The position numbers were made by a program, and so were the translations under genes. Below are positions 1 through 64,000 of a stretch of 64,000 nucleotides of DNA, one piece after another; within the stretch, counting starts at the first letter, position 1, and the number at the start of each line of letters is the position of its first letter. Source of the DNA: Globodera rostochiensis (lineage: Eukaryota > Nematoda > Chromadorea > Rhabditida > Heteroderidae); NCBI GenBank assembly GCA_018350325.1, contig JAEVLN010000036.1, forward strand, positions 70,103-134,102. Direction: 5' to 3'. The notes below the pieces were generated by a model. The model was not told where the DNA came from, made no database searches, and saw only the letters and a list, made by a program, of their open reading frames with translations.

Positions 1-1078
1 CCCTCTCCTCCCTCCGCCCTTTAAAATGAAGTATTTTTATTTTTGAATTCGCAACCCGCAAAATTTTTGGTATTTTTCTCAATTTTTTTAATAAAAACAT
101 TTACAATTTATAAAAAAATTATCGACGCGACGGCGCCTGTCGGCGCCGTCGGACAAACCATCAACAAAATAGATACGGCTGCGGTCTTGTTACCCAATTT
201 TGATCCCTAAAATTGATATTGAAGAATTTTTTGTGGGTACTTTGCTTTTATTTCAATACGCCATAATCTGATATTTCATGTTGAAAGATATTTATTTTAG
301 AAATGAACTCTATATAAGCTCATTTGTTATTAATTTGTATGGGTAAAAATATATTTTTGTAAAAGTTTATTTTTTTGGGTATATTTTCAGATCAATTGTT
401 ATAAACGTTATTTTACAGTTTTTAAATAATATTTTATTTTAACTAGTTTTGAAATTCCATGAGAAAAAAAAATTTATGCCAACTTTAAATGATTTATTTT
501 TATTTAAATCTTGGTAGTGATTTTATGAAAAAAGGTGTGAAATACTAATTTTTTTTTCTTCTAATTTGCATAATATAAAAGGTTGTTAATACTATTATTT
601 TTTATCCACTCATTTTTTAAAATTATGCCTTTTTAACGATAACAATATCTTGATCCTGATCTAGTCGTCGACAGCCGGTAAGTAGAATTTTGCTCAACTT
701 GATTCATATTTGCAATATTTTATCAAGTTTTAAAATTTCTCTGTTATTTTTAGTTTAAGATGTGGTCGTATTTAATTTATGGTATTTAATGGATTATGGT
801 CTTTAATATTTATATTAAGTGTAAAGTTCGTATTCTCCTAACAATCAAAAAAAAATAATAATTAGTTATAGTCAAAAAATAAGTAGATGCCAAAAATAAG
901 TAATCCGTAATGAATAATTTTCCAAATTTTTTTTATACTGTTTAGATCTCCGAAAATTTAATCCCTTTTGGTCAACATTTTTGGAACTTTTATTTCTTCT
1001 AAAAATGGTCTGAAAATGAGCTATAGACGCGGAAAATAGCAGCCAAAGTACCGCACACTCGACTACGGCGGCCAGTAG
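1..1078. other. AT-rich non-coding sequence, no gene seen
   Basis: Very AT-rich with long T and A runs and no convincing ORF. It contains one short GC palindrome at 129-150 (listed separately) and, near 700-830 and 840-960, diverged pieces of dispersed repeats that recur later in the window (for example near 13,600 and 19,030). Confidence 0.6.
129..150. repeat. GGCGCC palindrome, copy 1
   Basis: Perfect 9-bp arms (GACGGCGCC / GGCGCCGTC) around a 4-base loop in AT-rich DNA. Related copies lie at about 1,509-1,530, 1,673-1,699 and 54,095-54,120, each built on the core GCGCCTATCGGC or a close variant. Function unknown; it may mark the end of a short mobile repeat. Confidence 0.6.
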
Positions 1079-1225
1079 GTGGGGCGAGACTCTGTGCTCC
1101 GGAAGAAGTCCGCGCGTGACCCGGCTGGGGTTCTTGCGCGCGCGCGCCCGCTCCGCGGGTCCCCGCGCGCTCGTCCCCCAGTGGCGCTCGTCAGACTTCT
1201 TCCTCCGCTCTCCGTCTCGCCCCAC
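1079..1225. repeat. GC-rich foldback (imperfect hairpin)
   Basis: An isolated GC-rich island of about 150 bp in AT-rich DNA. The outer arms are perfectly complementary for 12 bases (GTGGGGCGAGAC at 1,079-1,090 against 1,214-1,225), and inner blocks containing GAAGAAGTC and GCGCGC runs also pair, so the whole island can fold into one long imperfect hairpin. ORFs cross it on both strands but look like by-products of GC richness. It could be a foldback element, a fragment of a structured RNA, or a MITE core. Confidence 0.6.
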
Positions 1226-2798
1226 TACTTGCTCCGTCATCGCATGCTCGCTGTTGGCGGCCCGTTACACGGCTTTTCATTATTATATCCGGCTTTTGTT
1301 ACTTAAAAGTTGCTATTCCCTTAATTTTCAAAATTTTAACCATAACTTTCTTCATAGTTTTTTCCGGCAAGAAATTTTTACGGATTCGTACTTAGCTCGA
1401 CGAGAGGAATCGATTGGTAGTATTTTTATTCGGATCAGAGCCAGTCCCTATAAGATAGAAATACCAAATGCCTTAACAAAATAAACCATTTTTTTTTTAA
1501 ATTTCCCCGACAGCGCCTATCGGCGCCGTTGGACCCAACCCTCAAAATCTTAATTTAAAAACCTTTGCAGTAAATTTTGGAGTTTAACGGGAAATATGAT
1601 AAAAAACGATTGATTTTGGCGAAATTTTAGACAAAGTTTCGCATCAAAATGCCTTTAAAACTTCAAATTCTTCCGGCGGCGCCTATCGGCACGCCAGGCG
1701 GTACTAAAAGCAAAGTTGACGAATTTATGCTGGTTTTAGACCATTTTTGTACGTTGATTTATTTGTGTATTTTGTTATGTTTAAACTTTTAAAAAACTTG
1801 TAAAAGTATTATTTTCTAAGATGTATATTAAATTCTTTCATTTTCATCCAATAAAATTAAATATTTAGTCAAATTTTATTTTCGTTTGATAAGGTTTTAA
1901 AATTTATTGGTCAATAGGGTTATCGGTTTTTTATTTTATTTTTTTCCATTCTATATTAATTATTCATTGATTCTATATATCACTTGCTTTTACTGTTGCC
2001 TTGATAGGTCTTCAATTTAAATTATATAAACCCATTAAAAAAGAAAATTATACAATTACAAGTGTTATGAACGCATTAATATAAAAGAAAATAATCTATT
2101 ACTTAAAAATGAAGAACCCCTAAGAAAATCTAAGCAAAACTGTTTAAGTATTACCATTTTAATTGTTTTTATTATCCAATTAAAGTTTTAATACATTATT
2201 TGGGTTATGCTGTTTATTTACGAAAGATGTTACATTTAATTTGATATCATAAATAGTAGGTCTTTATAATTATGATTACTTTACGTTGATTTTCTTTTAC
2301 CAGGTAATATCTTCATTCATAAAATATTGAAATTGAGATAATCACAGCTCTTAGTTATTCGGGTTTTTATTTGTTATTTATTCAATCCACGGTAGGGCTT
2401 GGGTTGTATTCTCCTTGATATACTATTATTTATTTTGTTTTAAAAGCTTATTCTGGAATTTACTTTAATTATATTATTTTATTTTCCAATGCCCTCAAAA
2501 CTCATTGAGCGGGAAATTTGGTCTGCAGCGAGTCTAAATTATATTTTATAAGCTTGCGAATAATTTATCTGCTTTATCTTTCTTTCAACATATGCAAATC
2601 CATTTATAAATAAATAATGGTGATTTCGATTATAAGCTTTAAAATTAGTCGATTTTATATTTTCCAATTTAATTTTGTGTTTTTTTTTTAAATTTTAATG
2701 AAATTTTATAAAACAATTTATTTGCAATTAGAGAATTACGCTTTTTCTTTGTAACAATTATATTTATACAGTTTTTGTTTTTTAAGAAATTATTTTTC
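1226..2798. other. AT-rich non-coding sequence, no gene seen
   Basis: No supported gene. Two further copies of the GGCGCC/TATCGGC palindrome lie at about 1,509-1,530 and 1,673-1,699. The rest is low-complexity AT-rich sequence. Confidence 0.6.
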
Positions 2799-2984
2799 AG
2801 TTTACCTTTCATGAATCATATGGGGAGCCTGATTGTAAAAGTTGCCTTTTACGAGACATATTTGAAATACTCAGATTCAGTTTGTTCAACTCCCGAAAAA
2901 AAGGAGACGGCAACGCAGACTGAAGAGCCTTCAACGCAGCTTTCTCTAACAGCCAATAGACCGGAGCGCGGCCACCGCTCCTAG
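2799..2984 (+). CDS. Possible host exon (weak candidate)
   Basis: A locally less AT-rich open stretch follows a sequence resembling a nematode splice acceptor (TTATTTTTCAG) and ends at TAG 2,982-2,984. The predicted end is polar and rich in Thr, Glu and Gln, unlike the neighbouring random ORFs. No domain is recognised and no partner exon was found nearby. It may be the last exon of an unseen gene or a pseudo-exon. Confidence 0.15.
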   Translation, partial: SLPFMNHMGSLIVKVAFYETYLKYSDSVCSTPEKKETATQTEEPSTQLSLTANRPERGHRS

Positions 2985-5900
2985 TCCACATGATTCCCCA
3001 CAATTTTAACTTTTTAGTTATTAGAATGTTTGGCACTTTTTAAAATATATTTTAGCCTTTTTTAAATAAATTAGATTTTTTTTCATTTTTAGGACGCTTG
3101 ATTGTAATTAAAGAGATTTTAGATGGTGAAAAGAATACGAGTAAATATTTTAAGTTTACGGAGTAAAATCTCTTTCATTCAATTTTTTTAACAATGCATG
3201 GTTATCTCCGGCCAGTTATCAAAAACGCGATCTGGATTTATTTTAATTAATTGTTTGGAAAATTGAATAAAATTATGTTTATTAATGAATTAATTATTTT
3301 ATTTATTTCACTGCTACATAACCATTAATTTTTTTGTTTTTTCACGAATCTAGAAATTTTAGATTGAGAATATTTTTTCTATTCACGAATGCAGCAGTTT
3401 GGCAGACAACGTAGTGCCAGCGGAGGGGCTGCTCTTCAAACCTGCTCCATCAAATCGGCAATTTTATTAATAAAATGAGTTAATCTTTACAATTACAATA
3501 TTTTTTAAAAGCTGAAACTTTATTTGTATTTTTTTAAATAACATCAATTTATTAATTTTTTTACTTTCTCAAAAATTATTGTTATGAAGTCAGTTTCGTG
3601 TATAGTTTTCAGAAGGTGAATAATTTGAGTGTGCATGTGAAAAATTAATTTTTTTAATAATATTTACATTACTATTTGTAGTAATTTTTTATAATACTTT
3701 TTCTATTACTAATTTATTTTGCTTATTTTAACAAAAAAATTTATTTATTAACTTTGATTCTTATTCGATTATCATTTTTCAAATAATTGGAATTAAAATA
3801 TTAAATGTTAAACTTGCGACCAAGTATTTACATAGTTATAAATTGTTGTTAATAATGACTAGATATGACAAATAAGGTCAGTTATGACAAATGATCACTA
3901 AGATAAGACAAATAATGAATATTCTGATCATTAGAGTGATGCGTCTGATCATTGTAAAGTCGATGCTGATAATGATTATGATTATTCGTTTTTGGTCATT
4001 CGGCTAGAAACATTCGTAAGAGTTTGTGGTTCATGACAAAATTAGATAGCCTATTTTTAAATTATGATTTTGTTTGCTGTTTAATTTAAATTAATAAAAA
4101 TTTATTTAACTCTGATTCATTTAATTATTTTATTTTAAAGAGATTTGTTTTTATTTGAAAATTTATTTTAAATTAGTGATTTTATATCAGTGTTTTACAA
4201 TGTTTCACTACATCATTTTCTGACAGACAAACACATTATCTTTTTTAATTATTTTTTTTCTTTGTAAAATATTATTATTTAAATATCTAACTTGTTTCTG
4301 GCGCAGGCATTTCTTTAAAGCTCATTCACTCTTTGTTTAGATTTTTTGTCTAACTTTAAAATATGATAATTCTATGCGATTTTGTCGTTTTACCCAAAAC
4401 TCGAAACAAAATTTTTTTCCCAAACCCGAAACCCCAAAATATCCGAAACCCCAAAATTTTCAAAACGAAACTTCAAATAAATGTTGTTACAATTTTTTAC
4501 CAGTGTGTGTATCAAGCAAGTACCAATCTATTTAGGTAATACTTTGGTCACATAAAATTACTATTCATATGGCGCATTTTAATCCATAGAGGGAAATTTT
4601 GATGAAGAAAATTCAATGTCTCATCCGCCAAACTTTTTCTCAGATCAGTTACAATCAATTTGGCCACCGAAAATAATCCTTGCTGGAAAAAGAAATTACC
4701 TTATTCATCAATAGAAGATATATTATTTATTGTTATTTCTCATAGCAGTAAGAACATTTTTATAATAGGGCATTACAGTTGCAGAATCGCTTTTTTATAC
4801 TAAATTTTCTTTTAGGTATGAGGCTTGTCCTTTTTATATATAACTTAACGTATTGATTATTATTGTGTGTATTATTTGGTTTTTTTAATCAAAACTGCTG
4901 AAAAAATGCCTTTGGTGTCAACGATTAGTTTATTAGTTTCATTTGTGGCTTATTCGAAATTTTATTAAATTATTATTTCTCATGTCTAAAAATACGTCAA
5001 CGGAGCCTCTTGTGTTGTTTTTATTCATTGAAAAGTTTTTTTAAACTTTCAATTTAAATTAATTTTTTATTTGCTTTTTGGGATTTTTAATGAGTCGGAA
5101 GGGCGGGCCTCATCAGTATGATACTTTCCTTGACGCGCAAGTTTAGCAAGGCTAAAATATATAATAAATACCTTTATTCTTTTATTTTTAATAAAATTAT
5201 TTGTTACAATTTTGTTATATTTTCACGTAATTAACTAAATATGGCGCTCCATCATGCATCTTTTTTTAAAGAATAAATTAAATTAAAGCAATACTGCATA
5301 ATAACTTTTTCGCTTTTTTGATTCGTTTGTCTAAATATCTAATTATATTATTTGATCATAAATTTGATATCGCAATGCGCAGGTCCGTTTACGGGAAAGT
5401 GTCGCTGTAGCCAAAACACGAATATAGTTAAAATACTTTTTATAATTCAGTTCGTAAAATATTAGCCTTTGATTTTTTAAATTACTCGCATTGATTTTTT
5501 AATTAATATATATTTTTCAAAAACCGCCCCCGAGAGTGCCCGACATAGTAACCTGCTCGGTCAGTTTTACAGCTGAATCCAATTTTTTGCTTGATAAAAT
5601 TATTTATAAAATACGGCCACTTCTTTATCAATATAATTTTTATTTTTTTGAAAATTTAAACAATATCAAGTCTTCTTCCTCGTATAATTTTATTACAAAT
5701 ATCAAGCCGCTTCTTCGTTTTATAATTGTTTTTAAATATAAGCCGGTTCTTTATATAAAAATATCTGTCGTTTCATGTATATATTTTTTAATTTACAAGC
5801 AATTTCTTCATACTTTTTTTAAATATCATCAGCATTTCATCAAATATACAATTTTTTTCTAAATATAGGCTGCTTAATTTTTAAAAAATATCTTTTTATC

Positions 5901-6469
5901 AATACATTTTTATCGCTTCTTAATCATATAATTTTTTAAAAAAAATTTCAATTCAAATTCATTAATAAATAATGTTTTTAAAATATCAAGCCTCTTCTTC
6001 GTCGTATAATTTTTTTAAAAATTAAAGCCGGTTCTTTATATAAAAATACAATACATCATTTATAGAAATTGATGCTAAGTCATTTGGTTTTAGCCAATTT
6101 TATATAATAAAGCGCGATTTATATTTATTTTTTTGCTTTATAGATTGAAGAAGTGAACAGCTTAATTTAAAGTAGATAATGCCAAATAGCTTGATTTTAT
6201 GTTTTTACCAGATAAATGAAGAATGCTTTTTAACTAATCTACCACTTTTTAAATTAAATTTTAAAGCTTGTTTTTTTAACATGAATTTGGGTTTTCAGTG
6301 ACGAGTTTGATAAGCACCTCTATAGCCGCAGCTGTGAACTGTTATATGGCCCTGTTGTGCATGTTCAATTATGGCAACAGCATTGACGAAGATTAGTTTA
6401 CAAAATGATTTTAAATAAAAGAATTTTATTGGCTTTTATTTCTATAATCTGATCGTAAATAACATTATT
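2985..6469. other. AT-rich non-coding sequence, no gene seen
   Basis: No supported coding sequence. Low-complexity spots include an A/C-rich stretch at about 4,390-4,490 with repeated CCCAAAA-like and CGAAACC-like words, and a TGATCATT/GACAAAT-rich stretch at about 3,860-4,000. The 108-residue ORF at 5,536-5,862 has AT-driven composition (Phe, Ile, Lys, Tyr) and no recognisable domain. Confidence 0.5.
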
Positions 6470-7135
6470 TATTAGTCAGTGACTTTCTAAAACGTTATTT
6501 TAATAAAAACTTTTAAATTAAGCAATCTATTATAATTTAACTGTACATTTTACAATTTTATTTTTATTATCAGTTTTTTTAACGTTATTTGATTTATTTT
6601 ATGGTTTAAATTTAGTTTTCAACTATTATAATAACTGCGATAATGATTAAGTTTATTTTTGCTTTTGTTGTTTTTTTTTTGTTATTTATTCAAATAATCC
6701 CCGGTAAAAAATCCGCTGCCCAAACATGGTTGAGCTTGCCTCCACCAACGCGGATGTTACCGTTGCTCACCATTTTGTCTCAGTTGGCTTGATTTTTTAA
6801 ATAGGTTTTGATCTTTTAATATTTCAACACAAAACCTTATTATTATTATTTCTATTAATCTAAATTACTTTCGTCATTATCCTTTATTAATAGTGCAGGT
6901 GTAACATAGGCTTGGGTTTTTAAGTCGTTTTTGATTTGATTTATTAATATTTAACCACAGATCCTTCTTCTCTGCCTTTGCTTTTAGTTGAGACATTGGG
7001 TGACCGTAATTAATTTTTTGATATTATAAGAAACAACTATTATAATTTAACTGTACATTTATACAATTTTATTTTTATTATCAGTTTCGTTTTAACGTCA
7101 TTTGATTTATTTTATAGTTTAAATTTATTTTTCAA
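6470..7135. repeat. Dispersed repeat family F, left copy
   Basis: Contains two diverged internal copies of one AT-rich block (about 6,530-6,615 and 7,035-7,130) and the segment CCGCTGCCCAAA...TCCACCAAC. Both reappear to the right of the Polinton at about 52,050-52,440. No coding capacity recognised. Confidence 0.5.
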
Positions 7136-7299
7136 GAAGCAGTGCTTATCTCAGTGCCTGGTCTAACAGATGGCTTAGAATTGCCATATCGAACAGCGTT
7201 GCACGCGTTCCGGTAATCGTCTCCAATTGGTTTTGCATCGTCCGGTTATACATTTTACTTTTATATTGTCTGTACACCTATCTTCGCTGATTACCAGTT

Positions 7300-8350
7300 C
7301 ATTTAGGCCAGCAAAAATGACAAATAATGATTAAGACTTGAATTGGTTTTTATTTTATTTGTTTTTTAAAAAATATTTGTGAGTAGAATTAGAATGGGGA
7401 TCAGCCGTGACACTCCTACTTTTCGCCACGTCTTTATGCAGCATAGCGTAACATTGCTTCAGTTGTGAGGGTAGCGTCCCTAAACCCATATGTTATTAAA
7501 CATTTATTTTAGATAGACTTTTGTATATGGGGATTTTTTGTGTCTATAAATAAAGTTAATGCTTTACCGGCCGCAATTAAGTGTTTAATTACAATAAGTA
7601 TTGCAAGTTTAATTTCAATGCATTCTCTTTTTAATTTCTTTTTGATCGCAAATTTCTATTTTCGCTTTAATTTTTTTGTTCTTTTATTAAATGCAATTCC
7701 TTATATGGTCTTGATTTTCTTATTTTTAATCATTTAGGAATTTTGGGGTCCGAGTAGATCCGAACATTATTTTTATGAATACGGTTGATGGATTCGGCTT
7801 TATATGGTTTTTTTTAAATTTTTTGATGCAATATTTTGTTAAGAATTAATTGGTCTTTGTTTATGGTATTTGTTTTAATTTTATTTATAATTTTTATAAA
7901 ACTAGAAAGCGGATTTTAGGGACTAAAAAAGTGTGCTAAAACTAAATCAGTCAATTTTTCGTGAAAATCTTTAATCAATCTTTATTAATTTCTTCTTACA
8001 ATTGTAAATATTATATTTTTTACTTGTTTTGTAAAATTTTATAAAAAAAGGAGTGAATTTTTAATAAACACTTCTAAAAAAGTTTTAAATTTCAAAAAAG
8101 GAAAAATGGCCCTTAAGGTAACAAAAAATGCATAAAAACAAAATTTTTTCAGAAAATATCAATCTTTGTGGGTGGATTTTGGACCAAGAAAAAGTAATGG
8201 GTCATTTTTGGGAAAGAAAAATTTTGATTTTAGGGATATATTTCCTCTCAAAAAGGCCGAAATAAAATTTATAGGGACTAAAAACTCTAATTACAAATTT
8301 CAACCATTTTTTGCTCAAATTGGGAGATTTATATTTTTAAATGAACTAAA
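7300..8350. repeat. Diverged single copy of the 1.86-kb satellite unit (family G)
   Basis: Segments at about 7,300-7,450, 7,550-7,730 (TTTACCGGCCGCAATT and the following TATTTTCGCTTTAATTTTT) and 7,900-8,340 (GGATTTTAGGGACTAAAAAA, then TCAGTCAATTTTTCG) match blocks of the satellite unit at 54.9-64.0 kb in the same order but with many differences. It is probably an older dispersed relative of the sequence amplified there. Confidence 0.55.
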
Positions 8351-8639
8351 TATGTAATTGATATTTTTTTCTTAATTTATAATCTTGCGATGCCTTAATT
8401 CTTAAACGATAGTTAACAATGATTTCATATTGTTTTCATCATTTTAATAATAAAATAATTTTTTAGGTTAATATATTTGATAATGTGATCATTTTCATCC
8501 CTTTAATATGCCCCATGATAGGAAAAAAACTGTCTTCATTTTGTTTAATTATTTTTATCCGGAAAAATTTTAAATTGTCTTTAACAGTTTGCTTTTTATT
8601 TTTGTAAAACTTTTCAGCTTATCTTTTCATAACATACAT

Positions 8640-9130
8640 TCAAAAAAAAATTTATACAAGATAAATCCGTCGCGTTGTATTGTTGTATTTTATGTTTATA
8701 AGATTGTAATATTGCATGTGATGGTATCATTTCACAAATTTTATTGTTATATTTTTTATTTATTTGCTGAAGAGAATTGATTTTCTTTACTTTATTTAAT
8801 TCATGTGGATAGAAATGACTATGCAAATCTGAGTTGCTAAACCTTTTCTCATGATAAATTTTATTATATATGTTATTGATTATTTTTTATAGTTCAAACT
8901 CCCTCTTTAGCAATTTAATTTATTTAAATCAAATAATAATATTTAGAGTTCGCCATGGTTAGTTGATTTATCATGTTTTAAAATTTCTCTGTTATTGTTA
9001 GTTTAATTCATACTTGTTCAGACTACCCAACAACCATATCATTCGTCTAAAGTTGTTGTATTAAATATATGGTATTTAATAGATAATAGTCTTTATTGTG
9101 GATATTAATTATTTGAGTTAAGCAAAAAAA
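8640..9130. repeat. Dispersed repeat family A, copy 1
   Basis: Shares in order, with copies at about 18,720-19,190 and 22,250-22,700, the blocks TTGTATTGTTGTATTTTATG, ATTGCATGTGATGGTAT, GAGTTGCTAAACCTTTTCTC, GTTCAAACTCCCTCTTTAGC and TTTAATTCATACTTGTTC. AT-rich and non-coding; element class unknown. A partial extra copy follows at about 9,240-9,360. Confidence 0.6.
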
Positions 9131-9349
9131 TAGAAATATACTTAATAAATATATGTCATTAATTTTTATTGATGCCTTTCAATCAAGCTAAATTTGTTGC
9201 AGAATGTCGCTTTACAGTAATATGCTATTGTATAAGTTTAGTTCAAATAAGTTTTATGTTTAAAGACTGTAATATTGCATTTGATGGTATCATTTCACAG
9301 ATTTTATCGATAAATTTTTTATTTATTTGCTGAAGAGAATTGATTTTTT

Positions 9350-9965
9350 TTACTTAGAAAATTTAAAAATTAAACGAAATATAATTTTAAGATAATTGGT
9401 TTTATGCTTAAGTTTAGTCACATCGATCGCAATAATTCTATTTTACAATATTCGAGGTTAATAGTCCTTCCATTTAACTAAGTACTCCGCATTGCCGTTT
9501 AGATTTCGTTTTTAAATACACTTTTTTGAGACTGATTATATTTCTATAACGTGTTTAATATTTGGGTTCTTGCAATTTTGGCACGTGGCGTTTTTTAGTT
9601 TAAATCATTTTGCACCTGCCCACCCTTTAAATCCAAATATTTTCCGCAGCCATTTTTATCTATTTTTCATTTGTTTTATTTTATAAACGTGTTGTTTTTT
9701 CGCATTTGGCACTTGTAATCGGGTGCGCACCTTTTGTTGTTAATTTTTTTGGTGCGCAGTTAACAACTTTTAATTATTTTCTTTTTTGTTGGGTTCCTTG
9801 CACTTTTGCAGTTTATCACTCATAATGCCTTTTGTCAAACATTACCTTCTATTTTTACAATTTATAAATTATTTTTGATACCATTATTCGTTTTTGTATT
9901 AATGGAGAAAGGATTATTGTTTTTCTTTATTTTTTCCAGCTTCGAGGACAATTTACTTTTTACGT
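9350..9965. repeat. Dispersed repeat family B, copy 1
   Basis: Shares with copies near 16.3, 20.1, 23.5 and 26.1 kb the ordered blocks TAAGTTTAGTCACATCGATC, TTTTTTGAGACTGATTAT, ATATTTGGGTTCTTGCAATT and a GGTGCGCA(G)TTAAC-like segment. Short ORFs in these copies are not conserved in frame, so it is called a non-coding repeat. Confidence 0.55.
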
Positions 9966-10269
9966 CATTGTAGTTGCTCGAATGGCATAATAAAAATTAT
10001 TTTTAGTTTAATTCATACTTGTTCAAACCACCCAACGACCATTTTATTTTATAATGCATTAATTGTTTCTTTGTTTTAAATGATATGTTTTGAGGCTTTG
10101 ATTTGTGTTTTAGATTGTTTTGCATACTTCTTTAAAATAAGTTTTTTAAATTGCGTCTGATCTTTACAATGTTCTTCAACAATTCTTAAATTATATTATG
10201 TTTAAATTCTTATATTGTTTATTTTCTCGAATCAAGAATTTCACCATCTTATAAAACTTAATTTTTAAA

Positions 10270-10700
10270 AAGTATTATCAAGCGTCCGGGCAAGTGATAT
10301 ACCATTTTGAAGCTCAGACATTAGGCCACCTCCTACCACAAAATCAGGCCAATGCTCAACCAAAAAATTTTCACAATAAAAGTTGGCGCAAAAAAAAATA
10401 AATTTTTCAAAGTTTGCCAACCCATTTCGACCTCAAGTTGAACTTTACAGACCTACACAAAAGACATTTTTTGTAGCTTAACACCATCCCGACTTATAAT
10501 TAACCAACCCCGATCCGATCCGAGCAAACCCCATCGTTTTTGTGAATTTCTCCCAAACAGTCAAAAAAAGTGAAAAAGGTGCACTTTTTCGACATTTTGT
10601 GCAGAGCAGATTTTGAACACGGTTAGATCTAACGACCCCCAAGTTATCCATTCGAACCCAAATTTTGTCTAGTTATGCTCTTTCTCCAAACCCAACCCGC
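10270..10700. other. Compositionally distinct 430-bp block, unassigned
   Basis: Less AT-rich than its surroundings and strongly C-over-G biased on the plus strand, with many CCAACCC and CCGATCC-type words. No long ORF, no terminal repeats and no second copy were noticed. It resembles inserted sequence, but its nature is unknown. Confidence 0.3.
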
Positions 10701-12957
10701 CAAAAAAAGCATGCTTTAAAAATGAAATTACACGATTAAACAAACTATATTTGTTAACATATCAATGAAAACCGAACCTTAAAATTTTCATTTTAAATAT
10801 ATATGAAAACAAAAATATGATTTTGAAAGGGTTGCCAATTTTTTAATAAGTAAATTTTGCACATTTAATTTTATCAACATTAACAGTTAGGTTCATTGCA
10901 TAAACTTTGTATTTTATTTGTTATATTCTCGATGCATATTTGTTTTAAATTTTATATAATGTTCTAAAAATATATGCTCATTGTTTTGTAGAACAAAGAA
11001 ATTTAAAAAAATGCTTTTTAACTTTTTATGTATTTATTATGTAACTAAAACTTTTACTACGATAGGAATAAATAATGGGCAAAATTTATTATTATAGCTA
11101 AATTAAATATTTTAAAAACATTGAATAATTTTATTTAATACTTAATTATTTATCAGTATTTCAAAAAGCACCCGGTGCCCTCGGCGGTATCTCACAGTGC
11201 TGACACTGTGACCCGGATGTTTCTTCCAAACGTGCGTGCAGAGTGCCCGCTCGTCATAGGAGCCAAATGCGCAAAACCTGCAAAATGCGCGGAATTCGGT
11301 CCCCTTATTCCAGTCCAAAAGTAATTATTTGGGTGGTCATAACGACCACAATTATAAGATAATATTTTTTATTTAAAGTTTTATTTAATAATATGTATTG
11401 CTTTTTCGTTTAATGGGGGGTCATTTTTTTTTGTAAATCTTACCACAAACTTCTGTTTTTTAACTGTCATGATTTCAATTAAATTTTAAATAGAAATTGT
11501 CATTTAAAAATTTCTAACCACAATAGTTTTTAATTTTTGGAGTAATTGGACTTTTATTCACAATGAATTTTTGCCAATTAGATTTGAATCGAAATTTAGG
11601 ATTAATACGTTTGTGGTTTGTTGACACAATTAAATTTATGCTGGTTCTCATAATTTATTCAATCATCCCTGTAATTAATGTGTAGAGAAGCAGGTAGTTT
11701 TTTATTTATTGATAATTAATATTAACTTGCAAAATCCGGTTTTAGATTTAATAAAATTTTAAATAAATTCAACTTTACGAATATTAAAATTAAACAATAA
11801 TTAATGCTGCAACTGTCGTAATATTAAAGCCACTATATTATTTCATCCCTCGTCGTTTATGTTAATTAATGCATTGTTTTATTCATACAAGTTTTTATCA
11901 TTTTAATTTATATTTTATTAAAAGCAGCACAACATTACTTATTTATTATTGGCTACTTGGGTTTTGCAGCTCCCAGTCATGTGGTGCTTTCTTTTTTTGC
12001 ACATTATGCTGTAAATTTTTGCTAAGATTTTGTAGACTGTTGTTAGTTATAATATTTTGCAAAAAAAAGAAGATTCAATAAACATTTGTGTCTGTCTGTT
12101 TTTTAGGCTATAATTTTATTTAAATGTATTGTTTATTTTTGAAATTGTTTAATTTTAACCTCAATCACCTTATTCTTTGAGTATTTGACAGAGTTATTTA
12201 AATGTTACAGTGTTTCCTATTATTTTAGAAGTTTCCTTGCCTGCAGAAAACCCAGAATACCTCCCTTTTTTCTTCAAAATGTTAAATTTATTTAATAAAA
12301 CATAAGATAGTGAAACATATGCTGAGCTTTCGATAAAAGTTATTGTACACTGATTGTGTTCTGAATTTGCTCATTTCACTTTCAATTTATATTCAACTTT
12401 TTTCACTTTCTAATATTGATGTGAAATGTTATGTACTTTTAATTTCTTTTGCTAAGTTTTTGATATTAATTGAATGAGTCATTGGTTTATCGGCTTAGAA
12501 ATATTTAATAATTGGCCATGTAATTGAACATTTTCAAATTGTTTTCGTATGGTTTTAAATATTCCGTATTTTATAAAAGCGGCAGCTCTCCAAACTTTGG
12601 TTGCTTGCCCTTTTTGGATGGCTTCTCTATGTGCGTAGCGAGAGATTTCATTTTAATTTTAGGTTAACCTTTAGTGCATTACTAAATTAGATTAATTCTT
12701 TTTAAATTTAATTCTTTATTACTTAATAATTTAGCTAACACAAATACCAATGTTATTTCGATTAATTCAAAATTAGAAGTTTTATGTCAGGAAAAAACCT
12801 TATTAACACGTGTCTTTTAAGTATAATTCATAGGTAGCTAAAAAATTTAATACTTTATTATAAAAATATTTAATGCATTTTATTTTTGTATTACGATTAT
12901 ATACTCTTATTATTTTTGATATTACTTTTGTATTTCTCACATTTGGGTAACTAAATG
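10701..12957. other. AT-rich non-coding sequence, no gene seen
   Basis: No supported gene. A less AT-rich patch at about 11,168-11,330 includes a small perfect hairpin (CACAGTG / CACTGTG at about 11,193-11,212). It is not recognised as any RNA family. Confidence 0.45.
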
Positions 12958-13066
12958 CGAAAAATTTCTTAAACTTTGTCAGCATGTGACGAATTGCACG
13001 TAGCACTTCTTCTACAACGTTGATTGAGGTGACGGGTCTCAAAGTCTTGGTTTGCTTAGCCAACTA
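12958..13066 (-). CDS. Possible host exon (weak candidate)
   Basis: On the minus strand a short, less AT-rich open stretch follows a splice-acceptor-like ATACTTAG. It encodes a basic, helical-looking peptide beginning near AKQTKTLRPVTSIN, then runs into AT-rich sequence. No domain is recognised and no companion exon was found. It could be a lone exon, a pseudogene fragment or chance. Confidence 0.15.
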
Positions 13067-13398
13067 AGTATAAAATTTTATGAATACATCTATATAACGT
13101 ATTAAATTTTGCTGAGATTTTTGGTGTTTTTGAAGACTAAGATTGAATAATATACCGAACTTTTTTCAAATTTATTATTTTCCAAAAATGTTAAAATAAT
13201 AAGCAAAAAAGGTTTAAATCTACTTAATTAGGCGTCAAACACAGAAAAAAAGCACAGTATTTGTCAAAATATAATGATTTTATTTCCAATAAAGAATTTC
13301 TTCGTTCAGTCAAGTGCATTAAATCTTTTGACGAAAAGTTTTACGATTTTGTTAAAAATAAACGTTGAAAAATTCGAATCTATTACCAATTTTTCCAT

Positions 13399-13579
13399 TC
13401 GGTACTTTTTCGGTACTCAAATTTTTTCGGTCGGTTCTTTTCAGTAAAGCACCGAAAAAGTACCGGTACCGTTAAGTTTCGGTACTTTCCAAAAAGGTTC
13501 GGTCGGTACTTTTTGGAAAAGTACCGACACCAAAAGTACCGAAAACCCCGAAAAAGCGTCGGTACTTTCCCGTACCGTC
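13399..13579. repeat. Self-complementary array of GGTACTTTT / AAAAGTACC motifs
   Basis: About ten copies of (TC)GGTACTTTT or its complement are arranged so that the 5' half pairs with the 3' half. Spacers vary, so it is neither a simple microsatellite nor a clean two-arm palindrome. The architecture matches the CTGTTC/GAACAG arrays inside the hAT-like element at 53.5-54.6 kb but uses another motif. No target duplication was identified. Confidence 0.65.
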
Positions 13580-13706
13580 TGATCTCTACTCGTAACAATC
13601 AATAAAATTAATAATAAGTAAAGTCAAATAAACTAACAAAACAAGTCATCCGTAATATATAATTTTCTAATTTTTTTATTCTTTTTGGATCTCAAATTCA
13701 GAAAGA

Positions 13707-13724
13707 GGGGGGGGGGGGGGGGGG
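13707..13724. repeat. Homopolymer of 18 G
   Basis: An uninterrupted run of 18 G in AT-rich DNA. The length is likely to vary or be mis-called. Confidence 0.9.
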
Positions 13725-14625
13725 AACTGCATCAGAAAAAGACTGAATTCAACCTCTCCACACAATTTTCATACTACTTCAGCTGGCGAAAACTTTTTTG
13801 AGAAAAAAACATAGGAGGACCCTTTTAATATTGTAAAATTTGTAGTTTTGGACCGTTTTCTTAACAAATCCCATTAAACCATAAAAATTTGTCCCCTAAA
13901 ATGATTTTGGAGAAAATTTTCTTCTGGAAAAATTATCCATTTTCCCCAGTGGCCAAAGAAATGAAATTTGGATTCGAATTTAATAGGGGCGGGGGATTAT
14001 TAGAGGTGCTGGGATTATTACAGGGGGTGGGATTAAAACAGTAGATATGGTAATTCATTTTGCAAGATATTTAAAACGAATTTTGGTACTTGCGGGTTAT
14101 AAAACCTCGAACCAAAACTCATTTAAAAATTTGGGTCGAGAAACAACAAGAATATGTCCTTCAATTTATCGGATTATTTGTAGTTTAGTTTTTTTATGAA
14201 TTTGATCACAAAATATAAACTCTCATTTAAAATTTTACTGACTTATTTTCATATAATTTACAAAATTGATAATTTATATAAAGCCACTTTATAATATCTT
14301 AATTGAGGTTTTAATTTAACATTTTTTACAATGGTGGGTCGGCAAAACGGTGATTTTTCCGATCCTTTTAGCTACCAAAGCGTGCTGGATATATTTTAAT
14401 ATTTTATTTTGATTTTATCTGATTCAGAGCATGTACTGACAGAAAGATGCTGTGCCTCCAAATTTTGTCACAAAATTTCGGGATCGCCTGACGGTCGACC
14501 CGTTTTTTTGCATTTATTCTTTGCATTTTAACCTATGTGTTTTTATTGATTTGAATTTTTTAAAACATATAATAATATTTATGTTGTTAGGTTATTATAG
14601 TTTTTTTGATAATTAACAGGGGGAT

Positions 14626-15310
14626 GTTTGCAGAAACTAGTGTCGGACATAATTCGGCAACGAATGGTCGATAGGCTGAGGGTTGATGAACGGTTATTTC
14701 TGTTTTGATCCCAAAAACCGGTTGCGATTTTTGCTATTTTTGTCGTTTGGTTATGTTACCTAATGGAGAAATCTTGAGCAAAGCACCTAAATTGTTCTTT
14801 CAGAATTAATAATATAAAATTAGTAAATTCTTACAACAAGTTGGCACGCCTGACTGTACACAACCTTCGAGTCAAAATCTCTATTCTCGAACTTAAAACA
14901 AAAAAACTTTTGATGATTCTTCATTTGGTATTAGATTAACTGAATAGCAGTAAATAAAAAAATTGACTACGAAGATAAATAAAGTGCAAAAACTAGAAAG
15001 TCGATGATACTAAGAGGTTCATTTTTAGTTTTATTGTAAAAGGAATTTTTTAAAGAAAGGCAGAAATATTTTTTACAAACTTTTTAGTATAAAAATAAAG
15101 AACTATGAAATAGTTCCTATAAAATCGCTAAGACACTCGCGGTGAGCTAAAGAATCGTCGCGGTTTTTTGTTATTGTAGGCATTGAAATGGGGATCTCAA
15201 ATACCGTTATAGCTAGCTTTTAAGTTTTGTTTTAATTATTTTAAATAACGATTATAACTTTTATAATTAACGGAAGCAGCCTTTCTTTTGCCTTGAAATT
15301 TTTTAATATA
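14626..15310. repeat. Dispersed repeat family C, copy 1
   Basis: Matches about 25,095-26,100 over several hundred bases, including GGTCGATAGGCTGAGGGTTG, GGTTGATGAACGGTTATTTC, GGCACGCCTGA and the downstream CACTCGCGGTGAGCTAAA and CGGAACGCAGCC-like segments. The copies differ by many small indels, so it is an old duplication. No conserved ORF. Confidence 0.6.
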
Positions 15311-16089
15311 TTAGGTTTCAAAATGTATTTTTTTGTAGAATTATTTTGCATTTTTGTTTGCTTTTTAAAATTGTTCAACTTTTTTCAATTAATCACTATT
15401 AAATTTAAGAAATTTCTATAATGCAATTTTTGTTATCTATAAAAAAATAATCTTTTTACCTTTTATTGCCTAATTAATCTATAGTTTTAAATGATAATAA
15501 TAAAGGGTATAAAATTTATTGCTTGCTTTATTCAAACAGGAGAAAATGGGAAATATTTTATTCGACTTTTTCTTATATTGAAATATTTGACTCACTAAAA
15601 CATTTTAATAAAAATAGTTAAATTTACGCACAACGGCATTCTAAAAAGGAACTTGTTGCTTTTAAAGAAAAACTCGCTTTGGCTCCAATTACGGCATAAA
15701 ACATGCCATAGATGTGGTTTTGTTCCGGCTTGCAATACAATAATGTACGTTGTAAAATTATCGTATTTTTTATATTAGATTGTATATTTATTACATATGT
15801 AGTGAATTTTATATAAACTTTCTCATTTATAATATAAGAAATCCAAATGAATCTTTATCTGTCATCTTTAATATTAATTTCTGTTATTTAAGAATTAAAA
15901 TTTTACAATAGTGGGTATATTAAATAATTTAATTTTATTTTATCTGATTCAGAGCATGTACAGAAAGATGCAGGCCGATCAAGCCGTTTTTTGCATTTAT
16001 TCCTTTAAATGAATTGTGAACAATAATGTTAGGTTATTAGGTATGCCTTTTGCCTTTTTTTGATAATTAATGTTTTTGAAGCCATTTTA

Positions 16090-16240
16090 ACAATTGTTTT
16101 TTAAGTTTTAATATTATGCCAAAACGCGTGTTATATTTATTGATGCACACCGCTGCCAAACTCTAAAATCTCATGGTAGTATACTCGTCCGTAAATTGGC
16201 CAAAGTGATGTCCAGTCTGCAAAGGGCAAGCGTCCCGTGG
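16090..16240. repeat. Repeat family D, copy 1
   Basis: A block of about 90 bp of medium GC (CCAAACTC...AAATCTCATGGT...GGCCAAAGT...TGTCCAGTCT) shared with about 19,790-19,990. Neither copy keeps a common long ORF. Confidence 0.55.
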
Positions 16241-16309
16241 GTGGGCGAAAGTTTAAAAAATAATTTGATTTATTAGTTTATTTTCTTATTTTCCATGTCC
16301 AGGGGTTAG

Positions 16310-17430
16310 CAATTTTGAGTTTTTTCCAAAATTATTGGTTAAATATATATAATTTATATTACCACCAAACCCGCGTTATTAATCTATTTTTAGTCATTAT
16401 TTTACAATTGAGAATTAAAGGACTTTATTCACCACTTTTCATTCAATCTCTTTATGCAGGTTCAGTTCTCCTCCGAAAAGTTTATTTATTTTTTGCTTTT
16501 TTAGAAACCATTTTTTGTTTTCATTTAATATTTCTTACATTTTTAAAAATTAAACAAAATATTTTTAAGGTAATTGGTATTTTAAGTCGTAAATAAGGTT
16601 TAATTTTTTGCTTAAGTTTAGTCACATCAATCGCAATATTGCTATTTTCAAATATTCGAGATTAATAGACCTTCCATCGCACTAAGTATTCGGGTTGCCT
16701 GTTAGATTTGTTTAAATACTCTTTTTTGAGACTGATTATATTTTCTATAACGTGTTTTAATATATGGGCTCTCTTTTTGAGACTGATTTTTATTACAACG
16801 TGTTTTAATATTTGGGTTTTTGCAATTTCTGTATCTGGCGTTTTTTATTTTACATCATTTTGCACCTGTTCTATAATTTAAGGACAAATATTTTTCGCAG
16901 CCATTTTTATATTTGTTTTATTTTATACGTGTTGTTTTTTTGCATTTGGCATTTTTAATGGGATGCGCACCCTTTCGTTTTTAATTTTTTTGGCGCGCAG
17001 TTAACTTTTAATTATTTCATTTTTTGGGTTCCTCGCCCGTTTGCCGTTTATTTTTTCTTGCGCTTATTAACCATTCATAATGTCTTTTGTAAAACATACA
17101 CTTGAATTTTACAATTTATACAATATATTTGATACCATTATTCGTTTTTGTATCAAGGAGAAAAAATCATTTTGTTGCTCTGTATTTTTTAAAGCTTCGA
17201 GGATTTTTTCAATTGTTTGGCTTGCGTTTGCCCCTCTATTCCAAGATTTCAAGCAATTTAAAGGTAAGATTTGTTTTTTATTCGGCTTCTGGTGAAGATT
17301 AAGTGGCCGGTGGTTTTAACCAGCTTCGTGTGTTTCGTTACACTGAATTTGTTTATTTGGTTTTGATTTTAACAGACGTTAAACATTGTTTCGCTGCAGC
17401 CGCCCTTTAATATTTACTTTATTTAATGTC
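16310..17430. repeat. Dispersed repeat family B, copy 2 (longest left copy)
   Basis: Carries the full block order of family B: ACCACCAAACCCGCGTTATT, TTTAGTCACATCAATCGC, TTTTTTGAGACTGATTAT, GCGCGCAGTTAAC and TTTGGCTTGCGTTTGCCC. ORFs at 16,315-16,596 and 17,080-17,302 lie here, but the equivalent positions in other copies are frame-disrupted, so they are not called genes. Confidence 0.6.
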
Positions 17431-17469
17431 TCTCATTAGATTCACATCAACATTATGTTAATCTTGTTG

Positions 17470-17850
17470 TTTTTAAATTATCTGTCGCAGTGCCGGTGTG
17501 GCTTGGTACCGTAATTAAGTTGAATATTTTTTTATATTTAATTTAATTAATACTTTGATACAAAGAATTTTATTCTGCTTTTTGGTTTTTTCTCTTGTTT
17601 GATAAATTAAATAAGATTTGTTCGGGAATTCCACCTTTCGAAACGTGCGCCAAGATTTTATCTATTCATTAAATTGCTAATAAAATTTTGTTTGCGAAGC
17701 TTAAATCTAGTTTAAATTAATTAAGAAAAATATTAATTATATGATTTATTTGGATTTTTTTCAACTTTTTTTTAAATCGCTAAAAACAACAAATTTGCTA
17801 CGCATTTCCTTTTATATTTTAATATTTCGTAATCATCTGATGTATTGTTA
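17470..17850. repeat. Repeat family E, copy 1
   Basis: Shares TTTAATTTAATTAATACT, GATACAAAGAA, TGTTCGGGA.TTCCACCTTT and GAAACGTGCGCCAAGATTTT with about 20,690-21,060. A short fragment recurs at 52,780-52,840. Confidence 0.55.
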
Positions 17851-18719
17851 CATTATTTTTAGATAAATCTTTAATTGAAAATATTTATTTGCACCATTTT
17901 ATTTTATTTTGTTAATTTTAGCTTTATTTTAGTTTAAATTTTTTAAAAATAATTTTATCGTAGCATCAATAATCATTATTAATGTAATGTAAAATATCAT
18001 ATTAAAAATTACAAAAGTGGCTCTCTGGTCACGCAATTTTTCATTGTAGTCAGCCCAAATCAGCGCATCAACAAGAGCTTTCCGTTCGGTGCGTCCAAAT
18101 CTATTTAATTAATATTTAATAAACTTTTCCACATTGTTTTAAATTTTCAAAAGCTACTAGTTATTTTAAACGAATGCTTCTCCCATTGTGCAGGTTTACG
18201 ATTTTTTTGAATTTTATATAGATTAGCTTAAAAGTATTAAATTTAGTTGTGTTTACATATGTGTAAATGATTTAATTTTATATTGTATTATTCGGATTTC
18301 TCGGTGGCGTGATTTGAGCATTTTTCTATAAACTTTGTATTTGTAACATTAGGCGTTGCAAGTCAATTCAACAGAGCATTGTTATATCATAAAAAGGTGT
18401 TTTCACAATTATCAATGGTTTTTTGCTATTAAATATTTAAAACATTTATTGTTTGGTATTTGATTGCAAATTTTTATTTTCGCTTTAATTTTATTGTTCT
18501 TTTAAATGCAATTCCTTTTATGGTCTTGAATCTCTTATTTTTAATCATAATTTTTAATATTTGTATATAATTTTAAATTTTTCAAAAGTGTGTTTCACAG
18601 CATGACATCAAAATTTATTAATCATTTAACAATATTATTAGTTATTTTGCGTTGATTTTATACATTACAATATTTTGAATAAATAAAATTATTGTCTATT
18701 TCCTCAAGAATAGTGCTTT
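17851..18719. other. AT-rich non-coding sequence, no gene seen
   Basis: No supported gene or structured element; scattered fragments of family G-like sequence occur at about 18,460-18,600. Confidence 0.45.
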
Positions 18720-19190
18720 TACAAAAGATAAATTCGTTGAGTTGTATTGTTGTATTTTATGTTTATAAGATTGTAATATTGCATGTGATGGTATCTTTTT
18801 CACATATTTTATCGCTAAATTGTTTATTTATTAGCTGAGAGAATTATTCTTTAATTTTATTAAATTCATGCAAATAGAACTGTTTCTACGATGCAAACTT
18901 GAGTTGCTAAACCTTTTCTCATAACAAATTTATATATGTTATTCATTATTTTTTATAGTTCTAACTCCCTCTTTAGCAATTTAATTTAATTAAATCAAGA
19001 TTGATTATCAAGTTTTAAAATTTCTCTGTTATTTTTAGTTTAATTCATACTTGTCCAAACCACCCAACGAACATTTCATTCTTCTGATGTAGTTGTATTA
19101 AATTATGGTATTTAATAAATATGGTCTTTATTATTTTATTAAGTGTATTAACCTTAAAGTTCGTATTTTTGGCTTTATTCAGTTGCATTA
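18720..19190. repeat. Dispersed repeat family A, copy 2
   Basis: Same ordered blocks as the 8.64-kb copy, including an intact GTTC-AACTCCCTCTTTAGC junction. Related copies of this site show what the hAT-like element at 53.5 kb inserted into. Confidence 0.6.
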
Positions 19191-19789
19191 ATTAATTCAG
19201 TTGTTATCGACTATTTTAGTTTTTATTAAATTTCATTCAACTTTTTTTTTAAATATGTTATTAAAGTAGTTGTTAAGTATGTTTAAGGTGTAGTCTGTGT
19301 TGTTCGTATCCAATTTATTGATTCACGCTTTTTTTTTTAAAAAATTAATATTTTATTTATTTATGAAAATTTTAGCAACAAATTAGATTCATCTAAATTA
19401 AGTCTGGCATTTGAGCATAATTTGTGGCAAGTGTGCTTATAATATAATGATTTTTGATTTACGTTACGTAATGTTTTTTCGAAATAAAAATTGATATTTT
19501 TACTATTTTTCATATCTTCCATTGATCGAGGATGCACAATCAATAGTTGTGGTTTTGTTCCGGCTTGCAATAGAATAATGCACGTTGTAAAATTATCGTC
19601 TTTTTTATATTAGATTGTATATTTAGTTCATATGTCATGGATTTTATATAAACTTTCTCATTTATTAATATAATTCTGAATTATTTACTTTTAATTAAAG
19701 ATTCAAATAAAACTTTATCTGTTAACAATTAAATTGTTGAACAATAATGTTAGTGTATTAGGTGTGCTTTTTTTGATAATTAATATTTT
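19191..19789. other. AT-rich non-coding sequence, no gene seen
   Basis: Contains short matches to the satellite unit (AAATTAAGTCTGG, GTGTGCTT near 19,390-19,440) and to 15,700-15,850 (CAATAGAATAATGCACGTTG). The 69-residue minus-strand ORF at 19,361-19,570 has no recognised domain. Confidence 0.4.
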
Positions 19790-19990
19790 TGACGCCATTT
19801 TATCAATTGTTATAAGTTTTAATATTATGCCCAAACGCATTTAATATGTAACTGATGCACCACCGCTACCAAACTCCAAAATCTCATGGTCTGGGTACTC
19901 ATCCGTGAATTGGCCAAAGTGGTGTCCAGTCTCCAAAAGGGTAACTTCTTACCGTTATAGCTAGCTTTTAAGTTTTGATTTAATTATTTC
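19790..19990. repeat. Repeat family D, copy 2
   Basis: Diverged match to 16,090-16,240, followed by the CCGTTATAGCTAGCTTTTAA segment that also occurs at about 15,200 and 23,440. Confidence 0.55.
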
Positions 19991-20104
19991 AAATAACGAT
20001 TATAACTTTTATAATTAACGGAACGCAGCCTTTCTTTTGCCTTGATTTTATTTATTATGCAAATTATTCATTAGGTTTAAAGAAACGGCTTAAAAAGATA
20101 TTTG

Positions 20105-20540
20105 AGTTTTTTCCAAAATCATTTGTTAAATATATATAATTTATATTACCACCAAACCCGCGTTATTAATCTATTTTTTAGTCATTATTTTACAATTGAG
20201 AATTAAAGGACTTTATTCACCACTTTTGCATTCACTCTCTTTATGCAGGTTCAGTTCTCCTCCAAAAAGTTTATTTATTTTTTGCTTTTTAGAAACCATC
20301 TTTGTTTCCATTTAATATTTCTTACATTTTAAAAATTAAACAAATATAATTTTAAGCTAATTGGTATTTTAAGTCGTAAATAAAGTTTAATTTTATGCGT
20401 AAGTTTAGTCACATCAATCGCAATATTTCTATTTTACAAATATTCGAGATTAATAGACCTTCCATCGCACTAAGTACTCTGCATTGCCGTTTAGGTTTCA
20501 CTTTTAAATACTCTTTTTTGAGACTGATTATTTTTTCTAT
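20105..20540. repeat. Dispersed repeat family B, copy 3 (partial)
   Basis: Matches the left half of the 16.3-kb copy, from the TTTTTTCCAAAAT and ACCACCAAACCCGCG blocks to the GAGACTGATTAT block. No intact ORF. Confidence 0.55.
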
Positions 20541-20689
20541 AAATGATAATGCTTAAACCGCAATTTAGTCTTTAATTACAATAATTATTGCAAGTTTAAT
20601 TTAAATGAATTCTCTTTTTAAATTATTTATGGTTGCAAATTTCTATTTTCGCTTTAATTTTTTTGGGAAATGCAATTAACTTTTGGTCT

Positions 20690-21060
20690 TGAAATGTGCC
20701 AAGCTGATGAATATTTTTTTAATATTTAATTTAATTAATACTGTGATACAAAGAAGTTTTATTCGATTCTTGTGCTTTTTTGTTTTTTCTTTTGTTTGAT
20801 AAATTAAATAAAATTTGTTCGGGAGTTCCACCTTTTGAAACGTGCGCCAAGATTTTATCTATTCTTTAAATTGCTAACAATTAAATCTAGTTTAAATTTA
20901 ATTCAAAGAAATATTAATTATATGATTTATTTGGATTTTTTATTAACTTTTTATTTTTTTAAATCGCTAAACAACAAATTTGCTACGCATTCCCTTTAAA
21001 ATTTTAATATTTCGTAATCATCTGATGTATTGTTGAAATATTTATTTTTTATTATATTTT
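20690..21060. repeat. Repeat family E, copy 2
   Basis: Diverged match to 17,470-17,850 with the same block order, including GAAACGTGCGCCAAGATTTT. Confidence 0.55.
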
Positions 21061-22249
21061 GTTCGCCGCGTGCGGACAGAGATGTTCATTACAAGTTACA
21101 CAGCAATTATTTATGGTCTCTTACCTTAGAAAATTTTATTTGTATTTATTTTTTAGTTTAATTTAATGATCAAATATATAGATTATAATTTTATATATGT
21201 TAAGTTTTTTATATTTTGGTAAACATCACTGAAGCGCGTTAAAAATAACTTTTTAATTGTTTTTTCTTAGATACAAAGTTGAAAATATATTATATATTTT
21301 AATATACATAAATTTGCAGGATGCAGAAAGAAGTTTTTTTCTCGATGTATAGTTTATAAATAAATGATGAAATCATTATTAAAATAATTTTCCGAACTGC
21401 TAGGGCAATATCCTCGAGATGAACTCTTAGCTGCTAACTGTCCCCTGTTATTAGGAGTTTGTTCAATTTCGGTAATTTCCGCGTATATAATTATTGCATT
21501 AGAATATTTTTGATTAATCTACAATTGATTATTGTTAATAATTATTCTCAGGCGCAAATAATACAATTTTTTAAATAAAAAAATATAATGTACTTTTTTT
21601 AATTGAGACAATTTAAAACGTATAGTATTAGCAGCTATTTGCTTTGATTTTATATATTATAGATTATGCATAAATAAATTACTGTCTATTCCTCAAGAAT
21701 AGCTCAAATTTTAAATATTAAATTAAATTAAGTTTGTTAATTAGTTTCTTCAATTATTTGTGCTATTTAATAAACCTAATTGTCCTTTATTTTAGGGGCA
21801 TTAAATATTTTTTAATTATTAGTCAAATCAGTTGAAACATGACCAATTTGTTTTATGGCAAAACATTGCAAAGAATATCATTTCAACGATTCACATTTTT
21901 TCATCTAATATTAAAAATAATTTTTAGGTTAATTTATTTGATAATGTAATCATTTTCATCCCTCTAATATGCCCCATGACCGGAAAAGAACTTTCTTCAT
22001 TTCAATTATTTTTTAAAATGTCAACCATTTAAATTATGATTATGCATTTCTTTGAATGAAATTAAATGATTGTTTTATGCTGCTGAAAAGAATAATACAT
22101 TTAAGGGACTAATTTTATTATAGATTCTGGTATTGACTAAACCTCCAACATTTAAGACTAAAAACCAAAAAGGGCAAACTAATATTTATCCGGAAAAAAG
22201 TTAATTGTAATTTTTTAACAATTCGCTTATTATTTTTAAAATGTAAAAT
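21061..22249. other. AT-rich non-coding sequence, no gene seen
   Basis: No gene recognised. A short less AT-rich patch at about 21,400-21,480 (GGGCAATATCCTCGAGATG) has no identified function. Confidence 0.45.
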
Positions 22250-22700
22250 TACAAAAGATAAATCCGTGGTCACGATTGTTTGTATTTATGTTTATAAGAT
22301 TGTAATATTGCATGTGAATGGTATTTTTTAGATATTTTATTATAAATTTTTTTATTTGCTGAAGTGATTAATTTTCTTTACTTTATTAAATTCATGTAGA
22401 TAGACATGTTTCTATTATGCAAACCTGAGTTGCTAAACCTTTTCTCATAATAAATTTTATTATATATCTTATTCATTAATTTTTATATTTCAAACTCCTT
22501 CTTTAGCAATTTATTTAATAATATAATTTAGAGCTCGCCATGGTTAGTTGATTATCAATTTTTAAAATTTCTCTATTATTTTTAGTTTAATTATACTTGT
22601 CCAAACCACCCAACGACCATTTCATTCTTCCGATGTAGTTGTAAATGGTATATAATTTTATTATTTTTATTAAGTGTATTATACCGCTAAGTTCGTATTT
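22250..22700. repeat. Dispersed repeat family A, copy 3
   Basis: Same block order as the copies at 8.64 and 18.72 kb with additional small deletions. Confidence 0.6.
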
Positions 22701-23479
22701 TTGTCGGTCTTCCTTGTATTATTTTAATTTTGTCTGTAAATAATTTTTATTATTTAATGAATTTGCTTTAACGCACTTTTTTAATTTACTTTTCATCAGA
22801 TGATTTTATAAAGAGACCTGCTATTTAAATTTGAATTAATTCAGTGGTTTCAATATTTTGCGAAATCACGGAAAAGTGCGTGCGTAATGAAAGGCAGCTT
22901 CAATTGGTTTCAAAATTGATTGCTTGCTTTATTCAAAAAGGAGAAAATTGGAAATATTTTTTATTCGACTTTTGCTTTTATTGAATAGATTTTAATATTT
23001 TTTTTTCTTCGATTGTTGTGCCTTTAAGCAGTTTTTATGGACGAAAGTTTTGATTTCTTAGCGAAATAAATAAAATTTATATAAAGCCACTTTATAAATC
23101 GTAATTTGAAGTTTTAATTTAACATGCAAAAGAGTGATTTTTCTGACTCTTTTAGCTCCCAAAGAGTGCTGGATATATATTAATATTTTAATTTGATTTA
23201 ATAGGGTTCAGAGCATGTGCTAAAAGATGATGGACTGACGGTTTGAGCAGTTTTTGCATGTATTCTCTGCATTCTAAGCTATGCCTTTCTTTAATTTGAA
23301 GGATTTTAATACCTATTATTATATTTATGTTGTTAGGTAATTATAGTTTTCTTTGATAATGAATGTTTTTGACGCTATTTTAACAATTGTTTTATGTTTA
23401 ATATATATTTTATTGGAATTGGAGATCTTTAATCCATATTACCGTTATAGCTAGCTTTTAAGTTTTGTTTTAATTATTT

Positions 23480-24440
23480 CAAATAACGATCACCAAACCC
23501 GCGTTATTAATCTATTTTTTAGTCATTATTTTACAATTGAGAATTAAAGGACTCTATTCGCCACTTTAACATATACTCTCTTTGAATTGGTATTTTAAGT
23601 CGTAAATAAGGTTTAATTGTATGCTTAAGTTTAGTCACATCGATCGCAATATTGCTATTTTACAAATATTCGAGATTAATAGTCCTTCCATTTAACTAAG
23701 TACTCCGCATTGCCGTTTAGGTTTCACTTTTAAATACACTTTTTTGAGACTGATTATTTTTTCTATAACGTGTTTTAATATTTGGGTTCTTGCAATTTCT
23801 GTATGTGGCGTTTTTTGTTTAAATCATTTAAAGCTAAAATTTTTCGCAGCAATTTTTATCATTTTACTATTATTTTTTCAACGTCTTGTTTTTCCGCATT
23901 CGGCCTTTGTAATGGGTTGCGCACCCTCTCGTTGTTAATTTTTCTGGCGCGCAGTAATAACTTTTGAATATTTTTTTTTGTTGGGTTCCTTACCCGTTTG
24001 CAGTTTATTTTTTCTTGCGCTTATTAACCACTCATAATGTCTTTTGTACTTATAACATACATTCTTTTACAATTTATAAATTATATTTGATACCATTATT
24101 CGTTTTTGTATCGATGGAGAAAGGATTATTTTTTTTTCTGTATTTTTTAAAGCTTCGATGATCTTTTTCAATTGTTTGGCTTGCGTTTGCCCTTCACTTT
24201 CAAGATTTCAAGCAATTTAATTTACCAGGTGAGATTAGTTTTATTCGGCTTTTAGTGAAGGTTAAGTGGCCGGTGCTTTTGATCTGCTGCGTGTGTTTCG
24301 TTTCACTAAATTTGTTTATTTGTTTTGATTTGACCAGACGTTTAAAATTGTTTTGCTGCTGCCGCCCTTTGATATTCAATTTATTTTATATATATCATTA
24401 GATTTAACTCAACATTATGTAAAAACAATTTAATTTTTAT
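23480..24440. repeat. Dispersed repeat family B, copy 4
   Basis: Contains the left blocks (ACCAAACCCGCGTTATTAAT) and right blocks (TTTGGCTTGCGTTTGCCCTT, AAGTGGCCGGTGCTTTTGAT). Overlapping 61-65-residue ORFs at 23,744-24,161 do not keep one frame across copies. Confidence 0.55.
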
Positions 24441-25094
24441 TTTTTACGTCATTGTAAATATATTATTTTTTTGTAACACCTTTATTCCCGTTATCTTTGT
24501 TTCTTCCAATTCATTGTCGCAAACTCATCAACAATTTCGACTGTTGCTCGATTGGCATAATAAAAACAAAATTTCTTTAAGATAAGCAAATAAAATAGAT
24601 AAATACTTAATAATATATGTTATTTATATTGAACACTTTCATCAAGCTAAATTAGTTGCAAATGTCGCTTTTCTTATTACAGTAATTATGCTTATTTTTG
24701 TATAGGTTTAGTTTATTAATGCTTTACAATAATTATAAGTCGGCATCATTTATATTGAAATATGTTTACATATTGAAATATGTTTACCTTTTTCCCGAAT
24801 ATGGAATTATTTTTATAATAATTTTTTTTCTCATCTATGTTTATATAGGTAGCAGACCTCACTGTAAAACTTAGGTAATTAAAGCCTTTAGTTGAATATT
24901 GATTTAGAATGTTTAATTTTTGAAGCGTCGGTTAAGCAAACAAATAAATTTTATGTTTTATAAGATTGTAATATTGCATGTGATGGTATCTTTGTTCATT
25001 ATCGTTAAATTTTTTTATTTATTTACTAAATATTTTTAGTTATGGCTTTTCATTTTTATGATATTTTTGTATAAAAAAGTACTTTAGTTAATAA

Positions 25095-26100
25095 TCAACA
25101 GAAGGATGTTTGCAGAAACTAGTGCCGGACATAATTCAGAGCGAATGGTCGATAGGCTGAGGGTTGATGAACGGTTATTTCTGTTTCGATCCCAAAAACT
25201 GGTGCGATTTTTAATATTTTTTGCCGGTTGGTTGTGTTGCTCCAAATGGAGAAATTTTAAGCATGGCACCTAAATTGTTATTTCAGAATTATTAAATATA
25301 AAAATTAGGAAATTCTACAATAGGTTGGCACGCCTGAAAGTACACGACTGTTGAGCCAAATGCAAAAAAAACTCAATTCTCGAACAAAAAATCCATTTTT
25401 TAAATAAAAAACTTTTGATGATTCCTCTATTGGCATTAGATTATACTAATTAGAAGTAAATAAAAAAATTGATTACAAATATAAATAAAGTGCAAAAACT
25501 AGAAGTCGATGATACTAAAAGGTTCATCTTTTGGTTTATTCATTTTTCTTAAGGAATTTTTAAAAGAAAGGCAGAAAACAAACTTTTTAGTATTAAAATA
25601 AAGAACTATGAAATGTTCTATAAAATCGCTCAAAAACACTCGCGGTGAGCTAAAACATGATTTTCGTTGATTTTTGGTGTTTTGTTTTTTTCCACAGAAA
25701 GTTCAATATAATAATTATTTTGGTTAAATTAAATTTTTTATTTTTTTAGCAACCAGAAAGTCGACGGATATATTTTGATATTTTAGCTTTTATACTATAA
25801 TTAATTGTTTAAAAGTTTAAAAATAATATTTTTTTAGTTTATTTTCATATTTTCCATGTCCTGGGGTACAATGTGTGTTAACCTTGGTTAATTGAACTAT
25901 AGTTTTTATTGTTGATTTTTTTTTGTTTCTTCGATTTTCGTGGTTTTTTGTTATTGTAGACATGGCCGCGCTGCATACCGGACTAGCCAGCTTTTATGTT
26001 TAGTTTTAATTATTTCAAATAACGAGTATAACTTTTATGATTAACGAACGGAACGCAGCCTTTCTTTTGCCTTGAAATTTTTTTATATATTATGCAAATC
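25095..26100. repeat. Dispersed repeat family C, copy 2
   Basis: Diverged copy of 14,626-15,310 with an AT-rich insertion before the CTTTCTTTTGCCTTGAAATT end. Confidence 0.55.
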
Positions 26101-26129
26101 AACAGTTCTACTTCAGAAGATCATTTTTT

Positions 26130-26770
26130 TGCTTTTTTAGAAGCCGTCTGTTGCTATTTAATATTTCTTACATTTTTTAAATTAAACGAAAATATAATTT
26201 TAAGGTTATGGGGTATTTTAAGTCGTAAATAAGGTTTATTGTATGCTTAAGTTTAGTCACATCGATCGCAATATTGATTTTACAAATATTCGAGATTAAT
26301 AGACCTTCCACTGTACTGAGTACTGCGCATGCCGTTTAGGGTTTGCTTTTAAAATTTAAATACTCTTTTTTGAGACTGATTATTTTTTCTATAACGTGTT
26401 TCAATATTTGGGTTCTTGCAATTTTTGCATGTGGCGTTTTTTAGTTTTCGATGATCTTTTTCAATTGTTTGGCTTGCGTTTGCCCTTCACTTTCAAGATT
26501 TAAGCAATTTAATTGACCAGGTGAGATTAGTTTTTATTCGGCTTTTAGTGAAGGTTAAGTGGCCGGTGCTTTTGATCTGCTGCGTGTGTTTCGTTTCACT
26601 AAATTTGTTTATTTGTTTTGATTTGACCAGACGTTTAAAATTGTTTTGCTGCTGCCGCCCTTTGATATTCAATTTATTTTATATATATCATTAGATTTAC
26701 CTCAATTTTATGCAAAAACAATTTTATTTTTATTTTTTACGTCATTGTGATTGCTCGAATGGCATAATAA
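26130..26770. repeat. Dispersed repeat family B, copy 5 (internally deleted)
   Basis: The left block series runs to GGCGTTTTTTAGTTT and then jumps directly to the right-half block GATGATCTTTTTCAATTGTTTGG, so about 0.35 kb present in the 23.5-kb copy is missing. The right half is nearly identical to 24,155-24,440. Confidence 0.55.
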
Positions 26771-27621
26771 AAAACAAAATATCAAATGAATTATTGTATC
26801 TAATATTTGAGGAATGCTTTTTGTTAACGATACTTTGTCTCAATTAACTTTAAATAACATGAAATGTTGTAACAACTCGTGAAGTTCGAAAATTATATTA
26901 ATTTTTTTCTTTATAAGTTAAATGTTTATAAACTAATTTACTTAAATACTGATTTTGTATATTTTGATTGAATATATATCATTTTTGTTTAACTTTTTTT
27001 AATAAATCGCCATAAATTGTATTAGTATATTTTTTGTTCTGGTAATAATTGTAATTTTTGATTAAGCTTTTGCGGAATAACTACACATATTTGCACTATA
27101 AATTTTCAACAAAAGCAAATTATAAAAATATCTTCATTAAAATTTATATTTACTCAAAGATTATAAACCGTATTAAATGTTGCAAAAATGTCGCTTAATC
27201 TATTATAGTAATTATGCTTATTTTTTGTATAGGTTTAGTTTTTAATGCTTATATATCAATCATAACAGTACAACAAATTATGAGTCGGCAGCCATTTAAA
27301 TTAAGATATTTATTTTGTTCAAATTGTTATGAGCAGATCGTCAGTCAATATGCATCCATAGTGTTAGTGCCTTGTTTCAAAATATTAATAAACATGATTT
27401 GCTTATTATTATGAAGTACATTAGAAGCTTTTAACGGAAAGTTAAAACTAAGAATCGGCATTTATTACAGAACGTAAAAAAATATATTTAAAATAAAATT
27501 AACGAAATGAAAACGGATTTCTAATACAAACAAAAAAATTATTTTTAACCACAAAACTTGAATTTATGCATTTTTGGCAGTATTCTCATGCACGTTCAAT
27601 CGATCAAAAACATTAATACAA
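26771..27621. other. AT-rich left flank of the Polinton, no gene seen
   Basis: No gene. The last 80 bp (about 27,565-27,621: GCATTTTTGGCAG, then CGATCAAAAACATTAATA) match 52,460-52,575, a second genomic copy of the target repeat that lacks the Polinton. Confidence 0.6.
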
Positions 27622-27627
27622 CTTGTA
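27622..27627. repeat. 6-bp target-site duplication, left (CTTGTA)
   Basis: Identical to 51,964-51,969 immediately outside the other end of the element. A 6-bp duplication is characteristic of Polinton/Maverick integration. Confidence 0.93.
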
Positions 27628-28050
27628 AGTAGTTACAGCCTTCCATTTCACCGGATTACGGTAGCCAACCCATACCTATTGAAGGGGTGGGGCGCCAATT
27701 GAGCGCCAGCCAGCCAAGTGAGCGCGGGCCACCTGAGGCCCAGCCAAGCCAGCCCCAAGCCAAAACCTATTGGCAGGGTCCTGCGCGACTTTATGCAAAT
27801 TTTGGTCCTGCGCGACCCTCTCGCGCACCTGGCTCGCGCACCTGCGCGAGATTATGCAAATTTCGCCTGCGCGACTTTATTTAATATTTATATTTTATTT
27901 ATTAATATTTTTATTTATTTTAATTCACGGCGCGAGTCACTCGCGCCTGCGCGACTTTTTTTAATTATTTAAATTTAAATTTTGAATTTTTGACTGCGCG
28001 AGATTTCAAATATTCTTAAAATTATTTTTTAATCAAATAAAATCATTTTC

Positions 28051-28122
28051 ATCCCGAGGGATTTGAACTTTCGCAGATTGGTCGTCGAACCTCGCACACT
28101 AACCACTTGGCCACAGCTTCAT
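28051..28122 (-). ncRNA. tRNA-like sequence in left TIR
   Basis: On the minus strand an A-box-like TGGCCAAGTGG and a B-box-like AGTTCAAATCCC are spaced as in a tRNA gene, and a GGT...ACC mini-stem sits at the anticodon position. The acceptor and T stems do not pair well, so it is not called a functional tRNA. It may be a tRNA-derived Pol III promoter. Sister copies: 51,469-51,540 and 50,201-50,271. Confidence 0.45.
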
Positions 28123-28477
28123 TGCGAGAAAGGGAATATAATTCGCCTATAAGCCAAAAATTTCCCAAAAATTCTTTTAACGCATTTTTTTCATTTATTT
28201 CTTTTAAATAAATATTTTAAAAATAAGAGTAATCATTTTAAAAGCCCCAGATTTAAATAATAATAATAATTATAAACGTAAAAATAAATTCTAAATATAA
28301 ACCAAAAATTTAAAACTTGAAACTTTTGCAAGTTTTGGTGACAAGATTAATTGCATTGACCAAATATTTGAAAGGGATTTGTATAGTAAACATATAAAAA
28401 ATTGCGCGCCAATTTTATTTTGAATCTTTTGAAATGGATTTCTCGATTTGATTGATGAGTTTCTATTTTTAGCTTTT

Positions 28478-28576
28478 AAATTCAAATAAAAAGGGGCCTC
28501 TTGGAGAAATTGTACCAATTTTTACTCATTGCAATCGGCATTTTTACTTTACGATTTTAGCCAAATTTTAAAAATA
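28478..28576 (+). promoter_or_regulatory. TIR-borne promoter region for the left cargo gene
   Basis: The segment AAATTCAAATAAAAAGG...TTTTTACTCATTGC lies just upstream of the ATG at 28,577 and is conserved in the opposite TIR upstream of the ATG at 51,004. AAATAAAAAGG is TATA-like. Conservation at both ends while the downstream coding regions differ suggests a shared promoter/leader. No experimental support. Confidence 0.4.
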
Positions 28577-29095
28577 ATGGCAGCTTTGCCGGACGACGAC
28601 CTGCCGCCAATACTGGACGGGCCGTTCAGCCCTGCGCGGAATGGAGGACCGGCAGAAACAAACTACAGCGACGGCGTCAAACCTTTTCGCCTTGCCGACT
28701 GCTTGCAGATTCTCGAAAGGGTTGCGCGGGATTATGACTGCATATACCCGCTGCCCAAACTCGGGTCTGGCAAGTTTTTTGGGCGTTTATATTTGAATTT
28801 TAGCACTAAACGGGACCATCACGTGGGCTGCTGTTTGCTGATCCGTTCTTTGAGCTCTGCGAATCGGCTGTACATTTTCGAGTGGCAGGAGTGTATTGAG
28901 GTTGTAATAAAAAACTTTAATAAAATTAAATTTAAACATTAGCTGAAAGGTCATCTTGAAATGGAGGATGGATCGAGCAAGCGGGTCCTGCACGAATTTT
29001 ACGAAAAATACGACTCCCTTGAGGGCTTCAACCGATTTCTGCGGGAGTGTCTGTTTAACTTTTTCTATCTGTTGTATTCCGCAGTGGAAGATTAA
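28577..29095 (+). CDS. Polinton left-end cargo gene, unknown function (two exons)
   Basis: Spliced product about 158 residues: exon 28,577-28,900, a 42-bp GT-AG intron 28,901-28,942, exon 28,943-29,095 ending TAA. The start is chosen because the right-end gene has the same start context and begins with a nearly identical peptide (DDDLPP then GPFSP). That N-terminal segment is encoded by the TIR; beyond about residue 20 the two proteins are unrelated. The remainder has mixed charge, several Cys and a hydrophobic aromatic C-terminus, without a domain I recognise. It is tail-to-tail with the protease gene, 15 bp apart. It does not match any core Polinton gene, so it is probably lineage-specific cargo. 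Confidence 0.6.
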
Positions 29096-29110
29096 TTTTT
29101 TCAAAAATAT

Positions 29111-29599
29111 TTATTGTAATTTGTTTGTTACAAAAGCATAAACAAATTCATCGGGCCTATTTGAACGATTAAACATTTGCATAACAACTTCAAAATCAAA
29201 GCCAAGTGACATAAAATAAATAAAACTGATTACATAATGACCACAAACATTAGAAAAAATTGATTGAAATATTCTTTTATTAAAATAAATTTTCTTATAT
29301 TTATCTGCCAAATATTTTTTAATCAAAGAGTTGGGCATTTCGCCATAAGAATCAAAAAAAATAAGCCTCAGTTGGCGACTTGGCCCAAATCGCGCACCAG
29401 TGAGAGCCGGGCCTGCCAGCTCTGTCCTTAATATAAAATTATTAAAAAAAACAATTTTGCAAAATATTACCAAATTAACAATCAGGCTGCAGGGGAATCT
29501 TGTACACTCTGGCAGGCAATCCGAAGGGAAGGTGCCCATAAAAAATCGCCTTGTCGCCAAATTCTCAAACAGAATCTTGTCGATGAGCCGGTTGTCCAT
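29111..29599 (-). CDS. PRO: Adenovirus-type cysteine protease, frame-disrupted
   Basis: Two exons, 29,599-29,471 and 29,426-29,111, separated by a 44-bp GT-AG intron. The predicted product of about 147 residues has the order of the adenovirus/Ulp1-like maturation protease: N-terminal LFENL region, catalytic His in SHW, FDSYG motif, and catalytic Cys in NVCGHY followed by a hydrophobic helix. In Polintons this enzyme is thought to process capsid proteins. The exon sum is one base more than a multiple of three: the frame carrying SHW and the frame carrying FDSYG are offset across an A8 run (plus strand 29,354-29,361, T8 in the gene). This is either a one-base insertion or a homopolymer error. 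The start ATG at 29,599 overlaps the end of the upstream membrane-protein ORF. Confidence 0.8.
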   Translation of the reverse strand: MDNRLIDKILFENLATRRFFMGTFPSDCLPECTRFPCSLIVNLVIFCKIVFFNNFILRTELAGPALTGARFGPSRQLRLIFFDSYGEMPNSLIKKYLADKYKKIYFNKRIFQSIFSNVCGHYVISFIYFMSLGFDFEVVMQMFNRSNRPDEFVYAFVTNKLQ

Positions 29600-29804
29600 T
29601 TTGGCGCCGAATTCTCCTCTCTCGCAGGAACAAATAAAATCCAACAGCTGCAGCCCCTGCAGTCCCAAACAAATAGAGAATGCACAGTGCAAAGTGTATT
29701 GGCGACTTCTCGATCACTTCCGGAAAACAAAGAACAACCCCCTCGCGCGGGGAAGAGGCCATTTGAATAATATTTTCCAAGGAGTAATTGTTGTTGTTGT
29801 TCAT
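29565..29804 (-). CDS. Small membrane protein of the Polinton, unknown function
   Basis: 79 residues beginning with an Asn-rich stretch (MNNNNNYSLENI). One strong predicted transmembrane segment lies at about residues 37-59 (FALCILYLFG...GFYLFL), followed by a very basic tail (RERRIRRQ), so an N-out/C-in single-pass topology is likely. The ATG overlaps the stop of the major capsid gene as ATGA, and the 3' end overlaps the protease start by 35 bp. Tight placement between capsid and protease genes argues it is real. Small membrane proteins are common in large DNA viruses, but no specific homologue is recognised. Confidence 0.5.
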   Translation of the reverse strand: MNNNNNYSLENIIQMASSPREGVVLCFPEVIEKSPIHFALCILYLFGTAGAAAVGFYLFLRERRIRRQNGQPAHRQDSV

Positions 29805-31186
29805 AAGGACAGGTCACTTGTAATTGATCTATTACGATCAATTAGAATGAGCCCGTCCGCCTCTCCGTAGGCTATTAAAGTGACGCCCTCGGGGGGAACA
29901 GGTTCGGAAAATCGAATGTTCACCGCAGTACACCCCTCTTTGATCAGCTCAAAGCCAGGCGAGTCTTCTTGCGAGTTGGTCATTTGGAAGACATAAAGGC
30001 AAAAAGCCGTCTTGAACATGCTGTAGCTGAGGCCATTGCTTTCGGCTGCACAAGCAAGGCCAAGGTGTTCCTGCGCGTCATGATAGGCCCTTGCATAATT
30101 GTTATTTTTGTAGTCCAAATTGTAGGGGTATTGGGGGTATGTTCTGCCAGAGGCCGTCAGTTCAATGTCCCTAACCTAAAAAGGGAGCAAACGGTTCAGC
30201 AAGTTTTTAATTGTTTCTTACGTTATGGTGATTAAAGAAAAAGGGGTTCTTTTGTTTATGGCCAATGTAGTTCTGGTTGGCGACTAGCCCGATGATGACC
30301 CTTCTTGGCACTTCCTCCGTGAACAAATTGGCAGAAAAGTCGTATCGGCCCCCGGTAATGAACAGGGACTTCATAAACGATTTGCGAATCCCAAATCTGG
30401 CCGGCTCAACATCCAGCTTCCTTGCAATGTCCAAACTTAGCCCATCCATCAGATCGACAGTTTTTACAATCAGCCGACAGTCGACAATTTCCAAAACAAA
30501 TTTATCTTTTTCCTTTTCTTGGTGCAACATAAAATCGTCCGACTGCAGCGCGAGCTCAATGTCAATCTCGACATTGCTAATCATGTACAAGTCTTGGTTG
30601 AATATGTCGGCACTCAGCTTGCTGATAGTTTGATAGGCTTTGCTTTCAGCCAGCGGCTTCCTTCGCTTATCATTGGCTTTGAAAGGTCAGTATCGCGAAA
30701 ATAGCCCGCCACCCCAAAATAGGCGTCCTTTGCAGCAACCGGATAACTGAGTTCCGTGTCGAGGTACACCTTGTAGCTGTACAACTGGTTGGAGTCGTAC
30801 ACCTCTCGCTGGTTGATATGCACTTTCAAGTTTCGGATGAACGTCGCCCCGGGCATTTGGATTAGCCCAACTGAGTCAGACGAGCCAAGATTACTAGGCA
30901 ACCCATCTTCGGCAATCTTTTTGATCTTAAACTCGGTGGCCACAAAGACCTTGCTGAGGTCAATGTAGCTGGTTATTGGGTGAATCTAAATTTGATTGGC
31001 GATGGAATAGGCAAAGACAAAATCAATTACCTTAAAATGGAAAGGCCTAGAGCTTATCGGGTTCAAAGTCAAATACTCCCTGTAGCTTGAGTTTGACACT
31101 GCGCAGTTTGTTGGGGGAGTTGTAAAAAAGTCCAGCCCAGCATTTGCCACTTCCGCACTCGCAACATCTACTTTTTTATACAACAT
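29801..31186 (-). CDS. MCP: Major capsid protein (double jelly-roll), frame-disrupted
   Basis: Three exons, 31,186-31,031, 30,985-30,222 and 30,175-29,801, with GT-AG introns of 45 and 46 bp; product about 431 residues. The pattern matches the Polinton major capsid protein: an N-terminal LDFFTTPPT motif, SYIDLS, the VHINQREVY then Y-KVYLDTELSYP segment, and a C-terminal half ending in a hydrophobic strand near VTLIAYGEADG. These proteins form the hexameric shell facets. The exon sum is one base short of a multiple of three: the frame with RDTDLSK shifts to the frame with KLSADIFNQD near plus-strand 30,680-30,690, with no GT-AG intron available. So a one-base deletion, or an assembly error, disrupts it. 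Upstream lies the pVI-like gene and downstream the membrane protein. Confidence 0.85.
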
Positions 31187-31197
31187 TTGGCGAACAA

Positions 31198-31716
31198 TTA
31201 ATAATAACCGAGGGAATCAAATCGTTTCTTTTTTAAAAGAGCTTTCTGGGGGACAGTTTGTCCAACAACGTCAAAAGGCTTCAAAATGATTTCCGCTTTT
31301 GTCTTTTTTCCTCTCCTCTTTCGTTTACCCCTGCCCTTTTGTAGCGAAGAAGAGGCCTTGTCCAGCAGCTTTTTCGCCCCCTCTTTTCCCTCCGCCAACA
31401 GAGCGTCCTTTATGTCGCCGCCTTTGGAGACTTGGTTGAGGACTCGCGCACCAGTTTCGAGGCCCTCCTTGCCAAGTTCAGCAGCAATATTTGCAGCATA
31501 AGGTTTAGCTGCAGAGATCATGGGGCGCAGGTAGCGCCACAAATTTCGCAGAACAGCTCCAACTCCTGCCCCTTTTTGGCGAGGGACCCCCAAAAAGTAC
31601 CCGTATCCCCGTTGAAAAGTCGGCAAGCCCTCAAAGTAGGCTATAGGCCCGCTGCCTGTTTGCTGATAAAACTGGTCCAGCCGCAAGTTGGAGCCGTCGA
31701 ATATTACACGAACCAT
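31198..31716 (-). CDS. Polinton virion-associated small protein (adenovirus pVI/pX-like candidate)
   Basis: Single exon, 172 residues. A Gly-rich QRGYGYFLGVPRQKGAG region is followed by a predicted amphipathic helix (LRNLWRYLRPMISAAKPY), an Ala/Gly/Glu-rich helical stretch, and a strongly basic segment (KGRGKRKRRGKKTKAE). Proteins with a 'GYG..G' plus amphipathic helix followed by basic residues sit next to the major capsid gene in many Polintons and have been compared with adenovirus minor core/cement proteins; that family link is inferred from pattern only. It is 11 bp upstream of the capsid start and co-oriented with it. Confidence 0.6.
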   Translation of the reverse strand: MVRVIFDGSNLRLDQFYQQTGSGPIAYFEGLPTFQRGYGYFLGVPRQKGAGVGAVLRNLWRYLRPMISAAKPYAANIAAELGKEGLETGARVLNQVSKGGDIKDALLAEGKEGAKKLLDKASSSLQKGRGKRKRRGKKTKAEIILKPFDVVGQTVPQKALLKKKRFDSLGYY

Positions 31717-31813
31717 TTTTCAAAAGGTCAGAACCTTTTTAAACTGAAGCGTCAAAACTACTTGCCCAAAATCAAACGGAACTTCCCTATAAAAATAAAT
31801 AAAGAAAAGGGCC

Positions 31814-33621
31814 TTAGAGGGGCGCGTACACATACCGGCCGGTCAGGGTTCGAATCTCAACATCCAAGACATCCACTTCGCGCGCGATTATTTTGTGAAA
31901 TAAGGGCGACTGGAAATCTTTCTCAACCACGCTCCCTGATTTGCCTTCAACTGCAATCACTTGGAGAAGATTGGCGAAAGTATTGCCGAAAACCATGCTT
32001 TCAATGATCCCACTGTTGAGGTAGATACACAAGTGGCTTACGCCGCCGCCCAAATCAACGGAATATTTGGCAAGATCCTCGTTTAGGATCTGCTGTTCCT
32101 GCTCATAGCCAAGTACGTAGGCCAGCTGGTCGGTCAACGTGATGTGCGAAATTTTGTTGTCAAAGATTTTCAGCATAAATCTCCCAATGTCCTCCATATA
32201 ATAGAAACGGAATCCTTTGACCAGCGCAATCAGCTCTTCTTTTTCCTCTCGCGTTTTTGACCCATAGTTTTCGTCGTACACTTCGCGTTCAAACAACCCT
32301 TTGAACTCTGCGATATTCCGCTGAATCTGGGCGGATGGGTTAAACGCCGGCAGCTCCCAAGGCAGCTCGGGGTGATGAATCCGATATTTATCAACAGCGT
32401 TGGAAAAATGGTATTCATCTTTTTCGTGCAGATAGTGAACATCTGGGGTTGGGTCTTTGCCCTGCACAAGGCGCATCCATCCTCCCCTATACGGCTTCAA
32501 CTCCTTGAGAAGTTCGAGCTCTCGCAGTTTAAATTTTCTTTCTTGATCTCGCCGGATTCTCTCTTCTTCGCCTGCTGGGTTAACTGCTCGTTCAATGCCG
32601 TTATTTGGGCGATTCCCTACGTCTTCAGGTTGTTTGGCAGAGCTTTCTTCCTCTTTCTTTTCGGTTTCTTCCTTTTGTTTGGCTAACCTGTCTTCCTCTT
32701 TCTTTTCGGCGGCTTCCTTTTGTTTGGACAACCTCTCTTCTTCTTTCTGGTTCTCGAGCCTTTCGTTTACCGCCTGCTGGGGCGCTTGTTTGGGGGTGCC
32801 TAACTTTTCTTCTTCTTTCTTTTTGCTTGCAGCCCCTTCTTTCGTCGCATTTTTCATCCGTTGCAGCCTCTCTGTCTCCTTACGCAAAGCCTCTTGCCGT
32901 CGTCTCTCAGTTTCTTTGCGGCCATCTTCAATCCATTTCTGCGCTTTACGCTTGCGCTCATTTTCTTTTTCCTGCGCAAGTCTCTCTGTTTCATTCGGCG
33001 GGACAAGCTCCCTCTCGCGAACTGCACCTCTCTGTTCTGGGGGTCTTACATTTGCCAAAGGGGGTTGTCGTGTTCTCTCAGCTGCTTGTTCACTTGCAAA
33101 TTTTGTCTGGCTCATTGGCAGGAGAGGGGCTTCAACACTCTCTTTTCGCTCTTCCTTAGCGACTTGCAGGCCAGTAAGCCCTCCTTCCTCTTCTTCAACG
33201 ACTTGTACATCAACAAGCTCTCCTTCCTCTTCCTCGTCTTCTTGAAAGGCGGCCCTTTTTCGCGTCATCAGGCGTTCCATCTCGGCAATCATGCCATGAT
33301 GGATTCCACGCTCAAGTTGTTGTGGCGAAAGAAAACTCCCCCTTGGCACTTTGAACCTATATTTGCGCCCATCTCGCAGGTGGACAATCACGTATTGTTT
33401 TTCAAGCGTTCCCACTGTTGCCCAACTTAAACGTAATATTGGCAAAAAGCTCTTACCCAATTGGCCCACCTGTTGGGGTAAATTATGCCAGACATTCCCA
33501 CCATCCACCCGGGCCCCTCAAACACCAATTTCTTTGGCAGATGAACTTTGAATTTATTCGTTTTATTTCCAACAAATCCAGGCGTATTGCTGGGCAAAAT
33601 TACAAAAAAGGAGTTGCTCAT
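31814..33621 (-). CDS. mCP: Penton-like minor capsid protein with large charged coiled-coil insert (intact copy)
   Basis: Two exons, 33,621-33,470 and 33,425-31,814, joined across a 44-bp GT-AG intron; 587 residues, no frame break. The N-terminus has the hallmark of the Polinton penton-like family: FFVILPSNT, a polar -NKTNKFKVHLPK- segment, W-VGMSGIIYP and, across the splice, SW. The C-terminus has the matching CIYLNSGII and LLQVIAV strands. Between them, at about residues 110-350, lies a very large Glu/Lys/Arg/Gln-rich insert with EEERLSKQKE-type heptads, predicted as a long coiled coil, which is unusual for this protein. It would occupy capsid vertices. This copy contains the left breakpoint of the 6-kb tandem duplication, at 32,188. 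Confidence 0.8.
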
Positions 33622-33652
33622 TTTTAACAAATAAATAAAGTGATAAGTGAGA

Positions 33653-34409
33653 TCACTTCCCGCCTGTGTACGGGTGATAATGGCCGTTCTTTGTCGGCGC
33701 GTCCTTCTTTTGGTGCTTCATGATCAGGTCAGTGCAATCAAAGTTCAGCTTGGCACAGTCGCGGCAGAAAGTTTGGGTGAACTCCAAACGGCCTTCGCCA
33801 TTTTGAGGGGTCAGCATGAAACGGCGGTCGCCCATTTGAAAGTTGGCTGTCTGGCAATCCTTGCACATAAACGTGAAGGTGCCGTACTAAATGGGAAAAG
33901 ATTAAGTACAGTTATTTGCAGGGGAGCTCTTACCTTGGGGCGTGCGAGCTTCCAAAAGATGGTTGGGTAGTCAAAGACACTTGTCTGACTCTTTTCGTCG
34001 CCTGAAGTGAATAAATCGCAAGGCCAGCGATCTTAGAATACCATCGCTTTCGTTGGCCCGAATTTTTTTTGGGCGGCAGCTCCTCTTGTTCTTGCTGCTG
34101 TTTGTCCCAGCGAGGCTTGCGGCCCCGTTTGGTTAGCGCGGGTTTTTCCAGCAGGGGCTTTCGGTCGTCGTCGTAGTCGTCGTTCAAAATGATGACATCA
34201 TTATCCGGCTTTTCTAAGGGGCTTTGTTTAAAAAAAGTTTTTAATAATTGAAAAAGATACCTTGTTTAAATTTGCGCGCTCCATTGTTGTTGTCCTTGCT
34301 TGAATCCCCAAAGGTTTGCTCTATAAAGTGTCGCTTATGGCGATTTAAAAATTTTGATATTACTTTGACTTTCCTCCACAAATTGTTCATTTTGTCTTTT
34401 AGGCGGCAT
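33653..34409 (-). CDS. AT-hook and CxxC zinc-motif protein, copy 1 (five exons)
   Basis: Exons best supported: 34,409-34,364, 34,320-34,261, 34,213-34,042, 34,001-33,934 and 33,886-33,653, with introns of 40-47 bp. Reading order is a short basic N-terminus (MPPKRQNE), an acidic Asp-rich stretch, the AT-hook core RGRKP in a basic context, a Gln/Glu stretch, then a C-terminal module with MCKDC and FCRDC pairs that could bind zinc. DNA or chromatin binding is likely. The exon sum is one base over a multiple of three; the excess can be placed in an A8 run of exon 3 (T8 at about 34,063-34,070 on the plus strand). An alternative acceptor about 30 bp downstream would avoid the frame break but is less pyrimidine-rich. 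It is divergent from the PAZ gene. Confidence 0.55.
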
Positions 34410-34570
34410 TAATAAAAAAATAACAAAAATAAAGGTTTTAGAGAGAATGATCATTAAAAATTTGTGGGGGAAAAGGAAGAAGGGCGAACAGGTGTTAGCC
34501 CGCAGGGACCTCCAGACAGAGGCGTTACGAAATATGCGCCACGCCCATTCGCTTCTTAAGGGATAGAAAA

Positions 34571-34601
<31 letters not shown>

Positions 34602-34726
34602 GAGCGAGAGAGAGTACGTGTTGAGAGAGCTTGAAGATAGAGAGAAAAAGGCGGAAAAATCAAATTCAAATGCTAGTACCCCAAGCCGCTTATTGATTAC
34701 CCCGTCATTCTTGCGTTTGTTGAAAG
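34410..34726. promoter_or_regulatory. Divergent intergenic region with (GA)n tract, copy 1
   Basis: Lies between the minus-strand AT-hook gene and the plus-strand PAZ gene, so it probably carries both promoters. An imperfect (GA)n tract covers about 34,571-34,634. A plus-strand frame starting at ATG 34,447 runs through this region to a TAA inside the PAZ first exon, interrupted only by TAG 34,564-34,566. Its C-terminal part (LLKDGPIDYRLIKIAKL) looks protein-like, so an overlapping or broken gene cannot be excluded. Confidence 0.4.
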
Positions 34727-35269
34727 ATGGTCCCATTGACTACCGCCTTATCAAAATTGCTAAATTGTAAAGCGGAAAACTTGGCGGAATATTTGAATAA
34801 CCCGGAGGCGGTGAACAAAGCGTCCGTTTACTTAACCGGCAAAACGCTCAAAACAACATACTTGAGCCGTGACGGCACAACAAAACAAGTCAAATTTGGC
34901 AATTTTTCACTAAAGTCAGCGTCGGACACCTACGCTTTTGAAGGATTTCTTGGCATGTTTTGTCATCATTTTTCCTCCTCGCACTAGCCCCTCCCTTTTC
35001 AGAGGCCAAAGTCCACCAATATTTCTACATAAAATACCGAATTCGCCTTCTTTACCCTCAGTTGAAGTGTGTGGTGGAGTTCCACAACAAGGGACACAAC
35101 AAATATTACCCCTTGGGCAAGTTTAAAATAAGGGGATTGCGAGAATTGGGCCCCCTATTCAGAGTTGTTGGCCATTGACGAGAGTGCCGAAGGAGGCGAC
35201 AAGTCGACTGAAGACAACAACTACTTGGACTACTTGAGTTTCCGAACTTGGCAGACTCCCGTCTATTGA
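34727..35269 (+). CDS. Stand-alone Argonaute-type PAZ domain protein, copy 1
   Basis: Three exons (34,727-34,952, 35,003-35,116, 35,163-35,269) sum to exactly 148 codons plus stop. Both introns (50 and 46 bp) use GC rather than GT donors (G|GCATGT, G|GCAAGT) and normal AG acceptors. The product reads as an Argonaute L1 linker (LTGKTLKTTY, then SRDGTTKQVKFG) followed by a PAZ core: VHQYF, a basic KYRIRLLYPQLKC segment and YYPLELLAI, which align with the 'V.eYF..rY.i.L.yP.lPcv......yyPlEl' pattern. PAZ binds the 3' end of small RNAs. The Tyr/Phe residues of the pocket look present. No MID or PIWI follows; after a short acidic tail the frame stops and a different gene begins 11 bp later. A decoy that sequesters small RNAs is an attractive inference, not shown. 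Confidence 0.72.
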
Positions 35270-35280
35270 GCGGCGCAAGA

Positions 35281-35751
35281 ATGAAACGGGCAAGGCCGTC
35301 GCAGGAGTTTCCGGAGATTGAGTTCAACGTCAACACAATGGGTCTGACCGTGTATTGCCCACGTCACCTGAAAACCCCGCGCTTGGTGCCATGGGATCAG
35401 CCGGGCCGCTGCTCTCGCTGCAGGAGCGGCACTGTCGAGCTCGACTACTTCATTCAAGCAGAGGGCGTTACAGTGTTCTCAACTCGGCTCAAAAATGGAG
35501 GCGAAAACTTTGTGCCATTCGACGAGATCGGTAATGGAGCTTTTTTCGGCCAATCAATAATTTGAATTTCAGTCGATTTTGGCGACAACGCCAAATTCCG
35601 AATAAGGTCGCGCAACAAAGTGTTCACTTTGCCATTGAGACACCCGGAGGTTTGGCAAGCAGAACCTGTTGCAGGGGCCGACCAAGCGTTGGCAGCTCAA
35701 CCGCCGGCAAAAGAAATGAAAAACGGAGAGGAGCCAAAAGGCCCCAATTGA
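35281..35751 (+). CDS. Zinc-ribbon-like small protein, unknown function, copy 1
   Basis: Two exons, 35,281-35,530 and 35,573-35,751, with a 42-bp GT-AG intron; 142 residues. The start ATG is followed by a basic MKRARPSQEF. A CPRH...(about 18 residues)...CSRCRSG arrangement gives at least three Cys and a His suitable for one zinc site. The C-terminal third is Ala/Pro/Lys-rich and probably disordered. The gene lies between the PAZ protein and the ATPase, on the same strand, and could be co-expressed with either. No family is recognised. Confidence 0.55.
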
Positions 35752-35794
35752 TTCACTGACCCTTGAACCGATCAATCATTCTAATAGTTTTGTA

Positions 35795-36490
35795 ATGGAC
35801 TATCCAAGAATAAATGAGCGCGAGTTAAAATTTCCCATCCCTTGCGGGATTATTGTCAGTGGCCCCTCATCGTCGGGCAAAACCCAACTGGTCCTTCGCC
35901 TATTAAGCTGCGCATATGAAATGTTTGAACCTCCCCCTAAGGCAATAGGTTAGCGCGTAATGGGGCCCGCGATATATTTGGCTGATTAAGTTTGGGCGTA
36001 CGGCGAATACTCTGCGCAGATTCCTGAATTGGAGAGGCAGGGCATAATCGTTCATGCAGGAGCCCCATCCGACGAAATGTTGAACAAGTTGCCAAAACCC
36101 TTTCTCATTGTATACGACGATTTAATGGGCGAGATTGACGCGAAGAAGTTGGCAGACCTGTACACCAAAAAGTCCCACCATAACAACTTTGCGGTGATGT
36201 TCCTCACGCAAAACCTATTCGACAAGGCAATGAGAGTGCCAAGGTCCAACGCCCAGTACATTTTCCTCATGAGGGCGCCAAACGACATGTTGAGCATTCG
36301 CAATTTGGCCACTCAAATATTCCCTCGCGAGCAGGGGTTTCTAATCGACGCGTATAAACAGGCGTGCGCTGAGCCGTATGGGTATTTGTTGGTGACCCTT
36401 CACGCAAACACTAACAACATTTTACGACTGAGGACAAACATTTTTCCGGAGGACGACGAAAAAATTATATTTGTTTCCAAAAATGGGTAA
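35795..36490 (+). CDS. ATP: FtsK/HerA-type genome-packaging ATPase, copy 1
   Basis: Two exons, 35,795-35,948 and 35,991-36,490, with a 42-bp GT-AG intron; 217 residues with no frame break. The Walker A motif is GPSSSGKT at about residues 25-32. The Walker B is FLIVYDDLMGE, with hydrophobics before DD, and a downstream FLTQNLF resembles sensor-type residues of A32-like packaging ATPases. In Polintons and related viruses this enzyme is thought to pump DNA into capsids. Its stop overlaps the next start (ATGGGTAA). Copy 2 differs by at least one base, giving Met here and Ile there just before RVPRSNAQ. Confidence 0.88.
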
Positions 36491-36878
36491 ACAAGATAAG
36501 AAACAGCTGATCGGACAACGTGTGCTGGAAAATTACGAATATTTGAAAACCCTTGGAAAGACATCCTCCCAGAAAAAGATACGTCATTTGTTAAGCAGCG
36601 CCGGGTGTGAGGAGCTGTTGACGTTGGTGGAAATCTGTTTGAATATTTTAAACGGAAGTTTTTGCCTGACCAACAAACAAAAACAGAAGATTGCCCCCTT
36701 TGCGAACTTTATTCGAAAGTTGGCTCGAGCGAGAAGCGAAAAGAGTGCCAAGAAATTGGTTCTTCAATCCGGCGGTTCACTGTTTGCTCCCCTATTGGCG
36801 CCGATATTGATTGAGGCGGCGCGATATTTGCTTTCGGCACAAAAAGATGGCCAACAAACTAATTCTGCTGCCAATTGA
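36483..36878 (+). CDS. Small Polinton protein with hydrophobic C-terminus, copy 1
   Basis: 131 residues, starting at ATG 36,483 inside the end of the ATPase gene. The N-terminal two thirds are helical and basic, including a QKKIRHLLSSAG stretch; then a basic ARSEKSAKKLVLQSGGSLF segment leads into a hydrophobic stretch (APLLAPILIEAARYLL). Short proteins with a 'basic + GG(x)L + hydrophobic' ending next to the ATPase are common in Polintons, and a virion or membrane role is possible. No enzymatic motif. The 3' end overlaps the next gene by 32 bp. Confidence 0.55.
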   Translation: MGKQDKKQLIGQRVLENYEYLKTLGKTSSQKKIRHLLSSAGCEELLTLVEICLNILNGSFCLTNKQKQKIAPFANFIRKLARARSEKSAKKLVLQSGGSLFAPLLAPILIEAARYLLSAQKDGQQTNSAAN

Positions 36879-37617
36879 ACACTACAGGGGGCTGGTTGCG
36901 GCGAGGGAGAAAATAGACGATGACGTCACCGAGCAGACAAACTTTGGCTTTGTCAAACAACAGTTTGAAAAGGCAAAGAGAAAGAGGGCGGCGAATGTCA
37001 ACGAAAAGAGTGCAGAGTACAATCAGCAGTTGAGGAGATATTTAAAGCTTCGCAAAGAGGTCAAGGACAAGCCGGTCAAAGTCCAACTCAGCAATGGAAT
37101 GCGCCTGATGACTAAACCACCGGCAACAGGCGTACAATTGAAGCCTGGACCTGAAGAAGTTGAAGAGACTATTGTGATTGGTGGCAGTGAAGCTGATGAT
37201 GATGAGGCTGCGACAATAAGCACCCCCAAGTTTTCTACGCCAAAGGAGGTGGAAGTTGGCCCAGAGCCAAGGCCCAGCAGGAAGAGGGATCTCAAAAAGC
37301 AGGAGATAATGGCCAAAGAGCAGCAGCTTTTGTCGATAATAAAATCAGACCCTAAGCGGTTTGGCGTAAATGCGCGCGATAAAATCATCAACCCCTCAAC
37401 AGGGCGAGAATTTATTGATTTTGATTTGACGAGGGCTATTGAACGCCTGGTGAACCCCCGTCCGGAAAATGCCCCGTCGCCAAGCGGTACTCGGGAGCTG
37501 ACAAAAAAACTCTTGCAAGACCCAACCGCCAGGCAGTTGCTCAATCCGCTATTTGTCGGATCCGGAAAGCCCATCAAACGCGCAGGATTTTGCCCCTCAA
37601 AATGGAAGAAAAAATAA
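36847..37617 (+). CDS. Conserved-type Polinton basic protein, unknown function, copy 1
   Basis: 256 residues, starting at ATG 36,847 (MANKLILLPIEHY). I choose this start over an upstream non-ATG extension because the M-x-KL-ILLP-x-x-HY beginning resembles a recurring N-terminus of Polinton structural proteins. After a helical charged N-terminal third comes a Pro/Glu-rich linker (EEVEETIVIGGSEADDDEAA), then a basic helical region and a DKIINPSTGREFIDFDL segment. It overlaps the integrase start by 16 bp. Probably a virion or core protein; the family assignment is tentative. Confidence 0.5.
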   Translation: MANKLILLPIEHYRGLVAAREKIDDDVTEQTNFGFVKQQFEKAKRKRAANVNEKSAEYNQQLRRYLKLRKEVKDKPVKVQLSNGMRLMTKPPATGVQLKPGPEEVEETIVIGGSEADDDEAATISTPKFSTPKEVEVGPEPRPSRKRDLKKQEIMAKEQQLLSIIKSDPKRFGVNARDKIINPSTGREFIDFDLTRAIERLVNPRPENAPSPSGTRELTKKLLQDPTARQLLNPLFVGSGKPIKRAGFCPSKWKKK

Positions 37618-38230
37618 ATAAAATATACACGGACCCCTCCAATCCTGGGGGGTTTGCGGGCGCAAAGCCTCTATACGCGGCAGTCAAAAAGGAACACCCT
37701 GGCGTGAAGAGGGCAGAGTTTGACGACTTTTTGCGGGGAAGTACCACCTATACGCTGTTTAAACCTAAGCGCCAAAAATTCCGCCGCCTAAGAACAATCC
37801 CCGGCGGGTTTATGACCGGTGAGTTACCCTCCCTTTAGCCCTTTTAACTTTGCGTTCAGATGTTCAAGCCGACTTGGCAGACTTCCAAGCCCTATCGCGA
37901 AAGAATTCGGGTAATCGGTACCTTTTGTTGGCAGTTGATGTGTTGTCGAGGCGGATGTTTGGAGCGCCGGTTAAAAGTAAAAAGCCTGCGGACATGAAAA
38001 GGGCCTTTGAAGAGCTTTTTGGCCAAATGCCAAAACTTCCGGAAACGCTGTACACGGACCGAGGGCTGGAGTTTGTGGCAAAGCCTCTCAAGGAATTTTA
38101 CGCCGAAAAGGGCATCCAAAAGTTTGAGACAAGTTCAAAGAAGAAGGCCGCCGTTGCAGAGCGCGCAATACGTACGCTCAAAACCCGTCTGTACAAGTAT
38201 TTTTCTGCCAAAAATATGTCCTCCATATAA
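37602..38230 (+). pseudogene. INT: Integrase, copy 1, 3'-truncated by the duplication join
   Basis: Identical in layout to the intact copy at 43,631: exon 37,602-37,818, a 41-bp intron 37,819-37,859, then the catalytic exon from 37,860. At 38,216 the sequence switches to inverted minor-capsid DNA and the frame stops at 38,228-38,230 after five foreign codons. The three catalytic acidic residues (QAD, YTDRG, AERAIRTLK) are still encoded, but the C-terminal region and chromodomain-like tail are lost. Such a product would be expected to lack normal target or DNA-end handling. Confidence 0.85.
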
Positions 38231-39650
38231 TAGAAACGGAATCCTTTGACCAGCGCAATCAGCTCTTCTTTTTCCTCTCGCGTTTTTGACCCATAGTTTT
38301 CGTCGTACACTTCGCGTTCAAACAACCCTTTGAACTCTGCGATATTCCGCTGAATCTGGGCGGATGGGTTAAACGCCGGCAGCTCCCAAGGCAGCTCGGG
38401 GTGATGAATCCGATATTTATCAACAGCGTTGGAAAAATGGTATTCATCTTTTTCGTGCAGATAGTGAACATCTGGGGTTGGGTCTTTGCCCTGCACAAGG
38501 CGCATCCATCCTCCCCTATACGGCTTCAACTCCTTGAGAAGTTCGAGCTCTCGCAGTTTAAATTTTCTTTCTTGATCTCGCCGGATTCTCTCTTCTTCGC
38601 CTGCTGGGTTAACTGCTCGTTCAATGCCGTTATTTGGGCGATTCCCTACGTCTTCAGGTTGTTTGGCAGAGCTTTCTTCCTCTTTCTTTTCGGTTTCTTC
38701 CTTTTGTTTGGCTAACCTGTCTTCCTCTTTCTTTTCGGCGGCTTCCTTTTGTTTGGACAACCTCTCTTCTTCTTTCTGGTTCTCGAGCCTTTCGTTTACC
38801 GCCTGCTGGGGCGCTTGTTTGGGGGTGCCTAACTTTTCTTCTTCTTTCTTTTTGCTTGCAGCCCCTTCTTTCGTCGCATTTTTCATCCGTTGCAGCCTCT
38901 CTGTCTCCTTACGCAAAGCCTCTTGCCGTCGTCTCTCAGTTTCTTTGCGGCCATCTTCAATCCATTTCTGCGCTTTACGCTTGCGCTCATTTTCTTTTTC
39001 CTGCGCAAGTCTCTCTGTTTCATTCGGCGGGACAAGCTCCCTCTCGCGAACTGCACCTCTCTGTTCTGGGGGTCTTACATTTGCCAAAGGGGGTTGTCGT
39101 GTTCTCTCAGCTGCTTGTTCACTTGCAAATTTTGTCTGGCTCATTGGCAGGAGAGGGGCTTCAACACTCTCTTTTCGCTCTTCCTTAGCGACTTGCAGGC
39201 CAGTAAGCCCTCCTTCCTCTTCTTCAACGACTTGTACATCAACAAGCTCTCCTTCCTCTTCCTCGTCTTCTTGAAAGGCGGCCCTTTTTCGCGTCATCAG
39301 GCGTTCCATCTCGGCAATCATGCCATGATGGATTCCACGCTCAAGTTGTTGTGGCGAAAGAAAACTCCCCCTTGGCACTTTGAACCTATATTTGCGCCCA
39401 TCTCGCAGGTGGACAATCACGTATTGTTTTTCAAGCGTTCCCACTGTTGCCCAACTTAAACGTAATATTGGCAAAAAGCTCTTACCCAATTGGCCCACCT
39501 GTTGGGGTAAATTATGCCAGACATTCCCACCATCCACCCGGGCCCCTCAAACACCAATTTCTTTGGCAGATGAACTTTGAATTTATTCGTTTTATTTCCA
39601 ACAAATCCAGGCGTATTGCTGGGCAAAATTACAAAAAAGGAGTTGCTCAT
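38098..39650 (-). pseudogene. mCP: Minor capsid protein, copy 2, 3'-truncated and fused to antisense integrase
   Basis: Copy of 33,621-32,188 with the same first intron (39,498-39,455). At 38,216 the reading frame leaves minor capsid sequence just after YYMEDI and continues for about 40 codons into the antisense strand of the truncated integrase before stopping. The N-terminal strands and the complete coiled-coil insert are kept, while the C-terminal part (CIYLNSGII and LLQVIAV region) is lost, so a functional vertex protein is unlikely. Confidence 0.85.
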
Positions 39651-39681
39651 TTTTAACAAATAAATAAAGTGATAAGTGAGA

Positions 39682-40438
39682 TCACTTCCCGCCTGTGTAC
39701 GGGTGATAATGGCCGTTCTTTGTCGGCGCGTCCTTCTTTTGGTGCTTCATGATCAGGTCAGTGCAATCAAAGTTCAGCTTGGCACAGTCGCGGCAGAAAG
39801 TTTGGGTGAACTCCAAACGGCCTTCGCCATTTTGAGGGGTCAGCATGAAACGGCGGTCGCCCATTTGAAAGTTGGCTGTCTGGCAATCCTTGCACATAAA
39901 CGTGAAGGTGCCGTACTAAATGGGAAAAGATTAAGTACAGTTATTTGCAGGGGAGCTCTTACCTTGGGGCGTGCGAGCTTCCAAAAGATGGTTGGGTAGT
40001 CAAAGACACTTGTCTGACTCTTTTCGTCGCCTGAAGTGAATAAATCGCAAGGCCAGCGATCTTAGAATACCATCGCTTTCGTTGGCCCGAATTTTTTTTG
40101 GGCGGCAGCTCCTCTTGTTCTTGCTGCTGTTTGTCCCAGCGAGGCTTGCGGCCCCGTTTGGTTAGCGCGGGTTTTTCCAGCAGGGGCTTTCGGTCGTCGT
40201 CGTAGTCGTCGTTCAAAATGATGACATCATTATCCGGCTTTTCTAAGGGGCTTTGTTTAAAAAAAGTTTTTAATAATTGAAAAAGATACCTTGTTTAAAT
40301 TTGCGCGCTCCATTGTTGTTGTCCTTGCTTGAATCCCCAAAGGTTTGCTCTATAAAGTGTCGCTTATGGCGATTTAAAAATTTTGATATTACTTTGACTT
40401 TCCTCCACAAATTGTTCATTTTGTCTTTTAGGCGGCAT
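39682..40438 (-). CDS. AT-hook and CxxC zinc-motif protein, copy 2
   Basis: Same five-exon layout as 34,409-33,653 shifted by 6,029 bp (exons 40,438-40,393, 40,349-40,290, 40,242-40,071, 40,030-39,963, 39,915-39,682). It carries the same A8-associated extra base. The shared disruption means it either predates the duplication, is a systematic error, or the splice model is wrong. Confidence 0.5.
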
Positions 40439-40599
40439 TAATAAAAAAATAACAAAAATAAAGGTTTTAGAGAGAATGATCATTAAAAATTTGTGGGGGA
40501 AAAGGAAGAAGGGCGAACAGGTGTTAGCCCGCAGGGACCTCCAGACAGAGGCGTTACGAAATATGCGCCACGCCCATTCGCTTCTTAAGGGATAGAAAA

Positions 40600-40630
<31 letters not shown>

Positions 40631-40755
40631 GAGCGAGAGAGAGTACGTGTTGAGAGAGCTTGAAGATAGAGAGAAAAAGGCGGAAAAATCAAATTCAAAT
40701 GCTAGTACCCCAAGCCGCTTATTGATTACCCCGTCATTCTTGCGTTTGTTGAAAG
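40439..40755. promoter_or_regulatory. Divergent intergenic region with (GA)n tract, copy 2
   Basis: Apparently identical to 34,410-34,726, including (GA)n at about 40,600-40,663 and the interrupted overlapping plus-strand frame. Confidence 0.4.
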
Positions 40756-41298
40756 ATGGTCCCATTGACTACCGCCTTATCAAAATTGCTAAATTGTAAA
40801 GCGGAAAACTTGGCGGAATATTTGAATAACCCGGAGGCGGTGAACAAAGCGTCCGTTTACTTAACCGGCAAAACGCTCAAAACAACATACTTGAGCCGTG
40901 ACGGCACAACAAAACAAGTCAAATTTGGCAATTTTTCACTAAAGTCAGCGTCGGACACCTACGCTTTTGAAGGATTTCTTGGCATGTTTTGTCATCATTT
41001 TTCCTCCTCGCACTAGCCCCTCCCTTTTCAGAGGCCAAAGTCCACCAATATTTCTACATAAAATACCGAATTCGCCTTCTTTACCCTCAGTTGAAGTGTG
41101 TGGTGGAGTTCCACAACAAGGGACACAACAAATATTACCCCTTGGGCAAGTTTAAAATAAGGGGATTGCGAGAATTGGGCCCCCTATTCAGAGTTGTTGG
41201 CCATTGACGAGAGTGCCGAAGGAGGCGACAAGTCGACTGAAGACAACAACTACTTGGACTACTTGAGTTTCCGAACTTGGCAGACTCCCGTCTATTGA
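40756..41298 (+). CDS. Stand-alone Argonaute-type PAZ domain protein, copy 2
   Basis: Exons 40,756-40,981, 41,032-41,145 and 41,192-41,298; no difference from copy 1 noticed, including both GC-AG introns. Domain reading and caveats as for 34,727-35,269. Duplication doubles the dose of this gene. Confidence 0.72.
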
Positions 41299-41309
41299 GC
41301 GGCGCAAGA

Positions 41310-41780
41310 ATGAAACGGGCAAGGCCGTCGCAGGAGTTTCCGGAGATTGAGTTCAACGTCAACACAATGGGTCTGACCGTGTATTGCCCACGTCACCTGA
41401 AAACCCCGCGCTTGGTGCCATGGGATCAGCCGGGCCGCTGCTCTCGCTGCAGGAGCGGCACTGTCGAGCTCGACTACTTCATTCAAGCAGAGGGCGTTAC
41501 AGTGTTCTCAACTCGGCTCAAAAATGGAGGCGAAAACTTTGTGCCATTCGACGAGATCGGTAATGGAGCTTTTTTCGGCCAATCAATAATTTGAATTTCA
41601 GTCGATTTTGGCGACAACGCCAAATTCCGAATAAGGTCGCGCAACAAAGTGTTCACTTTGCCATTGAGACACCCGGAGGTTTGGCAAGCAGAACCTGTTG
41701 CAGGGGCCGACCAAGCGTTGGCAGCTCAACCGCCGGCAAAAGAAATGAAAAACGGAGAGGAGCCAAAAGGCCCCAATTGA
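41310..41780 (+). CDS. Zinc-ribbon-like small protein, copy 2
   Basis: Exons 41,310-41,559 and 41,602-41,780; same 142-residue product with CPRH...CSRC as copy 1. Confidence 0.55.
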
Positions 41781-41823
41781 TTCACTGACCCTTGAACCGA
41801 TCAATCATTCTAATAGTTTTGTA

Positions 41824-42519
41824 ATGGACTATCCAAGAATAAATGAGCGCGAGTTAAAATTTCCCATCCCTTGCGGGATTATTGTCAGTGGCCCCTCATC
41901 GTCGGGCAAAACCCAACTGGTCCTTCGCCTATTAAGCTGCGCATATGAAATGTTTGAACCTCCCCCTAAGGCAATAGGTTAGCGCGTAATGGGGCCCGCG
42001 ATATATTTGGCTGATTAAGTTTGGGCGTACGGCGAATACTCTGCGCAGATTCCTGAATTGGAGAGGCAGGGCATAATCGTTCATGCAGGAGCCCCATCCG
42101 ACGAAATGTTGAACAAGTTGCCAAAACCCTTTCTCATTGTATACGACGATTTAATGGGCGAGATTGACGCGAAGAAGTTGGCAGACCTGTACACCAAAAA
42201 GTCCCACCATAACAACTTTGCGGTGATGTTCCTCACGCAAAACCTATTCGACAAGGCAATAAGAGTGCCAAGGTCCAACGCCCAGTACATTTTCCTCATG
42301 AGGGCGCCAAACGACATGTTGAGCATTCGCAATTTGGCCACTCAAATATTCCCTCGCGAGCAGGGGTTTCTAATCGACGCGTATAAACAGGCGTGCGCTG
42401 AGCCGTATGGGTATTTGTTGGTGACCCTTCACGCAAACACTAACAACATTTTACGACTGAGGACAAACATTTTTCCGGAGGACGACGAAAAAATTATATT
42501 TGTTTCCAAAAATGGGTAA
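41824..42519 (+). CDS. ATP: FtsK/HerA-type packaging ATPase, copy 2
   Basis: Exons 41,824-41,977 and 42,020-42,519; Walker A GPSSSGKT and Walker B IVYDD retained. It differs from copy 1 by G to A at about 42,258 (Met to Ile before RVPRSN), the only substitution I saw between the two 6-kb units. Confidence 0.88.
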
Positions 42520-42907
42520 ACAAGATAAGAAACAGCTGATCGGACAACGTGTGCTGGAAAATTACGAATATTTGAAAACCCTTGGAAAGACATCCTCCCA
42601 GAAAAAGATACGTCATTTGTTAAGCAGCGCCGGGTGTGAGGAGCTGTTGACGTTGGTGGAAATCTGTTTGAATATTTTAAACGGAAGTTTTTGCCTGACC
42701 AACAAACAAAAACAGAAGATTGCCCCCTTTGCGAACTTTATTCGAAAGTTGGCTCGAGCGAGAAGCGAAAAGAGTGCCAAGAAATTGGTTCTTCAATCCG
42801 GCGGTTCACTGTTTGCTCCCCTATTGGCGCCGATATTGATTGAGGCGGCGCGATATTTGCTTTCGGCACAAAAAGATGGCCAACAAACTAATTCTGCTGC
42901 CAATTGA
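42512..42907 (+). CDS. Small Polinton protein with hydrophobic C-terminus, copy 2
   Basis: Same 131-residue product and the same overlap with the ATPase stop as 36,483-36,878. Confidence 0.55.
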   Translation: MGKQDKKQLIGQRVLENYEYLKTLGKTSSQKKIRHLLSSAGCEELLTLVEICLNILNGSFCLTNKQKQKIAPFANFIRKLARARSEKSAKKLVLQSGGSLFAPLLAPILIEAARYLLSAQKDGQQTNSAAN

Positions 42908-43646
42908 ACACTACAGGGGGCTGGTTGCGGCGAGGGAGAAAATAGACGATGACGTCACCGAGCAGACAAACTTTGGCTTTGTCAAACAACAGTTTGAAAA
43001 GGCAAAGAGAAAGAGGGCGGCGAATGTCAACGAAAAGAGTGCAGAGTACAATCAGCAGTTGAGGAGATATTTAAAGCTTCGCAAAGAGGTCAAGGACAAG
43101 CCGGTCAAAGTCCAACTCAGCAATGGAATGCGCCTGATGACTAAACCACCGGCAACAGGCGTACAATTGAAGCCTGGACCTGAAGAAGTTGAAGAGACTA
43201 TTGTGATTGGTGGCAGTGAAGCTGATGATGATGAGGCTGCGACAATAAGCACCCCCAAGTTTTCTACGCCAAAGGAGGTGGAAGTTGGCCCAGAGCCAAG
43301 GCCCAGCAGGAAGAGGGATCTCAAAAAGCAGGAGATAATGGCCAAAGAGCAGCAGCTTTTGTCGATAATAAAATCAGACCCTAAGCGGTTTGGCGTAAAT
43401 GCGCGCGATAAAATCATCAACCCCTCAACAGGGCGAGAATTTATTGATTTTGATTTGACGAGGGCTATTGAACGCCTGGTGAACCCCCGTCCGGAAAATG
43501 CCCCGTCGCCAAGCGGTACTCGGGAGCTGACAAAAAAACTCTTGCAAGACCCAACCGCCAGGCAGTTGCTCAATCCGCTATTTGTCGGATCCGGAAAGCC
43601 CATCAAACGCGCAGGATTTTGCCCCTCAAAATGGAAGAAAAAATAA
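42876..43646 (+). CDS. Conserved-type Polinton basic protein, copy 2
   Basis: Same 256-residue product as 36,847-37,617; the 3' end overlaps the start of the intact integrase. Confidence 0.5.
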   Translation: MANKLILLPIEHYRGLVAAREKIDDDVTEQTNFGFVKQQFEKAKRKRAANVNEKSAEYNQQLRRYLKLRKEVKDKPVKVQLSNGMRLMTKPPATGVQLKPGPEEVEETIVIGGSEADDDEAATISTPKFSTPKEVEVGPEPRPSRKRDLKKQEIMAKEQQLLSIIKSDPKRFGVNARDKIINPSTGREFIDFDLTRAIERLVNPRPENAPSPSGTRELTKKLLQDPTARQLLNPLFVGSGKPIKRAGFCPSKWKKK

Positions 43647-44784
43647 ATAAAATATACACGGACCCCTCCAATCCTGGGGGGTTTGCGGGCGCAAAGCCTC
43701 TATACGCGGCAGTCAAAAAGGAACACCCTGGCGTGAAGAGGGCAGAGTTTGACGACTTTTTGCGGGGAAGTACCACCTATACGCTGTTTAAACCTAAGCG
43801 CCAAAAATTCCGCCGCCTAAGAACAATCCCCGGCGGGTTTATGACCGGTGAGTTACCCTCCCTTTAGCCCTTTTAACTTTGCGTTCAGATGTTCAAGCCG
43901 ACTTGGCAGACTTCCAAGCCCTATCGCGAAAGAATTCGGGTAATCGGTACCTTTTGTTGGCAGTTGATGTGTTGTCGAGGCGGATGTTTGGAGCGCCGGT
44001 TAAAAGTAAAAAGCCTGCGGACATGAAAAGGGCCTTTGAAGAGCTTTTTGGCCAAATGCCAAAACTTCCGGAAACGCTGTACACGGACCGAGGGCTGGAG
44101 TTTGTGGCAAAGCCTCTCAAGGAATTTTACGCCGAAAAGGGCATCCAAAAGTTTGAGACAAGTTCAAAGAAGAAGGCCGCCGTTGCAGAGCGCGCAATAC
44201 GTACGCTCAAAACCCGTCTGTACAAGTATTTTTCTGCCAAAAATACCTCAACTTGGGTTGATGTACTTGCGGAATTTTTGGCTGCCATAAATAATTCGGT
44301 GTGCCGCGCAACCGGCTTAAAGCCCCTCGACATTGACGAACAAAACGCGCGGGAGGTGTGGAAAAAAGTATATGGCGAAGCTATTGAGCCCTCTAGCAAG
44401 GGACCAAAGATCAAATTAGGGGAAAATGTCCGGATCCCTGAACCCAAACATATCTTTGAAAAGGGTATGAAAGTTCAAATTTATTGTTTTTAAAATTTAT
44501 TTTTAGGATATATGCCAAACTATTCGGACCACGTTTACACGGTTGATGAACGCCGTTCATCCAAGCCCGAACACTATTTTCTCAAAGATTATTATGGGAC
44601 AAAATTGAAAAGAAAATTTTATTTGCCCGAATTGACAAAAGTAAAAGTGGACAAAAATACACTGTACAGGGTGGAGAAGAAGTACAAGGAGAGGATGAGA
44701 GACGGTCAAAAAGAGATGTTGGTAAAATTTATTGGATTTCTGGAAAAATATTGGGTTACAAGTGATGATTTTGTCGAACAATAA
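43631..44784 (+). CDS. INT: Polinton rve-family integrase with chromodomain-like tail (intact copy)
   Basis: Three exons, 43,631-43,847, 43,889-44,464 and 44,507-44,784, with GT-AG introns of 41 and 42 bp; 356 residues, no frame break. ATG 43,631 is chosen over an upstream TTG. The N-terminal helical region ends in a basic FKPKRQKFRRLRTIPGG segment. The catalytic core has the D,D(35)E arrangement: QADLADF (first Asp, just after the splice), LYTDRGLEF (second Asp) and AVAERAIRTLK (Glu). The C-terminus contains YRVEKKYKERMRDGQKEMLV, close to the chromodomain-like module of Polinton integrases. It joins element ends to target DNA, giving the 6-bp duplication. It is tail-to-tail with the polymerase, 22 bp apart. 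Confidence 0.9.
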
Positions 44785-44806
44785 ATTTAATTTAAAAAAA
44801 GACAAT

Positions 44807-47800
44807 TTAATCGGATTCGGGAGCAAGATCGGCAATGTCAAAGTTATACTCGGGGTCTGGCACAAACACTTGGCATTCGCAGCAATGGGGGTTGTTTAGC
44901 TGGCAGTACTCCCAGTCGGTGTAGCCAAAGGGCACGACCCGCAGTCCATGGTCCCTGATCACGCCCTTGTTGACGGTCGGGTTGAACCTCTTTGCTAGGG
45001 GGACGGTGAAGATGTCGCCCTTTTTGGTGATCCGGAAGTTTTTGGTCGGGTAGTTGAAGCTGACAAAGTTGTCCTGCGCGCCCCACTTCTCCAGCACCAT
45101 TTCTTTCATCTTGGCGTAGTTGATCTGCTGGCAGGCGTCCGAGTCGAGGGTGATCCCGCGCAGCTTCATCTTGTATTGGTCCTCGCCGGTGTGGTTGTCG
45201 CGCAGCCAGAGGGCGTAGGCCTTTGGGCCCGCTAAAATAATTTAAATATTTTTTGCCATTTCTCCCGAAACATACCGCAAATGAACTCCACGATCGTGTG
45301 TGCCGGATATTCATCCGTCAGCTCTCCTAAAAAGGGAAATTTATTTAATTTTTTATATTAAAAATCACCAAGTTGCTCCCCTCCCGGCAGCGGGTCCCCC
45401 AATGCCGTCTCGTACTCGTAGAAAATGCTGTCGGTGTCCTTAAAGGGGCAAGAAATTATTTTATTTTCTTAAAACCAAATCACCATGTAAAGTACGCGCG
45501 TGTCCGTGCGGCCCGGGCCATTAGCAGCTCCGAAGACTTTGCACAGCGAGTCGAGGAGATGTATCCGAGCCGCAGAAGTCGTCCAAAGCGCTAGCGCAAC
45601 CTAAACAGTTTTAATTTAATTTAATTTCCCAGCCCCAAATTTTTACATTGCTCGTGTCGTGTTCCACTACGTGCTCGTCCTTGGCCTTGTAGCAGACCAT
45701 CCAGAACTTTTCCGTCAGCTGGTCGATGCTGCTGATGTCGATCTTGTCGTCGTTGAGCAGCTTGGCCAAGTCCGCGTGGTTGTCGATGATTTCCGTCTTG
45801 GTCAGCCGATTCCTAAATTTGGTTTTTGTTTCGGATTTATTTATTTTCAAAATTTACCTGAGCGCGAAGCGACCCCAAAGGGAGTTCAAGCAAAGCTTGG
45901 ACACGTACCGCAGCCCCGGGTTGTATTTGATGTTGTCCGGGTTGAGGCGCACTTGGCACACGCTAAACGCCTTGTTGATGTACGCCTGCTTTCGCGCGGC
46001 CGCCTCCTACTCGCTGATGCCCTCCTCTGAACAATTTGCCGGGTAGCCGCTGGCTAAATTAAATTATTTGGTTTAAAATTTTACCAAATAAAAATATTAC
46101 CCTCAAACTTCATTTTCAAAAACTTCTCCAAGTAGCTGTGGAACAAGAAGCCACTCCAGTCGCTTGCCAACGGCCAGCTGTACGCCCTGTAGACGCGCGT
46201 GACTCTGTAGCCCACCTTGAGGGCCTCCGCCAACTCAATGTGCGGGATAGTCACCGAAAAGCCTAAAGACTCAAATTAATTTTTATTATTTTTATTATTA
46301 AAAAGGACTTACCTCTATCCTCGTCCTCAAAGTGAGGGCAGCTGTACTCCCTGTCCAGCGCGCCGTTCGGAAACAGCTCCGAGCACTTCCGGCACAAAGG
46401 GAAGAGCGTCCTTTTGTTCATGCGCAGAGGCAAAACGGGAATTCCGCAATGGACGTGACGAGGCGGCACGACGAAGCACTTGATGATTCCCTCGAGGGGG
46501 TATCCGTCGTCCCCCTTCATGTCTGCTGGCTTGCACCAATGGACGTCTTTGTCAAAGTGCAAAAGGGTTGGATGGCCGACGGGGTAGTTGGTGAACATGT
46601 TCCTGAATTTTTTCAAATTTAATGCCAAAGTTTGGGTGGCACTTACCGGGAGGGATACAGGCTGTTGAAGTCCTTGATTTTGATTGTCCTGGGCAGGAAT
46701 TCGCCAGATTCCAAAATCACTGAAGCCCCTAACCACTCAGGGCCTGTCCGGCCTTTAATTTAATTTATATTTTTATTCAACTTTTTGTAATTTACCGCCA
46801 AAAAAGGCGTCATGGAAGTCGATGGGCCCAGAGTCGGGCGTGTTGTCGAAGAAGGCTTTCATCGCCGGGGTGTCTTCCAGCAGCCGGTTGAGATGGCATT
46901 CCCACACAATTTCAACCTCAAACTCCCGCGCAATTTGGGCAATGCGCTTCGCGTCCCTTGCGCGGATGGCTCCCGCTGTCTCTCCTCCTGCAACAATTGC
47001 CGCGTCGTCGGGGAAACAGTGCGGGCAGGCATGCCAGAAGCACCTGTTTGCGCGAAGAATAATAATAAGAAGGCGCCCTTTTTCACTTACCCGTTGACCT
47101 CGATTGCGAGGTTATTCCCCTCCCCCGGCCTCTCGAGCATGCCGTCCAAGCTGAAGTTCCCAAACTTGTACTCGCCGCCCGGGCTTTCGACATGGCGAAG
47201 AGTCAGGCCATTCTCGCGCATCTCTTCCTCTGCCCGCCACTAAAAAGTATTATTTCTTATTTTATTTTTAAATTTTAATAAACCTTTAGATATTTCCGCG
47301 CGATGGAGCTTTGCTTCCCTCTCTTCTCGTAACCAAGGTGCGGGATTATTGCGACCTTCTGTTTGTCGTAGTGCGCCAAGGTGACAAAGAACTTCATGCA
47401 GGCGGACTAAATTTAATTTGAATAATTTATTCTAATTTTATCAAACTAACCGGAATTGTCACCGAATCGGTGATGTCATGTCTCGTTTCGTTGTAAAACA
47501 GCTCGCGCATCTTGATCACTCCATGCGCGAGAATTTGGGCATCTTAATTTAAAAAACGTTTCAAATTTTATTTCCCTAAATTGCACCGGTTTTGCAGTAG
47601 TCCGCGATCACTTCGCGCAGGAGGAAGGGCGTGTTGAAGTTTTCGCGGTGCCAGCGCTCAAGTTTTTTGCGCTCCTCCGGGAAATGCCCACCTGGGTAGT
47701 ACATTTCCAGCGGCGGCAGAGTGTCGAGCGCGTTGTCGTAATTTTCTTCCTAAACGGCAAGTTAATATATTTAATTAATTTATTTTAAGCTTACCTTGTT

Positions 47801-50040
47801 GAACTTGTGGGGGAAGTACTTTTTGTTCTCCACCCCATCAATTTCAAGGCCGAACGTCTTGACAAACGCCGCCAGTTTCAATGGAATCAATTTATAACTG
47901 AAAAAATTTAATTAAATTTGGATTTTGATTGATTTTCTTTTACCTGTCCCTAAAGACAGTCGCCGTTATGCCGCCCTTTTTGGGGGCGCGCAGCTCCAGC
48001 AGATGGTTCCCCTGGCGCACCAGGTTAGGGCGGACGCCCATTCTCAGTATTTCGCCGTAGACCAGTACGTGATCGTAGCGTGAACCTTAATTGGCCAATT
48101 TATTATTATTTTTTATGTTTTTTATTTTTTACCGGCGTGCGCGTACGCGTACGTTGTGACGGAGACAGGCTTTTCGCCTTTCTCGCCATAGATCATCCAG
48201 TTGTCGTCGTCATCGTCGCTATCGACGTCATCAGCCTCCTCGTCCAGTAGGTTGTTTTTGGCCGGGGCGCGCTTCCGTTTTCGGCGCTCATTGGCGTCAA
48301 GCCCCAACGTTTCCGATTCGAAATGGAGCAGCCATTTGGTGAACGCCGCCAGCGGGTCGTCCACGCGAAAGGCCCTGTCCACCTCGGTGTTGTCGTAGTA
48401 GAACGGCGCCCATGAATAGAATCGGAGGGGCCCACAAATTGCGCAGGCCTTTTCCAGCTCCTTGTCCCAGATGCCCTTCTCAATGCACCTTGTGCAGGTG
48501 ACGTGAGCGTAGCAAAAGTTGACCTATAAAATTATTTTGAAAATATTCCTCGACGGCAATAATTACCTGATGTTTGAACCGCGCAAGTTCGGGGTCCGGT
48601 TTGAAGTCCGTTGTGCACTCAAAGTCAAAGAAGATGAGACGTTTGTCCTTCTTCACTTTCGGCCGGTACGGGATGTAGCAGTCGCGCGGCGCGTGAAATC
48701 CAAGGCAGACTCGACAGAATTTCTGGCCGCACTGATGCCCTTTCTGCTTGTCCTGATCCTTAAAAACAAAAAAATGCAAATTTGATTTAAAATATTTCTT
48801 TACCCGAGCTAGGTAAATTACTCCGCAGTCAATGCACTTTTTGGAGCTTTTGCAGATGGCGTTTTCGGTGGTCGTCGTCTCTTTTCCGCGCTTTGTTTTC
48901 CGAATCGTTATTTTGGCGTGGTGCTCATAGCATCCAACGCATTTGAAAGTCTAAAAAGTAAAATTAAATTAATTTAAATTAGTTTGAATTAGCCTTATTG
49001 CAGCCCAAGCATGTTTCAAAGAAGGTGCCGTTCTTGTCGTCGCAGTTTCCTCTGAACAAGTTTCCGACCCGTTGACAGTTGTGGCACTTCCATTTGCAGC
49101 TGGCGTTATGGCGAGCTTGTTGGAGATAAGGCATTTCGCACTAAAATTTAAAGTTTTTATCTGTCATCTTGCGCTGATTGCATACCCCAAAGCAGTAATT
49201 CCCTTTTTGGTTGAATATCCGCCCAATCGCCTTGATTGCGTCGTAGTGGCCTGCTGCCCCATCGTCCCCCTCCGTGAACAGCACACAAAGTTCCTGCTGG
49301 TAGTCGCTCACATCCGATTTCCAAGAAGGCTTCATTTTGCCCGATGTTTCGAAGCAGAACAGCCGGAACATCCCAGGATGCAGTTGGTCATAAAAGGCCT
49401 TAAAATAAAATATTATGCTAAAATTATTATTAGTTTATGCCAAATATACCTGAATCCTCTCCCCGTACTCCTCAACAGAATAAAATGGCTGCGCTAAATC
49501 AATGTTGCATGCCCTGCACAAAACGCGCACATCATTTAGCTGCCATGACTCAGCGCGCTTATATTCGGAAAACCGTTGGCTAGTAAGGGTAAACTTCATG
49601 CGCAGAAATTCAAACGCCCGGAAGAGACAAAGGTTGTCATTGTTGGTCAGATCGTACGTTGCCCCCTGATGGATGGTGTAGTTGATGCTGAACTCTTTGG
49701 GCCGTCCTTTGCCGGCCAGCTTTTTCCGCGTCTTTCCGCTGTCAATCGCCGTGATGTCGATGACGAAAGATTCCTCGCAGATTGAAGGCCTCTCCTTTGA
49801 TTTGTTGCTTTGGTCCACCATCTCAAAGCGCGTCAAAATTGTCTCCGTCGTGGTGTTGTCAATCTTCTTGAAGTGTAGCGCAATTTCGTAGTCCAGGTGC
49901 CGCGCAGAAAGTAGAAAGATGAAATGATCAGCGACAATATTCATTGCTTCAGCTCCCTGCACTGCGTAAGCCAAGGTCATGGATAAGAGCGTCTTCAAAA
50001 CGTCCTCCGGGTATGCAGAACCCCAAATAAAGTTGAGCAT
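44807..50040 (-). CDS. PolB: Protein-primed family-B DNA polymerase, many introns, one nonsense codon
   Basis: About 20 introns of roughly 40-60 bp break up the gene. Exon 1 starts at ATG 50,040 and encodes the N-terminal domain. A Cys-rich zinc-like region follows at about 49.1-48.7 kb. Exonuclease motifs: Exo I DFECT (48,612-48,626), Exo II AYAHAGSRYD (about 48.13-48.07 kb, split by an intron, with Ala where Asn is usual), Exo III YCKTDAQIL (about 47.6-47.5 kb, split). Polymerase motifs: A DFNSLYP (46,652-46,672), B KLCLNSLWGRF (45,866-45,898), C YM|DTDSIF split by intron 45,483-45,439, then GPKAY. It replicates the element using a protein primer. In-frame TAG at 46,007-46,009, between motifs A and B, truncates it before motifs B and C. 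Confidence 0.88.
46007..46009 (-). other. PolB: In-frame premature stop (TAG) in PolB
   Basis: The exon reads ...SEEGISE, stop, EAAARKQAYINK..., open in one frame on both sides and matching family expectations on both sides, so it is a nonsense substitution rather than a splice artefact. It removes motifs B and C and the C-terminal domain. Confidence 0.8.
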
Positions 50041-50079
50041 AAAACGGCCGAGAAAACGAAAGGCTTGAACAAAATGTAA

Positions 50080-50605
50080 TTTTAAAATATTATTTATACA
50101 TTAAAAATATTTAATTAAAAGAAATAAATGAGAAAAAAGCGTTAAAAGAATTTTTGGGGAAATTTTTGGCTTATTGGCGAATTATATTCCCTTTCTCTCA
50201 ATGTTACGGTGGCCAAGTGGTTAATGTGCGAGGTTCGGCACCGACGAGCGAGAGTTCAAACCCCGCTCGATGAAAATGATTTTATTTGATTAAAAAATAA
50301 TTTTAAAAATATTTGAAATCTCGCGCAGTCAAAAATTCAAAATTTAAATTTAAATAATTTAAAAAAGTGAGCAGGGTGCGCAAGTACCTTGCGCAGTGAA
50401 AAAAAAAATAAAAATATTAAAATAAACAATATACATATAATAAAGTTGCCCAGGAGAGGTGGTTTGCGCAAGTCAAAAAAATTTGCATAATTTCGCGCAG
50501 GGTGCGCAAGTGTGACTCGTAGGGTAAAAAATTTACATAAAGTTGCGCAGGCCCAAAAGGCAGGGGGATTTGCGCGAGAGGCCCCCTTCAAGACCTATGG
50601 GGGGG
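50080..50605 (+). repeat. Internal TIR-derived segment (third TIR copy, partial)
   Basis: Aligns in direct orientation with the outer half of the right TIR (about 51,355-51,845): GCGTTAAAAGAATTTTTGG, the tRNA-like block, TCTCGCGCAGTCAAAAATTC and the CGCGCAGG/ATAAAGTTGCGC repeats. It is more diverged from both true TIRs than they are from each other. It sits directly upstream of the polymerase start and downstream of the right cargo gene, so it could be a relic of an older element end or of a nested insertion. Confidence 0.75.
50201..50271 (+). ncRNA. tRNA-like sequence in internal TIR-derived segment
   Basis: A-box TGGCCAAGTGG and B-box AGTTCAAACCC are retained despite divergence of surrounding bases. 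T-stem pairing is incomplete. Same class as the copies in both TIRs. Confidence 0.4.
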
Positions 50606-50659
50606 GGGCAAAAGCCCTTTTGTGCAGTGATTGAGTTAATTATTATAAATTATTTTAAT

Positions 50660-51004
50660 TTATTTCGCCGCACCTTTAAATCGCCCACTGCAAGCCTGTG
50701 CCGCTGCCAGGCACATCCAATTCTCTCCATTGAACTGCTCGGCGTCCAACTCCTTGTTCACTGTCGGTTGTTTCCGTTGTGCGCGTACTGCTGCTTTTGG
50801 TTGCGCAGGAACCTGAAAAAAACCCCGAACACTTAGAAAACGTTTTTATAGTTTATTAAAGGGCCCCACAATCTCCTCATGATGAAGGTGTTCAAGTACA
50901 GCTTCCAGCGGCGGTGCTTCTTCCAGCAGGGTATCGTCATCCATTGCAGGGCTGAACGGGCCCTCCAAAAGTGGTGGCAGGTCGTCATCCGCCAAAAATG
51001 CCAT
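50660..51004 (-). CDS. Polinton right-end cargo gene, unknown function (two exons)
   Basis: Exons 51,004-50,870 and 50,812-50,660 separated by a 57-bp GT-AG intron with a T7CAG acceptor; 95 residues, frame intact. The first 20 residues (DDDLPPLLEGPFSPA) are TIR-encoded and nearly match the left cargo protein; the rest is different: an acidic stretch (MDDDTLLEEAPPLEA), a His-rich EHLHHEE, then a basic Ala/Gln-rich region and a short NWMCLAAAQACS segment. No domain recognised. The start is supported by the conserved TIR promoter and leader. Confidence 0.5.
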
Positions 51005-51963
51005 TATTTAAAGTGTAAGCTAAACCCCAAATCGTAAAGTAAAAAATGCCGAAGGGCAGCAATGAGTAAAAATTGATACAATTCCTCCCAAGCTGTCCCT
51101 TTTTATTTGAATTTAAGGGCTAAAAATAGAAACTCATCAATCAAATCCAGAAATTTGCTGCAAAAGATTCAAAATAAAATTGGCGCGCAATTTTTTATGT
51201 GTTTACTTTACAAATCCCTTTCAAATATTTGGCCAAAGTAATTAATCTTGGCACCAAAACTTGCAAAAGTTTCAAGTTTTAAATTTTTGGGCAAAATTTA
51301 GAATTTATTTTTACGTTTATAATTATTATTATTTGAATCTGAGGCTTTTTAAATTATGATTCTTATTTTTAAAATATTTATTTAAAGGAAATAAATGAAA
51401 AAGAAGCGTTAAAAGAATTTTTGGGAAATTTTTGGCTTATAGGCGAATTATATTCCCTTTCTCGCAATGAAGCTGTGGCCAAGTGGTTAGTGTGCGAGGT
51501 TCGACGACCAATCTGCGAAAGTTCAAATCCCTCGGGATGAAAATGATTTTATTTGATTAAAAAATAATTTTAAGAATATTTGAAATCTCGCGCAGTCAAA
51601 AATTCAAAATTTAAATTTAAATAACTAAAAAAAGTCGCGCAGGGTGCGCGAGTGACTCGCGCATTGAATAAAAATAAAGAAAAATATTAATAAATAAAAT
51701 ATAAATATTAAATAAAGTCGCGCAGTCGAAATTTGCATAATCTCGCGCAGGTGCGCGAGGCAGGTGCGCGAGAGGGTCGCGCAGGGCAAAAATTTGCATA
51801 AAGTCGCGCAGGACCCTGCCAATAGGTTTTGGCTTTAGGACTTACTTGGCTGGGCCTCAGGTGGCCCGCGCTCACCTGGCTGGCTGGCGCTCAATTGGCG
51901 CCCCACCCCCTCCATAGGTATGGGCGGCTACCGTACCCGGGGAAATGGAAGGTGGTAACTACT
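50946..51963 (-). repeat. Polinton right terminal inverted repeat
   Basis: Inverted counterpart of 27,628-28,636. The outermost bases GTAACTACT complement the left AGTAGTTAC. It contains CGCGCAGG-type repeats (51,590-51,815), the tRNA-like block and the promoter plus first 20 codons of the right cargo gene. Confidence 0.92.
51469..51540 (+). ncRNA. tRNA-like sequence in right TIR
   Basis: Same sequence as the minus-strand copy in the left TIR: A-box TGGCCAAGTGG and B-box AGTTCAAATCCC. Stems are imperfect, so a Pol III promoter or tRNA relic is more likely than a charging tRNA. Confidence 0.45.
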
Positions 51964-51969
51964 CTTGTA
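51964..51969. repeat. 6-bp target-site duplication, right (CTTGTA)
   Basis: Identical to 27,622-27,627. Confidence 0.93.
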
Positions 51970-52439
51970 TTAACTTTTTTCTATTTATTTAAATTAAACA
52001 ATTTTTTCATCTGGTGACAGTAGTAGCACTTTTTTTTAAATTTTTAATTGAGACTGTATTTATACAATTTTATTTTTAGTTATTAGATTTCGTTTTAACG
52101 TTATTTGATTTATTTTATGGTTTAAATTTATTTTTTATTTCAACTTATTTTAATAACTGCTATAATGATTAAGTTTATTTTTGCTTTTTTTGTTAACTCA
52201 AATAAATTCCCGATAGGGAAAATTTTTGCGATGGTCCGCTGCCCAAAACATGTTGGGCTCGCTTCCACCAACCGCGCATTACCCGTGCTGAGAAGTGCCT
52301 GTCTCAGTGCCGGTGTAACATATGGCTTGGTTTTTTAAGTCGTTTTTTGATCTTTTAATATTTAACCACAGAACCTTCTTTCTGCCTTTGCCCTTGCCCA
52401 ACGTTCAGACGACCAAGTTGGTCGGACCATAAAGCATTA
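51970..52439. repeat. Right flank: target repeat remainder and family F copy
   Basis: The first 60 bp continue the target repeat interrupted by the Polinton (ATCTGGTGACAGTAGTAGCAC). From about 52,050 the sequence matches 6,470-7,135, including CCGCTGCCCAAA and CCACCAAC. No gene. Confidence 0.5.
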
Positions 52440-52660
52440 TTGCTGAATAGATTTATTGCCGCAGGCGAATGCATTTTTGGCAGTTTTAAAAATTCGTTCT
52501 GTTTAAATAATCATACCTATGGCATACACCGCAAGCACAGCCGTTCGATCGATCAAAACATTAATAGAAATGGTTTTTATGAACTTTTTTTTTTAAATTT
52601 TTTTACAATTTATGTTTCAGCTGGTCAAAAGCCAGTAGCACTTGATTATTTTTAGGCACA
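52440..52660. repeat. Paralogous empty site of the Polinton target repeat
   Basis: GCATTTTTGGCAG and CGATCAAAACATTAATA match the left flank of the Polinton, and CAGCTGGTCAAAAGCCAGTAGCAC matches the right flank, with no 24-kb insertion between. It shows the Polinton entered a copy of a local dispersed repeat. Confidence 0.65.
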
Positions 52661-53500
52661 CTATTTTTTTTAGTTGAGACATTGGGTTACCGTAATTAAA
52701 TTTTTGGTTAATATAAGCTTTTATTTATATTGTCTGTATTTTAGCTGTTATTGTTTTTTTTTGTTATTTAGGCATTTAAATGTGCCAAGCTGTTGAATAT
52801 TTTTTTATTTAATTTAATTAATACTCGAATACAAAGAATTGTAGTACTTATATTTGTAATAACTTAAAATTTATATTTTTATCCATTTTAACTTTTTTTA
52901 AAAACTGAGCTAGTGACCTTATTAAAAAAATAATACATTTTCCATTAATTAAGTTTGATAAACTTATATAACTTTTTATTAAGATATACGCTCATTTTTA
53001 TTTTTAAATCAAAAAGGATAAAATTTGTTTTCTAATTCTTTTTTAAAAGCGACATTTGCAGATTTAAATATTATTTAAATTAAGTTAAGCACTTTTAGAC
53101 ATAACGCATTTTATATAAAAATTTATGACGTCGAATCTGTTGATTTGTTTCCATTTGGGTACTCGGTTTGATTTAGGCCAACAAAAATGGTAAATAATGA
53201 TTAAGACTTGACTTGGGTTTCTATTTTATTTGTTTTTTTAAATATATTGTGAGTAGAATTAGAATAGAATCAGGCGGGAAGTTCCTACTTTTCGCCACGT
53301 TTGCAAATTTCTATTTTTGCTTTAATTTTTTTTTTAAATGCAATTCCTTTTATGGTCTTGATTTTCTTATTTTTAATCATAATTTTTAATATTTTTATGT
53401 ACGGAAGTCATCACCGAAAACGCGGACACCATCGAAAGGGTAGAGTTCTTACTTCCATAAAGTTCATATAATATTTTATTCATTATAGTATAGTTCAAAC
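52661..53500. other. AT-rich repeat fragments, no gene seen
   Basis: Fragments of family E (52,780-52,840) and of the satellite-related family G (53,160-53,400, including TTCCTACTTTTCGCCACGT) are recognisable. No gene is supported. The last 8 bases (53,493-53,500, GTTCAAAC) are the left target duplication of the next element. Confidence 0.5.
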
Positions 53501-53672
53501 CAGTGTTTTGCTGTTCCAGCTTGGCCTGTTCTGTTCCTGTTCTGTTCCTGTTCTGTTCCTGTTCCTGTTCTGTTCTGTTCTAAGATTTCAGAACAGCACA
53601 GGAACAGGAACAGATTCAAAATCCTTGGAACAGGAACAGAACAGGAACAGAACAGGCCAAGCTGGAACAGGG
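53501..53672. repeat. CTGTTC / GAACAG foldback array, left
   Basis: The left arm CTGTTCCAGCTTGGCCTGTT and following CTGTTCC words are complementary to the right arm ending AACAGGCCAAGCTGGAACAG, with a short spacer. The motif is repeated many times in each arm. Confidence 0.85.
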
Positions 53673-53736
53673 TAAAAATTGAAGAATTGAACTTGATTGA
53701 GTAATATATTTGAAATTTTCCAATGATTCATTATGA

Positions 53737-53855
53737 TCTCACGTGGCGCAGTGGTTAAACTGCGTGCCTTGACTTTATATTTTACTCCCTGGTGTGGTGT
53801 AATGGTGAGTGATATGTGATGCCTGGGGCTGTGGGTTCGAACCCCCGACTTTGTA
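53737..53855 (+). ncRNA. tRNA-like / SINE-like segment
   Basis: An A-box-like TGGCGCAGTGG (about 53,743) and a consensus B-box GGTTCGAACCC (about 53,833) are present, with a second A-box-like TGGTGTAATGG between them at normal tRNA spacing. Stems outside the T-loop neighbourhood are weak. A tRNA-derived SINE fragment carried within the hAT-like element is the likely reading. Confidence 0.4.
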
Positions 53856-54463
53856 AATGATTTCTTTTTCTCTCTTTACGAACTTTGATGGTAATTAAAA
53901 ATATTTTAGAATTAATATTTTTTGAAGACATAAAAATTTTTTATTTGTTTCATTAAACTTGAGAAAAAAATCATACGGGGACCCTTTTGTTTTGTTTTTA
54001 AAAATCAAGACCATTTTTTTAACAATTCCATTAAAATCTTCAAAAAATGGTTGCAAATCCCTTAACAAATTAAGTCAAAAATTCAAAATTTTCTCGGCGG
54101 CGCCTATCGGCACCGCCGACCCCCCCCCCCTCCCCCCTGATGTAAAGCAGAAGCAGAATTCTCAAAAAATTTTGAATTAGGGCTGCTCCCCATTCTCAAA
54201 ATTGGGTCGCCCCCGACTCTCGACATGACCAACCCCGACCTCCCCGATTTTCCTGCCCCCAAGGGGTCGGGATCAAACCTATTTTGAACCTAACTTAAAA
54301 TATTTTCGTAAAAGTCTCGGATTTTTGGGAGCAAATTCTCGAGTCTCGGGGTCAACTCTTGGTAAGGTTAGGTCTCGAGCATCACTAGCAAGTGATGAGC
54401 ACTCTGTTCAATGAATCATCGATTAAAATTTCAGTCTGAATTTCACTCGGAAAATTTTTAATT

Positions 54464-54626
54464 TGGAACAGTCTAAGAACAGTTTACTCTGTTCTGTTCC
54501 TGTTCTGTTCCTGTTCCTGTTCTGTTCTCGAGGTCGGAACAGAACAGGAACAGAACAGACAGGCTGTTCTAAAATTTGAGAACAGAACAGGAACAGGTTC
54601 AAAATTGTTGGAACAGCAAAACACTG
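54464..54626. repeat. CTGTTC / GAACAG foldback array, right
   Basis: Second self-complementary array of the same words with a CTCGAGG-containing centre at about 54,527; different in detail from the left array. Confidence 0.8.
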
Positions 54627-54959
54627 GTTCAAACTCCCTCTTTAGCATTTTAATTTATTTAAATCAAGATTGATTATCAAGTTTTAAAAAAATTTCTCAG
54701 TTATTTTTAGTTTAATTCATACTTGTTCAAACCCACACAACGACCATTTCCTTCGTCTGATGTAGTTGTATTAAATTTATGCTATTTAATAGATTATGGT
54801 CTTTATATTTACATTAAGTGTATTATACCGCAAAGTTCGTATTTTTATCGGTCTTCACTTGCATTGATAATTCAGTATTTTGAGACCTTTTTACCGTTTA
54901 TTTTAATTTTTATTAAAATTTTGCATTCAACTATTTTTTTAAATATGTTATTAAAGTTA
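54627..54959. repeat. Family A sequence leading into the satellite
   Basis: Resumes the family A repeat at GTTCAAACTCCCTCTTTAGC and continues through TTTAATTCATACTTGTTC. The corresponding part of each satellite unit (for example 56,485-56,810) is a diverged version, so the satellite unit includes a family A piece. Confidence 0.55.
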
Positions 54960-57900
54960 ATTGTTAAGTATGTTTCAAGGTGTAGTCTCGTGTTGTTCGT
55001 ATCCAACATTGATTATGACGCAATATTCTGTTTTTTTCTATATTTTATTTATTTATGAAACTTTAGCAACAAATTGGATTAATCTAAATTAAGTCTGGAA
55101 TTTGAGCATAAATGTGGCAAGTGTGCTTGAAAAACCATTATTTATATTTTATTTAATTTACATATATATTTTATTAAACATTTATTTTTTTGTTTATAGC
55201 GATTTTTTTATAGCTGCTTACTGGTTTCAAATTGATTTATTTTTAGTTTCTGAATTTTAAAGAAATTTATAAAGAGAAAAACACCTTTTAAAGTTAAAGC
55301 TTTACCGGCCGCAATTGCAAATTTCTATTTTCGCTTTAATTTTTTGTTCTTTTAAATGCAATTCCTTATACGGTCTTAATTTTCTTATTTTTAATCATAA
55401 TTTTAATATTTTTATGTAATTTTAAATTTTTACAAAAGTGTGTTTCACAGTTTGACATCAAAATTTATTAATAATCAAATAAAATAACAACAATATTAGT
55501 AGCTATTTTGCCTTATTTTATATATTAAAGGTATTTGCATAAATAAAATGATTTATTTTGTTAGGAATTGGTCTTTGTTTCGGGTATTTGTTTTAATTTA
55601 AAATATTTGTAATTTCATAATTACTAGAAAACGGATTTTAGGGACTAAAAAACGTGAGATAGGAACATATAATAGGGTCTAAATCCCTTAAAATAAGGGC
55701 TAAACCAAAAAAGTGGCAAAATAGTGACTTAAAAGTGTGCTAAAACTGAATCAGTCAATTTTTCGCGAAAATCTTTAAAATCCATCAATCTTTATTAATT
55801 TCTTCTTACAATTGTAAATATAATATTTTTTACTTGATTTTGTAAAATTTTATTAAAAAAACATCAAAAATCAAAATTTTTTCGGAAAAATCAATTGAAT
55901 TTTTGGACCAAGAAAAAGTAATGGGTGCATTTGGGAACGAAAATTTTGATTTTAAGGGTAGATTTCCCCTTTTTTGCATTTTTCTTAAAAAAATTTTTGG
56001 AAAATGCCTATTTTTTCTTAAAATTTTGGGCGAAAATGCCAAAATAGGGACTAAAAACGCTAAAATCGCAAAACAGAGATTTATTCTCAAAAGGCCGAAA
56101 TAGACTAGGACGACGTGCGTTTCCGGAGTAGTAATAAAAGTGACGAAATGATAATATATTATGCTTTTTTTGGTTTACAATTTATCACTTGCCATTGCGG
56201 TTCTATAATCCGCCTATACTTTCTTTTATAATATTTTCGTTAAATTAAGTTTGTACGATGAATCAATTTTTTTATTCTGCATTTTTTCTTGTATTATAAT
56301 AAAGAGTGTAATCGATACAAATTTGTTTTGAAAATTTGTCAATTGTTAATTTAATATATGTATATGTTCGGTAAAGACTTATTATTATCTGTAATTTAAA
56401 TTGCATGAAATTGTAATTGTTTAAATTTTTTTTAATATTTTAATATTTATCTTTATATATGTTATTCAGTATTTTATAGTTCAAACTCTTTCTATAGCAA
56501 TTTAACTAATTTTAATAAAATAATATTTTTTATAGGTAGCCATGGTTAGTTGATTGTTACTTGTCCAAACCACACAACGACCATCTCATTCTTTTGATGT
56601 AGTTGTATTAAATTGTTGGTATTTAATAGATTATGGTCTTTATTATTTATATTAAGTGTATCAACCGCAAAGTTCGTATTTTTGTCGGTATTAAGTTGCA
56701 GTGTCTAATTCAGTATTTTGAGCCTTTTTTTCGTTTATTTTAATTTTTATTAAAATTTTGCATTCAACTATTTTTTTAAATATTTTATTAAAGTTACTTG
56801 TTTAAGTTTGTTTCAAGGTGTAGTCTCGTGTTGTTCGTATCCAACATTGATTATGACGCAATATTCTGTTTTTTTCTATATTTTATTTATTTATGAAACT
56901 TTAGCAACAAATTGGATTAATCTAAATTAAGTCTGGAATTTGAGCATAAATGTGGCAAGTGTGCTTGAAAAACCATTATTTATATTTTATTTTATTTACA
57001 TATATATTTTATTAAACATTTATTTTAGTTAGACTTTTGTTTATAGCGATTTTTTTATAGCTGCTTACTGGTTTCAAATTGATTTATTTTTAGTTTCTGA
57101 ATTTTAAAGAAATTTATAAAGAGAAAAACACCTTTTAAAGTTAAAGCTTTACCGGCCGCAATTGCAAATTTCTATTTTCGCTTTAATTTTTTGTTCTTTT
57201 AAATGCAATTCCTTATACGGTCTTAATTTTCTTATTTTTAATCATAATTTTAATATTTTTATGTAATTTTAAATTTTTACAAAAGTGTGTTTCACAGTTT
57301 GACATCAAAATTTATTAATAATCAAATAAAATAACAACAATATTAGTAGCTATTTTGCCTTATTTTATATATTAAAGGTATTTGCATAAATAAAATGATT
57401 TATTTTGTTAGGAATTGGTCTTTGTTTCGGGTATTTGTTTTAATTTAAAATATTTGTAATTTCATAATTACTAGAAAACGGATTTTAGGGACTAAAAAAC
57501 GTGAGATAGGAACATATAATAGGGTCTAAATCCCTTAAAATAAGGGCTAAACCAAAAAAGTGGCAAAATAGTGACTTAAAAGTGTGCTAAAACTGAATCA
57601 GTCAATTTTTCGCGAAAATCTTTAAAATCCATCAATCTTTATTAATTTCTTCTTACAATTGTAAATATAATATTTTTTACTTGATTTTGTAAAATTTTAT
57701 TAAAAAAACATCAAAAATCAAAATTTTTTCGGAAAAATCAATTGAATTTTTGGACCAAGAAAAAGTAATGGGTGCATTTGGGAACGAAAATTTTGATTTT
57801 AAGGGTAGATTTCCCCTTTTTTGCATTTTTCTTAAAAAAATTTTTGGAAAATGCCTAAAATATTGCATTTTTTCTTAAAATTTTGGGCGAAAATGCCAAA

Positions 57901-60900
57901 ATAGGGACTAAAAACGCTAAAATCGCAAAACAGAGATTTATTCTCAAAAGGCCGAAATAGACTAGGACGACGTGCGTTTCCGGAGTAGTAATAAAAGTGA
58001 CGAAATGATAATATATTATGCTTTTTTTGGTTTACAATTTATCACTTGCCATTGCGGTTCTATAATCCGCCTATACTTTCTTTTATAATATTTTCGTTAA
58101 ATTAAGTTTGTACGATGAATCAATTTTTTTATTCTGCATTTTTTCTTGTATTATAATAAAGAGTGTAATCGATACAAATTTGTTTTGAAAATTTGTCAAT
58201 TGTTAATTTAATATATGTATATGTTCGGTAAAGACTTATTATTATCTGTAATTTAAATTGCATGAAATTGTAATTGTTTAAATTTTTTTTAATATTTTAA
58301 TATTTATCTTTATATATGTTATTCAGTATTTTATAGTTCAAACTCTTTCTATAGCAATTTAACTAATTTTAATAAAATAATATTTTTTATAGGTAGCCAT
58401 GGTTAGTTGATTGTTACTTGTCCAAACCACACAACGACCATCTCATTCTTTTGATGTAGTTGTATTAAATTGTTGGTATTTAATAGATTATGGTCTTTAT
58501 TATTTATATTAAGTGTATCAACCGCAAAGTTCGTATTTTTGTCGGTATTAAGTTGCAGTGTCTAATTCAGTATTTTGAGCCTTTTTTTCGTTTATTTTAA
58601 TTTTTATTAAAATTTTGCATTCAACTATTTTTTTAAATATTTTATTAAAGTTACTTGTTTAAGTTTGTTTCAAGGTGTAGTCTCGTGTTGTTCGTATCCA
58701 ACATTGATTATGACGCAATATTCTGTTTTTTTCTATATTTTATTTATTTATGAAACTTTAGCAACAAATTGGATTAATCTAAATTAAGTCTGGAATTTGA
58801 GCATAAATGTGGCAAGTGTGCTTGAAAAACCATTATTTATATTTTATTTTATTTACATATATATTTTATTAAACATTTATTTTAGTTAGACTTTTGTTTA
58901 TAGCGATTTTTTTATAGCTGCTTACTGGTTTCAAATTGATTTATTTTTAGTTTCTGAATTTTAAAGAAATTTATAAAGAGAAAAACACCTTTTAAAGTTA
59001 AAGCTTTACCGGCCGCAATTGCAAATTTCTATTTTCGCTTTAATTTTTTGTTCTTTTAAATGCAATTCCTTATACGGTCTTAATTTTCTTATTTTTAATC
59101 ATAATTTTAATATTTTTATGTAATTTTAAATTTTTACAAAAGTGTGTTTCACAGTTTGACATCAAAATTTATTAATAATCAAATAAAATAACAACAATAT
59201 TAGTAGCTATTTTGCCTTATTTTATATATTAAAGGTATTTGCATAAATAAAATGATTTATTTTGTTAGGAATTGGTCTTTGTTTCGGGTATTTGTTTTAA
59301 TTTAAAATATTTGTAATTTCATAATTACTAGAAAACGGATTTTAGGGACTAAAAAACGTGAGATAGGAACATATAATAGGGTCTAAATCCCTTAAAATAA
59401 GGGCTAAACCAAAAAAGTGGCAAAATAGTGACTTAAAAGTGTGCTAAAACTGAATCAGTCAATTTTTCGCGAAAATCTTTAAAATCCATCAATCTTTATT
59501 AATTTCTTCTTACAATTGTAAATATAATATTTTTTACTTGATTTTGTAAAATTTTATTAAAAAAACATCAAAAATCAAAATTTTTTCGGAAAAATCAATT
59601 GAATTTTTGGACCAAGAAAAAGTAATGGGTGCATTTGGGAACGAAAATTTTGATTTTAAGGGTAGATTTCCCCTTTTTTGCATTTTTCTTAAAAAAATTT
59701 TTGGAAAATGCCTAAAATATTGCATTTTTTCTTAAAATTTTGGGCGAAAATGCCAAAATAGGGACTAAAAACGCTAAAATCGCAAAACAGAGATTTATTC
59801 TCAAAAGGCCGAAATAGACTAGGACGACGTGCGTTTCCGGAGTAGTAATAAAAGTGACGAAATGATAATATATTATGCTTTTTTTGGTTTACAATTTATC
59901 ACTTGCCATTGCGGTTCTATAATCCGCCTATACTTTCTTTTATAATATTTTCGTTAAATTAAGTTTGTACGATGAATCAATTTTTTTATTCTGCATTTTT
60001 TCTTGTATTATAATAAAGAGTGTAATCGATACAAATTTGTTTTGAAAATTTGTCAATTGTTAATTTAATATATGTATATGTTCGGTAAAGACTTATTATT
60101 ATCTGTAATTTAAATTGCATGAAATTGTAATTGTTTAAATTTTTTTTAATATTTTAATATTTATCTTTATATATGTTATTCAGTATTTTATAGTTCAAAC
60201 TCTTTCTATAGCAATTTAACTAATTTTAATAAAATAATATTTTTTATAGGTAGCCATGGTTAGTTGATTGTTACTTGTCCAAACCACACAACGACCATCT
60301 CATTCTTTTGATGTAGTTGTATTAAATTGTTGGTATTTAATAGATTATGGTCTTTATTATTTATATTAAGTGTATCAACCGCAAAGTTCGTATTTTTGTC
60401 GGTATTAAGTTGCAGTGTCTAATTCAGTATTTTGAGCCTTTTTTTCGTTTATTTTAATTTTTATTAAAATTTTGCATTCAACTATTTTTTTAAATATTTT
60501 ATTAAAGTTACTTGTTTAAGTTTGTTTCAAGGTGTAGTCTCGTGTTGTTCGTATCCAACATTGATTATGACGCAATATTCTGTTTTTTTCTATATTTTAT
60601 TTATTTATGAAACTTTAGCAACAAATTGGATTAATCTAAATTAAGTCTGGAATTTGAGCATAAATGTGGCAAGTGTGCTTGAAAAACCATTATTTATATT
60701 TTATTTTATTTACATATATATTTTATTAAACATTTATTTTAGTTAGACTTTTGTTTATAGCGATTTTTTTATAGCTGCTTACTGGTTTCAAATTGATTTA
60801 TTTTTAGTTTCTGAATTTTAAAGAAATTTATAAAGAGAAAAACACCTTTTAAAGTTAAAGCTTTACCGGCCGCAATTGCAAATTTCTATTTTCGCTTTAA

Positions 60901-63900
60901 TTTTTTGTTCTTTTAAATGCAATTCCTTATACGGTCTTAATTTTCTTATTTTTAATCATAATTTTAATATTTTTATGTAATTTTAAATTTTTACAAAAGT
61001 GTGTTTCACAGTTTGACATCAAAATTTATTAATAATCAAATAAAATAACAACAATATTAGTAGCTATTTTGCCTTATTTTATATATTAAAGGTATTTGCA
61101 TAAATAAAATGATTTATTTTGTTAGGAATTGGTCTTTGTTTCGGGTATTTGTTTTAATTTAAAATATTTGTAATTTCATAATTACTAGAAAACGGATTTT
61201 AGGGACTAAAAAACGTGAGATAGGAACATATAATAGGGTCTAAATCCCTTAAAATAAGGGCTAAACCAAAAAAGTGGCAAAATAGTGACTTAAAAGTGTG
61301 CTAAAACTGAATCAGTCAATTTTTCGCGAAAATCTTTAAAATCCATCAATCTTTATTAATTTCTTCTTACAATTGTAAATATAATATTTTTTACTTGATT
61401 TTGTAAAATTTTATTAAAAAAACATCAAAAATCAAAATTTTTTCGGAAAAATCAATTGAATTTTTGGACCAAGAAAAAGTAATGGGTGCATTTGGGAACG
61501 AAAATTTTGATTTTAAGGGTAGATTTCCCCTTTTTTGCATTTTTCTTAAAAAAATTTTTGGAAAATGCCTAAAATATTGCATTTTTTCTTAAAATTTTGG
61601 GCGAAAATGCCAAAATAGGGACTAAAAACGCTAAAATCGCAAAACAGAGATTTATTCTCAAAAGGCCGAAATAGACTAGGACGACGTGCGTTTCCGGAGT
61701 AGTAATAAAAGTGACGAAATGATAATATATTATGCTTTTTTTGGTTTACAATTTATCACTTGCCATTGCGGTTCTATAATCCGCCTATACTTTCTTTTAT
61801 AATATTTTCGTTAAATTAAGTTTGTACGATGAATCAATTTTTTTATTCTGCATTTTTTCTTGTATTATAATAAAGAGTGTAATCGATACAAATTTGTTTT
61901 GAAAATTTGTCAATTGTTAATTTAATATATGTATATGTTCGGTAAAGACTTATTATTATCTGTAATTTAAATTGCATGAAATTGTAATTGTTTAAATTTT
62001 TTTTAATATTTTAATATTTATCTTTATATATGTTATTCAGTATTTTATAGTTCAAACTCTTTCTATAGCAATTTAACTAATTTTAATAAAATAATATTTT
62101 TTATAGGTAGCCATGGTTAGTTGATTGTTACTTGTCCAAACCACACAACGACCATCTCATTCTTTTGATGTAGTTGTATTAAATTGTTGGTATTTAATAG
62201 ATTATGGTCTTTATTATTTATATTAAGTGTATCAACCGCAAAGTTCGTATTTTTGTCGGTATTAAGTTGCAGTGTCTAATTCAGTATTTTGAGCCTTTTT
62301 TTCGTTTATTTTAATTTTTATTAAAATTTTGCATTCAACTATTTTTTTAAATATTTTATTAAAGTTACTTGTTTAAGTTTGTTTCAAGGTGTAGTCTCGT
62401 GTTGTTCGTATCCAACATTGATTATGACGCAATATTCTGTTTTTTTCTATATTTTATTTATTTATGAAACTTTAGCAACAAATTGGATTAATCTAAATTA
62501 AGTCTGGAATTTGAGCATAAATGTGGCAAGTGTGCTTGAAAAACCATTATTTATATTTTATTTTATTTACATATATATTTTATTAAACATTTATTTTAGT
62601 TAGACTTTTGTTTATAGCGATTTTTTTATAGCTGCTTACTGGTTTCAAATTGATTTATTTTTAGTTTCTGAATTTTAAAGAAATTTATAAAGAGAAAAAC
62701 ACCTTTTAAAGTTAAAGCTTTACCGGCCGCAATTGCAAATTTCTATTTTCGCTTTAATTTTTTGTTCTTTTAAATGCAATTCCTTATACGGTCTTAATTT
62801 TCTTATTTTTAATCATAATTTTAATATTTTTATGTAATTTTAAATTTTTACAAAAGTGTGTTTCACAGTTTGACATCAAAATTTATTAATAATCAAATAA
62901 AATAACAACAATATTAGTAGCTATTTTGCCTTATTTTATATATTAAAGGTATTTGCATAAATAAAATGATTTATTTTGTTAGGAATTGGTCTTTGTTTCG
63001 GGTATTTGTTTTAATTTAAAATATTTGTAATTTCATAATTACTAGAAAACGGATTTTAGGGACTAAAAAACGTGAGATAGGAACATATAATAGGGTCTAA
63101 ATCCCTTAAAATAAGGGCTAAACCAAAAAAGTGGCAAAATAGTGACTTAAAAGTGTGCTAAAACTGAATCAGTCAATTTTTCGCGAAAATCTTTAAAATC
63201 CATCAATCTTTATTAATTTCTTCTTACAATTGTAAATATAATATTTTTTACTTGATTTTGTAAAATTTTATTAAAAAAACATCAAAAATCAAAATTTTTT
63301 CGGAAAAATCAATTGAATTTTTGGACCAAGAAAAAGTAATGGGTGCATTTGGGAACGAAAATTTTGATTTTAAGGGTAGATTTCCCCTTTTTTGCATTTT
63401 TCTTAAAAAAATTTTTGGAAAATGCCTAAAATATTGCATTTTTTTCTTAAAATTTTGGGCGAAAATGCCAAAATAGGGACTAAAAACGCTAAAATCGCAA
63501 AACAGAGATTTATTCTCAAAAGGCCGAAATAGACTAGGACGACGTGCGTTTCCGGAGTAGTAATAAAAGTGACGAAATGATAATATATTATGCTTTTTTT
63601 GGTTTACAATTTATCACTTGCCATTGCGGTTCTATAATCCGCCTATACTTTCTTTTATAATATTTTCGTTAAATTAAGTTTGTACGATGAATCAATTTTT
63701 TTATTCTGCATTTTTTCTTGTATTATAATAAAGAGTGTAATCGATACAAATTTGTTTTGAAAATTTGTCAATTGTTAATTTAATATATGTATATGTTCGG
63801 TAAAGACTTATTATTATCTGTAATTTAAATTGCATGAAATTGTAATTGTTTAAATTTTTTTTAATATTTTAATATTTATCTTTATATATGTTATTCAGTA

Positions 63901-64000
63901 TTTTATAGTTCAAACTCTTTCTATAGCAATTTAACTAATTTTAATAAAATAATATTTTTTATAGGTAGCCATGGTTAGTTGATTGTTACTTGTCCAAACC
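54960..64000 (+). repeat. 1,857-bp satellite array, about 4.9 units, runs off the window
   Basis: Units repeat at 1,857-bp spacing (CAAGGTGTAGTCTCGTG at about 56,814, 58,671, 60,528 and 62,385). The first unit, with the same marker at about 54,976, is 19 bp shorter because of a 9-bp and a 10-bp difference. The later units look identical except for a single T added in a T-run near 63,440. Each unit contains a 63-residue minus-strand ORF of AT-driven composition, which is not called a gene. The array end is outside the window. Confidence 0.92.

Follow-up and report, generated by a model that had tools for sequence, protein, structure and literature searches.

The window analysed here is a stretch of 64,000 nucleotides from Globodera rostochiensis (G000:C30:70103-134102), and the genome searched is the 92.6-Mb, 80-contig assembly to which it belongs. 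It holds a complete Polinton bearing a short three-exon gene for a PAZ domain protein, which is present twice because the element contains a tandem duplication of 6,029 bp. The features are listed below in window coordinates.

27622..27627, no strand: left copy of the TSD CTTGTA, an exact 6-bp repeat outside the AG...CT ends
27628..51963, no strand: complete Polinton of 24,336 bp, recognised by its TSD, AGTAGTTAC termini, TIRs and integrase
27628..28557, plus strand: left TIR, 92.6% against the right TIR over 940 columns
29114..31719, minus strand: conserved gene cluster, putative capsid genes, adjoining PAZ in several other elements
32187..44245, no strand: tandem duplication of 6,029 bp (32187-38216 recurs from 38216 on, with a single mismatch, at 36232)
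33656..34408, minus strand: gene(s) upstream of PAZ in divergent orientation, seen as ORFs, adjoining PAZ in 18/18 close copies
34727..34952, plus strand: PAZ gene exon 1, L1-like part and start of PAZ
34953..35002, plus strand: PAZ gene intron 1, GC-AG, 50 nt
35003..35116, plus strand: PAZ gene exon 2, PAZ core, VHQYF...YYPL
35117..35162, plus strand: PAZ gene intron 2, GC-AG, 46 nt
35163..35269, plus strand: PAZ gene exon 3, ELLAI and a short tail, stop included
35281..35748, plus strand: gene that follows PAZ downstream, its two exons read from the sequence
35795..36490, plus strand: ATPase-like gene as read from the sequence, Walker A GPSSSGKT
40756..41298, plus strand: PAZ gene, second copy, identical to the first (exons 40756-40981, 41032-41145 and 41192-41298)
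43852..44490, plus strand: rve integrase (Pfam PF00665, E 4.4e-9)
44810..50100, minus strand: PolB gene, in pieces, recognised via homologous elements matching PF03175
51029..51963, minus strand: right TIR (both TIRs are about 930 bp)
51964..51969, no strand: right copy of the TSD CTTGTA, an exact 6-bp repeat on the outer side of the AG...CT ends

With TSD, TIRs and integrase around positions 34727-35269, the gene is Polinton-borne, as the original prediction had proposed. The element has in common with known Polinton/Maverick self-synthesising transposons a 6-bp TSD, long TIRs with AG ends, an rve integrase and PolB, and differs from them in its extra PAZ gene. Its GC content between the TIRs is 46.6%, compared to 26.6% in the flanks; in the AT-rich host flank at 54964-63970 a unit of about 1,857 bp recurs in tandem, five copies in all, without a difference among the 300-nt pieces that were compared. 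PF03175 does not recognise the window's own PolB, whose pieces, tested alone, matched nothing in Pfam; nor did the ATPase-like piece 35990-36487, piece 33656-33886 of the divergent gene(s), the first-exon ORF (35212-35562) of the gene downstream of PAZ, or the three pieces tested from the cluster 29114..31719, which probably encodes capsid proteins. The duplication is either a recent event or an assembly error; it leaves the first integrase copy (37823-38227) incomplete, as it does the second copy (38101-39546) of the 31817-33517 frame.

The three exons yield a predicted product of exactly 148 amino acids with the core words that had been read in it. For intron 1, GT-AG combinations were discarded since they break the frame, meet a stop or require a poor acceptor, and for intron 2 they were discarded on the reading of the sequence and on the conservation of the GC-AG sites among close copies. 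Pfam PAZ (PF02170) covers residues 32-121 of the window protein with an E value of 1.9e-6, at a score (28.3 bits) slightly below the curated cut-off of 28.8, and on its own this protein also matches the PAZ domain of human eIF2C1 (AGO1) with an E value of 0.0036. The addition of relatives lifted the match far above chance: all 14 aligned members hit PF02170 at E 0.1 or better (best 3.7e-11), no Pfam family other than PAZ was found for them at E 0.1, and the profile built from them matches the PAZ domain of human AGO2 through columns 4-123 (E 1.9e-11). The PAZ fold is likewise present in divergent relatives of the window protein. A profile search had been named in advance as a possible refutation of the PAZ identity; PAZ is what it returned. 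The Polinton proteins resemble Argonaute PAZ (PF02170; human AGO2 residues about 227-350) in profile, fold, boundaries and the combination of L1 helices with PAZ, and differ from it in that they are encoded alone, on a mobile element, without PIWI and with tails of their own.

The window PAZ family occupies 18 places in its own genome, the window's two included (L001-L017 and L019, with L003 and L004 in the window; L018 and L020, later parts of L001 and L012, were not counted apart). Both GC donors and both AG acceptors are kept in all 18, intron lengths differ, and the exons of intact copies are free of insertions and deletions. The 148-codon frame is uninterrupted in 16 copies and shifted in L013 and L019, and the genes on both sides of PAZ are the same in every copy. 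Comparison of two clade-A with seven clade-B copies gave dN/dS values of 0.099-0.201 in 14 out of 14 cases.

More distant relatives are numerous, and the search for the same gene in related Polintons that had been suggested found it in many divergent lineages of this genome. We sampled 20 of the weaker places, at 30-40% identity, with about 10 kb of sequence each. The PAZ match is a single open frame in 18 of them (stops interrupt L035 and L036), and these 18 genes therefore need no splicing, compared to GC-AG at both introns in 18/18 close copies. Such relatives with one open frame, together with the splice sites shared by 18 copies, eliminated a chance frame or wrong exon joins. Using 39 of the 220 window ORFs as tblastn queries (E 1e-4), we detected at least one further Polinton gene near PAZ in 20/20 places. 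In 9 of 11 pairs of distant copies dN/dS was 0.087-0.196; L038/L039 gave 0.52, on 11 differences, and L021/L022 were saturated. We conclude that Polinton PAZ genes are under purifying selection. The tails of the L021-L025, L027, L033 and L037-L039 proteins share a recurring GR-x-x-(C/L)-(S/T)Q near the C-terminus.

Two more protein searches added 12 places, for a total of 50 PAZ-like loci; the added places are search matches only, several of them weak, partial or with stops. L046 (G000:C5:2617400-2618000) holds a PAZ-like frame to which the Polinton PAZ profile gives 43 bits; it is an orphan, the matches listed showing neither PIWI nor PolB in its neighbourhood. The genome contains at least 36 matches to PF02171 (PIWI), none near the 50 loci; on shared contigs, the nearest among the matches listed lies 199,916 bp away. 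ArgoL1 (one match) and ArgoL2 (five matches below the cut-off) were likewise not found at these loci, an absence to be weighed against the few host Argonautes that the two models recover; a PIWI match lies no more than 5 kb from the ArgoL1 match and from four of the five for ArgoL2. As to the distant PAZ matches being ordinary host Argonautes, this was rejected because no PIWI is near and another Polinton gene lies beside 20/20. With respect to PIWI the stand-alone state of the domain thus holds, and no ArgoL1 or ArgoL2 match contradicts it, these being the three profiles searched genome-wide. The host genome is marked as that of a nematode by the SL1 leader, which has 122 exact occurrences, compared to 0 for the reversed control, and among the matches listed forms regular arrays at G000:C12:4258591-4283811 and C23:4804578-4823263 with spacings of about 1.2 and 1.6 kb.

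Isolated PAZ domains grip RNA 3' ends, and nematodes silence transposons by Argonaute-bound small RNAs. Structures of PAZ with RNA exist. The chemistry of AGO2 positions 271, 294, 311, 315 and 316 is kept in one of two alignments, and the 294 column is non-aromatic in many rows of the HMM-guided alignment; where AGO2 has Y279, the window family and members of the L026/L028 type have V or I, and the position of R277 is K, Q or missing. The protein consists of L1 helices and PAZ followed by a short or disordered tail, and we propose that its usual PAZ pocket would hold small-RNA 3' ends, either single-stranded or as the 3' overhangs, 2 nt long, that Dicer leaves. Without PIWI it cannot slice; it could rival host Argonautes in binding small RNAs or the duplexes that precede them, and this competition might blunt small-RNA silencing and so shield the element. 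We give a probability of roughly 55% to the reading that this is a selected, stand-alone Polinton PAZ which would bind small-RNA 3' ends and blunt silencing. Weighing against it are the variable pocket positions, the score of the window copy under the Pfam cut-off, the PolB clusters that have no PAZ nearby, a gene position that would suit replication or the virion too, and the poor resolution of the tree with respect to origin.

The strongest competitor, which we consider unlikely although it deserves to be taken seriously, is that PAZ serves the replication, packaging or integration of the element itself by gripping DNA or RNA 3' ends, with no role in host silencing. A DNA ligand has a precedent in 1si2, whose title describes PAZ crystallised with a deoxynucleotide overhang, and the position of the gene fits such a role: in 19/20 distant elements PAZ is oriented towards the PolB 3' end, at 61-1,833 nt from the PolB matches (in the stretch of the exception, L034, an integrase but no PolB was matched), and capsid-like genes lie in the same stretch in 6/20, 81-1,758 nt apart from PAZ. 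In the window family, however, the gene sits elsewhere, between the divergent gene and the gene starting at 35281, and the nearer of the window's two copies is 3.5 kb from the PolB end, from which the ATPase-like gene and the integrase separate it; the PAZ gene has moved in this family. Moreover, when PolB clusters were collected by PF03175, a sample biased in that this model misses PolBs such as the window's, PAZ lay within 15 kb in 21 of 40 (two of them sharing one PAZ) and was absent within that distance in 19. Polinton replication as such therefore needs no PAZ. In 9 of these 19 clusters the 2.9 kb downstream of PolB were read, and PAZ was absent from 9/9. Polintons of this genome can do without PAZ, and PAZ as a universal Polinton gene was rejected on the same count; the remark that no Polinton core gene of this kind was known is thus modified to the extent that many lineages carry PAZ, without its being a universal core gene. 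Six long ORFs from the flanks read in PAZ-less Polintons gave no Pfam match over the cut-off. In L059, L060 and L061, PolB flanks without PAZ, a 187-aa ORF lies downstream of PolB, with no Pfam match in L059 and L061.

A role alongside PolB could also be read from the shared history of the two genes. PAZ identity tracks PolB identity with a Mantel r of 0.96 (0/9,999 permutations) across 17 elements, those with both PolB pieces among 19 with intact PAZ (L026 and L034 were dropped), and with an r of 0.93 (3/9,999 permutations) across 9 representatives, among which the window PolB shares 35-47% identity with those of the other 8. The PAZ gene has been inherited with PolB over deep divergence in this genome's Polintons, and this co-divergence indicates that the capture is old and that the gene has long travelled with the element. 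Of the proposal that an Argonaute segment had been captured, the part that falls is a one-off capture by the window element, given the many lineages and the PolB co-divergence; we infer that the capture from an Argonaute predates the split of the sampled Polinton lineages. The suggested phylogeny with host Argonautes was poorly resolved, on 71 columns with host Argonaute PAZ pieces: a single Polinton clade was not rejected, with an AU p of 0.364, and such a clade with a single change appeared in 6% of 200 bootstrap trees. This tree took in 7/18 close and 18/20 divergent copies, leaving out host rows L047, L050 and L052 (filter of <35 letters) and L049 (near-identical to L048).

Improbable, and less credible than a part in replication, is a protein decoy, in which the L1-PAZ piece competes for Argonaute partners such as Dicer or loading factors and binds no RNA. 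Conservation extends over the entire L1-PAZ unit, beyond the pocket alone, and some pocket positions vary, as such a decoy would allow; yet the other aromatic and basic pocket positions persist among members only 30-40% identical. We regard as more doubtful still that PAZ captures small RNAs for the element's own use, for example to hold competing Polintons or viruses in check: many PAZ-bearing lineages do coexist within one genome, but no PIWI accompanies the gene, and Pfam revealed no effector domain in the other window genes tested. It is very hard to credit that the gene is a dead piece of Argonaute which the element happens to carry, or the product of wrongly joined, unrelated exons, for although the window copy scores under the Pfam cut-off and 2/18 close copies are shifted and 2/20 divergent ones have stops, purifying selection, the single open frame in 18/20 divergent copies and the splice sites kept in 18/18 close ones speak against it.

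We know of no described Polinton with a PAZ gene. Among the matches listed from open-licence PMC full texts, as far as these are represented, there was no PAZ-bearing Polinton; Jeong et al. 2023, reportedly a survey of nematode Polintons, lies outside that scope and may mention one. In the excerpts of papers containing both 'Polinton' and 'PAZ', the latter was a place or author name or belonged to a host PIWI gene annotation (PMC6128900), and a word search of the PMC11071308 main text turned up neither PAZ nor Argonaute. Virus and prokaryote collections, which have little bearing on other nematodes, held no relative: IMG/VR gave 551 pattern matches with the PAZ alignment and none of them a relative, no relative with the PolB piece either, and GTDB genomes gave 5 pattern matches without a relative. 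At an E threshold of 0.001, Foldseek with one model matched nothing in BFVD, a collection of predicted viral proteins.

The preferred reading, in which Polinton PAZ would withhold small RNA from Argonaute, likens it to small-RNA-binding viral suppressors such as tombusvirus p19, and the likeness would lie only in this proposed principle. Proteins of the p19 type are not known to be Argonaute-derived, as Polinton PAZ probably is. More broadly, we would give about even odds that PAZ-only proteins are an old, kept class of nematode Polinton genes, excised from an Argonaute before the sampled lineages separated and made over to counter silencing. Since the kept Polinton gene is exactly the small-RNA 3'-end-binding unit of an Argonaute, it is a testable candidate counter-silencing factor, and if this is true, it would provide a clear example of one domain being taken from the host defence and used by a virus-like element.
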